Positions 1-64,000 of a stretch of 64,000 bases of DNA are shown piece after piece. The position numbers were made by a program, and so were the translations under genes. This stretch comes from Impatiens glandulifera (lineage: Eukaryota; Streptophyta; Magnoliopsida; Ericales; Balsaminaceae): assembly GCF_907164915.1 (NCBI RefSeq), contig NC_061868.1, positions 21,075,819 to 21,139,818 of the forward strand, written 5' to 3'. The notes beneath the pieces were generated by a model, which had not been told where the DNA came from, ran no database searches, and saw nothing but the letters and a program-made list of their open reading frames with translations. How positions within the stretch are numbered: position 1 is the first letter of the stretch; each line of letters begins with the position of its first letter.

Positions 1-1516
1 TTGAATTAAAATGGTCTTTGATTTAAATGATTAATTTATAGTTATACAAACAAAAAAATAATTTAATTTATTACTGTAATTAAAAGTCATTTCTTAAATT
101 TAAAATATGCATTAAATTTATATTATTTATATATATATTATAAATATGATAATTTAAAATATATTTTTTATCTTATTAATCTATTGTTGTCTCTTAAACT
201 TATCCCAACAAATTTATAACTCCTAAAATAATTTTTTTTGCATATGATATGCTGCTCATAAATTATAGATTTTGTAGATTTGTTTTTAAAAAATTGTATA
301 TTAAGAAAGATAAATAGAAAATAGTCATGTTAAAACGATTCTGCAAAATATTTCATTTTTGTGTTTATCTTGATTAATTTCACATTTTTATGAGTTAAAT
401 AAGTTATTCCTTAAATTAAAATATGCATAAAATCTGAATCATATCTACATGTATTAATACTAAACAATTGATGTCTTATCTCTTTACTAAAATTTAACAT
501 CTTATTCATATCTTTCTTATCTCGTTAGATATCTATTTTATCTCTTAAATTTCATCACTATAAATCTACTTTAAGTATTTTTTTGTGTGTGATATGTTAT
601 TCATAAATTTATGATTGTGTTAAATTTTCTTGTTTTAAAAAAGTATACTTAAAGTTCTTAAAGTAACATAAATGGAAGATAATTATATTTAAATAAAAAT
701 ATTTCTACAAAATATATACTTTTTATCGTTGTATCTCCACATTTATATAAAATATAAGTGTATTTATTTCTCAAAATCCATCGATAATTATACCTACACA
801 TAATTGCACCTATAAATTAATTAAAAATATTATTTCTAAATAATCATTTTGTCAATCCTCATAAAAAGAACATAATAATATGGATGGTTTAGGGTTATTT
901 GCAAAAAAAAAATTATTTTTTTTTAAGAGTTTAAGTTATAAATAATATTATTTAAGTGTGTATTTAGGTATTAAGTTATAAAAATAGGAAAAGAAACATC
1001 AAAACATAATAAACCATATTCTTCATGCATAAAATTTATAAATATATATTAAATTTAAATTAGCATCTTCACCCATTAATTATAAATAATATTAATTAAT
1101 CATATATAATTTTTACATTTTAAACTTTTAAACTTTACAAATTACTCCAACGAAGATTTCCGTGCGATACATATAGACAAAAATATAAACCAAATAAAAT
1201 TAATAAAAAAATTATAATAATATATATTATTTAATTTTTTTTATAAATCACGAATAATACATTAAAATAAAATACTTTTATTTCACATTTTATTCGTTTC
1301 GATAAAACAACTCATCTTCTCACATATTGTTTTTCTCATTGAACTTCTTATCTATTTACCATATACTTTTACTTCGGTTAATCAAATATTTGATTCATAT
1401 TTTTTAACATTTAGCATCATAATCTCACAATTTGGTTAATCAAATATTTGTTCATATTTTTTTAACCACTTTGAATTGTTACAAGCCAATTATCCATCGG
1501 CAAACCACATCTCAAT

Positions 1517-1722
1517 CACACTTAGTTAAAGTGTTATACTTGTTTTTGTTATGTTGTAAGTTCGAAACATACATATATCATTTTTCATTTTATTTTTAAC
1601 CGTTTTAAATTTATGGGTGGGTCAACCCATAATTTGACCCAAGTATCAATTTACTCTCACATATATATCCAAATTAACTACAACACTCGACCCATCAATC
1701 TAGACTTTAAAATTAAGCATCA

Positions 1723-1750
<28 letters not shown>
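1517..1750 (+). repeat. tRNA-derived SINE-like unit a (copy 1)
   Basis: A box-B-like motif (GTAAGTTCGAAAC near 1,556) follows a degenerate box A about 40 bp upstream. The body ends in ATTAAGCATCAATATATA and a TA run. The next unit has the same plan, and both recur in copy 2. Inferred to be a tRNA-derived SINE; no functional tRNA fold is apparent. Confidence 0.45.
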
Positions 1751-1754
<4 letters not shown>

Positions 1755-1802
1755 TAGATAAAAAATTGAAATTATATCGTTAAGAATGTTCCGCGATCAT
1801 CA

Positions 1803-2025
1803 AATTTAGTTAGCCTAGTTGGTAAAGAGTTGTACTTGTTTTTGTTAGGTTTTAAGTTTGAAACATACTTATAGCATTTTTAATCATTTTAAGTTTATGG
1901 GCAGGTTTACCCACAATCCAACTCGAATATTCATTTACTCTCACATATATATATATCTAAATTAACTACAGGTCTCAACCCGGTAATCCAGATATTTTAA
2001 AATTAAGCATCATTATGTATATATA
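1803..2025 (+). repeat. tRNA-derived SINE-like unit b (copy 1)
   Basis: It begins with TTAGCCTAGTTGGTAAAG, which resembles a tRNA box A. A box-B-like AGGTTTTAAGTTTGAAAC follows. Body and tail (ATTAAGCATCATTATG) align with unit a. The partner in copy 2 starts near 53,262. Confidence 0.5.
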
Positions 2026-2872
2026 TAGAGATGTGAAGTTGAGTATAAAGTCCTCTATCAATTAAACATTTTAATAAATTTTTTTTTTAAGAAATAAGTA
2101 GTAATCTTCAACATAACATGATTATACGTGACAATAATTAAATTGTTCAATTAATATATTCAATTATTCAAATAAAAAAATTGATAAAATGTTTCAAAGT
2201 TAAATTTAGTATTTTTAATATATATATTTTTAATCTTGAAAACTAATTCAACTAAATATATTTTTATTAATAAAAATTGAACTCATAAACTTCATTATAT
2301 TAAAAAAGATTCATATCACTTGATCTATTAATTCAATTTTACTATATATTAATTAAAAAACAACCAAAAATATTTATTTTGTTGGCTCTTAAAATAAATT
2401 CAAACTTTGATAAATTATGTACTCTTAATAAAATTCAATTTTTCTTATCACATAGTGAAATATCTAATCTTAAATAAATTTAACTGAATATTTTTACTTA
2501 AAAATAAAATCAAAATGATTATTACTGGCGGCACAAGCTAGCCATTCTACTTAAAAATGATTATTACTGACGGCACAAGCCAGTCCTTCTAAAACATAAA
2601 TTCGAATAAAAAACTTTAAGTAGTTGATTTCAAAATAATTTATAAAATAGTTTGTTTTAAGCAAAATCTTAATTAATTATCTATCATCTTCTCTTTCGCA
2701 TTAAATTTGAATCCATCAAAAAATAAAGTGTTTTGAAGCAAAATCTCAACTTGTTATCCTTCTTTTTCATGTTATTCTCTAACTCATGAGCTTGCCCGAA
2801 AAATATAGAAACGAATATATGTTTTAAGCATATGTAGATCAGAGATAATGAAAGAGAAATATATTTGGTCTA

Positions 2873-3120
2873 ATGGAGGATGGAATAGAGTCTTCAAACA
2901 TGACAGTGGTATGCAATTATAAATATTGCATGTCCACACTTCTCTTTATTTTATTATTTTATAAATACATTTACTTTTTTTGGAGGGCTTCGGACATAAC
3001 ATGGAATTGGGTATCAATGAACTACATTTCATGGAAAGGTTCGAAATGCTCAAATGAACCCAAGAAAAGTATCAAACTACCAATTTTCCAATAATATTGC
3101 TCAAGATTGGCACTTGGGAG
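2873..3120 (+). pseudogene. ASG1-like gene, copy 1, exons 1-2 (disrupted)
   Basis: Exon 1 is 2,873-2,908 (MEDGIESSNMTV) with a GT donor. Exon 2 is 2,986-3,120, ends KIGTWE and is followed by GTGAGG. These match exons 1-2 of the contiguous copy at 54,215-54,462. Copy 1 is broken three times. A TGA at 3,055-3,057 replaces the TCA codon of copy 2. The TATA-like TATAAATATA of copy 2 reads GAAAAATATA here. LTR-A is inserted at 3,350, five bases before where exon 3 should start, and exons 3-4 are absent from the window in this copy. The 3' remainder lies at 45,527-45,952. Confidence 0.75.
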
Positions 3121-3349
3121 GTGAGGGTTTTTGTTGGATCACAAAAACTTGTTTTCCATTGACTGACTATGTTGTTGTGTTTAGTTATATTTACTTTCTT
3201 CTAAACCATTTACAATTTTTTTTACAATTTGTTATAATAATTATTGGGTTAAAACTCTTTTGACTCTCCTTAAGTGGTTGATCATATAATCTTTTTTTTA
3301 AATAATATTTGGAATTGCACTAATACTAATTAACTTAAATAAATAATTA

Positions 3350-5008
3350 TGATAGGATCGACTTAATCAATAGAGATGGGGGTCTGGCGATTGATGAAGG
3401 CTTATGAAAAACGGTTTGAAAGAAATCTTGTTAGGGATTTAATTCACGCAAACCCTTGTAAACACTTGAAACAGAATCAAGTGCAGAAATGTTTACATAG
3501 GTTTGAAGCTTAGGAACAAGAATGAGAAGATGACAGAAAGTAACAACACATCAGTTTGTTTATGGATGTTCGGAGCAAACTCTCCTACGTCGCCCCTTCT
3601 TCCAACCACAGGAAAGATTCATTATAATATGCTTTGAATCAAATATAGTTTGCACGAATAACTCACTGTTGAAAAGACCAGACTCTGTTCAACTTACAAT
3701 CTGATGAAGATTATCACTCAGCTAAAACGATGCTTTGATTGTAACTCCCTCTTGGTAAACACACAGTAAAGTAAGAAAGTAGCGAACAGTTTGACAGAAT
3801 GAATGGATCGATTAATTTCACTCTCTGTAATTCCAGTAAGCAAGATAGTTCTTCCGTTGTCCTTGAGAATCTGTAAATATGAACAGGTACCAACGGTCAA
3901 ATCTTTATAATGACACGTGGCGAGCTTCCATTGGAATGCCTCCATAGTACACAGCAGACTCTGAATACAAGAATCGTGGCCGTACACAATAGGTAGTGCG
4001 CCGAATATTCTTCAGAAATGTACCTGCAAAATAAATACCGTAAAGGATATTCGCTTAATTGGCATTGGTTGATTGATTGCAGCTAGCTGTTGTACTAATC
4101 TTCACTAGAAAATGGAGCAAGAGTAGCGTACAGCTAGAGCACGTGGGTAGGCGGGTGCTAGCTTCAAGCAACTTCTTAAGCAAGGCATTAGACATATTTC
4201 AATTAGACAACCTCGTCTAATGAAATCAAACGTCCCAGTCTAATAGCTTGATCTATTAGACCACCTGGTCTAATGAAATTAGACTTCACGTATAATTACA
4301 ATCACTTTAGACTAATCTGAAGGAGTTAGATAACACGTCTAACTTTCACTAGTTAGACTGCACGTCTAACTATCACATTCCATTAGATTGCACGTCTAAC
4401 TCCACGAGTTAGACTACACGTATAATCACGGATCCACTTCAGACTAATCTGAAGAAGTTAGACTACACGTCTAACTTTCACATTCCATTAGACTGCACGT
4501 CTAACTCTACGAGTTAGACTGCACGTCTAATTACGGTTCCACTTCATACTAGTCTAAAGGAGTTAGACTACACGTCTAACTTTCACCAGTTCGACTGCAC
4601 GTCTAACTTTCTCTTTCCATTTAGACTGCATGTCTAACTCCATGAGTTAGATTGCACGTCTAATTACGAGTTCATTAGACTGCACGTCTAACTCCATGAG
4701 TTAGACTGCACGTCTAATTACGAGTTCATTAGACTGTATGTCTAACTCCACGAGTTAGACTGAACGTCGAATACCGCTTAGTTAGACTGCACGTCTAACT
4801 CTCTCCAGTTAGACTATACGTCTAACTCCGTGCATCTAAAGCCAAATCGGTTTAATGAACCTCATTAGAGCCAAGTCTAATGTAATCTATTTTCGATACA
4901 TCTGCATCAAAAACAATTAGACGCATATATAATCCATTCATCATTTTATCATCAAAATTCCGATAGTCAAACTATTTCAACACTCAGTCAAAATAATTTG
5001 ACCCAACA
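3350..5008 (-). repeat. 3' LTR of LTR-A
   Basis: On the plus strand it runs from TGATAGGATCG to CCCAACA, giving TG...CA ends. It is bounded inward by a polypurine tract and is alignable with the LTR-A2 LTR at 15,525-17,228. Promoter features on the minus strand are a G-box (CCACGTGTC near 3,916) about 10 bp upstream of ATTATAAAG near 3,907. A 45-bp block near 3,557-3,604 is shared with four other LTRs in the window. The 3' U3-side half is an array of short palindromes. Confidence 0.85.
4190..4850. repeat. Hairpin tandem array in the LTR-A 3' LTR
   Basis: There are about twenty degenerate copies of a short inverted repeat, GTTAGAC-N5-GTCTAAC, spaced roughly 30-35 bp apart. Typical loops are TGCAC or TACAC. 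A second dyad (TTCAGA...TCTGAA) recurs near 4,305, 4,437 and 4,545, which suggests a longer repeat period on top of the short one. Confidence 0.9.
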
Positions 5009-5023
5009 ATTTCCCCCTTTTTG
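5009..5023 (-). other. Polypurine tract of LTR-A
   Basis: The minus strand reads AAAAAGGGGGAAAT directly before the 3' LTR start TGTTGGG. This is the expected plus-strand priming site and fixes the inner LTR edge. Confidence 0.85.
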
Positions 5024-5174
5024 ATGATGAGATTGAAACTTTGCATAATTAACAAATTAAGCATTCATCATATAAATGTAGGGTAAAACTTGTTCATCCA
5101 TCACACATAACCATTTTTCAAAAACCAATATTCAGAAACATAGTTTAAAAGTTAACAAAGTAGGAGAAAGGAGA

Positions 5175-8100
5175 TTATTGTTCTTCACTTTTCACTCGAG
5201 GATCGACAGGGAAACAAGTTCGTTCATAGCTCATCCCTTCACCCGTCATCTCTTAACCGGTTAGCAAATTGCGAAAAGAAGGAAGAGCACGTCCACCACG
5301 ATCACCGCCACTAGTACGACCTCCGCGATCACTACTAGATTTCCCACCACGACCACCACTACTGCTTCGGCCTCCGCGATCAACACCGCTTCGACCTCCG
5401 CCTCTTTTAGTTGGCCTTGGATTTTCATCATTGGTTGGCGCTCGCTTAGATCTGGTGCCGGTTGATATACAGTCATCTCTTCTACTAGGCTCACCTTGAG
5501 TGATACGAGTCTGTTCTTTCTCAGCATCAGCTTTAGCATTCATTTTAGCTTGAAATTTCCTTGCAATGGAGTCGGCATACTCCAATGTTTCATCATCAGA
5601 TCTTCTCAGGCTACCTTGATTTTCAATCATCCGACTCTTAAATAACTCCATTGATTCCATGATCTCACGATGATTATCAAGATTTATTTGACTTTCAAGA
5701 CTCATCATTTCCGATTGACGACTGAAGAGCTGCTTTTCAAATTTGGAGAAATTTGAATTTGACACATGAGTCTCATACGTATTCTTCTTCAGTGTACTAT
5801 CCAACTCTTTAAGGATTTTGACATATTCAGCGAATTCTTTTCTTTCCTCTTTCTGGGTTTTCAAAACCTTTACCATATTTGATCCCATAGTTACCACATT
5901 CTTCTGAAGAGAGGTAAGAAGAGATGTCATCGACTTCAGAAGCTTGGTATCATCAGTAGAAGATCCTTAATTAGATGAATTATCTTGTGAGTCTGCTGCC
6001 ATGCTATAAATAGGATTAAATTTGGTGGGAATCTGCAGGGATTGCTCGGATTCATCCTTCTCAGACTCATTTCCAGTTTTATTCTACTCTTCTTCTTCCA
6101 ACTCCTCTTCTGCTCTCTGAACTCTTTCATACAGATTACCCTTGTTGTGAAGTGGATTGAGAATATTTTCATAGATGTTACCAACATTAATATCAAGAAA
6201 TGGTAGAGGCTTGACAATTCTAGCATTTTGATCATGTTTCCCCTTAGATGAGGATCTTTCTTCGCCATCTTTGTCTTTTGAGGGCTCCCCCTCAGATCTA
6301 ATAATCTCAGGCTGACTAACTTCAGCCCCCTTTTCTTGAGATCCCTCTGTTCTGACATCAGTGGATTTCACTACCTCTTTTTCATTGGGAGTTTGAACAA
6401 TCTCCTCAACAATTTCTTCCTCATGAATTACAAGATCTTGGACCGACTCTTGAATAATCTCTTCTTCTTCTTCTAAGGAAGGATTCTCTTGAATGGGTTT
6501 CTTATCTTGCTCGACAACGGGTTGAGCCAGTAAACGTCTTTCTTCTACAAAGAAATTTCCAAGCTCTATTAGAAGATCAACAACTTGCTCATCTGTATTA
6601 GCATGATCAGCAGAGATATCCATTGGTTCATCTTCATCGGAGAATTTACCAAAATAGCTAACTCCTGAACAATTAGCTCCATTAACATATCGAGTGACTA
6701 CAGAAAGATAGTCAGCCATGATCATATCTAATCTCTTTAAAACATTCGCTTCTACTTCAACACCTTTCTCAATAGGATTGAAATTTGCTTTTCTGGCTTC
6801 GAGGATGAAAAATAGTGCTTTTCCTCTTAGACATGCTTTGATAAGGTCCTTTCTCTTTAGAGCTTCAGACACCTTCGGAGTTTTATTCCATTTGAGAACC
6901 TTCTTTTCATTTGCTACAATCTTACGCCATTGACTACTTATTCCTGAACCTGTGATGATCTCATCATACTGGATTGACAATCTGTTCTGGATCCAAGTGT
7001 CAAAGATTTCCATCTTCTCAGCAGATATGGCTTTAACCTGATTCATCATGAGGTCAACAATGCATGTTGCCTCAGAAACATCTTCACTTTCTTCAGTTAC
7101 AATATCTTTCCCTTTTCCAACAGCCTCAACAGATTTTGGAGAGGGTCTTGGTTCACCAAATACAATTCCACACGACTGTCTTGTGGAACGCATCAATTTA
7201 TAAGCTGATTGTGGTTTCTTGAAAAGTCTAGGAGGAAGCTCGCCTCGAGTGAGCTTCCCGGTTACTATGGAATGTTTTAAATTGAGATTTGAGGAAGAAG
7301 GGTCTCTGACAGAAACAGAGGAAGCCTTTACGGCAGTATCACCAGCAACAAGGGTAAGGACTACACCTTGTTCAGGTTGAAAAAACTATGAAACACCAGC
7401 GGCTACTGGATCAGGTTGGCGAACAGGAGATTCAGTCCTGTCAATATTCACAATATTTGGACCAGCTGATTCAACAGCAGGCCGTGCAGCAGATTCTTTT
7501 TCAGGAATAAAAACAGATTTATCGTGTTCCATCACAAGAACATCAAATTTGGGCACACCGACCAGAGGTTGAGAAGAAGTTACCTTTGATGACACCTTCA
7601 TCGATTTAGACGCACGGGGCGCCTTAGACATGTCACCTTTTGAGACAGATGACCTTGAGGATCTCCGCAACTGACTAGCAGCCGGAGACAAGGCAGATAA
7701 TGGAATACTTGCAAGTTCAATTGGACCTTGCCTGACTCTATAATCGACTGTTTCATAATCCTTCTTTGAAGAGCTTCTTAGGCTAGTAGAACTAGCCTCT
7801 AATTCGTTGACTTTTTTCGATCTCTTTGCTCCTGTCGACATGATGGAAGCGACTAGTTGTCTGGATCTAGTAACCGATTTTCCACTTGTCTGTTGGCTAG
7901 AAGCACCTGAAGGCGATTCCTTAAGGTTTTTCATTCTGAACAGGGTGTTGGCGACTGTGAAAACAGTATACACCTTGTTCGAGTTGATTTGTTCAGGTTC
8001 ACCCATCGGAACCACCAAATGATCTAACAAACGGCTTAGTTGTGCAACGAAAGTTATACTTTTCTTGTTCTCCTGGTTGATGGAGAAGCAGAGATTCTGA

Positions 8101-8633
8101 AATAATGTTAAGGCCCAGTTGACCTGGATCCCCATTGAAATGGCACACATATATTCAAATCTATCTTGACTATAGAGATTGAATGATCCAGCCTTCCCTT
8201 GAAGCGCTTTTTCCACCACATTATTTAACAAAATAAATTGTGGTTTAAGGACTTTCTTACTTCCATTTAGTCGAATCGCCGAGCCATCGGCAAATAAAAC
8301 CTTCTTCATTTCTTCCATTACTTCTGATGACAGATGCCTATTGAAAGTATGACCCTCCGACGGAAGTTCGAAGAACTCTGCGTAAGAGGCTTCGTCGAAC
8401 GAGATCTCCGTAAAATTAATAGTGTCTACAATGGAATCGCCCATTGTTGCAGTTTGAAAGAACTCCCGAACTTCCTTCTCGTGAAAGATGAATGGACCGC
8501 CAAGATATTTTCCGAGACCGGAATACTCGAGGGTTCTGAATATATCGACCACTTTCTGCTGATCGAAAGAATAGACTGATGGGAAATCAATCTGCAAAGT
8601 ACAATGACCCAACATGATTCTCTTGTTCACCAT
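5175..8633 (-). pseudogene. Accessory gene of LTR-A (RGG-tailed protein, about 1,150 codons, four nonsense codons)
   Basis: One reading frame runs from ATG at 8,633 to TAA at 5,175-5,177. It is interrupted in frame only at 7,386 (TAG), 6,084 (TAG), 5,967 (TAA) and 5,253 (TAA). The N-terminal ~280 residues form a conserved block (GLGKYLGGPFIFHEKEVREF, FELPSEGHTF, LLNNVVEKALQGK). It recurs in LTR-D twice, and later segments recur in LTR-A2. A Ser/Lys-rich linker follows, then a helical region around EIFDTWIQNRLS, acidic stretches, a coiled-coil-like segment and an RGG/RG-rich tail ending near RNLLTG. The true C-terminus is inferred from LTR-A2, whose tail ends VKREGQ where this one ends VKSEEQ. 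RGG boxes are known RNA-binding or condensation motifs; the N-terminal block has no function I can name. The plants from which I recall similar proteins label them hypothetical or transposon proteins. Confidence 0.75.
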
Positions 8634-8749
8634 TTTCAGTAGAATATGAACCGACACAAGATTAGCACAGATTTTGGAGAGAGAAAGGCAAAGAAATCTA
8701 GGGTTCTTAGAAATCTTAAGTGAAAAAAAGAATTCAATCTCATGTAAGA

Positions 8750-8970
8750 ATTTCCTTATATAGACTATCAAGAGTCATATAGGATAACCGTCATTTTTCC
8801 TAGGGGTATGGCCCATCATTTAAAATTAGACGTCCTTTCCAAAGAGTCATCATTATAATGAGGGTATATCAGTCATTCTCTTTTAACTTGAAAGACACGT
8901 GTCTTCATGTTATTATGAGATGACTGCTTTAATGTTTGAGCGGAAAAATCAGATATCTCCTCACGTGGAC
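8750..8970 (-). promoter_or_regulatory. Private promoter of the LTR-A accessory gene
   Basis: The minus strand has CTATATAAGGAAATTCTT (TATA at 8,756-8,764) about 125 bp before the ATG. Upstream lie a perfect 14-bp palindrome AAGACACGTGTCTT (8,892-8,905) containing a G-box, and a second CACGTG at 8,962-8,967. Similar TATA contexts precede both accessory copies in LTR-D. Confidence 0.6.
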
Positions 8971-8984
8971 AGCTGTCATTGATC

Positions 8985-9320
8985 AATCTAATGAGCACGT
9001 AGTTAGACGTTTTTCTTACTTCAGATATCTATAAAACTAAACGTCTATTAGACGCATGGGCTTCATTAGATGCATACGTCTAATTACGTGTCATAAAGTA
9101 TACATCTACATTAAACGTGTACGTCTAATTATGTATAAACACCACGTATTAGACGTGTATTTGGTTAGACGTGAGCATCCTCTTGCTCATGATGTAAAAC
9201 GTCTAACGTCTATTAGACGTGTAAGTCTAACCGCGCAGGTTATAAACCTCATCATATAAACTTAGATGTATAGATTGTGAGAAAAAATACGTCTAATTAC
9301 AAACTTCTTCGTTTAGACAC
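8985..9320. repeat. Internal spacer with TAGACGTCTA-type palindromes
   Basis: Between gag and the accessory gene, AACGTCTATTAGACGT-like palindromes and single ACGTCTAAT or TTAGACGTG words recur. They are the same vocabulary as the LTR array but in a different phase. No coding potential is apparent. Confidence 0.7.
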
Positions 9321-9659
9321 CCTTTCCTAATAAACCGATTAAGGTCATTCGTCTTGAGAGTATCTTTACTTTCAAAGTAATTTTTCCCTTCATTTTGTGC
9401 ATGTACAAAAATGAATAACCAAATGTCTTGAGATCATTCGGACCAAAAATATTTTAATATAACAACATAGAAAAACATTTATTCTTCTGGAATGGCAACA
9501 ACCATTGTTGATCCTCTGAAATGCATACTAAGTATTCTCCATGCTTCCTTCCTGCAGTCCTCCTGCATCACCTACATAAGAAACTATTTACAAACTTGGT
9601 ACCCATATTCAATTGGGTCCTCGATTAATTAGTCCCTTAAGAATCCATATTTGACATAT
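9321..9659 (-). other. gag/accessory junction region, no clear gene
   Basis: A weak continuation of gag-like reading may extend to about 9,480 (residues VGDAGGLQEGSMENT on the minus strand), with several stops. No protease motif follows. The remainder shows nothing I can name. Confidence 0.35.
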
Positions 9660-11375
9660 TCTAATGGATTTCTCATGTTGCGTTGTAATTAATGCGTATG
9701 ATTTTGACTTAGCAGACGACTTTCTGCTAGCCACTGATCCCTTAGATTTTGAAGAAGACTTTCTTTTAAAACTCCTTGACTTTGAGTCAAGTTTTAGATT
9801 TCCAGACTTGCTAGCTGCTTCTAACTTATTCTTCAGCCAACTAATAGTTGGCGAAACATAAATAATTTCATTCTTAAAACTATTTCTTCACGAATGGGAT
9901 CAGATTCACGGTCAGTCAGACCTTCTTTAACAAAACTTATTGTCATAAGTTTGTCATGTGCTGAGTTTGACTTTTTGCAAGACAAGTTAGGGTCATTGCC
10001 ATCAAATCCTAGACCGGATCTAGATCCAGCAGGTCTTAACATGCTGATCTGATATTTGACAGCTTCTCTAGACCTTGTCCATGCATTGACTACATAGTTT
10101 AACCTCTTGTTTTCAACTGAAATAGTTTGAATCTGTTATTTGAGCATCTCATTCTCAGATGAGATCTCTCTAACTTTCTTTTCAAAATCATTTGATTCAA
10201 GAGTTTGAGGTAAAATTGGTTGAGATATTTCAGGTGAAGATTTAGTTTCATTTAGGGATTCTGCTAGCTTTTTGTACTCAATGACCATGTCATTTAGTAT
10301 AGCTACTAGTTGTTCCCTTGAAAATCTTAGTCTGTTCTTCATCTTCTCTTGCCATGAAGCAAGCCACTTCTTCGTCATCACTATCACTGGATGAGAAGTA
10401 AGAGTCACAGATACTTCGTTTGTTCTTTCCATCTCCTGCCATAAGAGCCTTAAGCTCCTTTTTATCATCCTTCTTATCTTCACGCTTAGGTTTCATGCAC
10501 TCCGACTGGTAATGACCGGCAATACCACAGTTATAAAACTTAACATTAGCCTTTGATTTCTTATTATCATTAAAATTTGAAGAGTTTGAGTTAGTGTTGC
10601 TCTTCTTCATGAAGTCGCCAAACTTCTTCACGAAGAGAGATATGGCATCGCTGCTCAGTTGATGTGCCGCAATCTTCACATCTGTAGCTACAGGTGGCTC
10701 TTCAGCAGTCACTAGAGCTTTGGCAATGATAATGGATGTGGATTGATCTTCTTCCATTCTACAATTGAACTCGAACTCATAGGCCTTGAGACCAGCAAAC
10801 ATGTCGAAGAGAGAGATCTTGTTGAGATCTTTGGATTCCCTCATAGCCATTGTCTTTATGTCCCATTCCCTTAGAAGAGCACGCATGACCTTAATAGCAA
10901 TATCTCTTTTGCTATAAGTCTTTCCTAGGATGGATAAGGAGGAAACAATCTTTCTGAATCTAGTGTCGAACTCGTTCATTGTTTCACCAGTACGCATCTT
11001 GAAACTGTCAAACTATTGAGTGGCAACCATGATCTTATTTTCCTTGGTTTGATTGTTGCCCACACACAATTGGATGAGTCTGTCCCAGATCTCTTTAGTG
11101 GTAACGCACTTGATAATGTAGTTGAACATGTTGTCATCGAGAGATCTGTACAGAACATCAAGAGCCATGTTGTTGAGGTTGTTCTGCCTCTTTTCTTCAC
11201 TGGTTCAGTCGACTTTCTCCTTATCGATCTTGATAGGACCCTCTGTGATGACACTCCATATATCATCATGAAGAGAGGAAAGATGGACACGAACTCTCTT
11301 CTTCCATACAATATAGTTTTCTCGAGAGAAAGTTGGAATGGCGGTTGCACTAGCATCTTTGGTTATAGTTGTCAT
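9660..11375 (-). pseudogene. gag: Copia-type gag polyprotein of LTR-A
   Basis: The ATG at 11,375 opens MTTITKDASATAIPTFSREN and lies about 30 bp inside the primer site. Recognisable gag (UBN2-type) landmarks are YIVWKKRVRVHL, EIWDRLIQLC, FDTRFRKIVSSLSILGK and VMRALLREWDIKTMAMRESK. A zinc knuckle reads FYNCGIAGHYQSEC; the first cysteine of CX2CX4HX4C is replaced, so it may not bind zinc. A coiled-coil C-terminal extension follows (FSREQLVAILNDM...). Damage includes TGA at 11,205-11,207, a TAG just before 10,997, a frameshift near 10,310 and TAA at 10,136. The length and C-terminal extension fit Sirevirus-like or related large plant gags; the lineage is an inference. Confidence 0.8.
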
Positions 11376-11406
11376 TCTTCAGGAAAAGCTTAAGAATAGA
11401 AACAGA

Positions 11407-11420
11407 GCTCTGATACCAAT
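11407..11420 (-). other. Primer binding site (tRNA-iMet type) of LTR-A
   Basis: The minus strand reads TGGTATCAGAGC two bases inside the 5' LTR edge, the standard plant Copia PBS complementary to initiator-Met tRNA. It fixes the element's orientation. Confidence 0.95.
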
Positions 11421-11535
11421 TGATAGGATCGGCTTAATCAATAGAGACGGGGTCTGGCGATTGATGAAGACTTATGAAAAACGTTTTGAAAGAAATCTTG
11501 TTAGGGATTTAATTCACTTTCTATTCTACGTGAAC
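11421..11535 (-). repeat. 5' LTR remnant of LTR-A
   Basis: The first 115 bp (TGATAGGATCGG...) match the outer end of the 3' LTR at 3,350. They also match LTR-A2 up to CTTTCTATTCTACGTGAAC. The rest of the LTR is missing beyond the solo LTR insertion. Confidence 0.85.
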
Positions 11536-12333
11536 TGTTAGGATCGGGGACACCCTTGGAGGACCGAGGTGTTTCCGGTTTAGAAAGGGTAGCCGCTTAC
11601 AACACGCAACACAATTTGGTGATAGTCCAGTTAAAGACTACAACCGTTCTCAACACTACGCAAACTGTCACAGACTCTTGAACCGGGTTCAAGGGCGGAA
11701 ATGTCTATTTCAGTCTGAAGCAACGCACGCGGCTTGGATGAGGTTTATGAAGGGTCGGTTTAAGGAGTATGAATAGACCGATTTTGATTAAGAAGTAAGA
11801 TTATGTTTTGGTTAGTATTTGTTCGGTTTTTAGGTAGATAAGTAGGAAATAAGTAAAAAGACTCGAGACAGGATTTTTTATGGATGTTCGGAGCAAACCC
11901 TCCTATGTCACCCCTTCTTCTCAGGTTATGAGAAGGATCTCCACTAACTTTCAAAGTTACAACAATTACACTGCCGGTCGAGCCTAACTCGCTACTCGCC
12001 GGTTACACCAACTCACTCTTGATGTAATACACCACAATAGATCTTTCGGTAAATGAAACAACAATTTTGAATCGCGCGTGAGATTTCTTTCTCTCTCTTA
12101 AGTATTTCTGAACCGTAATAAATGAGGTCGCTTCGTCTTCCTTTTATAGTGAAGAGGATCCCAGCGGTCACTTTCTTCTCTCACCGTGGGATTGGTCAGT
12201 TCAGGGTCACGCCGGTTCAGAGAGGTCGCTTGCACGTTTCAACTTCCTGACACTTGGCAAGCATGCATATACCTTTATATGCATCATCTGCCAACTCTTG
12301 GCATCATCGTCTTGACACCCTTCATCATCAACA
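11536..12333 (-). repeat. Solo LTR (LTR-D-related)
   Basis: It runs TGTTAGGATCGG...CATCATCAACA (798 bp), flanked by TGAAC and TCAAC, a 4/5 match to a 5-bp target duplication. Minus-strand features are ACTATAAAAGGAAG (complement at 12,138-12,150) and the shared LTR block at 11,876-11,920. Terminal and TATA sequences resemble LTR-D, but the body differs, so it is a separate subfamily. No internal sequence accompanies it, so LTR-LTR recombination is inferred. Confidence 0.75.
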
Positions 12334-12339
12334 TCAACC

Positions 12340-14990
12340 TTTATTATGTCTTCTTTTCATTTACTTATTATTAGAAACAAGAAATTAAGTTTTTGTGAAT
12401 CTTATCAATATAGAAAAGCACAAAAAAATTCTTTTCCTATTTCTCAATCTCGTTGTATGTTTCCATTAAAATTAATACATTCTGACGTTTAGGGTCTTGC
12501 TCCCCTTTTTTCTACTAACAATTTTCGATATTTTTTCCATTTTATCGATGACTACAGCCGCTTTACTTGGCTATATCCTATCTATAGAAAATCTGATGTC
12601 TTGCCATGTTTTATTAAATTGAAGACAATTGTTGAAAATCAATTCAACACATCTATCAAAGCTCTACAATCTAATTGAGGAGGCGAATATAGGAGTCTGA
12701 AATTTTTTCTTGAAATTAATAGCATCCAACACCGTCTATGATGCCCTTATACAAGTGAACAAAATGGTATTGTTGTACGCATGATTCTCCACCTTACAAA
12801 AATTAGTCTCACTCTTCTTGCTCATGCTTTTATGCCCTTATCGTATTGGGATGATGGATTTTTGACAAGTACGTATCTCATTATCGTCTTCCTTCAAATG
12901 GTAATCTCCCTTTGAAATTGTTTTTAATCATCCTCCTAACTATCTATTCCATAAAAAATTTGGATGTTCTTTCTTTCCGCTCACTCAATCATATATCTCT
13001 CATAAAATTGATCTTCGAACTCTAAAATATATTTTTCTTGGCTATAGTCCAAATCACAAAGGCTATCGTTACCTACACCTTCCTTCCGACATAATATATC
13101 TCTCATCACATCACTTTTGATGAACAAACATTTCTATTTAAAAGTACATTACTTTCTACACCATTAGTATCTCCAACACCGCACTTTCCTTTTCTTCCTC
13201 GTTCATCACATCCAATATCCTCAATTTTAACATCACAAATCCATAAAGTACCATCTTCTCAAACATTTGAACACTCATCATCATCATCAAACTCCAATCA
13301 TCCATCTTTACCAACCAACTCGCCAACATCGAACTCCTCTCAACCATCATCAACAACCAACTCATCTTAAATCAATCCTTCTACTCTCATACATGAACTT
13401 TCCACAGTTATACATGCTCCTAAATGTTCCTCTAATCATATGATCACACGTGCCAAAACTCGTTCCCTTCACAATGCCAACATTGACACCATCTCCACCT
13501 CTCCATCCACATGTTTCTCCACCACCAATAAAGATAATCAATGTCGTTTCGCCATGGCAAATGAGTTTAATGCTCTAATTCAAAATAAGACATGGTCTCT
13601 TATTCCTCGATCCTCGTAGAATATCGTGGGTTGCAAATGAGTTTTAAAAATCAAACAAAGAGTCGATGGTTCCATTAAACGTCATAAGGCTCGTTTAGTT
13701 GGGATTTCATCGACAAGAAGACACTAACTATCTTAAAACATTCAACTCAGGTATCAAACATACTACCATCCAAACCATTCTCTCACTTGACATCACTCGT
13801 TAATGGCATATTCATCAACTCGATGTTAACAATGCCTTTCTACATGGAACTCTACACGAAGAAGTTTTTATGTCTCAACCGCCTGAGTTCACTCATCCTG
13901 ACTATCTTAATCATGTGTGAAAACTTCACAAAGCACTTTATGAACTCAAACAAGCTTCCCGTGAATGGTATACTACCTTGAAATATTCTTTTCTTTACAT
14001 TGGTTTTCAAAAAAGCAAAAATGATTCTTCTTTATTCATGGATCACTCTCCAAAAATTACATCGTTATTTCTAGTCTACATGGATGATATTATATTCACT
14101 AGTAATTATTCCTCTCACATCTCCTCAATCATCTCTCAACTTAACCACATTTCCTCTCTTAAAGAATTAGGTCCACTACACTATTTTCTCGAGATTGAAG
14201 CTCATCTATCTACCTCCGGCATTTTTCTCTCTCAATCAAAATATATCAATGAAATTTTTATCTAGGCCAATATGAGTGACTCAAAACCTCTTAATACCCC
14301 AATCTCTTCTGGGTCATCTTTATCTCGCCATGATGGCGACACTCTTCCTGAACCATTTTTGTACCGCAACATTATTGGTGCTCTCCAATACTTGATTCTT
14401 ACTCGACTTGAACTAGCATTTGGTTTCAACCGTGCCTGCCAATTCATGCAGTCTCCTACTACCACTCATTGGTCTGTAGTAAAAAGAATACTTCGCTACC
14501 TTCATCATACTCCTCATCAAAGACTCCTCATTCGTCCAACATTTTCTCTCGATATATCTGCATTTTCTAACTTCAACTGGGATGGATGTCTGGACGATCA
14601 TAGCTCCACAATTGGCTACTGCATATTTCTTGGTGACAATCTTATCTCTTGGAATTCAAAGAAACAACAAGTTGTTACTCGGTCTAGTACTGAGTCTGAG
14701 TATCGAGCTCTAGCTCATGCCACTGCTGAACTCATCTGGCTCCAATCCTTACTACGTAAACTTTGCATCTCCCCACTTCAACCTCCCACTCTATGGTGTG
14801 GCAACATTGGTGATGCATTTTTATCGGCCAATCCAGTTTTTCATGCTCGTACGAAACATATAGAGATTAATTTTCAACCGATGCATACCTACTGATGATC
14901 AAATTCCTGACATCCTCGCCAAAAGACTTGCATCAAACCGATTTGATTTATTACGTAACAAACTCACGGTGTGTGCCTCCCCATTTCGTT
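12340..14990 (+). pseudogene. pol: CopG: 5'-truncated Copia pol (integrase, RT, RNase H)
   Basis: It starts within the GAG-pre-integrase region (LSFCESYQYRKAQ), then integrase (FPLKLIHSDV-stop-G). The second catalytic motif is mutated to LQSN-stop-GGEY near 12,680. RT spans about 13,560-14,270, with the [18 protein letters not shown] region frameshifted and YMDDI at about 14,080. RNase H spans about 14,430-14,890, with STIGYCIFLGDN and RSSTESEYRALAHA. Many stops and frameshifts make it dead. The LTR matches the CopE family. A deletion joins it on the left to the LTR-A fragment. Confidence 0.85.
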
Positions 14991-15212
14991 TGAGGGATGG
15001 TATTAACGACTCTACAATTAAAGAGTAACATACTTAGTCTCTTGGTTTTCATATTCCATCTATTAAGTGTATTTAAAATTTTTACATATTCTAACATTTT
15101 TGTTTACATTATTTTTGTATAAATTCATACTCTTGTAATTGTAATAACACACATAAATATAATATTAATCTACAACAAGTTCTTGCTTATTTCTCTTTTT
15201 TAACTCTCCCCA
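14991..15212 (+). repeat. CopG polypurine tract and 3' LTR
   Basis: TTTGAGGGA is followed by TGGTATTAACGACTC, the inferred LTR start at 14,998. The roughly 215-bp LTR closely matches the 5' LTRs of CopE1 (47,482-47,684) and CopE2 (57,503-57,709). Shared words include ACTCTACAATTAAAGAG and TTGTAATTGTAATAACACAC. The exact right edge is uncertain by several bases. Confidence 0.75.
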
Positions 15213-15524
15213 TTAAGATTAAAGTTATCTTGTTTGTTTAATGAGCTTAAAAGTGAAAACATGACTTGTAATAATTTGATCACAACCCATATTTTACTCA
15301 TTGCTCTTTGCAATTATATATATATATATATATTAATTTAGTTATATAAGATAATCCTATAGTCACTATTTTTCATTTTTAATTGAGACAATATAATTGA
15401 TACTTAAAGTTATTTTAATGTGTTTTGTTTGAATTATATTTAAATTCATGTCTGTATTATTTGAATATTAATGGAAGATTTAAAAAAAATAGTAAATTAA
15501 ATTCATCCCAATTGAAATGGAATA
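15213..15524. other. AT-rich spacer between CopG and LTR-A2
   Basis: About 310 bp of AT-rich sequence with a short TA run near 15,310. I see no gene or repeat match. Confidence 0.6.
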
Positions 15525-17228
15525 TGATAAGATCGGTGCTAACAATAGAGACGGGGGTCTGACTATTGATGACAACTTCGGAAAATGGCTTGATAGAAAT
15601 CTTGTTAGGAATTACTATCACTTTCTATTATTTGCAAACCTTCACAAACACTTGAAACGTTTCAAGTGTGGAATTGTTTGTTTGGGTTTGAAGCCATGAA
15701 CCAATGAATAATGAAAGACAGGAGGAAAGAACATAGAAAGATGTTTATGGATGTTCGGAGCTAACTCTTCTACGTCACCTCTTCTTCCACAGTTGGAAGG
15801 ATTTCACTAAACTTCTTGAATCAAATACAGTTCACTGAATAGTTAACACTCTGTTGAACAGAACAGACTCTGTTCAACTTACAATATGATTAAGAATATC
15901 TCTCAGCTAAAACAGTGTTTTTGATTCTCTCTCTTGATCTTGAATATGATGTACAATTAGTAAGTGCTAGAGTGATTCGTAATGTGAGTAGAGTAACTTC
16001 TGATTGTTCTGGAAGATTTGTCCGTTGTCCTTGAACAACTAAATATTGTGGAAAGACACCAACGATTAAATCTTCTGTATGGACACGTGACACGCGCCCA
16101 TAGGATGGTTGCCTAAATGACACAGTACAACAGACTCTGTACTGAACGGTAGTGCGCGAGATATCCTTTTGCAACTATCCGATATTGAACAAGTAGTGGA
16201 AGGAATATTTGCGTATGTGGCGTTCATTCATTTGATACAGGTAGCTGGCATACTAATCTGCAAGAGAAAGTGGAGCAGGAGTAGCGTACAACTAGTTGAT
16301 CGTGGGTAGACATATAATAACTTCAGACGGCTGCTAAAGAGAGGCATTAGATGTGCTCCATTAGACCACCAAGTCTAATAGAGTTAGATGACAAAATCTA
16401 TCAAAGAGATCAATTAGACTACCACGTCTAATGGAGTTAGACTGTACCGTCTAACTACACATCCCATTAGACTACCACGTTTAATGAAGTTAGACTTTAA
16501 CGTCTAACCTTACATCAATTCAGACTAATCTAAAGGAGTTAGACGCTAACTTCATGTCTGTTAGATTTGCACGTTTAAATACGTATCTATTAGACTTGCA
16601 CATCTAACTACGTATCTATTAGACATGCACATCTAACTACGTATCTATTAGACTTACACGTCTAACTACGTATCTGTTAGACAGACACGTCTAACTACCT
16701 ATCTATTAGACTGAAACGTCTAGCTACGTATTTGTTAGACTAACACGTCTAACTACGTCTCTATTAGACTTGCACATCTAACTACGTATCTTTTAGACTA
16801 GCATGTCTAACTACGTATTTGTTAAACTTGCACGTCTAACTACGTATTTGTTAGACTGGCACGTCTAACTACGTATTTGTTATACTAGCACGTCTAACTA
16901 TGTATCTATTAAACTAGCACGTCTAACTACGTAACTGTTAGATTAACACATCTAACTATGTATCGGTTAGTCTAGTAAATCTAACTACGTCTCTATTAGA
17001 CTTGCACGTCTAACTACGTATCACGTCTAGTTAGCCTATTTAGACCACGTCTAACTAGCTAAATCTGATGCACATACATAGAAACAATTAGACGGCTTAG
17101 CTTTATTCATATCTAAACATCATCAAAACTTAATTGATTAATATTTAGCACTTTTCTGTTAATTAACTTTTTACTTAGTTTTTCAAACAATTTCTTCTAA
17201 GTTAATTAACTCATAATGTTTCCCGACA
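15525..17228 (-). repeat. 3' LTR of LTR-A2
   Basis: TGATAAGATCGG...TTCCCGACA, 1,704 bp, aligns with the LTR-A LTR at both ends and across the shared block (15,743-15,789). A G-box (TCACGTGTCC, minus) is kept near 16,083, but the adjacent TATA appears lost. The palindrome array differs in unit length from LTR-A. Confidence 0.85.
16340..17060. repeat. 29-bp hairpin tandem array in the LTR-A2 LTR
   Basis: From about 16,540 there are roughly seventeen copies of a 29-bp unit. Each carries TTAGAC-N5-GTCTAA and a TACGTA spacer. More diverged copies lie to the left. Variation is concentrated in the loop (TTGCA, AGCAC, ACACA). Confidence 0.9.
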
Positions 17229-17243
17229 ATTTCCTCCTTTTTG
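17229..17243 (-). other. Polypurine tract of LTR-A2
   Basis: The minus strand reads AAAAAGGAGGAAAT immediately before LTR start TGTCGGG. Confidence 0.8.
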
Positions 17244-17459
17244 ATGATTTAAGCTAAATGATCAAAATCAGTTGAAAATTTTCCCTTTTTGATGATGTTA
17301 AAACTATGCAATCTTAAATAAAGCATTGTAAATACCCATCAAATACCATCAAAACAATTCAAAAATATCCCAACATAAGTTAAAAACCAACACACGTTTT
17401 TAAATCCCCAACATAAGTTAAATTATAAGTTTTAAGATGAAATAAGCAAAGAAAGAGAT

Positions 17460-17696
17460 TTATTGTCCTTCCCTTTTCACGTTTGCATCTTCATCTTCTA
17501 CATCCAAAGAGTTTCTAGTTAGGAGGTTGAGATAACGATTGGCAGCACCTCAACCACCTCTATTTCTTATACGACTTGAGCTTTTCTTTCTTTGTCTTAG
17601 ACCTTCTTCAATTTCTTCAGTAGCTTTTCTCTTGGATTGGGTTCCTCTAGGAGCTCCACCTCTAGAACTGCCTCCTCTTGAACTACCCTCCCCTTT
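17460..17696 (-). pseudogene. Accessory gene of LTR-A2, 3' fragment with RGG tail
   Basis: The minus-strand reading gives SSRGGSSRGGAPRG, a basic KKSSSRIRNRGG stretch, one internal TGA, then NRYLNLLT and ending VKREGQ with TAA at 17,460. It is homologous to the C-terminus of the LTR-A accessory protein and separated from the rest of its gene (27,172-28,912 and 36,875-37,080) by the LINE and LTR-D insertions. Confidence 0.75.
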
Positions 17697-18513
17697 TTAA
17701 AAACGCACTTAGAGAGAGAAATTTTCTTTGGAGATTTTTTTCTCACATCGGGCACGACCGGCACATCAACGCCGCCGGAGCTTTTGACGTCGGAATGATC
17801 TCAAATTTCTCCAGCAGGTGCGTCTTTTTCCCCCGTACAATCTGACCGAAGAATTTCAATTTGAACGGAGGAATCGAGAGAAATCACGATTATAGTTTCT
17901 AGATCGGATATTTAAGTCATTTTCGGCACGATCGGCACAATCAGCACGATCGGCACATTCGACACGATCGGCACGATCGGCACGAACAACACAAACGACA
18001 CGGATTCTCGCCGCAACCGCGCTTCTACATCGGAAGTCGGTCGCCATCCTCCAGCACCTTCCATCGGTTGTCGTGCTCCCTCTGGAACGTGTTCTGTTGT
18101 GCAAGGAACGGTCGCGGTCATCTTCTCTTACCGTTGACCGAAGCATTTCGTCAAACCCCCTTCTGTAGAGACTTGACGTCGAATCAGCGTCGGTCGCCCT
18201 CCTCTTCTCACTTTTCGTTTATAGGTTAGTTCGGACCTCGGTCGGGACATCAAACCACACCGCGAGGCACGGATAGGTCTCCATTGAACTTCTTTATCGC
18301 TGTTTTGAATCAAGTGTTCGGTCTGAAGGAAGCTTACGTAGCTACAGACCGTTCCAAAATTGCTTAAACCCTTTCTTGTTTAAGCAATTATTTTCAAGAC
18401 CCTGTTCCGGTGCGATTGGTTTCCAATCATGCTGTTTGTGCCCACCCTTTGCTGCAGAATTCCAACCTCTGTGGCTCCTTTGAAGATTAGGCACTTTGCG
18501 CTTGATCTTTCTA
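17697..18513 (+). other. LINE 5' UTR with GATCGGCAC repeats
   Basis: At 17,925-18,000 about nine copies of a 9-bp word (GATCGGCAC and variants) lie in tandem. The region is much more GC-rich than its surroundings and could act as the internal promoter region. Reading frames on the minus strand here are low-complexity artefacts. Confidence 0.65.
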
Positions 18514-21500
18514 ATGACTGGTACGCGCCCGTCCAGTGTAGTTACTCGGGCAAGGGGCGTCCTTCAAGTCCGCCCTGATGATCCTAAGAAGGTGCTGAAG
18601 GGGCCGTCGACAAGCAGCAAGGCTAGGTCTGATAGACGAACTCGCAGGTCTCTTAACAATCCCAGGAAGCAGAAGCCAGAAATCATGGATGAAGTCCTAA
18701 ACAACGGAGAAGATGCGCCTATTGATTTTATGCCAAATACATCATCGGGTATGAGTTCTTTTCCACATGCTGATGAATTACATGAGAATAGTTCTATTGG
18801 GGATTCATACTGTAACAATATGCATGTTCATAATAGAAATGATAGGATTGAATTGATATGAAAAGACAGTACTGCATATAGAAATGATAGGACTTTAATT
18901 CCAGAAAATTATGTTGTTATTGGACTTGCTGCACAGAATGGACCGTTAGAGTCGCTGGTTGGTACCCTAGACCTGACCGGTCATTCTGTTGGGAAATTGG
19001 ATTTGAAATCTTGTCCTGTTGAAATTGATGACAATCGGGTCGCTTGTGCTGAAAATTCGGTCCCAATGTTAGAGATAATCTGTCAAAAAGGCTCTAAGAT
19101 AATGCAGGAAAATGACATAAATTGTACAGGTTTATTGGGTCCTATTGAAAGCTCAAAATTGGGGTCTGTTTCTGAATCGGGTGAAAACATTATGCTGAGA
19201 TTTATGTCTGTGTTGAATGATCCTACTAAAGTTGGTACTGGTGTTCCTATTCAGGTAAGTATGAAAAAGCTGAATAAGACTGTTGATCGAGAATTAATAG
19301 GTTCAAAGAATATTACAAGGTCGGGGTCAGTTTCAGAAGCAGGAAAACATGACAGTTTGGGTAATTCAGGTGCAGAGAAAGATTAGAAAACAAATTTTAC
19401 CGGTCCTACTAAAGATGATGCTAAACTGGGCAAAATATATCATTTTGAAATTGCCTCTACAGGGTTGGAGATATCAGCTGCTCAGAGTCCATTGGGTCCA
19501 AAGAAGGATATAATTTCAGAGTCTTGTACTGCAATGAGAAATCTTGAAAATCTAAAAGTCTCGGGTTCCATTAATGATCAGAATGCTAAGTTTACCTGTC
19601 CTGCTAAGTATCAAATGGAAAGTACTAGGCTTGAAAAAGGTTGGACAGAAGACACTAAATGCGCCCAGGATTCTGAAACTGAGGCTAAAATTGTAGGATC
19701 TTCTAAACAGCCTGTACATCTAGCTGAAATTGTTAAAGGACATAGTCTAACAGAATATGGAAACACTGAAGAAATTGGATCTGAGTTAGAGCTATTCATG
19801 GAAATAAATTCAGCTAAATTAGAAAAGCCTAATAATACAGATCTAAAGGATGATGAACTGAACTTGATTGGTACAGCCAATGGTGAAAGCTTGGCTGTAA
19901 ATTATATTGATTCGTTGATTGATGACATCATGAATGACAAATTAGGTCTGGGTATGGATCTCATGGAAGCTACAAATAAGTTGGGTCAGAATATAAGTCA
20001 GGGTATAAGAGGTGAAGAATGTATGAAACTGGAAGAATTAGCCAACGGTTTTCGCTTGGCCGGGTCTGATAAGGAGTTAGCCAACGATTTTCGCTTGGCC
20101 GGGTCTAATATGGGGTTAGCCAACGGTTTTCGCTTGGCTGGGTCTGAAAAAGATAATTTGATTGAAAAAAAGTTGGGTCTAAAAAGGGTGGATAACATGA
20201 ATATTCAAGTCATCGATCCTGAACACGCCGGTCTTGGACACACTAAAACTACTCATGGCATTGGTCATATCTCTTCAAATGCCGGTCCTAGATCTTCAAA
20301 CCCCGGTCATAGCTCTTCAAATGCTGATCCTAGCTCTTATAATGTCAGTCCTAGCTCTTCTAATGTCGGTCCTATCTCTTTAAATGTCGGTCCTGACATC
20401 ACATATCCACCTTCTACCGGTCCTAATCGCCAAGATAATAAATCTACTAAAAAAGCTATGAGCCACCGGTCAAATCAAAAGAACCAAAGCATAGATGTTG
20501 ATTTGGAATCAGACGATAGCACTGACTATGATGAAACAATAATATGCGACCTCGAATATCATAAGTCCATGAAGAAGATATCGACAACAAAGATCAAACC
20601 AAAAGCAAAGAGACATAATTCTTCCAAAACAAGTGCTGAAATTGAAAAGATCGATCAAGAAACCGGATCGAATAATTCTAAAACAGCTAAGAAGGGTAAA
20701 AATGGATCGAAAATCAAAGAAAGGAAAAACATGAAGGCAAATAACTCAAGTTCTAAGAAGAATGCTGAAGTAAATCCCAAGGAAACTATGACACCCGAGG
20801 CTAACCCTGAGATATTGAACCTGGGTGCGTTTTCTCCACTCGTTAATCTGGATCCTGAAATGCCAATTGATAGAATTCAAAAGAGGAAAACTGATACACA
20901 AGAGAAGAGCACTAAAGGGGATATTCTAAAGAAGATCGGAACAATTGAAGGCAACAATTTTTTGAGAAATATAAGGGTTAGATGGGCCGAAAAGAACAAA
21001 CAAGTCAGGAAAGATAGCATCCCTGAAACAGTCATCTCCTCAGCTTCTCCTACTGTTGTAATTCATGGCAAAGAAAATACTCAGGCTCAAGGATCCTACT
21101 GTTGGTCCAACGTGGTCAATGAGGAAAAACGAAATAGCAAATTTGGCAGGACTGAGAAACCAGATGAAGAAGCTATTTTTCCAAATTAATAAACAAGAGA
21201 TTACGATGCCCCAAGAAAGAAATGATCAGTTGAATGCTCAGTTCAACAATCACTATCTAAAGAATTGGAATCTCTTCAACAAAGACCAATATGATGAAGT
21301 GATCAAGTGGACGGTTGACGCCATGAAGGAAATTTCGAAATGTAATAAAACAAAGGTGTACACAATCATGAGCAACCCAAAAAAAAAACCTGGCAAGAAG
21401 GAAATGTGTGGAATGGAAATGCCATGAGCGATCCAGAAAAGGGAAAATTCCAGAGAGACACCTTATTCCCAAAGGTAATTACACTTGATCATCCGCACCG

Positions 21501-23383
21501 GTTTGAGCTCCCACTAGAAATTGAAGAAAAATATGTCAACGCATGGGAGTTTGTCATAGTTGGTCATTTTATGGGCAACATGAAGGCACCATTTGCTGAG
21601 GTTAAAAGAACGTTGATGGGACAGTGGGAATCCTCTAGTCTAGAGAGGATCAAAATCAATGATCACAGATTCTACTTTCTATCCTTCAGGAATGGAAGCG
21701 AAATAAAGTCGATCATAGAGAGCGAATATACTTTTATCAGGGGAAAAAGATTCAAGTTGTATATGTGGAGCGATGAACTTAATACTAATCATAGACCGCC
21801 TGAACTTGAACAAATCTAGGTGAATCTCAAGAATGTTCCACCACACATGTGCAACCCGATGGGCCTGGCCTATATTTCAAGCATTATAGGCAAACCACTT
21901 ATGTTTGACCCAGCAATGGAAGGCTACGAGCGTGCATCTGTGGCCAGAGTTAGTGTTGAAATTCATCCAAGTAGCTCTCTTCCAATCAAGCTTAAACTTA
22001 AAGATAGACTGGGAAATTTATTTGACATTGGAGTACAATACGAATGGAAACCAAATCGATGTATATGGTGTAGAACTTTCACACACGCTACGAATAAATG
22101 TCCAGTCAATAATAATCTAAAATCGAAGGCCAATAACAACACCCAAGTAAGCGATATCAATGATTCTAACCAGGCTCAAGTTGAGAGAAATGTGAACAGG
22201 TATGAACTTAACAGTAATGAACGCACTGAGAATGATAAGATGGGCAACCAAAAACAAGAACAGATAAGGGTAAGGAAGAAGATAGGAAAAAGAATGAAGT
22301 GGGTAAGGGTACAAGTTGACCCTACTAACGTTGATCATATTGTTCATGTTCAGAGCACCGGTCCTAGGGATTCTGTTTTCTCAAGAATAGGTCCTGTTCA
22401 AAATGTCAGTCCTAGTCAGGGTATCGGTCCTAATAAAGTTGGACATAAACACACCGGTTCGAGAGCTACTCATAAAGCTACTATTCCTAGCCATATTGAC
22501 CATATTAAGCCTGGTCTTGGACTTGTTGATCATGAAACTACTCAAGCTACCGGACTTGTTACTACAGGTCCTGAAGAAAAAATGTGCAACCATTGATGAT
22601 CTCGGCTATATTGGTCCTGATACTGACACAAGTCCTATTATTGTGGATGATACTATTGTTGGTCTTAACTCCACCGATCCCAATACTGATAAAAGAATTG
22701 GTCTTGATGTAACTACATGTCTTAGTTCCAAAGTTTATGAAATTCAAAGATCTATGGGACGGGGAATACTTGGCCCATATGAAACAAGAAAAATTGGATC
22801 TGAAGGCACTCCAATAGGTCGTGAGTCTACTCTTCACTGTTCTAGGAATGCAAGCAGGAACCAAAAAAACAATGTCATCAAAATTCGAAATGACCTGATT
22901 CTTGGGCTCAGAGCCACCTTTCGAGATGATGAACAGGAGAATCTTGGAATAAGTAATAAAAAAGCTCTTGAGAATGGACTGGGAAATCTTGGGTTTTGTG
23001 AAATCAAAAGATCAAGTGCAGAAGAAGACAATTTGGTCTTGAATAAGGCAGTGAGCCTTAGTTCTGAAGTAGGGTGAATTAAAACCGATAACAAACATGA
23101 ATCCAGTAGTGAAGAGGTTCAAAGTCAGAAAAGACCTACTAAAGTAGAACAAGATGAAAATCGAAGACAAAGCAGAAAGATCCTGGATCCAGAAGCTACT
23201 AAATCTATCACGGGAGAAGATGAGATCTACATGAGGCAACCCTCACTCAATGGAAATAGTATTCCATGTAATCAAACTGTAGCCATTGAGGATAGTGAGG
23301 CAAGTGATGCTTATGATTTCTCTGATGAAGAGGTCTAGGACAGTCTGGAAAGTCAGGAACCCAACACTTATATTCATTCATGA
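18514..23383 (+). pseudogene. LINE ORF1 (unusually long, DUF4283-like and CCHC zinc knuckle)
   Basis: ATG at 18,514 (MTGTRPSSVVTRARGV). The frame holds for about 1,600 codons, with nonsense codons at 18,859, 19,384 and 21,817. Frameshifts occur near 21,180, near 21,380 (an A10 run) and near 22,578 (an A6 run). Another TAG lies at 23,336. The first ~850 codons are acidic and low-complexity, with a triplicated 13-residue repeat (LANGFRLAGS...) at 20,036-20,150 and GPSSSN-like repeats near 20,280-20,400. About 21,100-22,030 encodes a DUF4283-like domain (SYCWSNVV, WEFVIVGHFMGN). It is followed by CIWCRTFTHATNKC, an intact CX2CX4HX4C knuckle. A Gly-Pro-rich tail follows. The stop TGA (23,381-23,383) overlaps the ORF2 ATG. 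Plant L1 ORF1 proteins bind RNA; usual lengths are far shorter. Confidence 0.75.
20036..20155 (+). repeat. Three tandem 39-bp in-frame repeats in LINE ORF1
   Basis: Units near 20,036, 20,078 and 20,114 each encode LAN(G/D)FRLAGS plus three variable residues. The period preserves the frame, as expected for expansion in a translated low-complexity region. Confidence 0.85.
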
Positions 23384-26300
23384 ATATAGTGACATGGAAC
23401 ATAAGGGGACTCAATGACCCTCTAAAATGTAAAGAAATCAGGAGGATCATTGAGAATCAGAAGATCACTATTATGGGTATTCTTGAGACAAAAGTCAAAA
23501 GTCGGAACGTTGAGAAGGTTAGAAAACTGTGTATTGATAGTAGCTGGGAAATCATTCAAAACTCAAATGACAAAACGGACAGATTTTGGTTAATTTGGAA
23601 TAACAAAGTTGTTGAGGTGATGACTCTCTTTTCGAATGATCAAGCAATCCTGGTGGAGGTCAAAGACAGAATCACAAGAATCGTGTTTAATCTTGCTATT
23701 GTCTATGGTAGCAACTCAAGCACTGACAGAAGACTCCTCTAGAATTGTCTTCGAAACTGGATTGGTATTGATAAATCTTGGGCTGTCCTCGGTGATTATA
23801 ACGTAACCAGAAACGAATCTGATCGTAGCCCAGAATATGAAATTACTCGGGATATGATTGACTTTAATGACTGCATCAAAGATATGTGTTGTATCCAGCC
23901 TACCAATTCTGGGAACTTCTTCACTTTGTCTTCTACGAGAGGGAATGAACAAATTAGAAAAAGTAGAATTGACAGATGTCTGGTAAATGAGAACTAGATT
24001 AACCAATTTCCGACAAGTCAACTTCATGTTTTGAATCCGGGTATATCTGATCACTACCCGATTAAATTGTTATGGGAAAAGGAAGAAAGGTTCAAAAGGC
24101 CCTTTAAATTTTTCAATTTCTGGATGGATAATGATAAATTCAAGGGTATTCTCGAAAGCGTATGCTCAACAAATGTCAGAGGTTCCAACATGTACAGGGT
24201 TTCTGAGAAGCTTAAGCTCCTGAAGAATCATCTCCAAAGCTTTGACAAGAAGAAGTTCAGCAATATCTCCAATAGAGTTCTGGCTGCTAGAGAAGAACTG
24301 GAAGAGGTTCAGAAAAAGTTATTAAGGGATGATAGTGATGAACAACTCAATGAAACAGAAAGATATGCGCTTGAAAACTTCAGGAAGCTGAATCTACTTG
24401 AAGAGAATTTTGTTAGACAAAAATCAAGACAGAGCTGGCTTTCGTTGGGTGACAAAAACACATCTTTCTTCTACAGAAAATGCAAGGCTAGAAACATGAG
24501 AAACAATGTGTACAGGCTGAAGAATGATGATGGTGAATATGTTCAGGGTCAAAAGGGTGTCCAAGATCTGGCTATTGATTTCTATAAGCATCTTATGGGT
24601 ACAAGAAAGCAACATCAAAGTCACCTGAATACCTTGTATCAAATTATTGATAGGAAAATCTCTGCAGAAGATAGTCGCGAGTCGATAAGGGTGGTCACGA
24701 AGGTTGAGGTTAAAGAAGCTCTGTTTAGTATTGATAGGAATAAAAGCCCGGGTCCTGATGGGTTTAATGTACAGTTCTTCAAAGATAATTGGTCGGTTGT
24801 AGGTAAAGATGTTACTGATGGGGTTCTGGAGTTTTTCAAAAATAGGAAGATGTTAAAGCAATGGAATACAGCGATCCTAACTTTGATCCCCAAAACTGCG
24901 GTACCTGAGAAAGTATAAGATTTCAGAACAATTTCCTTCAGCAATGTGATTTATAAAATAATTTCAAAAATCATTTCTAAAAGTTTTAAAAATGTAATAG
25001 GAAAAATAATAAATCTTAATCAATCTGCATTCATCCCCGGTAGGACAATCTCTCATAATATTCTTCTTATGCAGAGCCTATTAAAAGGCTATGGGAAAAA
25101 GAAAATATCCCCGAGAGTGGCTTTCAAAATAGATATCAAGAAAGATTTCGACTCTGTTAGATGGGAAGCCATTCGAGACTTTCTGGTTGTTTCTGTTTTT
25201 CCTATGATTTTTATCGATTGGATTATGCAATGCGTTTCATCATCCTACTTTGTTGTTAGCGTCAATGGAGTCCACGGAGGCTATTTCAAGGGTGAAAATG
25301 GGGTAAGGCATGGGAACCCCCTCTCTTCTTACCTTTTTGTAGCTATCATGGCGATCTTTGAGAGCATCTTCGCGATGTTCCGAAAGAATCGTCCATACAT
25401 CTTTCACCCATTCTATGAGGTAGAGGAGGTAACACATTTATGCTTTGCTGACGATTTGTTCATTCTAGCGCACGTAGACGTTGATTCCATTAAAACTATT
25501 AGGGCTGCACTAACGTTCTTTTCTGAGGTAACAGGTTTAACTATTAATGAAAGCAAAATTGTGGCATTTTATGGAGGCGTGAAGGACGAAACAAAGCAGA
25601 ACATCTTCAACATCATGGGCATCAAGGAAGGCAGCTTTCGAATAAGGTACTTAGGAATTCCGTTAACTGCGAAGAAGATCGAGATTTCACACTGCAAGTC
25701 GCTGATTGAAAAGGTAAAAAACACGATATCTGCTGGGCAGCGAAAAAACTTTCTTATGCAGGGAGGATCGAACTTATCAAAACTGTGATTATGGGCATAG
25801 ATGGCTATTGGGCGCAGCAAATGGTCATTTCGAAGAAGGTAATGAAGGAACTCGACACGCTGATGAGAAACTTTATCTGGGGTAGTAGTGGAAGAGGAGG
25901 AATGAAAGTCAAATAGACCGCTCTCTGCAAACCGAAGGACGAGGGAGGCATCGACTTGAAGAACTGTATCGAGTGGAACAAGGCTCTAACCTTCAAGCAT
26001 CTATGGGCTTTGGAGCGCAATCAAGAGTCACTATGGATCAAATGGGTGCATACGAGGTTTATGAAACCAGCCTCTGGACCTGCAAAATTCACGAAGGTAT
26101 GAGCTGGTCTATAAAAAAGATTCTTAAACTAAGAAGCGATATTGCAGATCTTTATGACATCCGACTAGGGGACGGGAAAGGCACTCTATTATGGCATGAC
26201 CCTTGGTTTGAAAACCAGCCTATCATCGATAAGGAGGAGTTTCAAAATACTCGTATCAGAAGGGACTGCGCAAAAGCAAAAATCAGGGACATTAAAGACG

Positions 26301-27003
26301 GGAATTGGAACTTGCTCTTGAGAAGAATTCCAGAAGGAAAGAGGATACTTGATCATATAAGTAACATACAACTACACAACAGACCAGATATTCATGAATG
26401 GAAAGCTGAGGACAATGGGAAACTGGTATTGAAGAAAATATGGGAGGTAATCCGGGAAAAAGCGCAGAAAGTAGAATAGGCTCCTCTTGTATGGTCAACG
26501 AAGATTATCCCTCGAACTAGTTCATCCTATGGCTCGCCTTATGGGAAAGACTTAGCACTCGTGATCGTATCAGTAAGTATATGAGCATCCCGGACGCGAG
26601 TTGTCTTCTATGCATAGGAAATGAAGAAACCATAGATCACCTATTCGGGAGCTGTTGTATTGCTTCGGAGCTTTGGGACAGATTCTATAAAAGCTTAGAG
26701 CTGATCAGTTTCCCGAGCGAATGGAATGAAATCAAAGAAGCAGCACTACTCAAAGCCAAGGGAAATAGATTTGCAACAAGCGTGTTCAAGTGTGGCTTTG
26801 GAGCAGTGGTGTATAACATTTGGCAAGAACGGAATGCAAGGGTATATGACAGAACCCGCAGGAGCATTGGAAAGATATTGTATCGGATTGCATCGCCCTC
26901 GCGGGAACGTGGAGAAGAATTCCAAGCACGGAGAAGAACTGGAATATCTACAGGAACTGGAATTTACCGTTTTTTAAACTCACTAGAATTGAAAGCATTG
27001 TAA
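23380..27003 (+). pseudogene. LINE ORF2: endonuclease, reverse transcriptase, zf-RVT
   Basis: The ATG at 23,380 starts MNIVTWNIRGLNDP. APE-type endonuclease landmarks are NIRGLN, ILETK, VYGSN, WAVLGDYN and GISDHYPI (to about 24,050). RT landmarks are KSPGPDGFN, LNQSAFIPGRTISHN, FKIDIKKDFDSVRW, GVRHGNPLSSYLF and the catalytic FADD near 25,445, then YLGIPLT. A zf-RVT region with FILWLALWERLSTRDRI and CLLC follows near 26,520-26,660. Stops include 23,740, 23,995, 24,916, 25,914 and 26,477, with a frameshift near 25,730. The DIKKDF and FADD acidic residues are kept. ORF2 normally nicks target DNA and copies the LINE RNA in cis. Confidence 0.85.
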
Positions 27004-27171
27004 ATAGATAATTCATTTACGTTTTTAGCTTTTTAGCTTTTATTCAGAATGTTACGACTTCAAAATCATTCTAGGCCTGTCTAGAATGATCTCTTAAACT
27101 CGTGGTTTTTTTTTCCCGTTTTAGGGAATTTTTAATGAAATGACGCTAAGTCGTTTTTCCAAAAAAAAAAA
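27004..27171 (+). other. LINE 3' UTR and A-tail
   Basis: About 150 bp with repeated TTTTTAGC words and a short dyad around CATTCTAGG...CTAGAATG (27,070-27,090), ending in an A-run at 27,161-27,171. It marks the LINE's 3' end. Confidence 0.75.
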
Positions 27172-28912
27172 TAATATAGCAGCAGCAGGGAGTACAACAC
27201 AAGATCTTTCTTTAATGTCGTTGGGTTCGACCACTTCAATTGCTTGAATGGATCTAGCAAGAAAATCAGCTTGCTCCATTCTTTATGCTTCGTCTCTACC
27301 CATAGATTTGGTCATTTCCACCGTTTGAGCTTGAACGAGATCAATTGAGTTTACTAAGACCTGATGGAGTTCCAAGTTGAAGGCCTTCATCTCGGCATGT
27401 TGTTCTATTTGAGTATTAACGACTCTTTTCTAAAATTTGTTGTGCTTGGAATTTGTAATGTTGAATTTATAAGTGTTTCGGTGCATGGTCTTCTCCAATT
27501 ATTTATGAATAGCGAGGAAGGAGGACATCTCTTTCTGATTTTCACCGAGCCCTATTCAAGATTTACCAACCTGGACTGCATATCCGCCATGTTCATATTG
27601 ATGGAACTTATTGCATCCATCATAATATGAATTTTTCATCTCCGTGAAGCGCCTCTTCGGGAGAGAAAGCAGCTAAGGACACAGAATGAGAATGAGAAGG
27701 AGCAGTCTGAATCTGACTCACATGCATGTTCACTTGTAAAGAATACTTGGGTTCTTTTTACTTTGAATGTGAATAGGTAGACTTAGACGCATCCTTGAAT
27801 TTGTCTTCTTAATTTATGATATCAGCACAAACTTTTCTAATTCCTCCTGAAATGTCGTCAGAATGTAGAGGAAGTTTATTAACATACTCGTCAATGTTTG
27901 TCGCCATAATGACAAGAGATGATCGAGGAACAAGAGACATTGGAATGAAGAATTCTTCCAAAGGAATACCCTCTGAAGAATCTTCCTTAGCATTTAGTGC
28001 CTCCTCAGCAGTAGAGGGAATTTCCTCGAGATTAGCTTACTTCAAAGGTTCCTCCTTTGATTCTAAATTCGGAGACTTATCAGCAATCTTTGTTGATTCA
28101 TCTTTTTCCACCAAAGGCTCTTCTTCAACATTAATTGTAGGATTCACTTCAGGTGTCTCCTTCGGTTAAGAATTAGATAACCGAGCTTCAACAACAACTT
28201 CTTCTTCTTCTACCAGTTTTTCAGCTTGACCCACAATAAGGGTTTGATCAGTAGTCTGCATGGCAGTTAGACGTATCTCTTCAAAAGAAGTATTTGCTAA
28301 TTCAACGAGATGGGCAGTAGCCTGCTCATCTTCTTCTACCTTGGACTGATTAACATAAAAAATCTCTATAGTTTCGTCTTCTTCGAAAGATTCGTGAAAT
28401 AGAGTCAACCAAGATGACTCTGTGTCGTGAGCCTTTTGGAGAACGATTGTGCAATAACTATTCAGAATGAGATCCAGCCTTTTCAAAGCAGTCTGCTTCG
28501 TACGAGCATCTCTTTCCATAGGGTTAAAATTAGTTTTTCTCTTTTCTATCATGGGAAGAAGAGTATGTCCAATGATGTTTGCAACCACCAGTTCCATTTG
28601 ATTAAGGGCTTCAGAAACCGCGTCTTTCATAGCCCATCTTAAGATCCTCTTTTCATTCTTTATAACGTTCTTCCATTCATTAACTATCTCCTTATCTGAG
28701 AACATCTCATCGAAATGAGTTTCCATTCTGTAATTTACCCAAGTGTCAAAAAAGTTAATTCTTTTAGCAACCCTCTCCTCAACCTGCTCCATTTCTAGGT
28801 TGACTATGCAGCCAAATTTAGATACTTTCTCAGGAGATTTAACAAAAGTATCCTTTCCTTTTTCTTTAGGATCCTCATCAAGTTTAGGTTTGGGAAAGTA
28901 CATAGGTTCGTG
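27172..28912 (-). pseudogene. Accessory gene of LTR-A2, middle part
   Basis: Minus-strand residues 28,903 to 28,166 include RINFFDTWVNYRMETHFDEM, WAMKDAVSEALNQMELV and NFNPMERDARTKQTALKRLD. They align with the LTR-A accessory protein around EIFDTWIQNRLS and NFNPIEKGVEVEANVLKRLD. Below 28,166 reading continues through several stops and frame changes (NIDEYVNKLPLHSDDIS) to the LINE insertion. The upstream continuation is across LTR-D at 36,875-37,080. Confidence 0.75.
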
Positions 28913-29893
28913 TGTTAGAAAAATTAGATAAGTTAATTAATAAGTAATTAACTATCTAAAAGAACTTAATTAAATTTCAACTCTATGTGCATGTACATAC
29001 TTTCAATCTGACCGGTCAAAGTCATTCTCCCGTAACAGCATAAAGTGAAACAACTTATTTCTATTGGAAGTTTGGCTCGGCTAGAATTCAGACCGGTCAA
29101 GTTATCAACCGACATGTGTCTGTCAGACCAAAGTCTAAGAGAAACATATACTCTTAGCGGACAATGTTAAATCAAAACAAGATCAAAATATGGATACAAT
29201 GGAAGTTGACGTGTTAATACAAATATATATTCCTCGGAATGTGCAGAAGAAGATTTTCAAAGGTTCAAACTACGTCACTTGTATTCTGAAACAAGTCTGC
29301 TGATTAGACTGAAGGGAGCTATCAGATGAATAATTACTGTATTTTGTATAAATCCAGAAGCAACCTTCAAAGAGTAGGCAGTCGCCCAATGTACAACTGC
29401 CAAGTGTACAAAAACACAAACGTACAAGCTACCTAATTTCAAGCCAGCACGGCATCATCATTTGAGAAGTTTCCATCGGATTGCTGATCCTTTTGACCAA
29501 TCATCTAAGAGAGAGAAATATGACCGTTGTCATATTTCCACTATAAAAGGAAGCTAAAGGGCTTAGAAAAAGTTTCTTGCTCGCATTCTTGGTTACAAGA
29601 AGAACTAACAAACAAGAAAAGATTTTTCACAACCTTCTCACTCTTGCGAACATACTTTGAGAAATCTACAAAGCTATTAATTGATAAGAACAAACTGAAA
29701 AGTTTTGCGTATTTACATATTTGTGAGAGTGTATTACAATACTATGTGAGTGTTGTAAAGTGAATATTGAGCAGTAAATAAGACTCGATTGTGTGTTGTA
29801 TTGTGTTGTTGAATATTCGTTAGTGAATATCCTTCTCATTGTTTGAGAAAAAGGGGTGACGTAAGAGTTTTATCTCCGAACATCTATAAAACC
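28913..29893 (+). repeat. 5' LTR of LTR-D (3' truncated)
   Basis: Closely matches 35,609-36,589, with TATA box CTATAAAAGG at 29,541-29,550 and the shared LTR block at 29,845-29,891. After ATAAAACCGTTGG it leaves the LTR and enters internal sequence, whereas the 3' LTR continues for about 285 bp more. Confidence 0.85.
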
Positions 29894-30019
29894 GTTGGCA
29901 GGACAGTCTACGTTACACTTTCCCAAGTTACATCTTTGAAAAAGGAATATTTTATTCAAGTCTCAAAAAGTATTCACTTTGGGAATATTGACAAAATATT
30001 TCATAACGGATAAATTCAA

Positions 30020-30790
30020 AATCACTCACCTATTTAAGGAACTCTTCATCACAAACAAAAATCACAACATTCGTGATCTCTCTCTAGACACAAAAAGTTC
30101 TCTCTTTCAAAACTATCAAGATGAACTCACACATTCGATCATCCTTAATCATTGATTTTGAGTCTTCTTTAACCTCAAGAACAAGTGGAATCATCTTTGA
30201 ACCACTTGTCAATTTTGGTTTGTAGAAATTCTTAAAAGGATCCGACTCCATTCTGGATTTGGAAGTAATCGATTTCTTCGATAATGCCACTATATTGGAA
30301 GATGGAAGAATTATCGTTTTTGTGCAACACTTACCCTTCGTGATCTCTGAAGAAACGTTTTCCAAACTCTTCGACTTGCCATCCAAAGGCTTTTCGGATT
30401 TTCCCTCTTTTTCTATACCTGCCCATGAGGAGTTTTCATAAATATTTTCAAACACCCCCAATCTGGTCAACTGTCACGGTCTGAAATCCGACCTTGCCCC
30501 CTATTTTGAAATCTACCACGATATCATTCAATGATCCATCCTGGGATATGTGATGAATCAATACTACACTCGATAGGTGTATGAAATGATGGTTGCCATA
30601 ACCTGCAAAACACCCATCAACTGGGATTCTATTATCTTCAAAAACTTGTAGAAGTTGATCGAATCCCCTAGAAGAAGGGTCGGCTATGCGCCTCAGATTA
30701 ACCGGTACATTCGCTCTATCATTCCAATTTCAGATCTTGGACCGGGAACCACGGTTACTTCGGCCAACATTCTGACCGAAGAATCGAATG
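30020..30790 (+). pseudogene. Accessory gene copy H1 of LTR-D
   Basis: ATG at 30,121 opens MNSHIRSSLIIDFESSL, preceded at about 30,029 by CTATTTAAGGAACTCTTC, a TATA context like those of the other copies. The reading includes VEDATILEDG-like NATILEDGRIIVFVQHLPFV and FSKLFDLPSKGF, homologous to ASYAEFFELPSEGH of LTR-A. Further segments (DLAPYFEIYHDIIQ, MMVAITCKTPINWDSI, RSIIPISDLGPG) match later parts of the N-terminal block. At least six stops; only the N-terminal ~220 residues remain before the next promoter region. Confidence 0.6.
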
Positions 30791-31149
30791 GAAGATGGAT
30801 CCAGAGAATTCAATACAGGCCTTAAGACTTTTAATTTAGCCAGTTTTAATGCACAGCTAGTCATTTTGATGTACGACCGATTGTTTTATCTAACCGGACT
30901 ATGTTTGAATTTTAAAAGAAACCGTTTTAATTTAAATAAATGTTCTTCATTTTTCGGTTCATCATTATTCGGTTTAGTTTAAATTTGGTTTACTTTAATT
31001 CTGCTCATTTTAAATTTATCTCTTGAAACTTACTATCAAACAAGTTTACCGCACACTGTTTATCAACCGCATTTACCGTTGATTTTTTTTTACCGCCAAA
31101 GAGTTACCGTAGTAAATTTTGGAGGGAAAGTTGTAGTCTTTTTGCTGAG

Positions 31150-31305
31150 AGGGTGTGACGGTTCGGTGACAAAACCGCCACAACCGATCATCTATATAAA
31201 GAAATCTTGAACATTATTTTACTCACATCGTTTATCTCTCTAGAAATCTCTCTTACTATTACATCATATCTCTTCATCTTTCTCAAGTTTTTCAAAACTT
31301 TTACC
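31150..31305 (+). promoter_or_regulatory. Promoter and leader of accessory copy H2
   Basis: CTATATAAAGAAATCTTG (TATA at 31,192-31,200) lies about 110 bp before an ATG in ACCATGG context at 31,306, through a CT-rich leader (TCTCTCTAGAAATCTCTC). The arrangement parallels the LTR-A accessory gene. Confidence 0.6.
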
Positions 31306-34250
31306 ATGGGACGTGATAGTGCACTCTTTGTTCATATCATTCAGGTTGATTTCGAGAAGATTCAAAGTAAGGGAGGAGGCTCGAAGGCTGATGGATGCGA
31401 TCTAGAACTTAGGGCTGGAGTTCTTCCTTATAGGTCCATTCGTCCTGCATCAGGATGAAGTTAAGGTGTTCTTTGAGAATGCCAAACTGAAGAAGAAGGT
31501 AATCCATGCAATGGTGGGAAGTAAAAAATTTCAGATAACGGAGGAGGTGCTCGTAGAAACCCTTCATCTTCCAATAGAGGGACGAGAAATTCTGACTGAT
31601 CTATCGGAAGAAGAGGCTTTGAAGATTTAGAAGATGATATCCAACACGGATGAACCAGTAGAGTTCACCGGAATGAAAAGTACCTTGAAATTCGAATAAC
31701 GGATGCTACTTGACATCGTCGAAAAATCTATTCAAGGAAAAGGAGGTAATTTCGATAATCTTACCCAGTCCAAATTTAAAATGATGGCCGAAATTATTCG
31801 CGGTGACAAAATAAACTAGGTCGCTGCCCTATTTGAAATTCTGTGTGAGATGGTGGTTGGGAAGAAGGACCGGTCCCTGGGGTATGCGGTGCAGATCGAC
31901 AAGATTCTGACCCACCTTCAGATTCCAATCACTCTAGATACCGTTCTCCATAAGAACAAGGTTCTTAATTCTGTGAATATTGGGAAGATCTTGGTTCAAG
32001 CCGGAAAGGCCAAAGCACCAAGAGAAAAGCAACCGAAAGAGAAAGAAGCGAAGGCTAAGAAGCCCAAGGTGAAAGAAACGATGCAAACAACTAAGAAAGG
32101 AAAGATGTCGGTCACTGAGAAAGAGACCAGTGCAATAACCAACAACGATAGAACACATACTGATACATCTATCAAACCGAATAACCGCGAAGGTACCCCT
32201 GTCCCCACTTCGGCTAATGTTCAGATTCAAGCCGAACCTATTCAGAATCCGGAAAATCCTCAAAATCCGGAAAATCATACTCGTGCTAAATCATCGGCCG
32301 GCATAACCGGCCAATCTAAATCTAAAGAAGCTCTTATTCCTGAGGTAAGTACCCCTACTCCAGCTTCTACATTTATACATAGAACCTCCAATATTCAAAT
32401 TGTTGAGCCTGCGGCGTTAGAGGTCCAACATAGAACGTTGAATATTATTGATAACGTTGTAAAATATGTCAATTGGTTGGTTGAAACCGATGTGACGAGT
32501 AACCGAGTTAAGACCGGTTAGACAGCGTAAACTGACCGGGCAGATAATGTTGAACAAGCCAATGAGACGGATGAAAGACATGCAGAACAAGCCGATGAGA
32601 CGGCTGAAAGAAATGAAGAAGAGACGTTAGGTGAACATTCTCTAGTACATGAGAGTGCCCATACCACTGGAGGTCCAATCAGTCCAGTTGGTGAAGAAAA
32701 TATTTCAACCGGACCTGATCAAAATCCAACTCAAAAGGAGACGGTTAATAATACAGTCATTCCGGATTGTGAGATTCCGAACTTTAAAAAGACCGATGAT
32801 AGGGATGATGGAATTTTTTATGGTGTTCTCAAAATGGTTCCGGAAGACGCTCATGTTTTATCAAAATTGTTCTATGAATGGTCGAGACTAAGGACTGAAA
32901 CACTATTTGAGGACATGCTCCCAGATTATTCTGAAGCCGACAGGTGGTCCAACTTAATAAACTTGGAGAGAAAGGTGTCTGAGTTCGCCAAGACATCAAC
33001 CGTACCGTTAGCCATGTCAAGGGCAAGGTTGGTAGAAACCAACGCAAAATTAAAGATACTAACGTCAACAATGGATACTGTTTCTCAAAATCATATGGTT
33101 AATGGTGGAATAACCGGGGTAGATAAGAGCATGTTCGATGCACTGGAATCGGTTGTAGAGAGACTTCAAGCCGATATCTAGAGAATGGAAGAAGAAAACG
33201 AGAGGAATGTTTCAATGAACTTCACTCCGGTTGAAAAGGCTGGCCAAATCGGGAAATAAACAACTTTTGAGTTCGGTCAATCATCTAGAACGATAGGGGA
33301 TGAACATGAAGAAAGTCAACCGAAATTTCCCTCTGCGTCTCCAGATAAAGAAGATGGCGCAATAGTTTCTCCATCCACCGCAAATGTACAGGGCAAGGAC
33401 ACAACTGTTGACAAGAATCCATCGGGTAAGTCTCCTAACCGAAATTAATATATAGAGAACAACCCTCCAAGACAAACCGGCCCAACTCTATCATTATTAG
33501 TTCATTCTACGCCTCCGGTACAAAATCAAGTTTTTATTCCATTTCCGGATGAAATGAAGGCATTCATCCATAAAAGGGTTCAGGATTCCATGCCTCGTGG
33601 CAGGCATCTCTAGACGCTAAGGCTTCCTCGTGGCAGCCATCTCTGGAAGCTTGGGCTTCTTCGACTAATTCTAAAATTGAGAATATTGAAAAGGTCACGT
33701 CTCAAACTCTAGAGATGGTGCAAGCCATGTTGGTCCAGATAGATGAGTTGGCAAGAATCAAAGTTGTTGCACATGAAGAACATATACGAAGAGATGAAGA
33801 AACGGCCAGAAAGATTCAGGCCAATGAGGAAGAAATGGCACGGCTAGCCAAGGAAACCGAACTTACTGACGCAGAATTAGCCTAGAGAATTCAATACGAG
33901 GAGGATAATCCTGAAGTGGCTGTACAAGCAAACGCCAGTGCGGCTAGAAACTTTCAGCAACAACATATTTTAGCTGTGGCAAATGATGAAAGAAGACAAA
34001 CATCCACACTAATTGCCATACAGATAAGGGCTCAGGCAAAGAAAAGAAAAAGAGAACAAGTAACAACGGTTCTAGATGGTGCCGCACAGACAAGTATTTA
34101 GACGGCTGCGAATCCAGCCGGTGGTTTAAACAGTCCTATTGCTGATGAAGAAGTGGAAGATATTGCACCTCTAAACCCAAAAAAGTGTTGGCCTGCAGCC
34201 TCAACCACACCGGTTTCACCAGCTCCAACAATTTGTCCGCTCTAGTGCCC
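31306..34250 (+). pseudogene. Accessory gene copy H2 of LTR-D
   Basis: It opens MGRDSALFVHIIQVDFEKIQ. A frameshift near 31,390 moves reading to the frame giving NLGLEFFLIGPFVLHQDEVK, matching GLGKYLGGPFIFHEKEVREF of LTR-A. One frame then runs to about 33,610 with stops near 31,628, 31,697, 31,817, 32,519, 32,528, 33,179, 33,257, 33,446 and 33,611. A Lys-rich linker (near 32,010-32,110) and Asn/Pro-rich segments are followed by a WSRLRTETLFEDM helical region. After a second frame change there is a long coiled-coil-like stretch (EETARKIQANEEEMARLAKE) and a basic AQAKKRKREQ motif. No RGG tail is seen, unlike LTR-A and LTR-A2. Confidence 0.65.
33586..33655 (+). repeat. 33-bp tandem duplication in accessory copy H2
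   Basis: Two units of CCTCGTGGCAG-CATCTCT... encode SSWQ(A/P)SL(D/E)A(K/W)A twice in frame. Confidence 0.75.
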
Positions 34251-35790
34251 GGTCAGATCAATGAACTAGAGCAGATTCGGTTGAACACTTTATGTAGAGT
34301 AAGAGATCCTCACCATTCCAAGCTCATGCTCAACCGATGAGACACCAACAGTCGGTTGGATTCTCAGGTCAACTGGGTGGCAGTTTTTAAGATCCCACTG
34401 CTCCTGGAACGGGTTTCGTATACAGATGGGTCCACGAAATGATCAGCCAACCAGAGAAAAGGGGCCATTAATCTCTCAACCTTTAATATTTCATTTTCAA
34501 ATATATATATATATATATATATCTTATAATCATAACTTATGATATTTTAGAAAATGCAAAGTTTTGGTTTCAGTTTCAACTTACTAGTTTTGATACATTT
34601 AAGTAAAAATATCATAAAGGGAGAAATTCTAAGTATACAAATTTTTTCAAGGTCAAAATTCTTCCTCAAATAAAGTTCCCCTTTTATCAAATTGTTTTCC
34701 CAACACCGGCCAAATAAATATAAGTTCTTTTAAAAAACAATCGGCCATCGATTACAGGGTTTTGAATATTTAACTTAAATAATCAAAAATGGAGGAATTG
34801 TTAGAAAATTAGATAAGTTATTTAATAAGTAATTAAATATCCAAAAGAACTTAATTAAATTTCAACTCTATGTGCAGGTGCATACTTTTAACCTGGCCGG
34901 TCAAAGTCATTCTCCCGAAACAGCATAAACCGAAACAGCTTATTTATATCGGAAGTCCGGCTCGGCTATGAAGATGTTGCACCTCTATTCCCAAGAAAGC
35001 GTCGGCCTATAGCCTCAACCACACCGATTTCACCAGCTCCAATTCAATTTGTCCACTCCAGTGCCTAGTCAGATCAATGAACTAGAGCAGATTCGGTTGA
35101 ACACTTTATGCAGAGTAAAAGATCCTCACCATTCCAAGCTCATGCTCAACCGACGAGACACCAACAGTCGGCTGGATTCTCAGGTCAACCAGGTGGTAGT
35201 TTCCAAGATCCCACTACTCTAGGAACGGGTTTTGTATACAGATGGGTCCCCGACACGATCAACCAACCGGAGAAAAGGGGCCAATAATCTCTCAACCTTT
35301 AAGATTTCCGTTTCAAATATATATATATATAACTTATAATTATAACTTATGATATTTTGGAAAATGCAAAGTTTTCAGTTTTAGTTTCAACTTACTAGTT
35401 TTGATACTTTTAAGTAAAAATATCAAAAAGGGACAAATTGCTAAGTATACAAAATTTTTCAAGGTCAAAATTTTTCCTCAAATAAAGTTTCCCTTAAATC
35501 AAACCGTTTTCCAAACACCAGCCAAATAAATATAAGTTCTTTTTAAAACAACAGCCATCGATTACAGGGTTTTGAATATTTAACTTAAATAATTAAAAAG
35601 GAATAATTTGTTAGACAAATTAGTTAAGTTAATTAATAAGTAATTAACTATCTAAAAGAACTTAATTAAATTTCAACTCTATGCGCAGGTACATAATTTC
35701 AACCCGACGGGTCAATCATTCTCCCAAAACAACATAAAATGAAACAACTTATTTATATCGGAAGTCCGACTCGGCTAGAATTCAGACCGG
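34158..35790 (+). repeat. Tandem 816-bp duplication across the LTR-D 3' LTR boundary
   Basis: 34,158-34,973 and 34,974-35,790 match throughout. Each unit holds the end of the accessory gene, a TA run, a purine-rich tract (ATGGAGGAATTG or AAGGAATAATTTG) and the first ~170 bp of an LTR starting TGTTAGA. LTR-D therefore has two LTR starts, 34,799 and 35,609; only the second leads into a whole LTR. Confidence 0.9.
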
Positions 35791-36874
35791 TCAAGTTATC
35801 AACCGACATGTGTCCGGTCAGACCAAAGTCAAGAGCAACAAATACTTTTACTGGACAGTGTTAAACCAAAACAAGATCAAAATATGGATACAATGGCAGT
35901 TGACGTGTTAATACAAACATATATTCCTCAGAATGTGAAGAAGAAGATTTTCAAAGGTTTAGACTGCGTCACTTGTATTCTGAAACAAGTCTGCTAATTA
36001 AACTGAAGGGAGTTGTTAGATGAATAATTACCGGATTTTGTATACATCCAGAATTAACCTTCAAAGAGTAGGCAGTCGGACAATGTACAACTACCAAGTG
36101 TACAAAAACACAAACGTACAATCTAACTAATTTTAAACCAGCACGGCATCATCATTTGAGAAGCTTCCACCGAATTACTGATCCTTTTGACCAATCATCT
36201 AAGAGAGAGAAATATGACCGTTGTCATATTTCCACTATAAAAGGAAGGTAAAGGGTTGAAGAAAAGTTTCTTGCTCGCACTTTTGGTTACACGAAGAACT
36301 AACGAACAAGAAAAGATTTTTCACAACCTTCTCACTCTTGCGAACATACTTTGACAAATCTACAAAGCTATTGAGTGATAAGAACAAACTGAAAAGTTCT
36401 GCGTTTTTACATATTTGTGAAAGTGTATTACAATGCTGTGTGAGTGTTATAAAGTAAATATCGAGCAGTAAATAAGACTCGATTGTGTGTTGTATTGTGT
36501 AGTTACATATTTCTTAGTGAATATCCTTCTCATTATTTGAGAAGAAGGGGTGAGGTAGGAGTTTTATATCCGAACATCCATAAAATCGTTGTCTTATGTT
36601 CTTTACTTATTTTCGATCACCAAACCAACCGAACCGGTTTTCCCTCATTCTAACCAATCATTCTCTACTTTCTTCTTTAACCGATCCGTGTGTGTTACTT
36701 CAGGCTGAAACAAACATTTCCGCTCTTGAACCCGGTTCAAGAGTTTGTGACAGCCTGTGTAGTGTTAAGACCAGTGTTAATTCTTAACCGGATTAGCACC
36801 AACTGTTGTGTTTGTGTTTAAGCGGTCTCCTTTAGCTGGACCCCGGTCCCCTATCGGCGATCCTGATCCTAACA
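35609..36874 (+). repeat. 3' LTR of LTR-D
   Basis: TGTTAGACAAATTAG...GATCCTAACA, 1,266 bp. TATA box ACTATAAAAGGAAG at about 36,234-36,247, shared LTR block at 36,540-36,586. Followed by TCGAG, the right target duplication. Confidence 0.85.
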
Positions 36875-37080
36875 TCGAGAATATTGATGCCAGGGGCTCC
36901 TCTTGATGATCTCATAATTTCAAAAGGGGTCTTAGGTTTCTTGAACACCCCTTCTAGAAGAACAGATAAATCGCTTTTCCATATAGTTGCAAATTTCATT
37001 TCAATAATCTTGGATGCAGAAAGACAAACTGGTATCTATTTTGGTATAAGTCTAAAAGCAGCCCCAAGGAGAAGGTAACT
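36875..37080 (-). pseudogene. Accessory gene of LTR-A2, upstream fragment
   Basis: The minus strand reads FKKPKTPFEIMRSSRGAPG, which aligns with FKKPQSAYKLMRSTRQSCG of the LTR-A accessory protein. It continues across LTR-D into MYFPKPKLDEDP at 28,903. Upstream of WKSDLSVLLEG similarity fades, so LTR-A2 is truncated about here and its gag, PBS and 5' LTR are not in the window. Confidence 0.65.
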
Positions 37081-37910
37081 GTCAAAACCGCCCAACTAAT
37101 AAACTCAATAGAAGACAAATTGACCGACTGCATTATTTCTTGGGAAGCATCAACCGCATTTAATGTCATGTAGCTTCTTTTGACCAACCAATTAGATTCA
37201 AGGATTACCGATTATTACACTTGTTTTAATTGGGTGACTCTTGATAATCATGAATATTCTAACAACTTACTCCAATTTAACCTACACCAACCAAACAAAG
37301 AATAATTTATTATAATATTAAAATCTTAAGTTAAAAAGTGCAAGATTACTATACCTCTAGTGTGTCTCAACTATTAGTCACTAACTTGTCCTCAATGTTT
37401 GCTAATATAACGTGCATTAGTCCCAATAAGTGTTTTCTTAACAAATCACACTTGTAATCTTCATTTTAATTTAAAATGTTTAGGTAAGAATTAAATTAGT
37501 AATATTATATTTCTTAAGTAACAACTCTTATTATACAAACTACTCTAAGTAGGTTAAACGTAGGATTTGAGAAAGAATATTTAGATAAAAATGGCATGTG
37601 GTCAACTTCTAATTGGTCAGTGTTATGCAATTTTAATTTTATCATAATTTCTCTTGTTGCAATAATTGTTGACAATTTCATTGGTAATTTATAAATATAT
37701 AACTTTTGAAATTTTAAGAAGTTCATAGAAATTTCTTATCTATTAACGTGTATTTTATCCTTTGTAAATTCAAAATCCATAAATTCAAATAAGAATGATA
37801 TTGGAAGTAGAATTTTGAAAATATTAGGTTTCATAGTATTTGTTTGTATATCTTTTAAACTTGAGACATGTCTTCTTTGTTATACACTTTTGATCTTTTA
37901 CATATAAGAC
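37081..37910. other. AT-rich spacer, no gene seen
   Basis: No reading frame, terminal repeat or match to other parts of the window could be supported over these 830 bp. Confidence 0.5.
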
Positions 37911-39222
37911 TAGGGTTGCTAATGAGCCGAGCCGAGCTCAAGCTTGTTGGAGCTCGAGCTCGACTCGATTAAGTATTTATTAGCTCGACTCGAACTCGAA
38001 CGAGCTTATAAATTCGAGCTCGAATTCGACTCGACTATATTACCCAAAAGCTCGACTCGACTCAAAAATTTGAACTAAAATTGAATTATATATAATAAAT
38101 AAATTTTTTATATATTTTTTAATATTATATATATTATATACTTTTATTATATATAATATATTAACGTTTTTTTTTTATCTTTTTCAATATTATATACAAT
38201 ATACTCATTATTACATCTTAGTATTTACTTTTATTATATATATATTATATTAATATATTTTTTTATGTTTTTAATTTTATATATAACATATTAGTTATTA
38301 TATCCTAATATTTATTTTTATTATATATAATATATTAATCTTTATTTATCTCTTTCATTATTATTTATAATATACTTTTATTATATATATAATATATTAA
38401 CAAATTTTTATCATAAATCCCTAATATTGTTTTTCGACTTGTTTTCTATCCTCACTTAATTAAAAATAAGTGTTTTTTATATTTAATTAAGTCTATCTAA
38501 ATAAACATAAATTTCTCCTAATACATGAATAAATGATCTAAAAGAAAAAACAATAACTATAAAAGAAGTTAAAACAAATTTAATTACCAATAGGATTTTG
38601 TGAATTAATGAGATGTGAAGATTGAAGAAAGAAAAAGAAAAATAAGTAAAAGAAATTGTGAAAAATGAATAAAAAATATATATAAAAACTAAAGAAGAAG
38701 AGATAAAGTGACGAAGAAGAATAATAATAAGAAAAACTAAAGAAGAAGAGATAAGAGTTATTGAAGAAGAAGAATAACTGAAGAAGAAGAAGAGTAACTG
38801 ATGAAGAAGATGAAAAGTAACTTGAAGAAGAAGAGTAATTGATGAAGAAGATGAAGAGTAACTGATGAAGAAGAAGAGATAAAGAGTGACGGTAGAATAG
38901 GATGAATGAACTATATATTAGAAATTAGGGTATTACTTTAGGGATTATGGGCCTTCATGTTGGGCTTTGAAGAGAAAGGGAAATAAAAAAAATATTTTGT
39001 AAAATTTTAATATTAAATAAATAAATAAATATTTAATTATTTTGAGGCTCGAAACAGTTCGAAAAGCAATCGAGCAAGTTTTATATGAGCTGGAGTTCGA
39101 CTTAAATAATAAAGGAGTCGGCTCGAGCTCGACTCGAACTCGGTCAAAGTCAAGCACAAATTGAGCTTTGACCGAACAGCTTGCAAGCGGCTCACGAGCT
39201 ACTTGACTCATTTGCAGCCCTA
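37911..39222. mobile_element. hAT-1: non-autonomous hAT element, 1.3 kb
   Basis: The left end TAGGGTTGCTAATGAGCC and the reverse-complemented right end TAGGGCTGCAAATGAGTC form imperfect terminal inverted repeats. Flanks TATAAGAC and GATAAGAC match at 7 of 8 bases, the 8-bp target duplication size of hAT. Subterminal zones are dense in GAGCTCGA words on both sides. The middle holds AT-rich sequence and GAAGAAGA microsatellite-like repeats (38,690-38,880). No transposase is encoded. Confidence 0.85.
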
Positions 39223-39230
39223 GATAAGAC

Positions 39231-40061
39231 AATTATTTGAGATAATTTAATCAAATTATTTTCTAAAATAATAATAATTTACTAGAAAAAAAAGGATTAG
39301 TAGGATAAAATCTATAACTATTATAATTGGTTCATATTTATTTCATACCAAGAAATAACGTATTAGATTAAAGAAAGTGATGATTTAATATTAATAAATA
39401 TATTATTTATTTATAAAATAATATATATATATATATAATTAAATGAGGTTATTATAGATTTAAGATTTTAAAAGAATATTATTTATTTATAATAAATAAT
39501 ATATAATTAAATAGTTTAATTATATGGTTAAGATACTAAAAAAATTATTATTTATTTATAAAATAATTTATAATTAAAAAATTTTAATTAAGGAAGGTTT
39601 AACATATTTTGGATCTTCTATCCTTAAATACTCTTTAGCCTATTCATTTAATGAAAAAGTTAAAACCAGGTTAAAACCTTGTGACGACGTGAGACGAAAA
39701 AAAAGTGAGACTCGACACAATTACTTATTTATTTAAAATATGTTTGAAGTACAAATATTATAACTTTTCTTCAAAATTATTGTAAGTTACTTGAGATTAA
39801 AATCTTTCCAACTAAGAAATAGTGATTGCTACCTTTTTTATTCATTATAGAAGTCGTAGACAAGTTCTAACCGAGGTCATGTGAACTAATTAGAGGAGCA
39901 GCATGTGAGGTTCTTATCTTCTTAGGTACCCATTCACGCATCAACATTTATTTTCTATGAATAATACACATTAACTATCTTATAAATTTAGCATAGAGAT
40001 CATATGATTAAGTGTTAGATTTAGATCTAAAATTCTGCTTAAAACATAATAAATTCCAACA
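39231..40061 (+). repeat. 5' LTR of CopF (left end not recognised)
   Basis: Matches 42,690-43,476 along its length, including GTGAGGTTCTTATCT and GTGTTAGATTT. It ends TTCCAACA before ATTTGTACGAAGAC, a possible eroded primer site. Its left part would be interrupted at the hAT-1 target GATAAGAC (GATAAAAC in the other LTR), but sequence left of hAT-1 is not clearly LTR. Confidence 0.65.
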
Positions 40062-42351
40062 ATTTGTACGAAGACTAATCTTGCATAAATCAACAAATTA
40101 ATCGTTAATTTGAATTATATTGAATTAAAAATTGATGAAAATTTTATATGATAAAATTGTAAAATTAATATAAAGATTTTGATTAACTATAATATAATTT
40201 TAAATTTTAAGTTTAGAAAAATTGTATGCTTGTTTGTATATTATTTAATATTGAATGCATAAGATGATTATTTGTATGGTCTACAAAAACGATATGTGTA
40301 TCGTTATTTTTTTTACACGATATGCGTATCATATATATTTTATTTATTTTAATGATTAAATTATTATAAATTAATTTTATAATGCAAAGAAGAGAAGTAC
40401 CATAGAATTCAATGATGGAGATCCATCAATGGTGCAAGTGTCGAGACCAAAAGAATGTTTTGGATATTATTTATATATTTTGAAATTGATATTATCTTTT
40501 TGAAAAGATAGTTCTTTTTAACAAGTTAAGTGGGAGAAATATTTATTTTAAAACAGTCCAAGATGATGAAGAACAATAAACTCAACAAGAACATATGGAT
40601 GATGTCAATGATGAGATAATTATGTATGGACTAGGGCTTTAGATCATCCAAGTGCTTTAGATTATTCAATAGACAAAATACAAAGATCTATAAATAATTG
40701 TGGATAATGTCTCAGATTACGTTTTTGAACCCATTCGTAGATCGAAAAGGTCAAGGGTACAATCAAAACGTTTTGATGATTTCAAAATGAATGCAAGTCT
40801 TGATGTTCTTATTCTAGAATATAATAATGACATTATATCTCTAAAAAATGAGTGAAAGGTCTAAACTCCAATAAATGGTCTAATGTCGTTAAGTCTGAAA
40901 TGGATTTGATGTTTGAAAATCAAGTAAGAGACTTGATAGATTTGCAAGATGGGATAAAACCCATATGAAATAAATATTTTCAAACTCAAAACTACCAGAA
41001 TAAAAATATATATAGACACAAGGAAATAATAGTTTTCATATACAAATTCATAGTATATACTAGCTATTGTGATATTAGATAACAACTTTCACTAGTTTTT
41101 ATGATTAGATATATTATGATATTTTTAGCTATTGTGACTATATGATAGGGCAAATAAATATCAAAACATATTTCCTAAATGTTTTTGGGAGGAGGATGTG
41201 TACATGATACAAATTGAATGTTTTAAAGATTAAAATGATTCTCGAACGATATACAAGCTTCATAAGTCCATTTATAGACTTGAGTAAACATCAAGGAGTT
41301 GAAACTTTTGATTTGATGAATAGATCAAAAGGTCTTTATACATGTAAATGAATGAATTATAAACAAGAGGATCCTTGTATTCACAAGAAGTTTAATGGTA
41401 GTAAGTTAGTCTTCTTTGTCTTGTATGTGGATGACAAACTACTTATTGGAATGACATTCTGATGTTAGATTTTGTAAATGGATGACAAAAGAAATATTCT
41501 TCAATAAAAGACTTGAAAAAAAAAACTAGTACACACTTCAATTAAGATGTATAGTGATAAATACAAAAGACTTCTTAGATTAAGTCAATGAACCTATATT
41601 TGTAATATTCTTGATAGATTCAAGATGAAAGATTATAAAAAAAAATTATTCAACATGACCAGATGTAGTGTTTTAAAACACATGCAGAGCTTGAAAATAT
41701 AAACAAGATTTCATATCTTATGTTGTAGGATTTATCTTGAATACCATGGTATGTACACGTTTAGATGTTGCAAATATTTTAAACATTTATCACATATAAC
41801 AATCAATGTTTGTAGATATATAAGAATATCATGAAGTACTTGAGAAAAACCAAGAATGATATCTTAATATATGGGGATATGGAAATTTTATCGTATAAGA
41901 CTATATTGATGCAAACTTTTAGAATTAAAGTCTCAATTGAGTTATGTCTTCATCCTTAATAGAGGAACTATGAGCTGAAAGAGTCTCATGTAGTGTATCT
42001 TAGATTCTACAACAAACACTTAGTACATACGAGTGTAACAATAAATGTAACCGTTCGGATGAGAAAGTTCCTAGATGAACATTGTGATGTTCCTAATATT
42101 TTAGTATCTATTAAAATCTATATATTTTGAAAACAATGATGTCATAGCCTATACATAGGAACCAACTTCGAACTCCAAATATAGACATATTATGAAGAAT
42201 TGTCAGCTTATGACACATCATAACTATAAGTGAAATTAAGATGTAATAGGTATATATTGATGACAGGATTACAGATCTATTGGCAAAGTTTAAGCTTAGG
42301 CCCTGACGTGAGAGTCACACTAAACCTAAGGGTCTCAAACGCATTGGAGAA
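40062..42351 (+). pseudogene. pol: CopF: decayed Copia pol remnants
   Basis: Short traces survive. They are an acidic linker and EPIRRSKRSR near 40,560-40,760, RT motif FFVLYVDDKLLIG near 41,410-41,450, CTRLDVAN near 41,755 and TDLLAKF near 42,275. All are embedded in stops and frameshifts. A Copia lineage is clear from YVDDKLLI; the TORK-like LTR start TGTCCTAGAG supports this from memory. From 40,062 to about 40,400 nothing can be named. Confidence 0.6.
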
Positions 42352-43476
42352 TGTCCTAGAGTTTTTTTATTTATTTATGAGTGTTAGACACTAATTTTAT
42401 ATTTGACTTGATGGTTTTATGATATGATATTTCATCCTTATTTATTATTGAATGGATTTTAATTAATATATCTAAATAATTCCTTATTAACAAATGAGAT
42501 AACTTTAAATGATCTGGTGAATGAAACCCCATTAAATGAATTGATTTTTTATTATAAAATGTTTATAGTCACCGTATCATCAAATAAGATATTAAGAGAT
42601 TGTTGTATTTGCACATTCGTTTAATGACAAGTGAGAGATGGAAGGAATTGTCACCTTAAATTTAATGTGTAATGACTAATTTTGGATAAAACAATTATTA
42701 AAATATTTTAATTTAATTATTTTAAGAGTTGTAATGCTTTTCTAGAAGCCAAATACAATAAGGTTCTAACTAATAGAATTGAGTATTATATCAAAGCAAA
42801 TAATGGTTGATTATTAATAAATATATTAGATATTATTAATTATAAATATATTATTTATTTATGAAATAAATTAATATATATAATTTAATAGGTTAAATTA
42901 TACAACTAAGAGTTTAAAATAATATTATTTATTTATGAAATAAATAATATATAATTAAATAGTTTAATTATGGTGTTAAAATTTTAAATAATATATTAAC
43001 TATTTATAAAATAATATAATATAATCAAAAGGTAATTAAGGAAGAATTGTAATATTTTTAATATTCTCTTTTTAAATATTCTACGACCTATTAATAAGTC
43101 AAAACCTTGTGAGGGACTCAACATAATTACTTACTTGAAGTAGTTGTAAAATATACATGTATAATCACTTTTTATAAAAAAGATGGTAAGTTACATGAGA
43201 TTACCATCTTTTCAATTAAACAATAGTGAGTGTTACCCTTGTTCATTCGTTTAAGGAGTCGAAGATAAGAAGGTCTAATCGAGCTTGTGTGAACCAATGA
43301 ACAACACGTGAGGTTCTTATCTCCTTCGGTACCAATAGGACTGAACCAGTTCACACATTAACATGAATTTTCTAATAACATTAGGAATGTTAACGATCTT
43401 ATCAATTTAAGATATAGATCACGAGATTAGGTGTTAGATTTTGATATGAAATTCCACTTAAAACTTAATAATCACA
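42352..43476 (+). repeat. 3' LTR of CopF
   Basis: Begins TGTCCTAGAGTTTTTT after a purine-rich TTGGAGAA and ends near AATCACA. Its right two thirds match the 5' copy at 39,231-40,061. Confidence 0.65.
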
Positions 43477-43587
43477 ATATATGACTTGAATCAAACTTTA
43501 TGATGCATACATTAGTTACTTAAACACAACATGTATGCCTTCTTACAAAATGTAAATAACTTGTTTCAAAGTAGTAAATGGTATGAT

Positions 43588-44129
43588 TAAGGGTAGGTCG
43601 GTACGATATACTTTCATTTATTATACATTCCTTATATTTTATCGAAAATTTCGGTATAGAAAAAAAATCATACAATTATATTAACATTTTGGTATACCTT
43701 AATTTCGGTACGATATCGATACTATACATTTCATACCTAAAAAAATATAATAACTTAAAAAAAACAATTTAATATAGTTACTAAATAAATGTTATACAAA
43801 ATTAAAAATTAAAATTATTTATTATAAAATAAAATATTCATTTTTAAATCTAACATTTTTAAAATCTAGCCAAAGTTAAAAATTAAATTTAATTATAAAA
43901 ATTGAAATTATGAAGAATAAATATAAGTGTATAGTATTTAAGTTAGGCTAAAGTGGATAGAGATTCCGAACGGTATTCAATCACATTTGTATCTATAATT
44001 TGTTTTATAAATTAATAATACAATTCATGTTAGATAATAACAATAATAATAATAATAATAATAATTATTATGATTATTATTATTATTATTATTATAATAA
44101 TAATAATTATTATTATTATAATTATAATT

Positions 44130-44161
<32 letters not shown>

Positions 44162-44833
44162 AATAAATATTAGTTCATTTAGACTTAATTAATAAAAATC
44201 TCACTTTTTTTAATTTGTTCATTTTCATTTAACAATTCAAGTTTATCGTATTTAAGATCTTTTCCTAAGTTGAATTCATCTCTTTTAGCCCATTTGTACA
44301 AACTAATGCCTCCACCATTTTAAGACTCAAATTATTCCTAAAAACATCAAATATCATTTATCTAAGTTAAAAGCAAACTCACTAGTGACAGTTGAGAATG
44401 AAATTGCAAAAGTACCCTTCACTATAATTGAAAGGATTGAGTACTTAGTTTCACTCTTTTCCACCGCTCCAAAAGAATGAAAATTTGATCGAATCTTTGT
44501 TCAATCTTATCATTAAGGTATATATAACATATATTGAATAATAATACAATATAATTATATTTTAATTTAATTTTTAAAAATGGTGTTTCTTTAATTAAAT
44601 TAATATTAAATTTATTTCTTCATAGCTATTATATATATATATTAATTAATAAATATTATTTCGGTATATCAATATACCAAAAATTTTAAAATCTCAACCT
44701 TTACCGTATAAATAATTTTAGTATCGGTATCATACCTTACCTTTTTTCGGTGTATCTTAAAAATTGATATTTTTGATATGATCTTGTGGTACAATATTTT
44801 TGATATACTTATAATATCGTAATTCCCTTCCTA
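43588..44833. mobile_element. hAT-2: hAT-like MITE-type element, 1.25 kb
   Basis: Flanked by perfect 8-bp duplications GGTATGAT (43,580-43,587 and 44,834-44,841). Ends TAAGGGTAGGTCGGTACGATAT and, reverse-complemented, TAGGAAGGGAATTACGATAT share AGGG and ACGATAT. The interior is AT-rich and rich in GGTATA words, with ATT/AAT microsatellites at 44,038-44,165. No transposase. Confidence 0.75.
44038..44165. repeat. ATT/AAT trinucleotide microsatellite forming inverted repeats
   Basis: Alternating blocks of AAT and ATT repeats can fold back on one another within hAT-2. Confidence 0.9.
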
Positions 44834-44861
44834 GGTATGATCCTTACATAAGATAATTGAT

Positions 44862-45520
44862 AAAATTAGTTCACATCTAAAAAATCATCAGTCTTATGAT
44901 CATGAGACTAGTCATCATTGATTCTAGACATTTATTTTATATTATTTGATTTTAACAAATAAATAATAATTTTATAAGTAGGTAATATAGTCAATTACCA
45001 AAATAAAATTATAAATGATTTATTAAGAGAACAAATATTGATGTGTCCGACAATAATGAATAATTGTTTTATGACATCAATCATAAATGGCTTACTAATA
45101 TTTAAATATCACAAACTTTTTTTTTTGATGTATTAATAATTTTTATTAAATAGTAAATATATAAAAAAGAGTTCACATAAAATGTATAAACTAAAGACAA
45201 TGTCATATTAATTTTTAAAACAATAAATTTAAATATATAATGTGAAAAAGAAACTCCTTTAAGTATCATTTAATCATCTCACTTTATATACTCAGTTAAA
45301 TTTTTGGTGCACACCAATTCAAGTCTTCATTGTCATGAGTTAGAGATTTAAACCATTATAATTAAAAAAAAGTATATCAACACTAGTTTTAAATGGAGCT
45401 TTAATGAGTGGTTATACATGTGAAATGACTGTAGGTCTAAAACTAGGCTCAAAGTTTCTTTAATTTTTTATAGTTACTATTTGGGCTGCATCGAAATAAG
45501 TCCATAATAATATTGTATCC
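44862..45520. repeat. Repeat X (660 bp), left copy
   Basis: Matches 49,221-49,880 in direct orientation with few differences, from AAATTAGTTCACATC to TATCC. It abuts the 3' half of ASG1-like copy 1. It lacks TG...CA ends and a coding frame. A tRNA-like patch (ATACTCAGTTAAA, then GAGATTTAAACC) is weakly SINE-like. Confidence 0.8.
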
Positions 45521-45526
45521 TATAAT

Positions 45527-45952
45527 AATGTTACCTCCACAATATGACCAGACCAACTACAACCTACCTTCGATGCATTCGAACACTATTCAGATGCATG
45601 ATCACCCGAACTCTATGCAGATACATGACTCATCATTACAAAATCCAGGTAACTTATTACTCATATATGCAATAAACAGAAATATGATTTGCTTATTTTG
45701 TTTCTTTTATTAGTTGTAGGTATGCATTACAATCAAAGTAACAATGTTTCCACTGTCAACAATTTCGGTCATACAATAGAAACATATGGTGCACCTAACA
45801 CCCTACCAATGAACGACCAAATTCCATTCATGTCAAATGTTATTCCTTCTATACAAGAGGAAAATGTAAAATTCAATGGGACAGTAAACAACAACGATGA
45901 AATACTACAAACATTGAGCAACACCTATTCAGTGACGAGTCACCTGTGGTAG
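45527..45952 (+). pseudogene. ASG1-like gene, copy 1, end of exon 5 and exon 6
   Basis: Exon 5 remnant 45,527-45,648 (LPPQYDQTNYNLPSMHSN), donor GTAACT, acceptor TAG at 45,719, exon 6 to a stop near 45,952 (NTYSVTSHLW). This copy lacks the TAG found in copy 2 and reads IQEENVKFNG through it. The upstream half is 42 kb away at 2,873-3,120, so no functional transcript is expected. Confidence 0.7.
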
Positions 45953-47481
45953 ACTTCAGTGACAATTCACTTCTTCACAATCAAGCGTCTCACAACCAAG
46001 ACGGTGATCATGTTTCTCATGAACGTTTTAACCATTAATGCCCTCAGACAATGACGTGATTAAGGATACAACATTTGCAGTACAATAATATCTAATATTA
46101 AATATTTCATAATAATATAACTTTATTTTCGTTTATAAAGATACCCGACTTTGATATGATTATATATATATATGAATTTTATAAATTGTAAGTCAATAAT
46201 TATATATACTATATATAATATAATATCTATATTTTCAATGTTACTTTTGAGATGGATCGATGAAATTTAGTTTACTCAAATATTTTGTGTGTTTGTATAT
46301 ATTAATATTTTTCATTTAAAAATGATATATTATTTATGAATTATAAAATTATAGAAATGTCTTAAATAGTATTGAAGCATAACAAATTAACTGTGATTAC
46401 ATTTTGGACTCAATGAAATAAATTAGACAGCATTATGTTTTTTTTTTTCATTTGACATTTTTCTTTTATTTAAGTAGTATATTTTTTTATTCTTCAATGA
46501 CTTTTATATTAAATGAATTTTCACAAAAAAAAGTTCCAAATACAAGGGTATAAAATATTCTTTATAACTAAAAGAAATGTCAGAGTTGTACATTATTCAC
46601 ATTCATTTGGTTTGAAATATATAATCAACTGTTGCATTATTTGTTCTCTCCAATGATGTGTTTGCTCCATTATACATAAAGTATTGTTTGTTTTGGATGT
46701 ATTCTCACTATAATTAGTTGTTCCAAAATTTGTTTTGTAACTAAATTGTTATTCTAATAAATTATAAAATTAACTTGTTCTTTTAAAAAGTTTTTGAAAT
46801 TTATCTTTAATCTAGAGACCATTTTACATGTATCTTTTAATACTATTTTTGATTATACACTACAAACATAATACTCATTTGCAACAGGTGCACTATAACT
46901 ATCTTTGCATTAAAATCGGTCTTTAGCATTTTTCTTAGACTATACACAATCGGAAAGTATGAGAAGCAAACAACCCATCGATGATTGAAAGTATTATTCA
47001 GACTATAAAAATCCGAGACGAAAAAAACGATTCCGCTAAATTGATGCCGGGTCGAAAAAAATGCAACATTAACTCAAAACTATGTGATGAAAAGGAAAAC
47101 AAGGCACCCTCCGATACTAAAAAGGCCATTGGTGGGAAAAAGATTTGAAAGACAAATTAAGTTTATTTTTAACTCTTAGATATTGAGATATAGAAATGGA
47201 AAAAATGGAAACCACTTAAACTACCTCCTAAATAACTTAATGAGTTAAGAGATAAATTTTTTATATAAGGAATTTTGATCTTTTCAAATAAACTTACAAC
47301 CTCAAACAAGCTCTCAAACCTTTCAAACTTAAAAATAATACCACCTTCAAATTTTAGTCTCCATTATTATTAAACATATATTAATTATAGTATTTCAAAC
47401 AAAATGACAATTAATATTTACTAACTTATGTTTAAATATAGTTTATATTGTATATCTTATAGTACTCTTACCAAACTCCCT

Positions 47482-49220
47482 ATTAAAGACTCTACAATTA
47501 AAGAGCAATCCACTTAGTCTCTTGGTTTTTATATTTCATCTATTAAGTGTACTTAAAATATGTACATATTCTAACCTTTTAGTTTCCCTTATTTTTGTCT
47601 AAATTTATACTCTTGTAATTGTAATAACACACAGAAATACATTATTAATCTACATCAAGTTATTGATTACTCATATTTTCTAACTTAGTATTAGAGCCAT
47701 TATTCGGTTAAACAAACCACTATATCCATGGCCTCTTTTTCATCTTTTTTTTACTTCAATCACTCATCTCTTTCACAATCTCACATCCATTGAACTCGAT
47801 CATAAAAACTTTTCTTATTTTGAAATCTAAAATGTTACCTGCCTAAAAGGTTATGGCCTCTATCTATATGCTACTAGAACTAATTCTGCCCCTGAGACCT
47901 TTCTCCAAGCCGATACTACTAACGGATCTAGTTTCTTCACTCCAAATCTTGCTTTTACAATCCAAGAGGTACAAGATCAGATGATTCTTTCCTGGCTTCT
48001 CTCCACTTTTTCAGAATCCATCCTAGCCCAAGTGGTTGGTGAATCATGCACTACATCTAAAGCCCTTTGGTCTACTTTAGAATGCACATTCGCCTCTCAT
48101 GTTCGTCTAATGCAGCTTCGTCTTTAACTTCAGATAGTAAAGAAGGGCTCACTCCCGATGTACGAATATTTATAGAAAATAAAATCAATCATCGATAGTC
48201 TCGCTGGTACTGGGCAAAACATATCTCCATAAGATTTCTTACTTTATGCTTTGGGAGGACTCGGTTCTGAATACGAATCTCTCACTATAGAGGTAACCAC
48301 TCACACCGACCTCATCGCCATCGAAGACCTCCAAGGAATTCTTTTTACACATGAGATTCACCTTTAATCACTCCACTCTAACTCTCAAACTGTTAATCTT
48401 GGTTTTGGATTGAGAAGGATTTCGAAACCATCTCACTTCCAACGATTGCGACTTTCGGTCTCCTTTACGAGTGATTATAGTGTATAAAATGAAACTGTCA
48501 ATAGATTAAGCTCTCATAATTCTAATGGATATCAAATAAATGGGCCTTCAAGTTCATTGAAAATTTCACACTCTAATCGGGCTTCTACTATAGGGTTAGG
48601 GTGTCCTTCTACTAATGGACCTTTTACTTTGGGTCATGGGCCTCGTGGGCCCAATACAAATAAAATATAATATCAATTGTGTGATCGTTTTGGTTATGCG
48701 GTTAATGTTTGTCAATCGGGTCTGTTTTGTAAGATTTGCAACTTTACAGGTCATTTGTTTTAAACTTGTCGACGTCGTTAGAATCAAAATTCAACGACAC
48801 ACTCTACTATGATGGCTACACCTTCTTCTATTTATGACTCGGCCTAGTATCCCGACTATGGTTCTACTGACTATCTCACGGCGAATCTTGACAATTTTAG
48901 TATCTCAACTCCATATAATGGTACATAAACTATTAAATTGGGAGACGATAACCCTCTTCCTATTTTTAATATTGGTCAATAATTCATTCCATGTTCTAAT
49001 TAAAACCTTCATCTATGTAATATATTACATGTCCCATTAATAATAAAAAATCTTTTAAGTGTTTTCAAATTTTTTGTCTATAATAATATCTTTTTTGAAT
49101 TTCTTCCAAATTATTGTATTGTCAAGTATCATGTCACGAAGAGTGAACTCCTTCGCGACACACTTAAAATGGGCTATATCGCCTAAACTCAATCATCAAC
49201 ATGATGATATTAACATGAAA
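47482..49220 (+). mobile_element. CopE1: truncated Copia element (5' LTR, gag, protease)
   Basis: A 5' LTR of about 200 bp (47,482-47,684) is followed by an eroded primer site TAGTATTAGAGCC at 47,686. gag remnants run from about 47,730 (LDHKNF, GLGSEYESLT) with a knuckle-like CKICNFTGH near 48,735. A protease-like DYGSTDYLTANLDNF (normally DSGAT) starts near 48,850. The end at 49,220 is cut by repeat X'. Numerous stops, most shared with CopE2, so it was dead before the duplication. Confidence 0.75.
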
Positions 49221-49880
49221 AAAAATTAGTTCACATCTAAAAAAATCATTAGTCTTATGATCATGAGACTAGTCATCATTGATTCTAGACATTTATTTTA
49301 TATTATTTGATTTTAACAAATAAATAATAATTTTATAAGTAGGTAGTATAGTCAATTACCAAAATAAAATTATGAATTATTTATTAAGAGAACAAATATT
49401 GAAGTGTCCAGCAATAATGAATAATTGTTTTATGACATCAATCATAAATGACTTACTACTATTTAAATATCACAAACTTTTTTTTTATGTATTAATAAGT
49501 GTTATTAAATAGTAAATATATAAAAAAGAGTTCACATAAAATGTATAAACAAAAGAAAATGTCATATTAATTTTTAAAACAATAAATTTAAATATATTAT
49601 GTGAAAAAGAAACTCATTTAAGTATCATTTAATCATCTCACTTTATATACTCAGTTAAAATTTGGGTGCACACTAATTCAAGTCTTCATTGTCATGAGTT
49701 TGAGATTTAAACCAGTATAATTAAAAAAAAGTATATCAACACTAGTTTTAGATGGGGCTTTAATGAGTGGTTATACATGTGAAATGACTGTAGGTCTAAA
49801 ACTAGGCTCAAAGTTTCATTAATTTTTTATAGTTACTATTTGGGCTGCATCGAAATAAGCCCATAAAAATATTATATCCC
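49221..49880. repeat. Repeat X', right copy
   Basis: Direct repeat of 44,862-45,520. It interrupts CopE1 just after its protease region. X and X' thus bracket the right part of duplication copy 1. Confidence 0.8.
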
Positions 49881-51186
49881 TAACATAAGTGGGTTTTGAC
49901 ACACGCGTATTCGTGACATTAGTCGTTTTCAACCTTTAAACTGCAATACGCTATTTCAAATAAATGTAGTATGCCGTAAATAAAAATATGATTGAAAGCT
50001 TCTCTTTTAAACAATAAAAGGCACGTGTATGAGCTAAAACGACGAAATTTTATTTGGAGTATATCTTGCATTCAACTTGTGCATATATATATATATAAAA
50101 CTCCTCTAAATAAATAAAATTTAGAAGAAGACGTTACGATATGAATCAAGTTACTTATGTAGAGAGTAAAGGGGTCTCTATTCTATAAATGGCAGCGTCG
50201 GCGCGAGGTTGATGACCAGATGTCTATCGGTAATCCCTATTTCTTCCCCTTCCTTTTTTATTTTCATTTTGAGCCAAAAATAACTTTAATCCATAACAAT
50301 GTGATTTGTTAATGGTTTATGTCAAGGATTAGCTATGATATAAGGTCTCGCTTATTGTGCGTATATATAATTTTTTTCTCTAAATAAATAATATTTTTTT
50401 TGATATATTATCATGATTCTAATTCTAAAAAGATGGAATATCGATTTTATTTATTTATATATATAGTGGTCGTGATCAAGATTTCAATAGTCAACCACAT
50501 GACGACGATTTCTATAGTCAACAACATGACCATTCAATATAGAATGTTACAAATGTTGATAGTAATGTCTATTAGTAAACTTACTTCTCCCTCATTCCTA
50601 TTTTGTTTTTCATTTTAAAGCAAAAAATGAAGCCAATTGGGATAGATTAGTTATTTACCAACATGGAAGGACTAGCTTTGATTTAAAAACAGTTTATTTA
50701 AATTAGATCTTGCATTTACTTTATATATATATATATATATAAAAAATTAGAAAGTTCTTTAGTCAAATTTCAATTTTTTTTATTTAAATATATTTTAAAA
50801 TTTTATTTTATGTTTGAGTTCAAAGGATTTGGTTTGGAAGAGTTAGATCCAAAGTTTGTAGATTTATTTTTTTAATCTTTTTTAACATGTTTATTTAAAA
50901 GGTTACAAGGGTTGGTAATTTTGAAGACTTGGAGATTTGTTTTAGTATAAAACTTAAATGGTTTTAATATATAATAACAAAATAAAAAAAATATAAAATA
51001 AATATAATTTAAGATTTTGGTTAATAAATTAAGTAATATGACGAGATAAGATATATTTTTAAATTTAGTTATTTAAATAACTCAAACCTCTTTAATTTGT
51101 TATTGTGATGAATCTCCTCGTTTAGTTTGATACTATTTAGGTTAATATATTGTATATCTTATTATATTTTATTCTCTAAAAATTTT
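49881..51186. other. AT-rich spacer before duplication copy 2
   Basis: Mostly AT-rich. Near 50,225-50,290 and 50,565-50,640 two diverged, similar stretches (ATTCCTATTTTG and CCTATTTCTTCCCC contexts) hint at an old local duplication. No gene or terminal repeat supported. Confidence 0.4.
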
Positions 51187-51558
51187 TTGAATTAAAATGG
51201 TCTTTGATTTAAATGATTAATTTATAGTTATAAAAACCAAAAATCATTTAATTTATTACTGTAATTAAAAGTCATTTATTAAATTTAAAATATGCATTAA
51301 ATTTATATTATATATATATATATATATATATTATAAATATGATAATTTAAAATATGATTTAAAATATATTTTTTATCTTGTTAATCTATTGTTGTCTCTT
51401 AAACTTGTCCCAACAAATTTATAACTCCTAAAATGGTTTTTTGCGTATATATGTTGCTCATAAATTAAAGATTTTGTAGATTTGTTTAAAAAAATGTATA
51501 TTGAGGAACATAAATAGAAAATAGACATGTTAAAACGATTCTGCAAAATATTTCATTA

Positions 51559-52281
<723 letters not shown>

Positions 52282-52984
52282 TCTTGTTATCTCCACATTT
52301 ATATAAAATATAAATGTATTTATTTCTCAAAATCAATCAATAATTATACTTACACACAATTGCAACTATAAACTAATTAAAAATATTGTTTCTAAATAAT
52401 CATTTTGTCAATCCTCATAAAAAGAACATAATAATATGTACAGTTTAAGGTTATTTGCAAATTTATTTTTAAAAATTGTTTAAGAGTTTAAGTTATAAAT
52501 AATATTATTTAAGTGTGTATTTATGTATTAAGTTAAAAAATAATAGGAAAAGAAACATCAAAACATAACAAACCATATTCTTCCTGCATAACATTTATAA
52601 ATATATGTTAAATTTAAATTAGCATCTTCACCAATTAATTATGAATAATATTAATTAATCATATATAATTTTTACATTTTAAACTTTTAAACTTTGCAAA
52701 TTATTCCAACGTAGATTTCCGTGCGATTAGAAAAATATAAACCAAAAACATTTAATTAACAAATTATAATAATATATATAATATAATTTTTTTAATAAAT
52801 CACGAATAATACATTCAAATAAAACACTATTATTTCACATTTTATTCATTTCCATAAAACAACTCATCTTCTCACATAATTTTTTTCTCAATGAACCTCT
52901 TATCTATTTACTATTTGTTCATATTTTTTTAACCACTATAAATTGTTACAAGCCTATTATCCATCGGAAAACTACATCTCAATC

Positions 52985-53478
52985 ACACATAGTTAAAGTG
53001 TTATACTTGTTTTTGTTATGTTGCATATTCGAAACATACATATATCATTTTTCATTTTATTTTTAACCGTTTTAAATTTATGGGTGGGTCAACCCATAAT
53101 CCGAACCAAGTATTAATTTAGTCTCACATATATATCCAAATTAACTACAACACTCGACCCATCCATCCAGACTTTAAAATTAAGCATCAATATATATATA
53201 TATATATTAATTAGATAAAAATTGAACTTATATCGTTAATAATGTCCCGCGATCATCAAATTTAGTTAGCCTAGTTTGTTAAAGAGTTGTACTTGTTTTT
53301 GTTAGGTTTCAAGTTTGAAATATACCTATAACATTTTTAATCATTTTAAGTTTATGGGCAGGTCTACCCACAATTCGACTCGAATATCCATTTACTCTCA
53401 CATATATATCTTAATTAACTACAGGTCACGACCCTCTCAATCTAGATATTTTGAAATTAAGCATCATTATGTATATAT
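52985..53478 (+). repeat. SINE-like pair in copy 2
   Basis: Counterparts of units a (52,985-53,205) and b (53,262-53,478) described in copy 1, with the same box-B-like motifs and ATTAAGCATCA tails. Confidence 0.5.
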
Positions 53479-54140
53479 AGTGATGGGAAGTTGAGTATAA
53501 AATCCTTTACCAATTAAACATTTTAATAAAAAATTTATTTTGAAAAAATAAATAGTAGTCTTCAACATAACATGGTTATACGTGACAATAATTAAAATTT
53601 TCAATTAATATATTCAATTATTCAAATAAAAAATTAATAAAATGTTTCAAAGTTAAATTTAGTATTTTTAATATATATATTTTTAATCTTGAAAACTAAT
53701 TCAACTAAATATATTTTTAATAATAAAATTTTAAATAAGATTCTTATCACTTGATCTAGTAATTCAATTTTACTATACATTAATTAAAAGATAAATATTG
53801 TACTCTTGATAAAATTCAATTTTTCTTATCAAACATAGTGAAATATCTAATTTTAAATAAATTTAACTGAATATTTTTACTTAAAAATAAAATCAAAATG
53901 ATTATTACTGGCGGCACAGGCTAGCCATTCTAAAACATAAATTCGAATAAAAAAACTTTAAGTAGTTGATTTCAAAATAATTTACAAAATAGTTTGTTTT
54001 AAGAAAAAATTTAATTAATTATCTATCCTCTTCTCTTTTGCATTAAATTTGAATCCATCAAAAAAATAAAGTGTTTTGAAGCAAAATCTCAACTTACTAT
54101 CCTTCTTTTTCACGTTATTCTCTAACCCACGAGCTTGCCC

Positions 54141-54150
54141 TATAAATATA
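54141..54150 (+). promoter_or_regulatory. TATA box of the ASG1-like gene, copy 2
   Basis: TATAAATATA lies 74 bp before the ATG at 54,215. The copy-1 equivalent is mutated. Confidence 0.55.
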
Positions 54151-54214
54151 GCAAGGAATATATGTTTTAAGCATATGTAGATCAGAGATAACAAAGAGAA
54201 ATATATTTGCTCTA

Positions 54215-55881
54215 ATGGAGGATGGAATAGAGTCTTCAAACATGACAGTGGTATACAATTATAAATATCATTTGTCCACACTTCTTTTTATTTTAGTATT
54301 TAATAAATATATTTACTTTTTTTGGAGGGCTCTGGACATAACATGGAATTGGATATCAATGAACTACATTTCTTGGAAAGGTTCGAAATGCCTAAATCAA
54401 CCCAAGAAAAGTATAAAGCTACCAATTTTCCAATAATATTGCTCAAGATTGGCACTTGGGATGTGAGAGTTTTTGTTGGATCACAAAATCTTGTTCTCCA
54501 TTGACTATGTTGTTGTGTTTAGTTATATTTGCTTTCTTCTAAACTATTTACAATTTTTTGACAATTTGTTATAATAGTTATTGGGTTAAAACAAAATATT
54601 GACTCCCGTTAAGTGGTTGATCATATAATCCTTTTTGAAATAATATTTGGAATTGCACTAATACTAATTAACTTAAATTAATGATTATGCAGAAAGTTTT
54701 AAGATACGAAGGTGAGTTGAAGGCCAAATGTTACTATTCAAATAAGAAAATCGTGTGGGAAATTTTGGAAAATAACTTAAAAAGTAAGATGGAGATTCAT
54801 TTTAGTGACATCGATGCAATGAGGGCCACTATGATTGAGAATCAACCTGGAACTTTAGAATTATTGGTTAGAGCTACCATTCCATTCTTTATTTTTTAAT
54901 ATGCTCCATTTGATAGTTTAATTAATTATCACAATGAATTATCAAAATAAATCTAAACATGAAAATTGATTTTATTGATAAGGTGAGATTTTATGATAAG
55001 ATGCCTTTTATTTTTTAGTTGAACAAATCTCCTCTATTCTTTCGAGAGCGTGATCCAGTACCGATGAGGAAAACAGTTTGGGACGAGTCATTTGATTTCA
55101 CACAAGGTCAAGCATCCATTTTCAAGTAAATTTAGTTCTCATCAAAAAAAAAACAAATGTACCTTATACCAAGAATAGTGTAACAAAAGTGGAATGATGT
55201 CTCATTTCATATTTGTTATACATATTTAATATCAACTTATTATTTCATAGTCAAAGATTGAGCTTCAAATCCCATGCAAAATTGGGTCAATTAAGATACA
55301 TAAATTTTATCTTTATCAAATTTTGTTTTCTAGGATTCATCATGTCACGTTTCCTCCTGGCGCACTTGATAAAAACTATGAGACACTCTTGCAAAGTGAT
55401 TCTCGTTTAATGGATATTAGTAAAAATGTGTTTCCCGTGATAGAATTTCCGTACTTCCAACCCAACAATTCGAATACTTCTAACATCCAATTTGGTATGA
55501 GAATATTGTCCCAATCTCTATCCTCTCTAGAGGTGTCACATCCATTGCCCCAAATGTTACCTCCACAATATGACCAGACCAACTACAACCTACCTTCGAT
55601 GCATTCGAACACTATTCAGATGCATGATCACCCGAACTCTATTCAGATACATGACTCATCATTACAAAATCCAGGTAACTTATTACTCATATATGCAATA
55701 AACAGATGATTTGCTTATTTTGTTTCATTTATTAGTTGTAGGTATGCATTACAATCAAATGAACAATGTTTCCACTGTCAACAATTTCGGTCATACAATA
55801 GAAACATATGGTGCACCTAACACCCTACCAATGAACGACCAAATTCCATTCATGTCAAATGTTATTCCTTCTATACTATAG
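54215..55881 (+). CDS. ASG1-like plant protein, copy 2 (six exons)
   Basis: Proposed exons are 54,215-54,250, 54,328-54,462, 54,693-54,866, 55,019-55,125, 55,334-55,674 and 55,742-55,881. All introns are GT-AG and the joined frame is open for 310 residues. Exon 2 gives ATNFPIILLKIGTWD, exon 3 LRYEGELKAKCYYSNKKIVW and KMEIHFSDIDAMRATM, exon 4 PLFFRERDPVPMRKTVW and DFTQGQAS, and exon 5 FPPGALDKNYETLLQSDSRL. From memory these are hallmark motifs of a plant family that includes Arabidopsis ASG1 (ALTERED SEED GERMINATION 1), linked to stress and germination; molecular function is not established. Family members are longer. The TAG at 55,879 truncates the C-terminus relative to copy 1. An alternative frame beyond it reads EQHLFSDESPVVDF, which looks coding and suggests a frameshift shared by both copies. 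It may be a young pseudogene. Confidence 0.65.
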
Positions 55882-57502
55882 GAAAATGTACAATTCTATG
55901 GCACAGTATACAACAACGATAAAATACTACAAACATTGAGCAACACCTATTCAGTGACGAGTCACCAGTGGTAGACTTCAGTGACAATTCACTTCTTCAC
56001 AATCAAGCGTCTCACAACCAAGACGGTGATCATGTTCCTCATGAACATTTTAACCATTAATTCCCTCAGACAATGACGTGATTAAGGATACAACATTTGT
56101 AGTACAATAACATCTAATATTAAATATTTCATAATAATATAACTTTATTATCGTTTATAAAGATACCCGACTTTGATATGATTATATATATATATATGAA
56201 TTTTATAAATTGTAAGTCAATAATTATATATACTATATATAATATAATATCTATATTTTCAATGTTAATTTTGAGATGGATCGATGAAATTTAGTTTACT
56301 CAAATATTTTGTGTGTTTGTATATATTAATATTTTTCATTTAAAAATGATATATTATTTATGAATTATAAAATTATAGAAATGTCTTAAATAGTATTGAA
56401 GCATAACAAATTAATTGTGATTACATTTTGGACTCAATGAAATAAATTAGACAGCATTATGTTTTTTTTTTATTTGACATTTTTCTTTTATTTAAGTAGT
56501 ATATTTTTTTGTTCTTCAGTGACTTTTATATTAAATGAATTTTAACAAAAAAAAAAGTTCCAAATACAATGGTCAAAAATATTCTTTATAATTAAAAGAA
56601 ATGTCACAGTTGTACATTATTCACATTCATTTGTTTTGAAATAGATAATCAACTGTTGCATTATTTGTTCTCTCCCATGATGTGTTAGCTCTATTATACA
56701 TAAAGTATTGTTTGTTTTGGATGTATTCTCAATATAATTAGTTGTTCCAAAATTTGTTTTGTAACTAAATTGTTCTTCCAATAAATTATAAAATTAACTT
56801 GTTCTTTTAAAAAGTTTTTGAAATTTATCTTTAATCTAGAGACCATTTTACATGTATCTTTTAATACTATTTTTGATTATACACTACAAACATAATACTC
56901 ATTTGCAACAGGTGCACTATAACTATCTTTGCATTAAAATCGGTCTTTAGCATTTTTCTTAGACTATACACAATCGGAAAGTATGAGAAGCAAACAACCC
57001 ATCGATGATTGAAAGTATTATTCAGACTATAAAAATCCGAGACGAAAAAAAAGATTCGGCTAAATTGATGCCGGGTCGAAAAAAACGCAACATTAACTCA
57101 AAACTATGTGATGAAAAGGAAAACAAGGCACACTCCGATACTAAAAAGGCCATTGTAGGAAAAAAATTTTGTAAGACAAATTAAGTTTATTTTTAACTTC
57201 TAGATATTGAGATATAGAAATGGAAAAAATGGAAACCACTTAAACTACCTCCTAAATAACTTAATGAGTTAAGAGATAAATTTTTTATATAAGGAATTTT
57301 GATCTTTTCAAATAAACTTACAACCTCAAACAAGCTCTCAAACCTTTCAAACTTAAAAATAATACCACCTTCAAATTTTAGTCTCCATTATTATTAAACA
57401 TATATTAATTATAGTATTTCAAACAAAATGACAATTAATATTTACCAACTTATGTTTAAATATATTTTATTTTGTATATCTTATAGTACTCTTACCAAAC
57501 TC
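55882..57502. other. Spacer downstream of the ASG1-like gene, copy 2
   Basis: Contains the out-of-frame EQHLFSDES segment (55,940-56,060), then AT-rich sequence matching 45,953-47,481. No further gene supported. Confidence 0.6.
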
Positions 57503-58828
57503 CCTATTAAAGACTCTACAATTAAAGAGCAATCCACTTAGTCTCTTGGTTTTTATATTTCATCTATTAAGTGTAATTAAAATCTGTACATATTCTAACC
57601 TTTTAGTTAACCTTATTTTTGTCTAAATTCATACTCTTGTAATTGTAATAACACACAGAAATACATTATTAATCTACATCAAGTTATTGATTACTCATCT
57701 TTTCTAACTTAGTATTAGAGCCATTATTCGGTTAAACAAACCTCTATATCCATTGCCTCTTTTTCATCTTTTTCTTACTTCAACCACTCATCTCTTTCAC
57801 AATCTCACATCCATTAAACTCGATCATAAAAACTTTTCTTATTTGGAAATCTCAAATCTTACCTACCTAAAAGGTTATGACCTCTATCTATATGTTACTA
57901 GAACTAATTCTGCCTCTGAGACCTTTCTCCAAGCCGATACTACTAACGGATCTAGTTTCTTCACTCCAAATCTTGCTTTTACAATCCAAGAGGTACAAGA
58001 TCAGAAGATTCTTTCCTGGCTTCTCTCCACTTTTTCAGAATCCATCCTAGCCCAAGTGGTTGGTGAATCATGCACTACATCTAAAGCCCTTTGATCTACT
58101 TTAGAATGCACATTCGCCTCTCAAGTTTGTCTAATGCAGCTTCGTCTTTAACTTCAGATAGTAAAGAAGGGCTCACTCCCGATGGCCGAATATTTATAGA
58201 AAATAAAATCAATCATCAATAGTCTCGCTGGTGCTGGGAAAAACATATCTCCATAAGATTTCTTACTTTATGCTTTGGGAGGACTCGGTTGTGAATACGA
58301 ATCTCTCACTATAGAGGTAACCACTCACACCGACCTCATCGTCATCGAAGACCTCCAAGGAATTCTTTTTACACATGAGATTCACCTTTAATCACTCCAC
58401 TCTAACTCTCAAACTGCTAATCTTGGTTTTGGATCGAGAAGGATTTCGAAACCATCTCACTTCCAACGATTGCAACTTTCAGTCTCCTTTCCGAGTGAAT
58501 ATAGTGTATAAAATGAAACTGTCAATAGATTAAGCTCCCATAATTCTAATGTATATCAAATAAATGGGCCTTCAAGTTCATTGAAAATTTCACACTCTAA
58601 TCGGGCTTCTACTGTAGGGTTAGGGTGTCCTTCTACTAATGGACCTTTTACTTTGGGTCATGGGGCTCGTGGGCCCAATAGAAATAAAATATAATGTCAA
58701 TTGTGTGATCGTTTTGGTTATGCGGTTAATGTTTGTCAATCGGGTCTATTTTGTAAGATTTGCAACTTTACAGGTCATTCATTTGAAACTTGCCGACGTC
58801 GTCAGAATCAAAATTCAACGACACACTC
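57503..58828 (+). mobile_element. CopE2: Copia 5' LTR and gag remnant
   Basis: LTR of about 205 bp (57,503-57,709), eroded primer site TAGTATTAGAGCC near 57,710, then gag remnants. These read LTSIKLDHKNFSYLEISN, FTIQEVQDQKILSWLLSTFS, LLYALGGLGCEYESL and a knuckle CKICNFTGHSFETC. The same stop codons as CopE1 occur at several positions. Cut at 58,829 by the gypsy LTR. Confidence 0.75.
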
Positions 58829-60767
58829 TGTACGCGTTTAAAAACGTTTGCCCCAAAAATGATTTTCTTGACTTTTAAGAAATAAATATAACATATAAAA
58901 ATCTCTTAAACAAAATTGAAATTAAATCAAATTGGTGAATTGTTTAAAAACAAGTTTGTGACCAAAGAGTCGCCACCTAAATTTTTATAAAACTAGGAAA
59001 ATAAATTATTTGGCATGTAAAACAATAACGCCTTTGAAAAAGAAATTCTTTAAAGGTTTGGTGCTTGGTTACACGTGAAAAAGGGCTTTTGGCGCTATGT
59101 CTCACATGCCTGTTAAAAAACAGTCTCTACTTTAACAATTTTGGCCCTTAAAAAAATTATTATTATACTTTACATTTTAGACATTTTGGATCCTACCATA
59201 CTACATCTTAATGCTAAGGATTATAAAATAAAATAAAAATAAAAAATAAAATAAAATAAAAGCAGATTGCTTCTTTGCTTTGGTTTTGGTTTTAAAGAAA
59301 TTTTAGGTCAATGAACTTTATATACATTAAGTTTTTTTTTATTTTGATTACATATTTACAACAAGAAAAGTAAAACTCCTAAACACCTATCAAAATAGAA
59401 AGCTTAAAGAAACAATATATGGAATTAAAAAAAAGAAAAGCAAAAAAAGATTGAAATTCAAATTCAAGAAGAAAAAAAAAGACAAAAGAGCTTACAATAG
59501 GGCTGCTCTTTTGATTTTAAGGGTGGTATTTAATCTAAGATTTCCTAAGCAAATCTTGTGACCAACTTAACAAGAGTGGTGTTTGCTTAGAATTTTCAAG
59601 CAACCTAGAGAGAGAAAGGTGAAGGTGAAGGTCCAAAGTTGAAGTCCCTTTGCTAGGGTGTTAAGAGGGGTATTTATAGGCAAAGCTATGAAACCCTAGG
59701 GCCCAAAGGCCCATTTAACAAACTTGACCGTTGGAAAGAAAACTATTTTAAACATTTACAAATGTTTAAAATAATGGAGCAATCTCCACTTGACATGTCA
59801 CTAAATCAAGTTTTCAATCCAATGGGATTTAATATTTATTTAATAATGATGTATTACTTGGTCATTTTAATTTTATAATTAAAAAAATAACCAAGTCTTC
59901 AATCTTTTCTTCTACGTTGAAACTTTCTCTCTTGCCACTTTCTCCTCTTTTTTAGCAACTTCTTTTATTTTCTTTTGACCGCACATGATAGAATCGTCAT
60001 TTCAAGATTTGTGGTTGTCACCAACAAGAAGATGACCGTTGCCTTCACCTAACTCTTTTAACATTTGATTTCATGGGTCGAATCTTGGGCATGGGTCGGT
60101 CCATTAGTCGGGTGACCGGTCGGATCCGTCAATTGGATCCTTTCCTTGGCCTTACTTTGGGTTGATTTGTCTTTGATTTGGATCTTCCTATCTCTATTCA
60201 CAAATCTGATCTGGATCTTGCATGTGGATCTTGGATTAACCCATTTCCCTTTATCCTACAAAAGAAATAATATTAAAACAAATAATTAAAAAAAAGCAAT
60301 TGTATTATTATTAATTATTCCTATTTCTAAGGAACAATTATAATTATAATAAAATACTAACTAACTTAATCAAATTGCAAAATCTATTCTAACTAATCTA
60401 ACAAACTAATCTAATTAAAAGAAAACAAAATATACCTAACGAATTTTTATAAAAAACGCTAATATATATTTTGTAAATAATTTTTTTAATTTTTATTTTT
60501 TATAAATACCCAAGGTAATTTATTAAATAAAACCTTGAATATTTTAAGTATAATAACTTCTCTAAGTGTTGTAACATAGACAAATTACTACCTTAACTTT
60601 ATTTAGGAATCCAAAATCAATTATTTTCAAAAACTCAATTGTTCTAAAAATAATCGTCTTTAATATAAATCATGCAATGAGTCCGTAAATGAATTCGAGA
60701 AAATTTTAGACTCAGATTTATGAAAAGCATAAACTATAAAATTAGGTGTGAAAAATGAGTGTCTACA
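58829..60767 (-). repeat. 3' LTR of the gypsy-like element, 1.94 kb
   Basis: Plus-strand ends TGTACGCG...GTGTCTACA. On the minus strand a TATA box CCTATAAATACCCC lies at about 59,666-59,680, followed by a pyrimidine-rich leader (CACCTTTCTCTCTCTAGG). Confidence 0.75.
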
Positions 60768-60783
60768 GAATGCCCCTCTTGGA
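60768..60783 (-). other. Polypurine tract of the gypsy-like element
   Basis: The minus strand reads CCAAGAGGGGCATTC immediately before LTR start TGTAGACACTC. Confidence 0.75.
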
Positions 60784-61169
60784 CAAAATTTGTAGAAAAC
60801 ACTCGGTTTAGAAAAATGCATGTCCAAGCTTGAAAATAGGCACTGCGTTTTGAAAACACCCAATTTATAGTTTATTTTGGCTTCCTTGAATGAAAAGAGA
60901 ACAAACCTGACGAGTCTCTCAAGAGACCCGTGTAATTTACCCTTCATTCTTCAAAGTCGGTTTATCATCCACTCGTTGACGATTCACCTTTGTTTAGAAT
61001 ATGCATCGCTCCTGGTTTATCGATCGTGTAGATCGAGCCTGGTGGTTTCGACCATATTTCTACACACCTCGCCTAGTCTTTGGATTGTACATGAGTACAC
61101 ATCTTGACTCAGTTTGCTGATTGTGTTTATTGTTTATTACTCTTTTCATTAAGCAATTTAATAGTCATT

Positions 61170-62275
61170 TTAATCACAACTCTGTTTAGTGATTAAGTTT
61201 GTCTCGCTTTTCACATGGAGCGAAAAAATCTTAATGATTATTCTAATCACAACTCTACTTAGTGATTATTATAGATTTAAGTATCGCTGGTCAGTTTAGC
61301 GAAATACTTTTTAATCACAATTCTGCTCAGTGATTATATGGATTTGAGTATCGCTGGTCAGTTTAGCGAAATACTATTTAATCACAATTCTGCTTAGTGA
61401 ATATATAGATTTAAGTATTGCTGGTCAGTTTAGCGAATACTATTTAATCACAATTCTGCTTAGTAATTATGTAGATTTAAGTGCCGCTGGTCAGTTTAGC
61501 GAAACACTTTTTAATCACAATTCTGCTTAGTGATTATATGGATTTGAGTTTCGCTGGTCAGTTTAGCGAAATACTATTTAATTAAAATTCTGCTTAGTGA
61601 TTATATAGATTTAAGTATCGCTGGTCAGTTTAGCGAAATACTATTTAATCACAATTCTGCTTAATGATTATATAGATTTAAGTATTGCTGGTCAATTTAG
61701 CGAATACTATTTAATCACAATTCTGCTTAGTGATTATGTAGATTTAAGTACCGCTGGTCAGTTTAGCGAAACACTTTTTAATCACAATTCTGCTTAGTGA
61801 TTATATGGATTTGAGTATCGCTGGTCAGTTTAGCGAAATACTATTTAATCACAATTCTGCTTAGTGATTATATAGATTTAAGTATCGCTGGTCAATTTAG
61901 TGAAATACTATTTAATCACAATTCTGCTTAGTGATTATATAGATTTAAGTATTGCTGGTCAGTTTAGCGAATACTATTTAATCACAATTCTGCTTAGTGA
62001 TTATGTAGATTTAAGTGCCGCTGGTCAGTTTAGCGAAACACTTTTTAATCACAATTCTGCTTAGTGATTATATGGATTTGAGTATCGCTGGTCAGTTTAG
62101 CGAAATACTATTTAATCACAATTCTGCTTAGTGATTATATAGATGTAAGTGCCGCTGGTCAGTTTAGTGAAACACTTTTTAATCACAATTCTGCTTAGTG
62201 ATTATATGGATTTGAGTATCGCTGGTCAGTTTAGCGAAATACTTTTTAATCACAATTCTGATTAGTGATTAAGTT
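61170..62275. repeat. 68-bp hairpin-bearing tandem repeat, about 15 copies
   Basis: Each unit has two dyads: TAATCAC-N11-GTGATTA and a GTATCGCT...AGCGAAATAC type stem around GGTCAGTTT. Four unit types recur in order, giving a higher-order period near 268 bp (clearest at about 61,540-62,080). The array lies in the 3' region of the gypsy-like element. Confidence 0.95.
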
Positions 62276-64000
62276 CGAAGTTAGACTTCTTTAATTTTCA
62301 AAGCACTAGCGTCTTCTTCAACGGTCTTGAAATACTTTCAAGAATCGGTTCCATACTTTCTTCCTTATAGTGTGTCGAGAGGAAACCACATGTAACCGAT
62401 GTTCTTCGAGATTCATGCTGTCACTTTTGGGGACTTTTCTTTCGCCGAGACGTTTTGCCCTGAGTTTTTCGAGGGATTTGTTCGCTCGAATGCTTAATCT
62501 TTCAACCATGCGTTATGAGGTTGAGCCTCGCTTCTCAAATTCGGAGGTCAGTGTGCTTAAGATTCTATGGCCTTGGGCTCTTTTATACTCAGGGTATATT
62601 TAATAGAATCGGTACATTCTTGTTCTTGCCTTGGCAATTTAGACAAGAGTCTAGATGAACAACAAATGGTGATTTCAATATCTCAACCTCTACGAGTATT
62701 TTTCTATTTTTTTCGGCCTCTTTTCTTTATGACCGGGGTGTATCTGATAGATTCAAACACCTTGTTCTTGCTTAGCAATTAGATAGAATCTAAATGAACA
62801 ACAGTATTGTACTTCATATCTCAACCAGCACAGTCTTTGTTTAATTGATTTTACTTTCTTGAGGTCTTAGATCTTTGGCACTTGACCTCAAATTGAGATG
62901 AGCCTTTGTTGATGACATGGTTCCGAGTTTGGGCATTCATCTTTTTATGAGCTCCCTCTTAAACATCAGTAGTTTAAGCTTTTGTCTAGGCTCGAGATAG
63001 ATCCGTTTGCGAAGCGCTTTACTCGGATTCCACTAGTTACATTAGTTCGTCAAGAGATATTCATTGGGGAGAAACGTATTTTCCCGCATCCTTACTTATT
63101 TCTTGCACTCGCTCATCAGTTCGCTTGGCACTAGAAAAAATTAAGGGTCTATCTTGTTTTTATCTTCCACAAATGCCCCTAGTTTCGACAAAGGGGTTTG
63201 ATTGTTTTGGATAGATTTGTGATCTCAATTTCTCGTTGGCTTGAACTCATTGGGGATGTATTTTGTCGTAGCTCAAGATTTGGCTTGTTAGGGATTTGGG
63301 ACCATACTTATGAAAAGTTGCCTATGTATTCTCATAAAAGGAGAAATCCGGTCCGAATGTTTCCTAAATTGTATCACGGATAGATCGTGATTCCGCATTT
63401 CGTTGAGGAATTTTCTTAAGTTTCTTCTGGAGTTGCAATTGACTTAATCTGGGGAAATTTTCTTAAGTATCTGCTGGAGTGGCAATTGACTTAAGCTGAA
63501 AATCTTTTGAAATCATAAGTCGAAGAGAAAAAATACTTTAGCTTTGGGCGTTATATTTTCTCAAGTGGGACTCTGTGAGGATCTTGCGGTCATTTTTATT
63601 TTAATAAAAATGCCCCTAGTATTGACTAGGAGTTTGGTTTTTGAAAGTGTTTAGGACCGGGCTTATACAAGCTGCCTACGTATCCCATACCTAGGGGAAT
63701 TTAGGTCCGACGTAGTTCCATTCACATGCTTGTGAAAATGTTTGTTTGAATTCTTGTGAAAACGTTGAAATTCTAAGACGAAGAGAAAAATACTTTAGCT
63801 TTGGGCGTTATATTTTCTCAAGTGGGACTCTGTGAGGATCTTATAGTCATTTTTATTTTAATAAAAATGCCCCTAGTATTGACTAAGAGTTTTTGGTTTA
63901 GGAGTCAACTCAGAGTGTGATTAACTCCCTTTTTAATGTATATGCAATGAATGTATGCGATGTGACGTGAAATGAAATGTCTATCAACTTCTTTCGATAA
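62276..64000. repeat. Gypsy 3' region with further short duplications
   Basis: No coding frame supported. Local duplications are about 135-bp units at 62,577-62,710 and 62,715-62,845 (TTGTTCTTGC...AGATGAACAAC), and a 48-bp pair at 63,409-63,500 (ATTTTCTTAAGT...CAATTGACTTAA). A 120-bp pair occurs at 63,523-63,640 and 63,772-63,895 (CTTTGGGCGTTATATTTTC...AATGCCCCTAGT). TGCCTACGTAT-type words occur near 63,320 and 63,680. Confidence 0.7.

Follow-up and report, generated by a model that had tools for sequence, protein, structure and literature searches.

The accessory gene of LTR-A, a SIRE-like Copia retrotransposon of Impatiens glandulifera, sits in a multi-copy family without pol whose members share, in the copies examined, the layout LTR, primer binding site (PBS), gag, internal promoter, sense accessory gene and LTR, and in which both gag and the accessory gene are under purifying selection. 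The TTAGAC half-site that forms palindromic arrays in the family's LTR recurs before the gene, and these copies conserve the anatomy of this internal promoter (a TATA box near -130 and 12-17 dispersed TTAGAC/GTCTAA sites). A private promoter that carries the same motif as the element's main promoter hints that the protein may control its own family. The features of the stretch of DNA analysed (64 kb, hereafter the window) are given in Table 1.

Table 1 Positions of the LTR-A, LTR-A2 and LTR-D features within the window
Feature	Position	Strand	Remarks
LTR-A 3' LTR	3350..5008	(-)	39 half-sites (offsets 85-814); a TATA-like box follows near offset 1098
LTR-A polypurine tract AGGGGGAA	5011..5018	(-)	followed by AT, then TG of LTR
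LTR-A accessory gene	5253..8633	(-)	relatives found
LTR-A RGG-rich C-terminal tail	5256..5405	(-)	5 RGG
LTR-A mid domain	6477..7151	(-)	also in LTR-A2, weakly in H2; helical in low-confidence model
LTR-A N-block, ~240 residues	7914..8633	(-)	related to H1 and H2
LTR-A private TATA box CTATATAAGGAA	8752..8763	(-)	130 bp before ATG
LTR-A zone of 12 TTAGAC/GTCTAA half-sites	8826..9318	(-)	upstream of private TATA box
LTR-A Copia gag domain, PF14223	10812..11270	(-)	Pfam, E 6.8e-17
LTR-A primer binding site TGGTATCAGAGC	11407..11418	(-)	exact 12-mer
LTR-A 5' LTR remnant	11421..11536	(-)	blastn match spans 11421-11517
LTR-A2 3' LTR	15523..17228	(-)	32 half-sites
LTR-A2 gene, RGG tail	17550..17693	(-)	cut from rest by LINE
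LTR-A2 gene remnant, mid domain and C block	27241..28894	(-)	tblastn: mid domain 28894-28244 (E 3e-39), C block 27543-27241 (E 2e-11)
LTR-D 5' LTR, truncated	28913..29897	(+)	
TATA of H1	30030..30041	(+)	
H1, N-block only, with stops	30121..30822	(+)	tblastn: N-block 30142-30723 (E 7e-11)
14 ACCG/CGGT sites upstream of H2	30876..31186	(+)	1.9 expected
TATA of H2	31192..31203	(+)	
H2 gene remnant, end approximate	31306..34250	(+)	tblastn: N-block 31412-31999 (E 5e-24), weak mid-domain match 32867-33091 (E 0.006)
LTR-D 3' LTR	35609..36874	(+)	

LTR-A retains a PBS, a polypurine tract (PPT), a 3' LTR and gag, and Pfam found no pol in it, as the first-pass annotation had described. Of its 5' LTR just ~100-116 bp survive, next to a solo D-like LTR, and the PBS ascribed to the elements generally was recovered in LTR-A, whose exact 12-mer is the only one in the window. 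The junction AGGGGGAA-AT-TG at 5018-5007 fits the terminal Sirevirus arrangement of the octamer AGGGGGAG followed by AT and TG, in a G-to-A variant reported for two Sireviruses. An inverted repeat, ATCATCAAAA, adjoins this PPT and pairs over 10 bp with a partner ~50 bp into the LTR; a 9-bp match borders the PPT of LTR-A2, and none was seen in LTR-D. Multiple PPT copies before the LTR-A 3' LTR were not found in the window, to which the check was confined: AGGGGGA occurs there twice, once as the terminal PPT copy and once at 6286 within the coding frame. The LTR also has a C-rich stretch near its end. Twenty other genomic copies were chosen from 101 scored out of 17,463 first-look candidates, for a spread of identity and with some copies lacking N-block stops favoured (6/20 are stop-free). 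Gag lies upstream of the accessory gene in all but one of them (L010), while pol was found within 3 kb upstream in none, even at E up to 1; the same query does find pol elsewhere in L020, L032, L033 and L034. Since pol is absent upstream in 20/20 copies, its lack looks like a family trait, and decay of one copy was rejected as the cause.

Median pairwise dN/dS among A-type copies was 0.23 for gag, 0.21 for the N-block, 0.31 for the mid domain and 0.33 for the C block, with 153-210 pairs for the accessory gene and inputs limited to copies covering >60% of the query (20 sequences each for gag and the mid domain, 21 for the N-block with the window counted, and 18 for the C block). L010 was left in the means; L015 and L024 yielded no C block, and L015 has just part of the mid domain. 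Between LTR-A and LTR-A2 a protein-guided alignment gave pN 0.40 and pS 0.69, values to be read with an alignment biased to low pN and a pS near saturation. The proposal that selection has retained an extra gene in several families is supported by the dN/dS values and by homologues in LTR-A, LTR-A2 and LTR-D, and the domains said to be shared among LTR-A, LTR-A2 and the two LTR-D copies, H1 and H2, were recovered by tblastn within the window. The LTR-A gene itself had been given 1,153 codons with four nonsense codons; from the first ATG the frame is 1,126 codons long, with three internal stops and the terminal stop.

The RGG-rich tails reported for two copies were found again, in LTR-A and beyond the LINE in LTR-A2, and the tail is also present in the homologous proteins P0003 and P0004. 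Three homologous-protein searches, the third of which scored only the 7,993 candidates with most words in common, returned matches of Impatiens glandulifera only (2, 4 and 6). The accessory protein may resemble proteins of Dorcoceras. The profile search and structure prediction proposed for the N-block by the first-pass annotation gave neither a family nor a usable fold: Pfam returned no family for the LTR-A N-block alone at E up to 10, a PDB sequence search reached at best E 0.21, and AlphaFold modelled the N-block and the mid domain too poorly for use (pLDDT 43.1 and 48.0). H2 matched PF20167 (Transposase_32) over nearly the whole profile with the best score, 23.6 bits (E 5.2e-5), below the curated cut-off of 45 bits; parts of the Impatiens homologues P0001 (19.2) and P0010 (16.5) also scored below it, and LTR-A and H1 gave no match. 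The N-block is in this sense a distant, sub-threshold relative of Transposase_32. A simple heptad test for coiled coils was equalled by 385 of 2,000 shuffles, and the one sign of nuclear entry is a short KRSK-like basic patch that is retained in relatives. By hydropathy no transmembrane segment was found, the top 19-residue value being 1.40 in LTR-A and no higher than 1.35 in P0003, P0004, P0008 and P0009, against 2.38 for the P450 anchor in P0001 that served as control; an envelope identity was rejected on this ground.

That the protein is a structural partner of gag in RNA binding, particle assembly or movement, with the array only setting the expression level, would agree with the joint presence of both genes in 19/20 copies, their similar dN/dS and the RGG tail. 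The lack of a membrane segment counts against such a role, as does the LTR-D of the window, which has the gene twice and neither gag nor pol by Pfam, and L031, which has the layout of LTR-D and no gag by tblastn. This explanation is judged unlikely.

The private TATA that had been placed 90-125 bp before the ATG of LTR-A, H1 and H2 is present before all three. CTATWTAARGAA, a pattern picked after seeing the sites, occurs exactly three times in the 64 kb (0.14 expected), its first base lying 130, 91 and 114 bp from the respective ATG. The wider CTATWWAARGAA occurs six times (0.37 expected), at the same three sites and in three D-type LTR core promoters. Strict CTATWWAARGAA is kept in just two genomic copies (L009 and L027), most having CTATATAAGGACAT, while a TATA core near -130 survives in 19/20 under a looser definition, and each of the 20 has 12-17 half-sites in the 1 kb that precedes the ATG. 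From this anatomy, conserved in 19-20/20 copies, we infer that the accessory gene is transcribed from a candidate promoter of its own, as had been claimed. The stops and insertions in the window copies, together with N-block stops in many genomic copies, could suggest that the frame is instead the degenerating 3' portion of a conventional gag-pol transcript, with TATA and motifs incidental. Such a relic is strongly disfavoured by purifying selection and by 20 other copies that conserve the TATA place and half-sites and in which no pol was found upstream of the gene, and was rejected as barely credible.

Half-sites number 39 in the LTR-A LTR, 12 in its promoter and 32 in the LTR-A2 LTR, where shuffling (2,000 times each) gave means of 1.4, 0.7 and 1.9, and these are the only half-site-dense places in the 64 kb. 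No tandem repeat was reported over the promoter half-sites, and their flanks are alike at 33% in the promoter and at 40% and 47% in the LTRs. In the genomic copies all 14 delimited 3' LTRs carry 21-64 half-sites (6/20 LTRs were not delimited), and gag and coding DNA have few half-sites, with none in the gag of 18/20 copies. A repeated palindromic motif thus occupies both the upper half of the LTR and the region upstream of the accessory gene, as in Sireviruses, with a core other than CGG-CCG in LTR-A. Within the promoter, retention is 0.85 for the half-sites vs 0.51 for the remaining hexamers of that zone (0/5,000 permutations), and p-distance is 0.043 in half-site columns vs 0.126 in the others. 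Over the whole promoter it is 0.15, compared with a mean dS of 0.61 in the adjoining N-block, a likeness that gene conversion between copies could alternatively have caused. Observed/expected CpG is 1.21-1.40 in the LTR-A and LTR-A2 arrays and in the LTR-A and H2 promoters, at a G+C of just 0.32-0.39, 0.88-0.92 in the LTR-D LTR, 0.59 in the H1 promoter and 0.43-0.78 in gag, coding DNA, other parts of LTR-A, the LINE and the rest.

The palindromic arrays might also act as RNA or DNA secondary structure, as a source of small RNAs or a decoy, and not as protein sites. Four 141-nt stretches, two from arrays and two from promoters, fold better as RNA than shuffles (z -3.8 to -4.9), and small RNAs are in excess over palindrome clusters of maize Sireviruses in the account, citing earlier work, of PMC10760457. 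The exact promoter half-sites, however, are mostly isolated (one close inverted pair, one everted pair), and sites upstream of the TATA would lie outside the accessory mRNA, though inside an LTR transcript, which leaves a hairpin function very improbable.

In the copies examined, motif type goes with N-block clade, the H2 clade having mostly CGGT-type sites. All 21 A-clade promoters hold at least 12 TTAGAC and no CGGTAA; five of the six H2-clade promoters (four fetched, that of the window and L030) hold 2-5 CGGTAA, L032 being the one without, and all six hold 11-20 ACCG vs 1-4 in the A clade. As only six H2-clade promoters were seen, clade and element family are confounded in this comparison. 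L032_up, a further upstream N-block gene (790 bp), has 10 ACCG and 1 TTAGAC, and L034, with an H2-type promoter, also has 14 TTAGAC, which probably come from an A-like gene just upstream. The motif match between LTR and promoter is weak in LTR-D, where CGGTAA of the window clusters in the H2 promoter only; ACCG is enriched in H2 coding sequence too, and H1 has no motif array, though its TATA is present.

Alternatively, the half-sites could be bound by a host transcription factor that co-activates LTR and gene, and the protein could, for example, chaperone or import gag-RNA particles via the RGG tail of LTR-A, LTR-A2, P0003 and P0004. The promoter half-sites extend to TTAGACGT, which holds an ACGT core, in 9/12 cases, and bZIP factors prefer ACGT. 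The repeated motifs of Sireviruses matched mainly stress-factor sites in the analysis cited (Bousios 2010, PMC2829016). A host factor alone does not predict that motif identity follows the clade of the N-block in the element's own gene, and it leaves the retention of the gene by a pol-less element unexplained; we regard it as a doubtful yet serious possibility.

The model preferred here, tentatively, is that of a nuclear trans-acting factor, perhaps VANC-like. The gene would be the counterpart of the Sirevirus 3' extra ORF ('ENV-like') and would be transcribed from the internal promoter, and its product would enter the nucleus and act, directly or indirectly, via the family's own motif arrays, so that transcription is raised or silencing blocked at the family's LTRs and accessory promoters, with pol provided by autonomous Copia elements. 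In an element that borrows its enzymes, selection can retain a protein gene only if the product favours the element's own copies, and family-specific motifs would bring about such a preference. A narrower version, in which the 'ENV-like' protein is a self-recognition factor instead of an envelope, with A-clade proteins binding TTAGAC arrays and H2-clade proteins GCGGTAA arrays in the LTR and internal promoter of their own lineage, countering silencing and turning the family on, seems rather unlikely as it stands. Counted against the trans-acting factor were the weak match in LTR-D, ACCG in H2 coding sequence, H1 without an array, the L034 and L032 exceptions, possible gene conversion, the coiled-coil shuffle result and the poor structure models. 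The protein may also, as supposed earlier, recruit RNA, package it or counter silencing. On the whole the earlier observation was partly confirmed and its interpretation partly supported; the ENV-like likeness, the distant Transposase_32 similarity and the motif common to private promoter and LTR go beyond it.

Among known systems, TR-GAG elements are LTR elements with gag and without pol, and on that definition the present family (gag in 19/20 copies, pol upstream in 0/20) resembles them, although here a long extra gene with a candidate promoter of its own is added. Grande is an element of another superfamily. Its gene23 is an accessory gene with its own promoter and a nuclear product (as cited in PMC7264820), which here have counterparts in a candidate promoter and a presumed nuclear protein, but gene23 is antisense to gag-pol whereas the present gene is sense. 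In sunflower Athila, a 3' extra ORF is described with Transposase_32, an NLS and predicted nuclear localization (PMC11728184); the sense 3' extra ORF with PF20167 similarity is common to both, yet Athila is a Gypsy element, while here gag is of Copia type, pol is lacking and the PF20167 match is far under the curated cut-off. Motif binding and demethylation have been shown for VANC of VANDAL transposons (PMC5735166, PMC10398659), which likewise combine an element-borne protein gene with dense non-coding motif arrays whose motif varies between related families. Family motif arrays in non-coding DNA and scarce in coding DNA are seen in the A family and more weakly in LTR-D; VANDALs, however, are not LTR elements, and the corresponding activities of the present protein are putative.

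The closest likeness is to Sirevirus ENV-like/eORF-3'F elements, as portrayed in the cited parts of PMC2829016, PMC3414828 and PMC6317226. Copia gag, PBS, the PPT-AT-TG junction and the PPT inverted repeat are shared, as are a TATA of cTATA(A/T)A(T/A)Ag type, a C-rich stretch near the LTR end, and a palindromic motif in the upper LTR half and just upstream of a sense gene before the 3' LTR, matching the repeated motifs of Sireviruses in LTRs and before ENV (PMC2829016). The LTR-A family differs in lacking pol and, by hydropathy, a transmembrane segment; multiple PPTs were not found in the window, and the LTR-A motif is TTAGAC-N5-GTCTAA, with no CGG-CCG core. An internal promoter of the Sirevirus ENV-like gene was suspected and, in the account cited, not conclusively identified (Bousios 2010, PMC2829016), while the present family has a conserved candidate for an internal TATA.

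A survey encountered a 3' extra gene in 74% of SIRE elements, but these genes fell into 19 groups that share little or no similarity, and it questioned whether they have a function (PMC6317226); the function of the ENV-like gene is likewise described as not experimentally proven (PMC3414828). The role and expression of the Sirevirus 3' extra gene are thus an old open question, which selection, a conserved candidate promoter and a motif common with the LTR make directly testable in one genome. A pol-less family with a selected gag and accessory gene also bears on why non-autonomous elements retain protein-coding genes. If true, self-recognition would give LTR retrotransposons a co-evolving control loop of the VANC kind, one that would suffice to maintain a pol-less, non-autonomous family.

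LTR-A, a SIRE-like Copia element, carries gag (PF14223, E 6.8e-17) and yielded no pol in Pfam, and LTR-D, which bears the paralogous accessory genes H1 and H2 on the plus strand, yielded neither. The first-pass annotation had described elements that lack pol and, in LTR-A, keep gag; the gag held for LTR-A and the lack of pol for both. Pol pieces at 12301-15000 lie on the opposite strand and are part of a separate Copia element. Twenty further copies of the LTR-A type, with 71-94% identity in the N-block (about 240 residues of the accessory protein), were fetched as 10-kb stretches that begin 3000 bp before the match start and end 7000 bp after it. Gag lies upstream of the accessory gene in 19 of the 20 (L010 is the gag-less copy); within the fetched 10 kb its start falls between 251 and 466 in 18 copies and at 1069 in L024. 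No copy gave a pol match upstream of the gene, even at E up to 1, and the same query does detect pol in neighbouring insertions (L020, L032, L033, L034). Ten of the 20 copies have the exact PBS 12-mer at a distance of ~2.65-2.85 kb upstream of the ATG; 14 have its first 8 bases, and 6 have neither. Gag and a promoter-bearing spacer take up this interval, which therefore has no room for pol. Among the copies examined, absence of pol characterises the family rather than marking a relic. At L020 and L032, insertions carry a related gag (42-49% identical to that of LTR-A) followed by pol and are possible autonomous partners.

The accessory frame of LTR-A (8633-5253, minus strand) spans 1,126 codons in one frame and contains three internal stops besides the terminal one; this replaces an earlier count of 1,153 codons with four nonsense codons. 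The domains said to be common to LTR-A, the related element LTR-A2, H1 and H2 are indeed shared. Protein homologue searches found relatives only among Impatiens glandulifera gene models. Two public models are chimeras that probably arose from insertions close to genes, P0001 joining the N-block to a cytochrome P450 and P0010 joining it to an NF-YB-type histone-fold gene. Between the LTR-A and LTR-A2 genes within the window, pN is 0.40 and pS 0.69, the latter near saturation. The proposal that the gene is kept by selection, with dN/dS near 1 as the contrary outcome, is borne out by median pairwise values of 0.21 for the N-block (210 pairs), 0.31 for the mid domain (190 pairs) and 0.33 for the C block (153 pairs); gag gave 0.23 (190 pairs). 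These figures are conservative because post-insertion decay raises such ratios. N-blocks across copies hold 28 stops in a total of 8,685 codons. Mean between-copy dS in the 20 copies is 0.33 in gag, lower than the 0.58-0.61 of the accessory gene, a gap that suggests recombination or different constraint.

TTAGAC/GTCTAA half-sites number 39 in the LTR of LTR-A, 12 upstream of its accessory gene and 32 in the LTR of LTR-A2 (shuffle means 1.4, 0.7 and 1.9), and are dense nowhere else in the 64-kb window. The LTR-A LTR holds 11 exact copies of the palindrome TTAGAC-N5-GTCTAA (none expected), spacing in the LTR-A2 LTR is mostly 6, and the promoter half-sites are dispersed. The latter are not accounted for by plain copying of an LTR segment, because no tandem repeat was reported over their zone, the sequences flanking them agree at 33% (LTRs: 40% and 47%), and blastn of the promoter stretch against the LTR listed no match. 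All 20 copies have 12-17 half-sites within 1 kb before the ATG, and the 3' LTR has 21-64 in all 14 copies where it was delimited (6 were not). Counts in gag are zero in 18 of the 20, one in L020 and 66 in the gag-less L010, and the 3.4-kb coding part has 1-5 per copy. Half-sites are intact at all six bases in 85% of copies; the figure for the zone's other hexamers is 51% (0 of 5,000 permutations). Half-site columns have a p-distance of 0.043, the remaining columns 0.126.

The candidate internal promoter also holds a TATA form, CTATWTAARGAA, which occurs three times in the window (0.14 expected), before the LTR-A gene, H1 and H2, exactly where it had been read and nowhere else. The widened form CTATWWAARGAA occurs six times (0.37 expected), always at element promoters, three internal and three in D-type LTRs. 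A core [CT]TATWWAW[AG] lies between -128 and -133 in every copy but L018 (19 of 20; the position in L009 was corrected for a later match start). The octamer CTATATAA is kept in 85% of copies; other octamers in the final 300 bp average 45%, the best of them reaching 95%. Divergence of the promoter (-900 to -1) is 0.15 versus 0.61 at synonymous sites of the adjoining N-block, a likeness that could come partly from gene conversion.

Motif type follows the clade of the element's accessory gene in 21 A-clade and 6 H2-clade promoters. Every A-clade promoter (the 20 copies and the window) has at least 12 TTAGAC, no CGGTAA and 1-4 ACCG; H2-clade promoters have 2-5 CGGTAA in five of six, 11-20 ACCG in all six and no TTAGAC in five. 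The H2-clade promoter of L034 has 14 TTAGAC and adjoins an A-like gene (N-block 37% identical), whose own upstream kilobase has 10. Two H1-type promoters have neither array (TTAGAC 2 and 0, CGGTAA 0 and 0). ACCGG/ACCG is enriched in the LTR of LTR-D and on its H2 side alike, and the LTR-to-promoter link is weak there because the H2 coding region is enriched as well. The tandem genes of LTR-D are no accident of the window, since L031 repeats the layout LTR, H1-type, H2, LTR (its LTRs 72% alike). Both D-type loci, L031 and L034, have two N-block genes in tandem, A-like and H2-like in L034. LTR-D itself is inserted inside the LTR-A2 gene, which a LINE-like insertion separates from its RGG tail and 3' LTR.

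Further features of the window
Feature	Position	Remarks
Solo LTR, D-like family	11537-12310	adjoins short remnant of LTR-A 5' LTR
LINE-like insertion	18401-27165 (approximate)	RT-like frames by reading, not profile search
LTR-D target duplication	28908-28912 and 36875-36879	imperfect 5 bp, TCGTG / TCGAG
Long repeated segment	1-3351 and 51187-54689	~85-89% identity, 51 kb apart
Tandem repeat	61239-62271	67-bp unit, ~15 copies, higher-order period 267 bp

A pol-borrowing element would keep a protein gene under selection only if the product favours copies encoding it, and family-specific arrays at both promoters, LTR and internal, could provide such preference for own copies. VANC proteins of VANDAL transposons act through a preference of this kind, according to PMC5735166. 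Recognition of the arrays by the accessory protein itself is our inference, its main rival being a host factor. According to Bousios 2010 (PMC2829016), the LTRs of 13 Sireviruses carry palindromic repeated motifs; nine bear an ENV gene and have linker copies of the motif, 77 of 79 upstream of that gene, the four without ENV have no linker copies, and six further ENV-bearing elements lack the motif. An internal promoter for the ENV genes, though suspected, could not be identified with certainty in that study. The LTR-A family shares the architecture described there and adds a TATA that is conserved at a set position. Lineage marks mostly match, but multiple PPTs were not found on LTR-A, so the family, placed by marks other than RT, is SIRE-like, short of a proven Sirevirus. 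No earlier description of such a family was found in the literature searched, most subscription papers lying outside its reach.

Hydropathy gave no membrane segment in the accessory protein, and the label of envelope gene was rejected on that account. The RGG-rich tail reported for two copies is present in LTR-A and LTR-A2 and recurs in gene models P0003 and P0004, which with P0008 and P0009 conserve a basic AKRSK-like patch. The H2 N-block matches nearly the full profile of PF20167 (Transposase_32) at E 5.2e-5 and 23.6 bits, below the cut-off of 45; parts of P0001 (E 0.0012) and P0010 (E 0.0082) match weakly, and the LTR-A and H1 N-blocks do not match. According to PMC11728184, a sunflower Athila element has PF20167 in its 3' extra ORF, for which nuclear localisation is predicted. 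If both assignments hold, the Copia one being a sub-threshold match, Copia and Gypsy elements would share one domain in their extra 3' genes.
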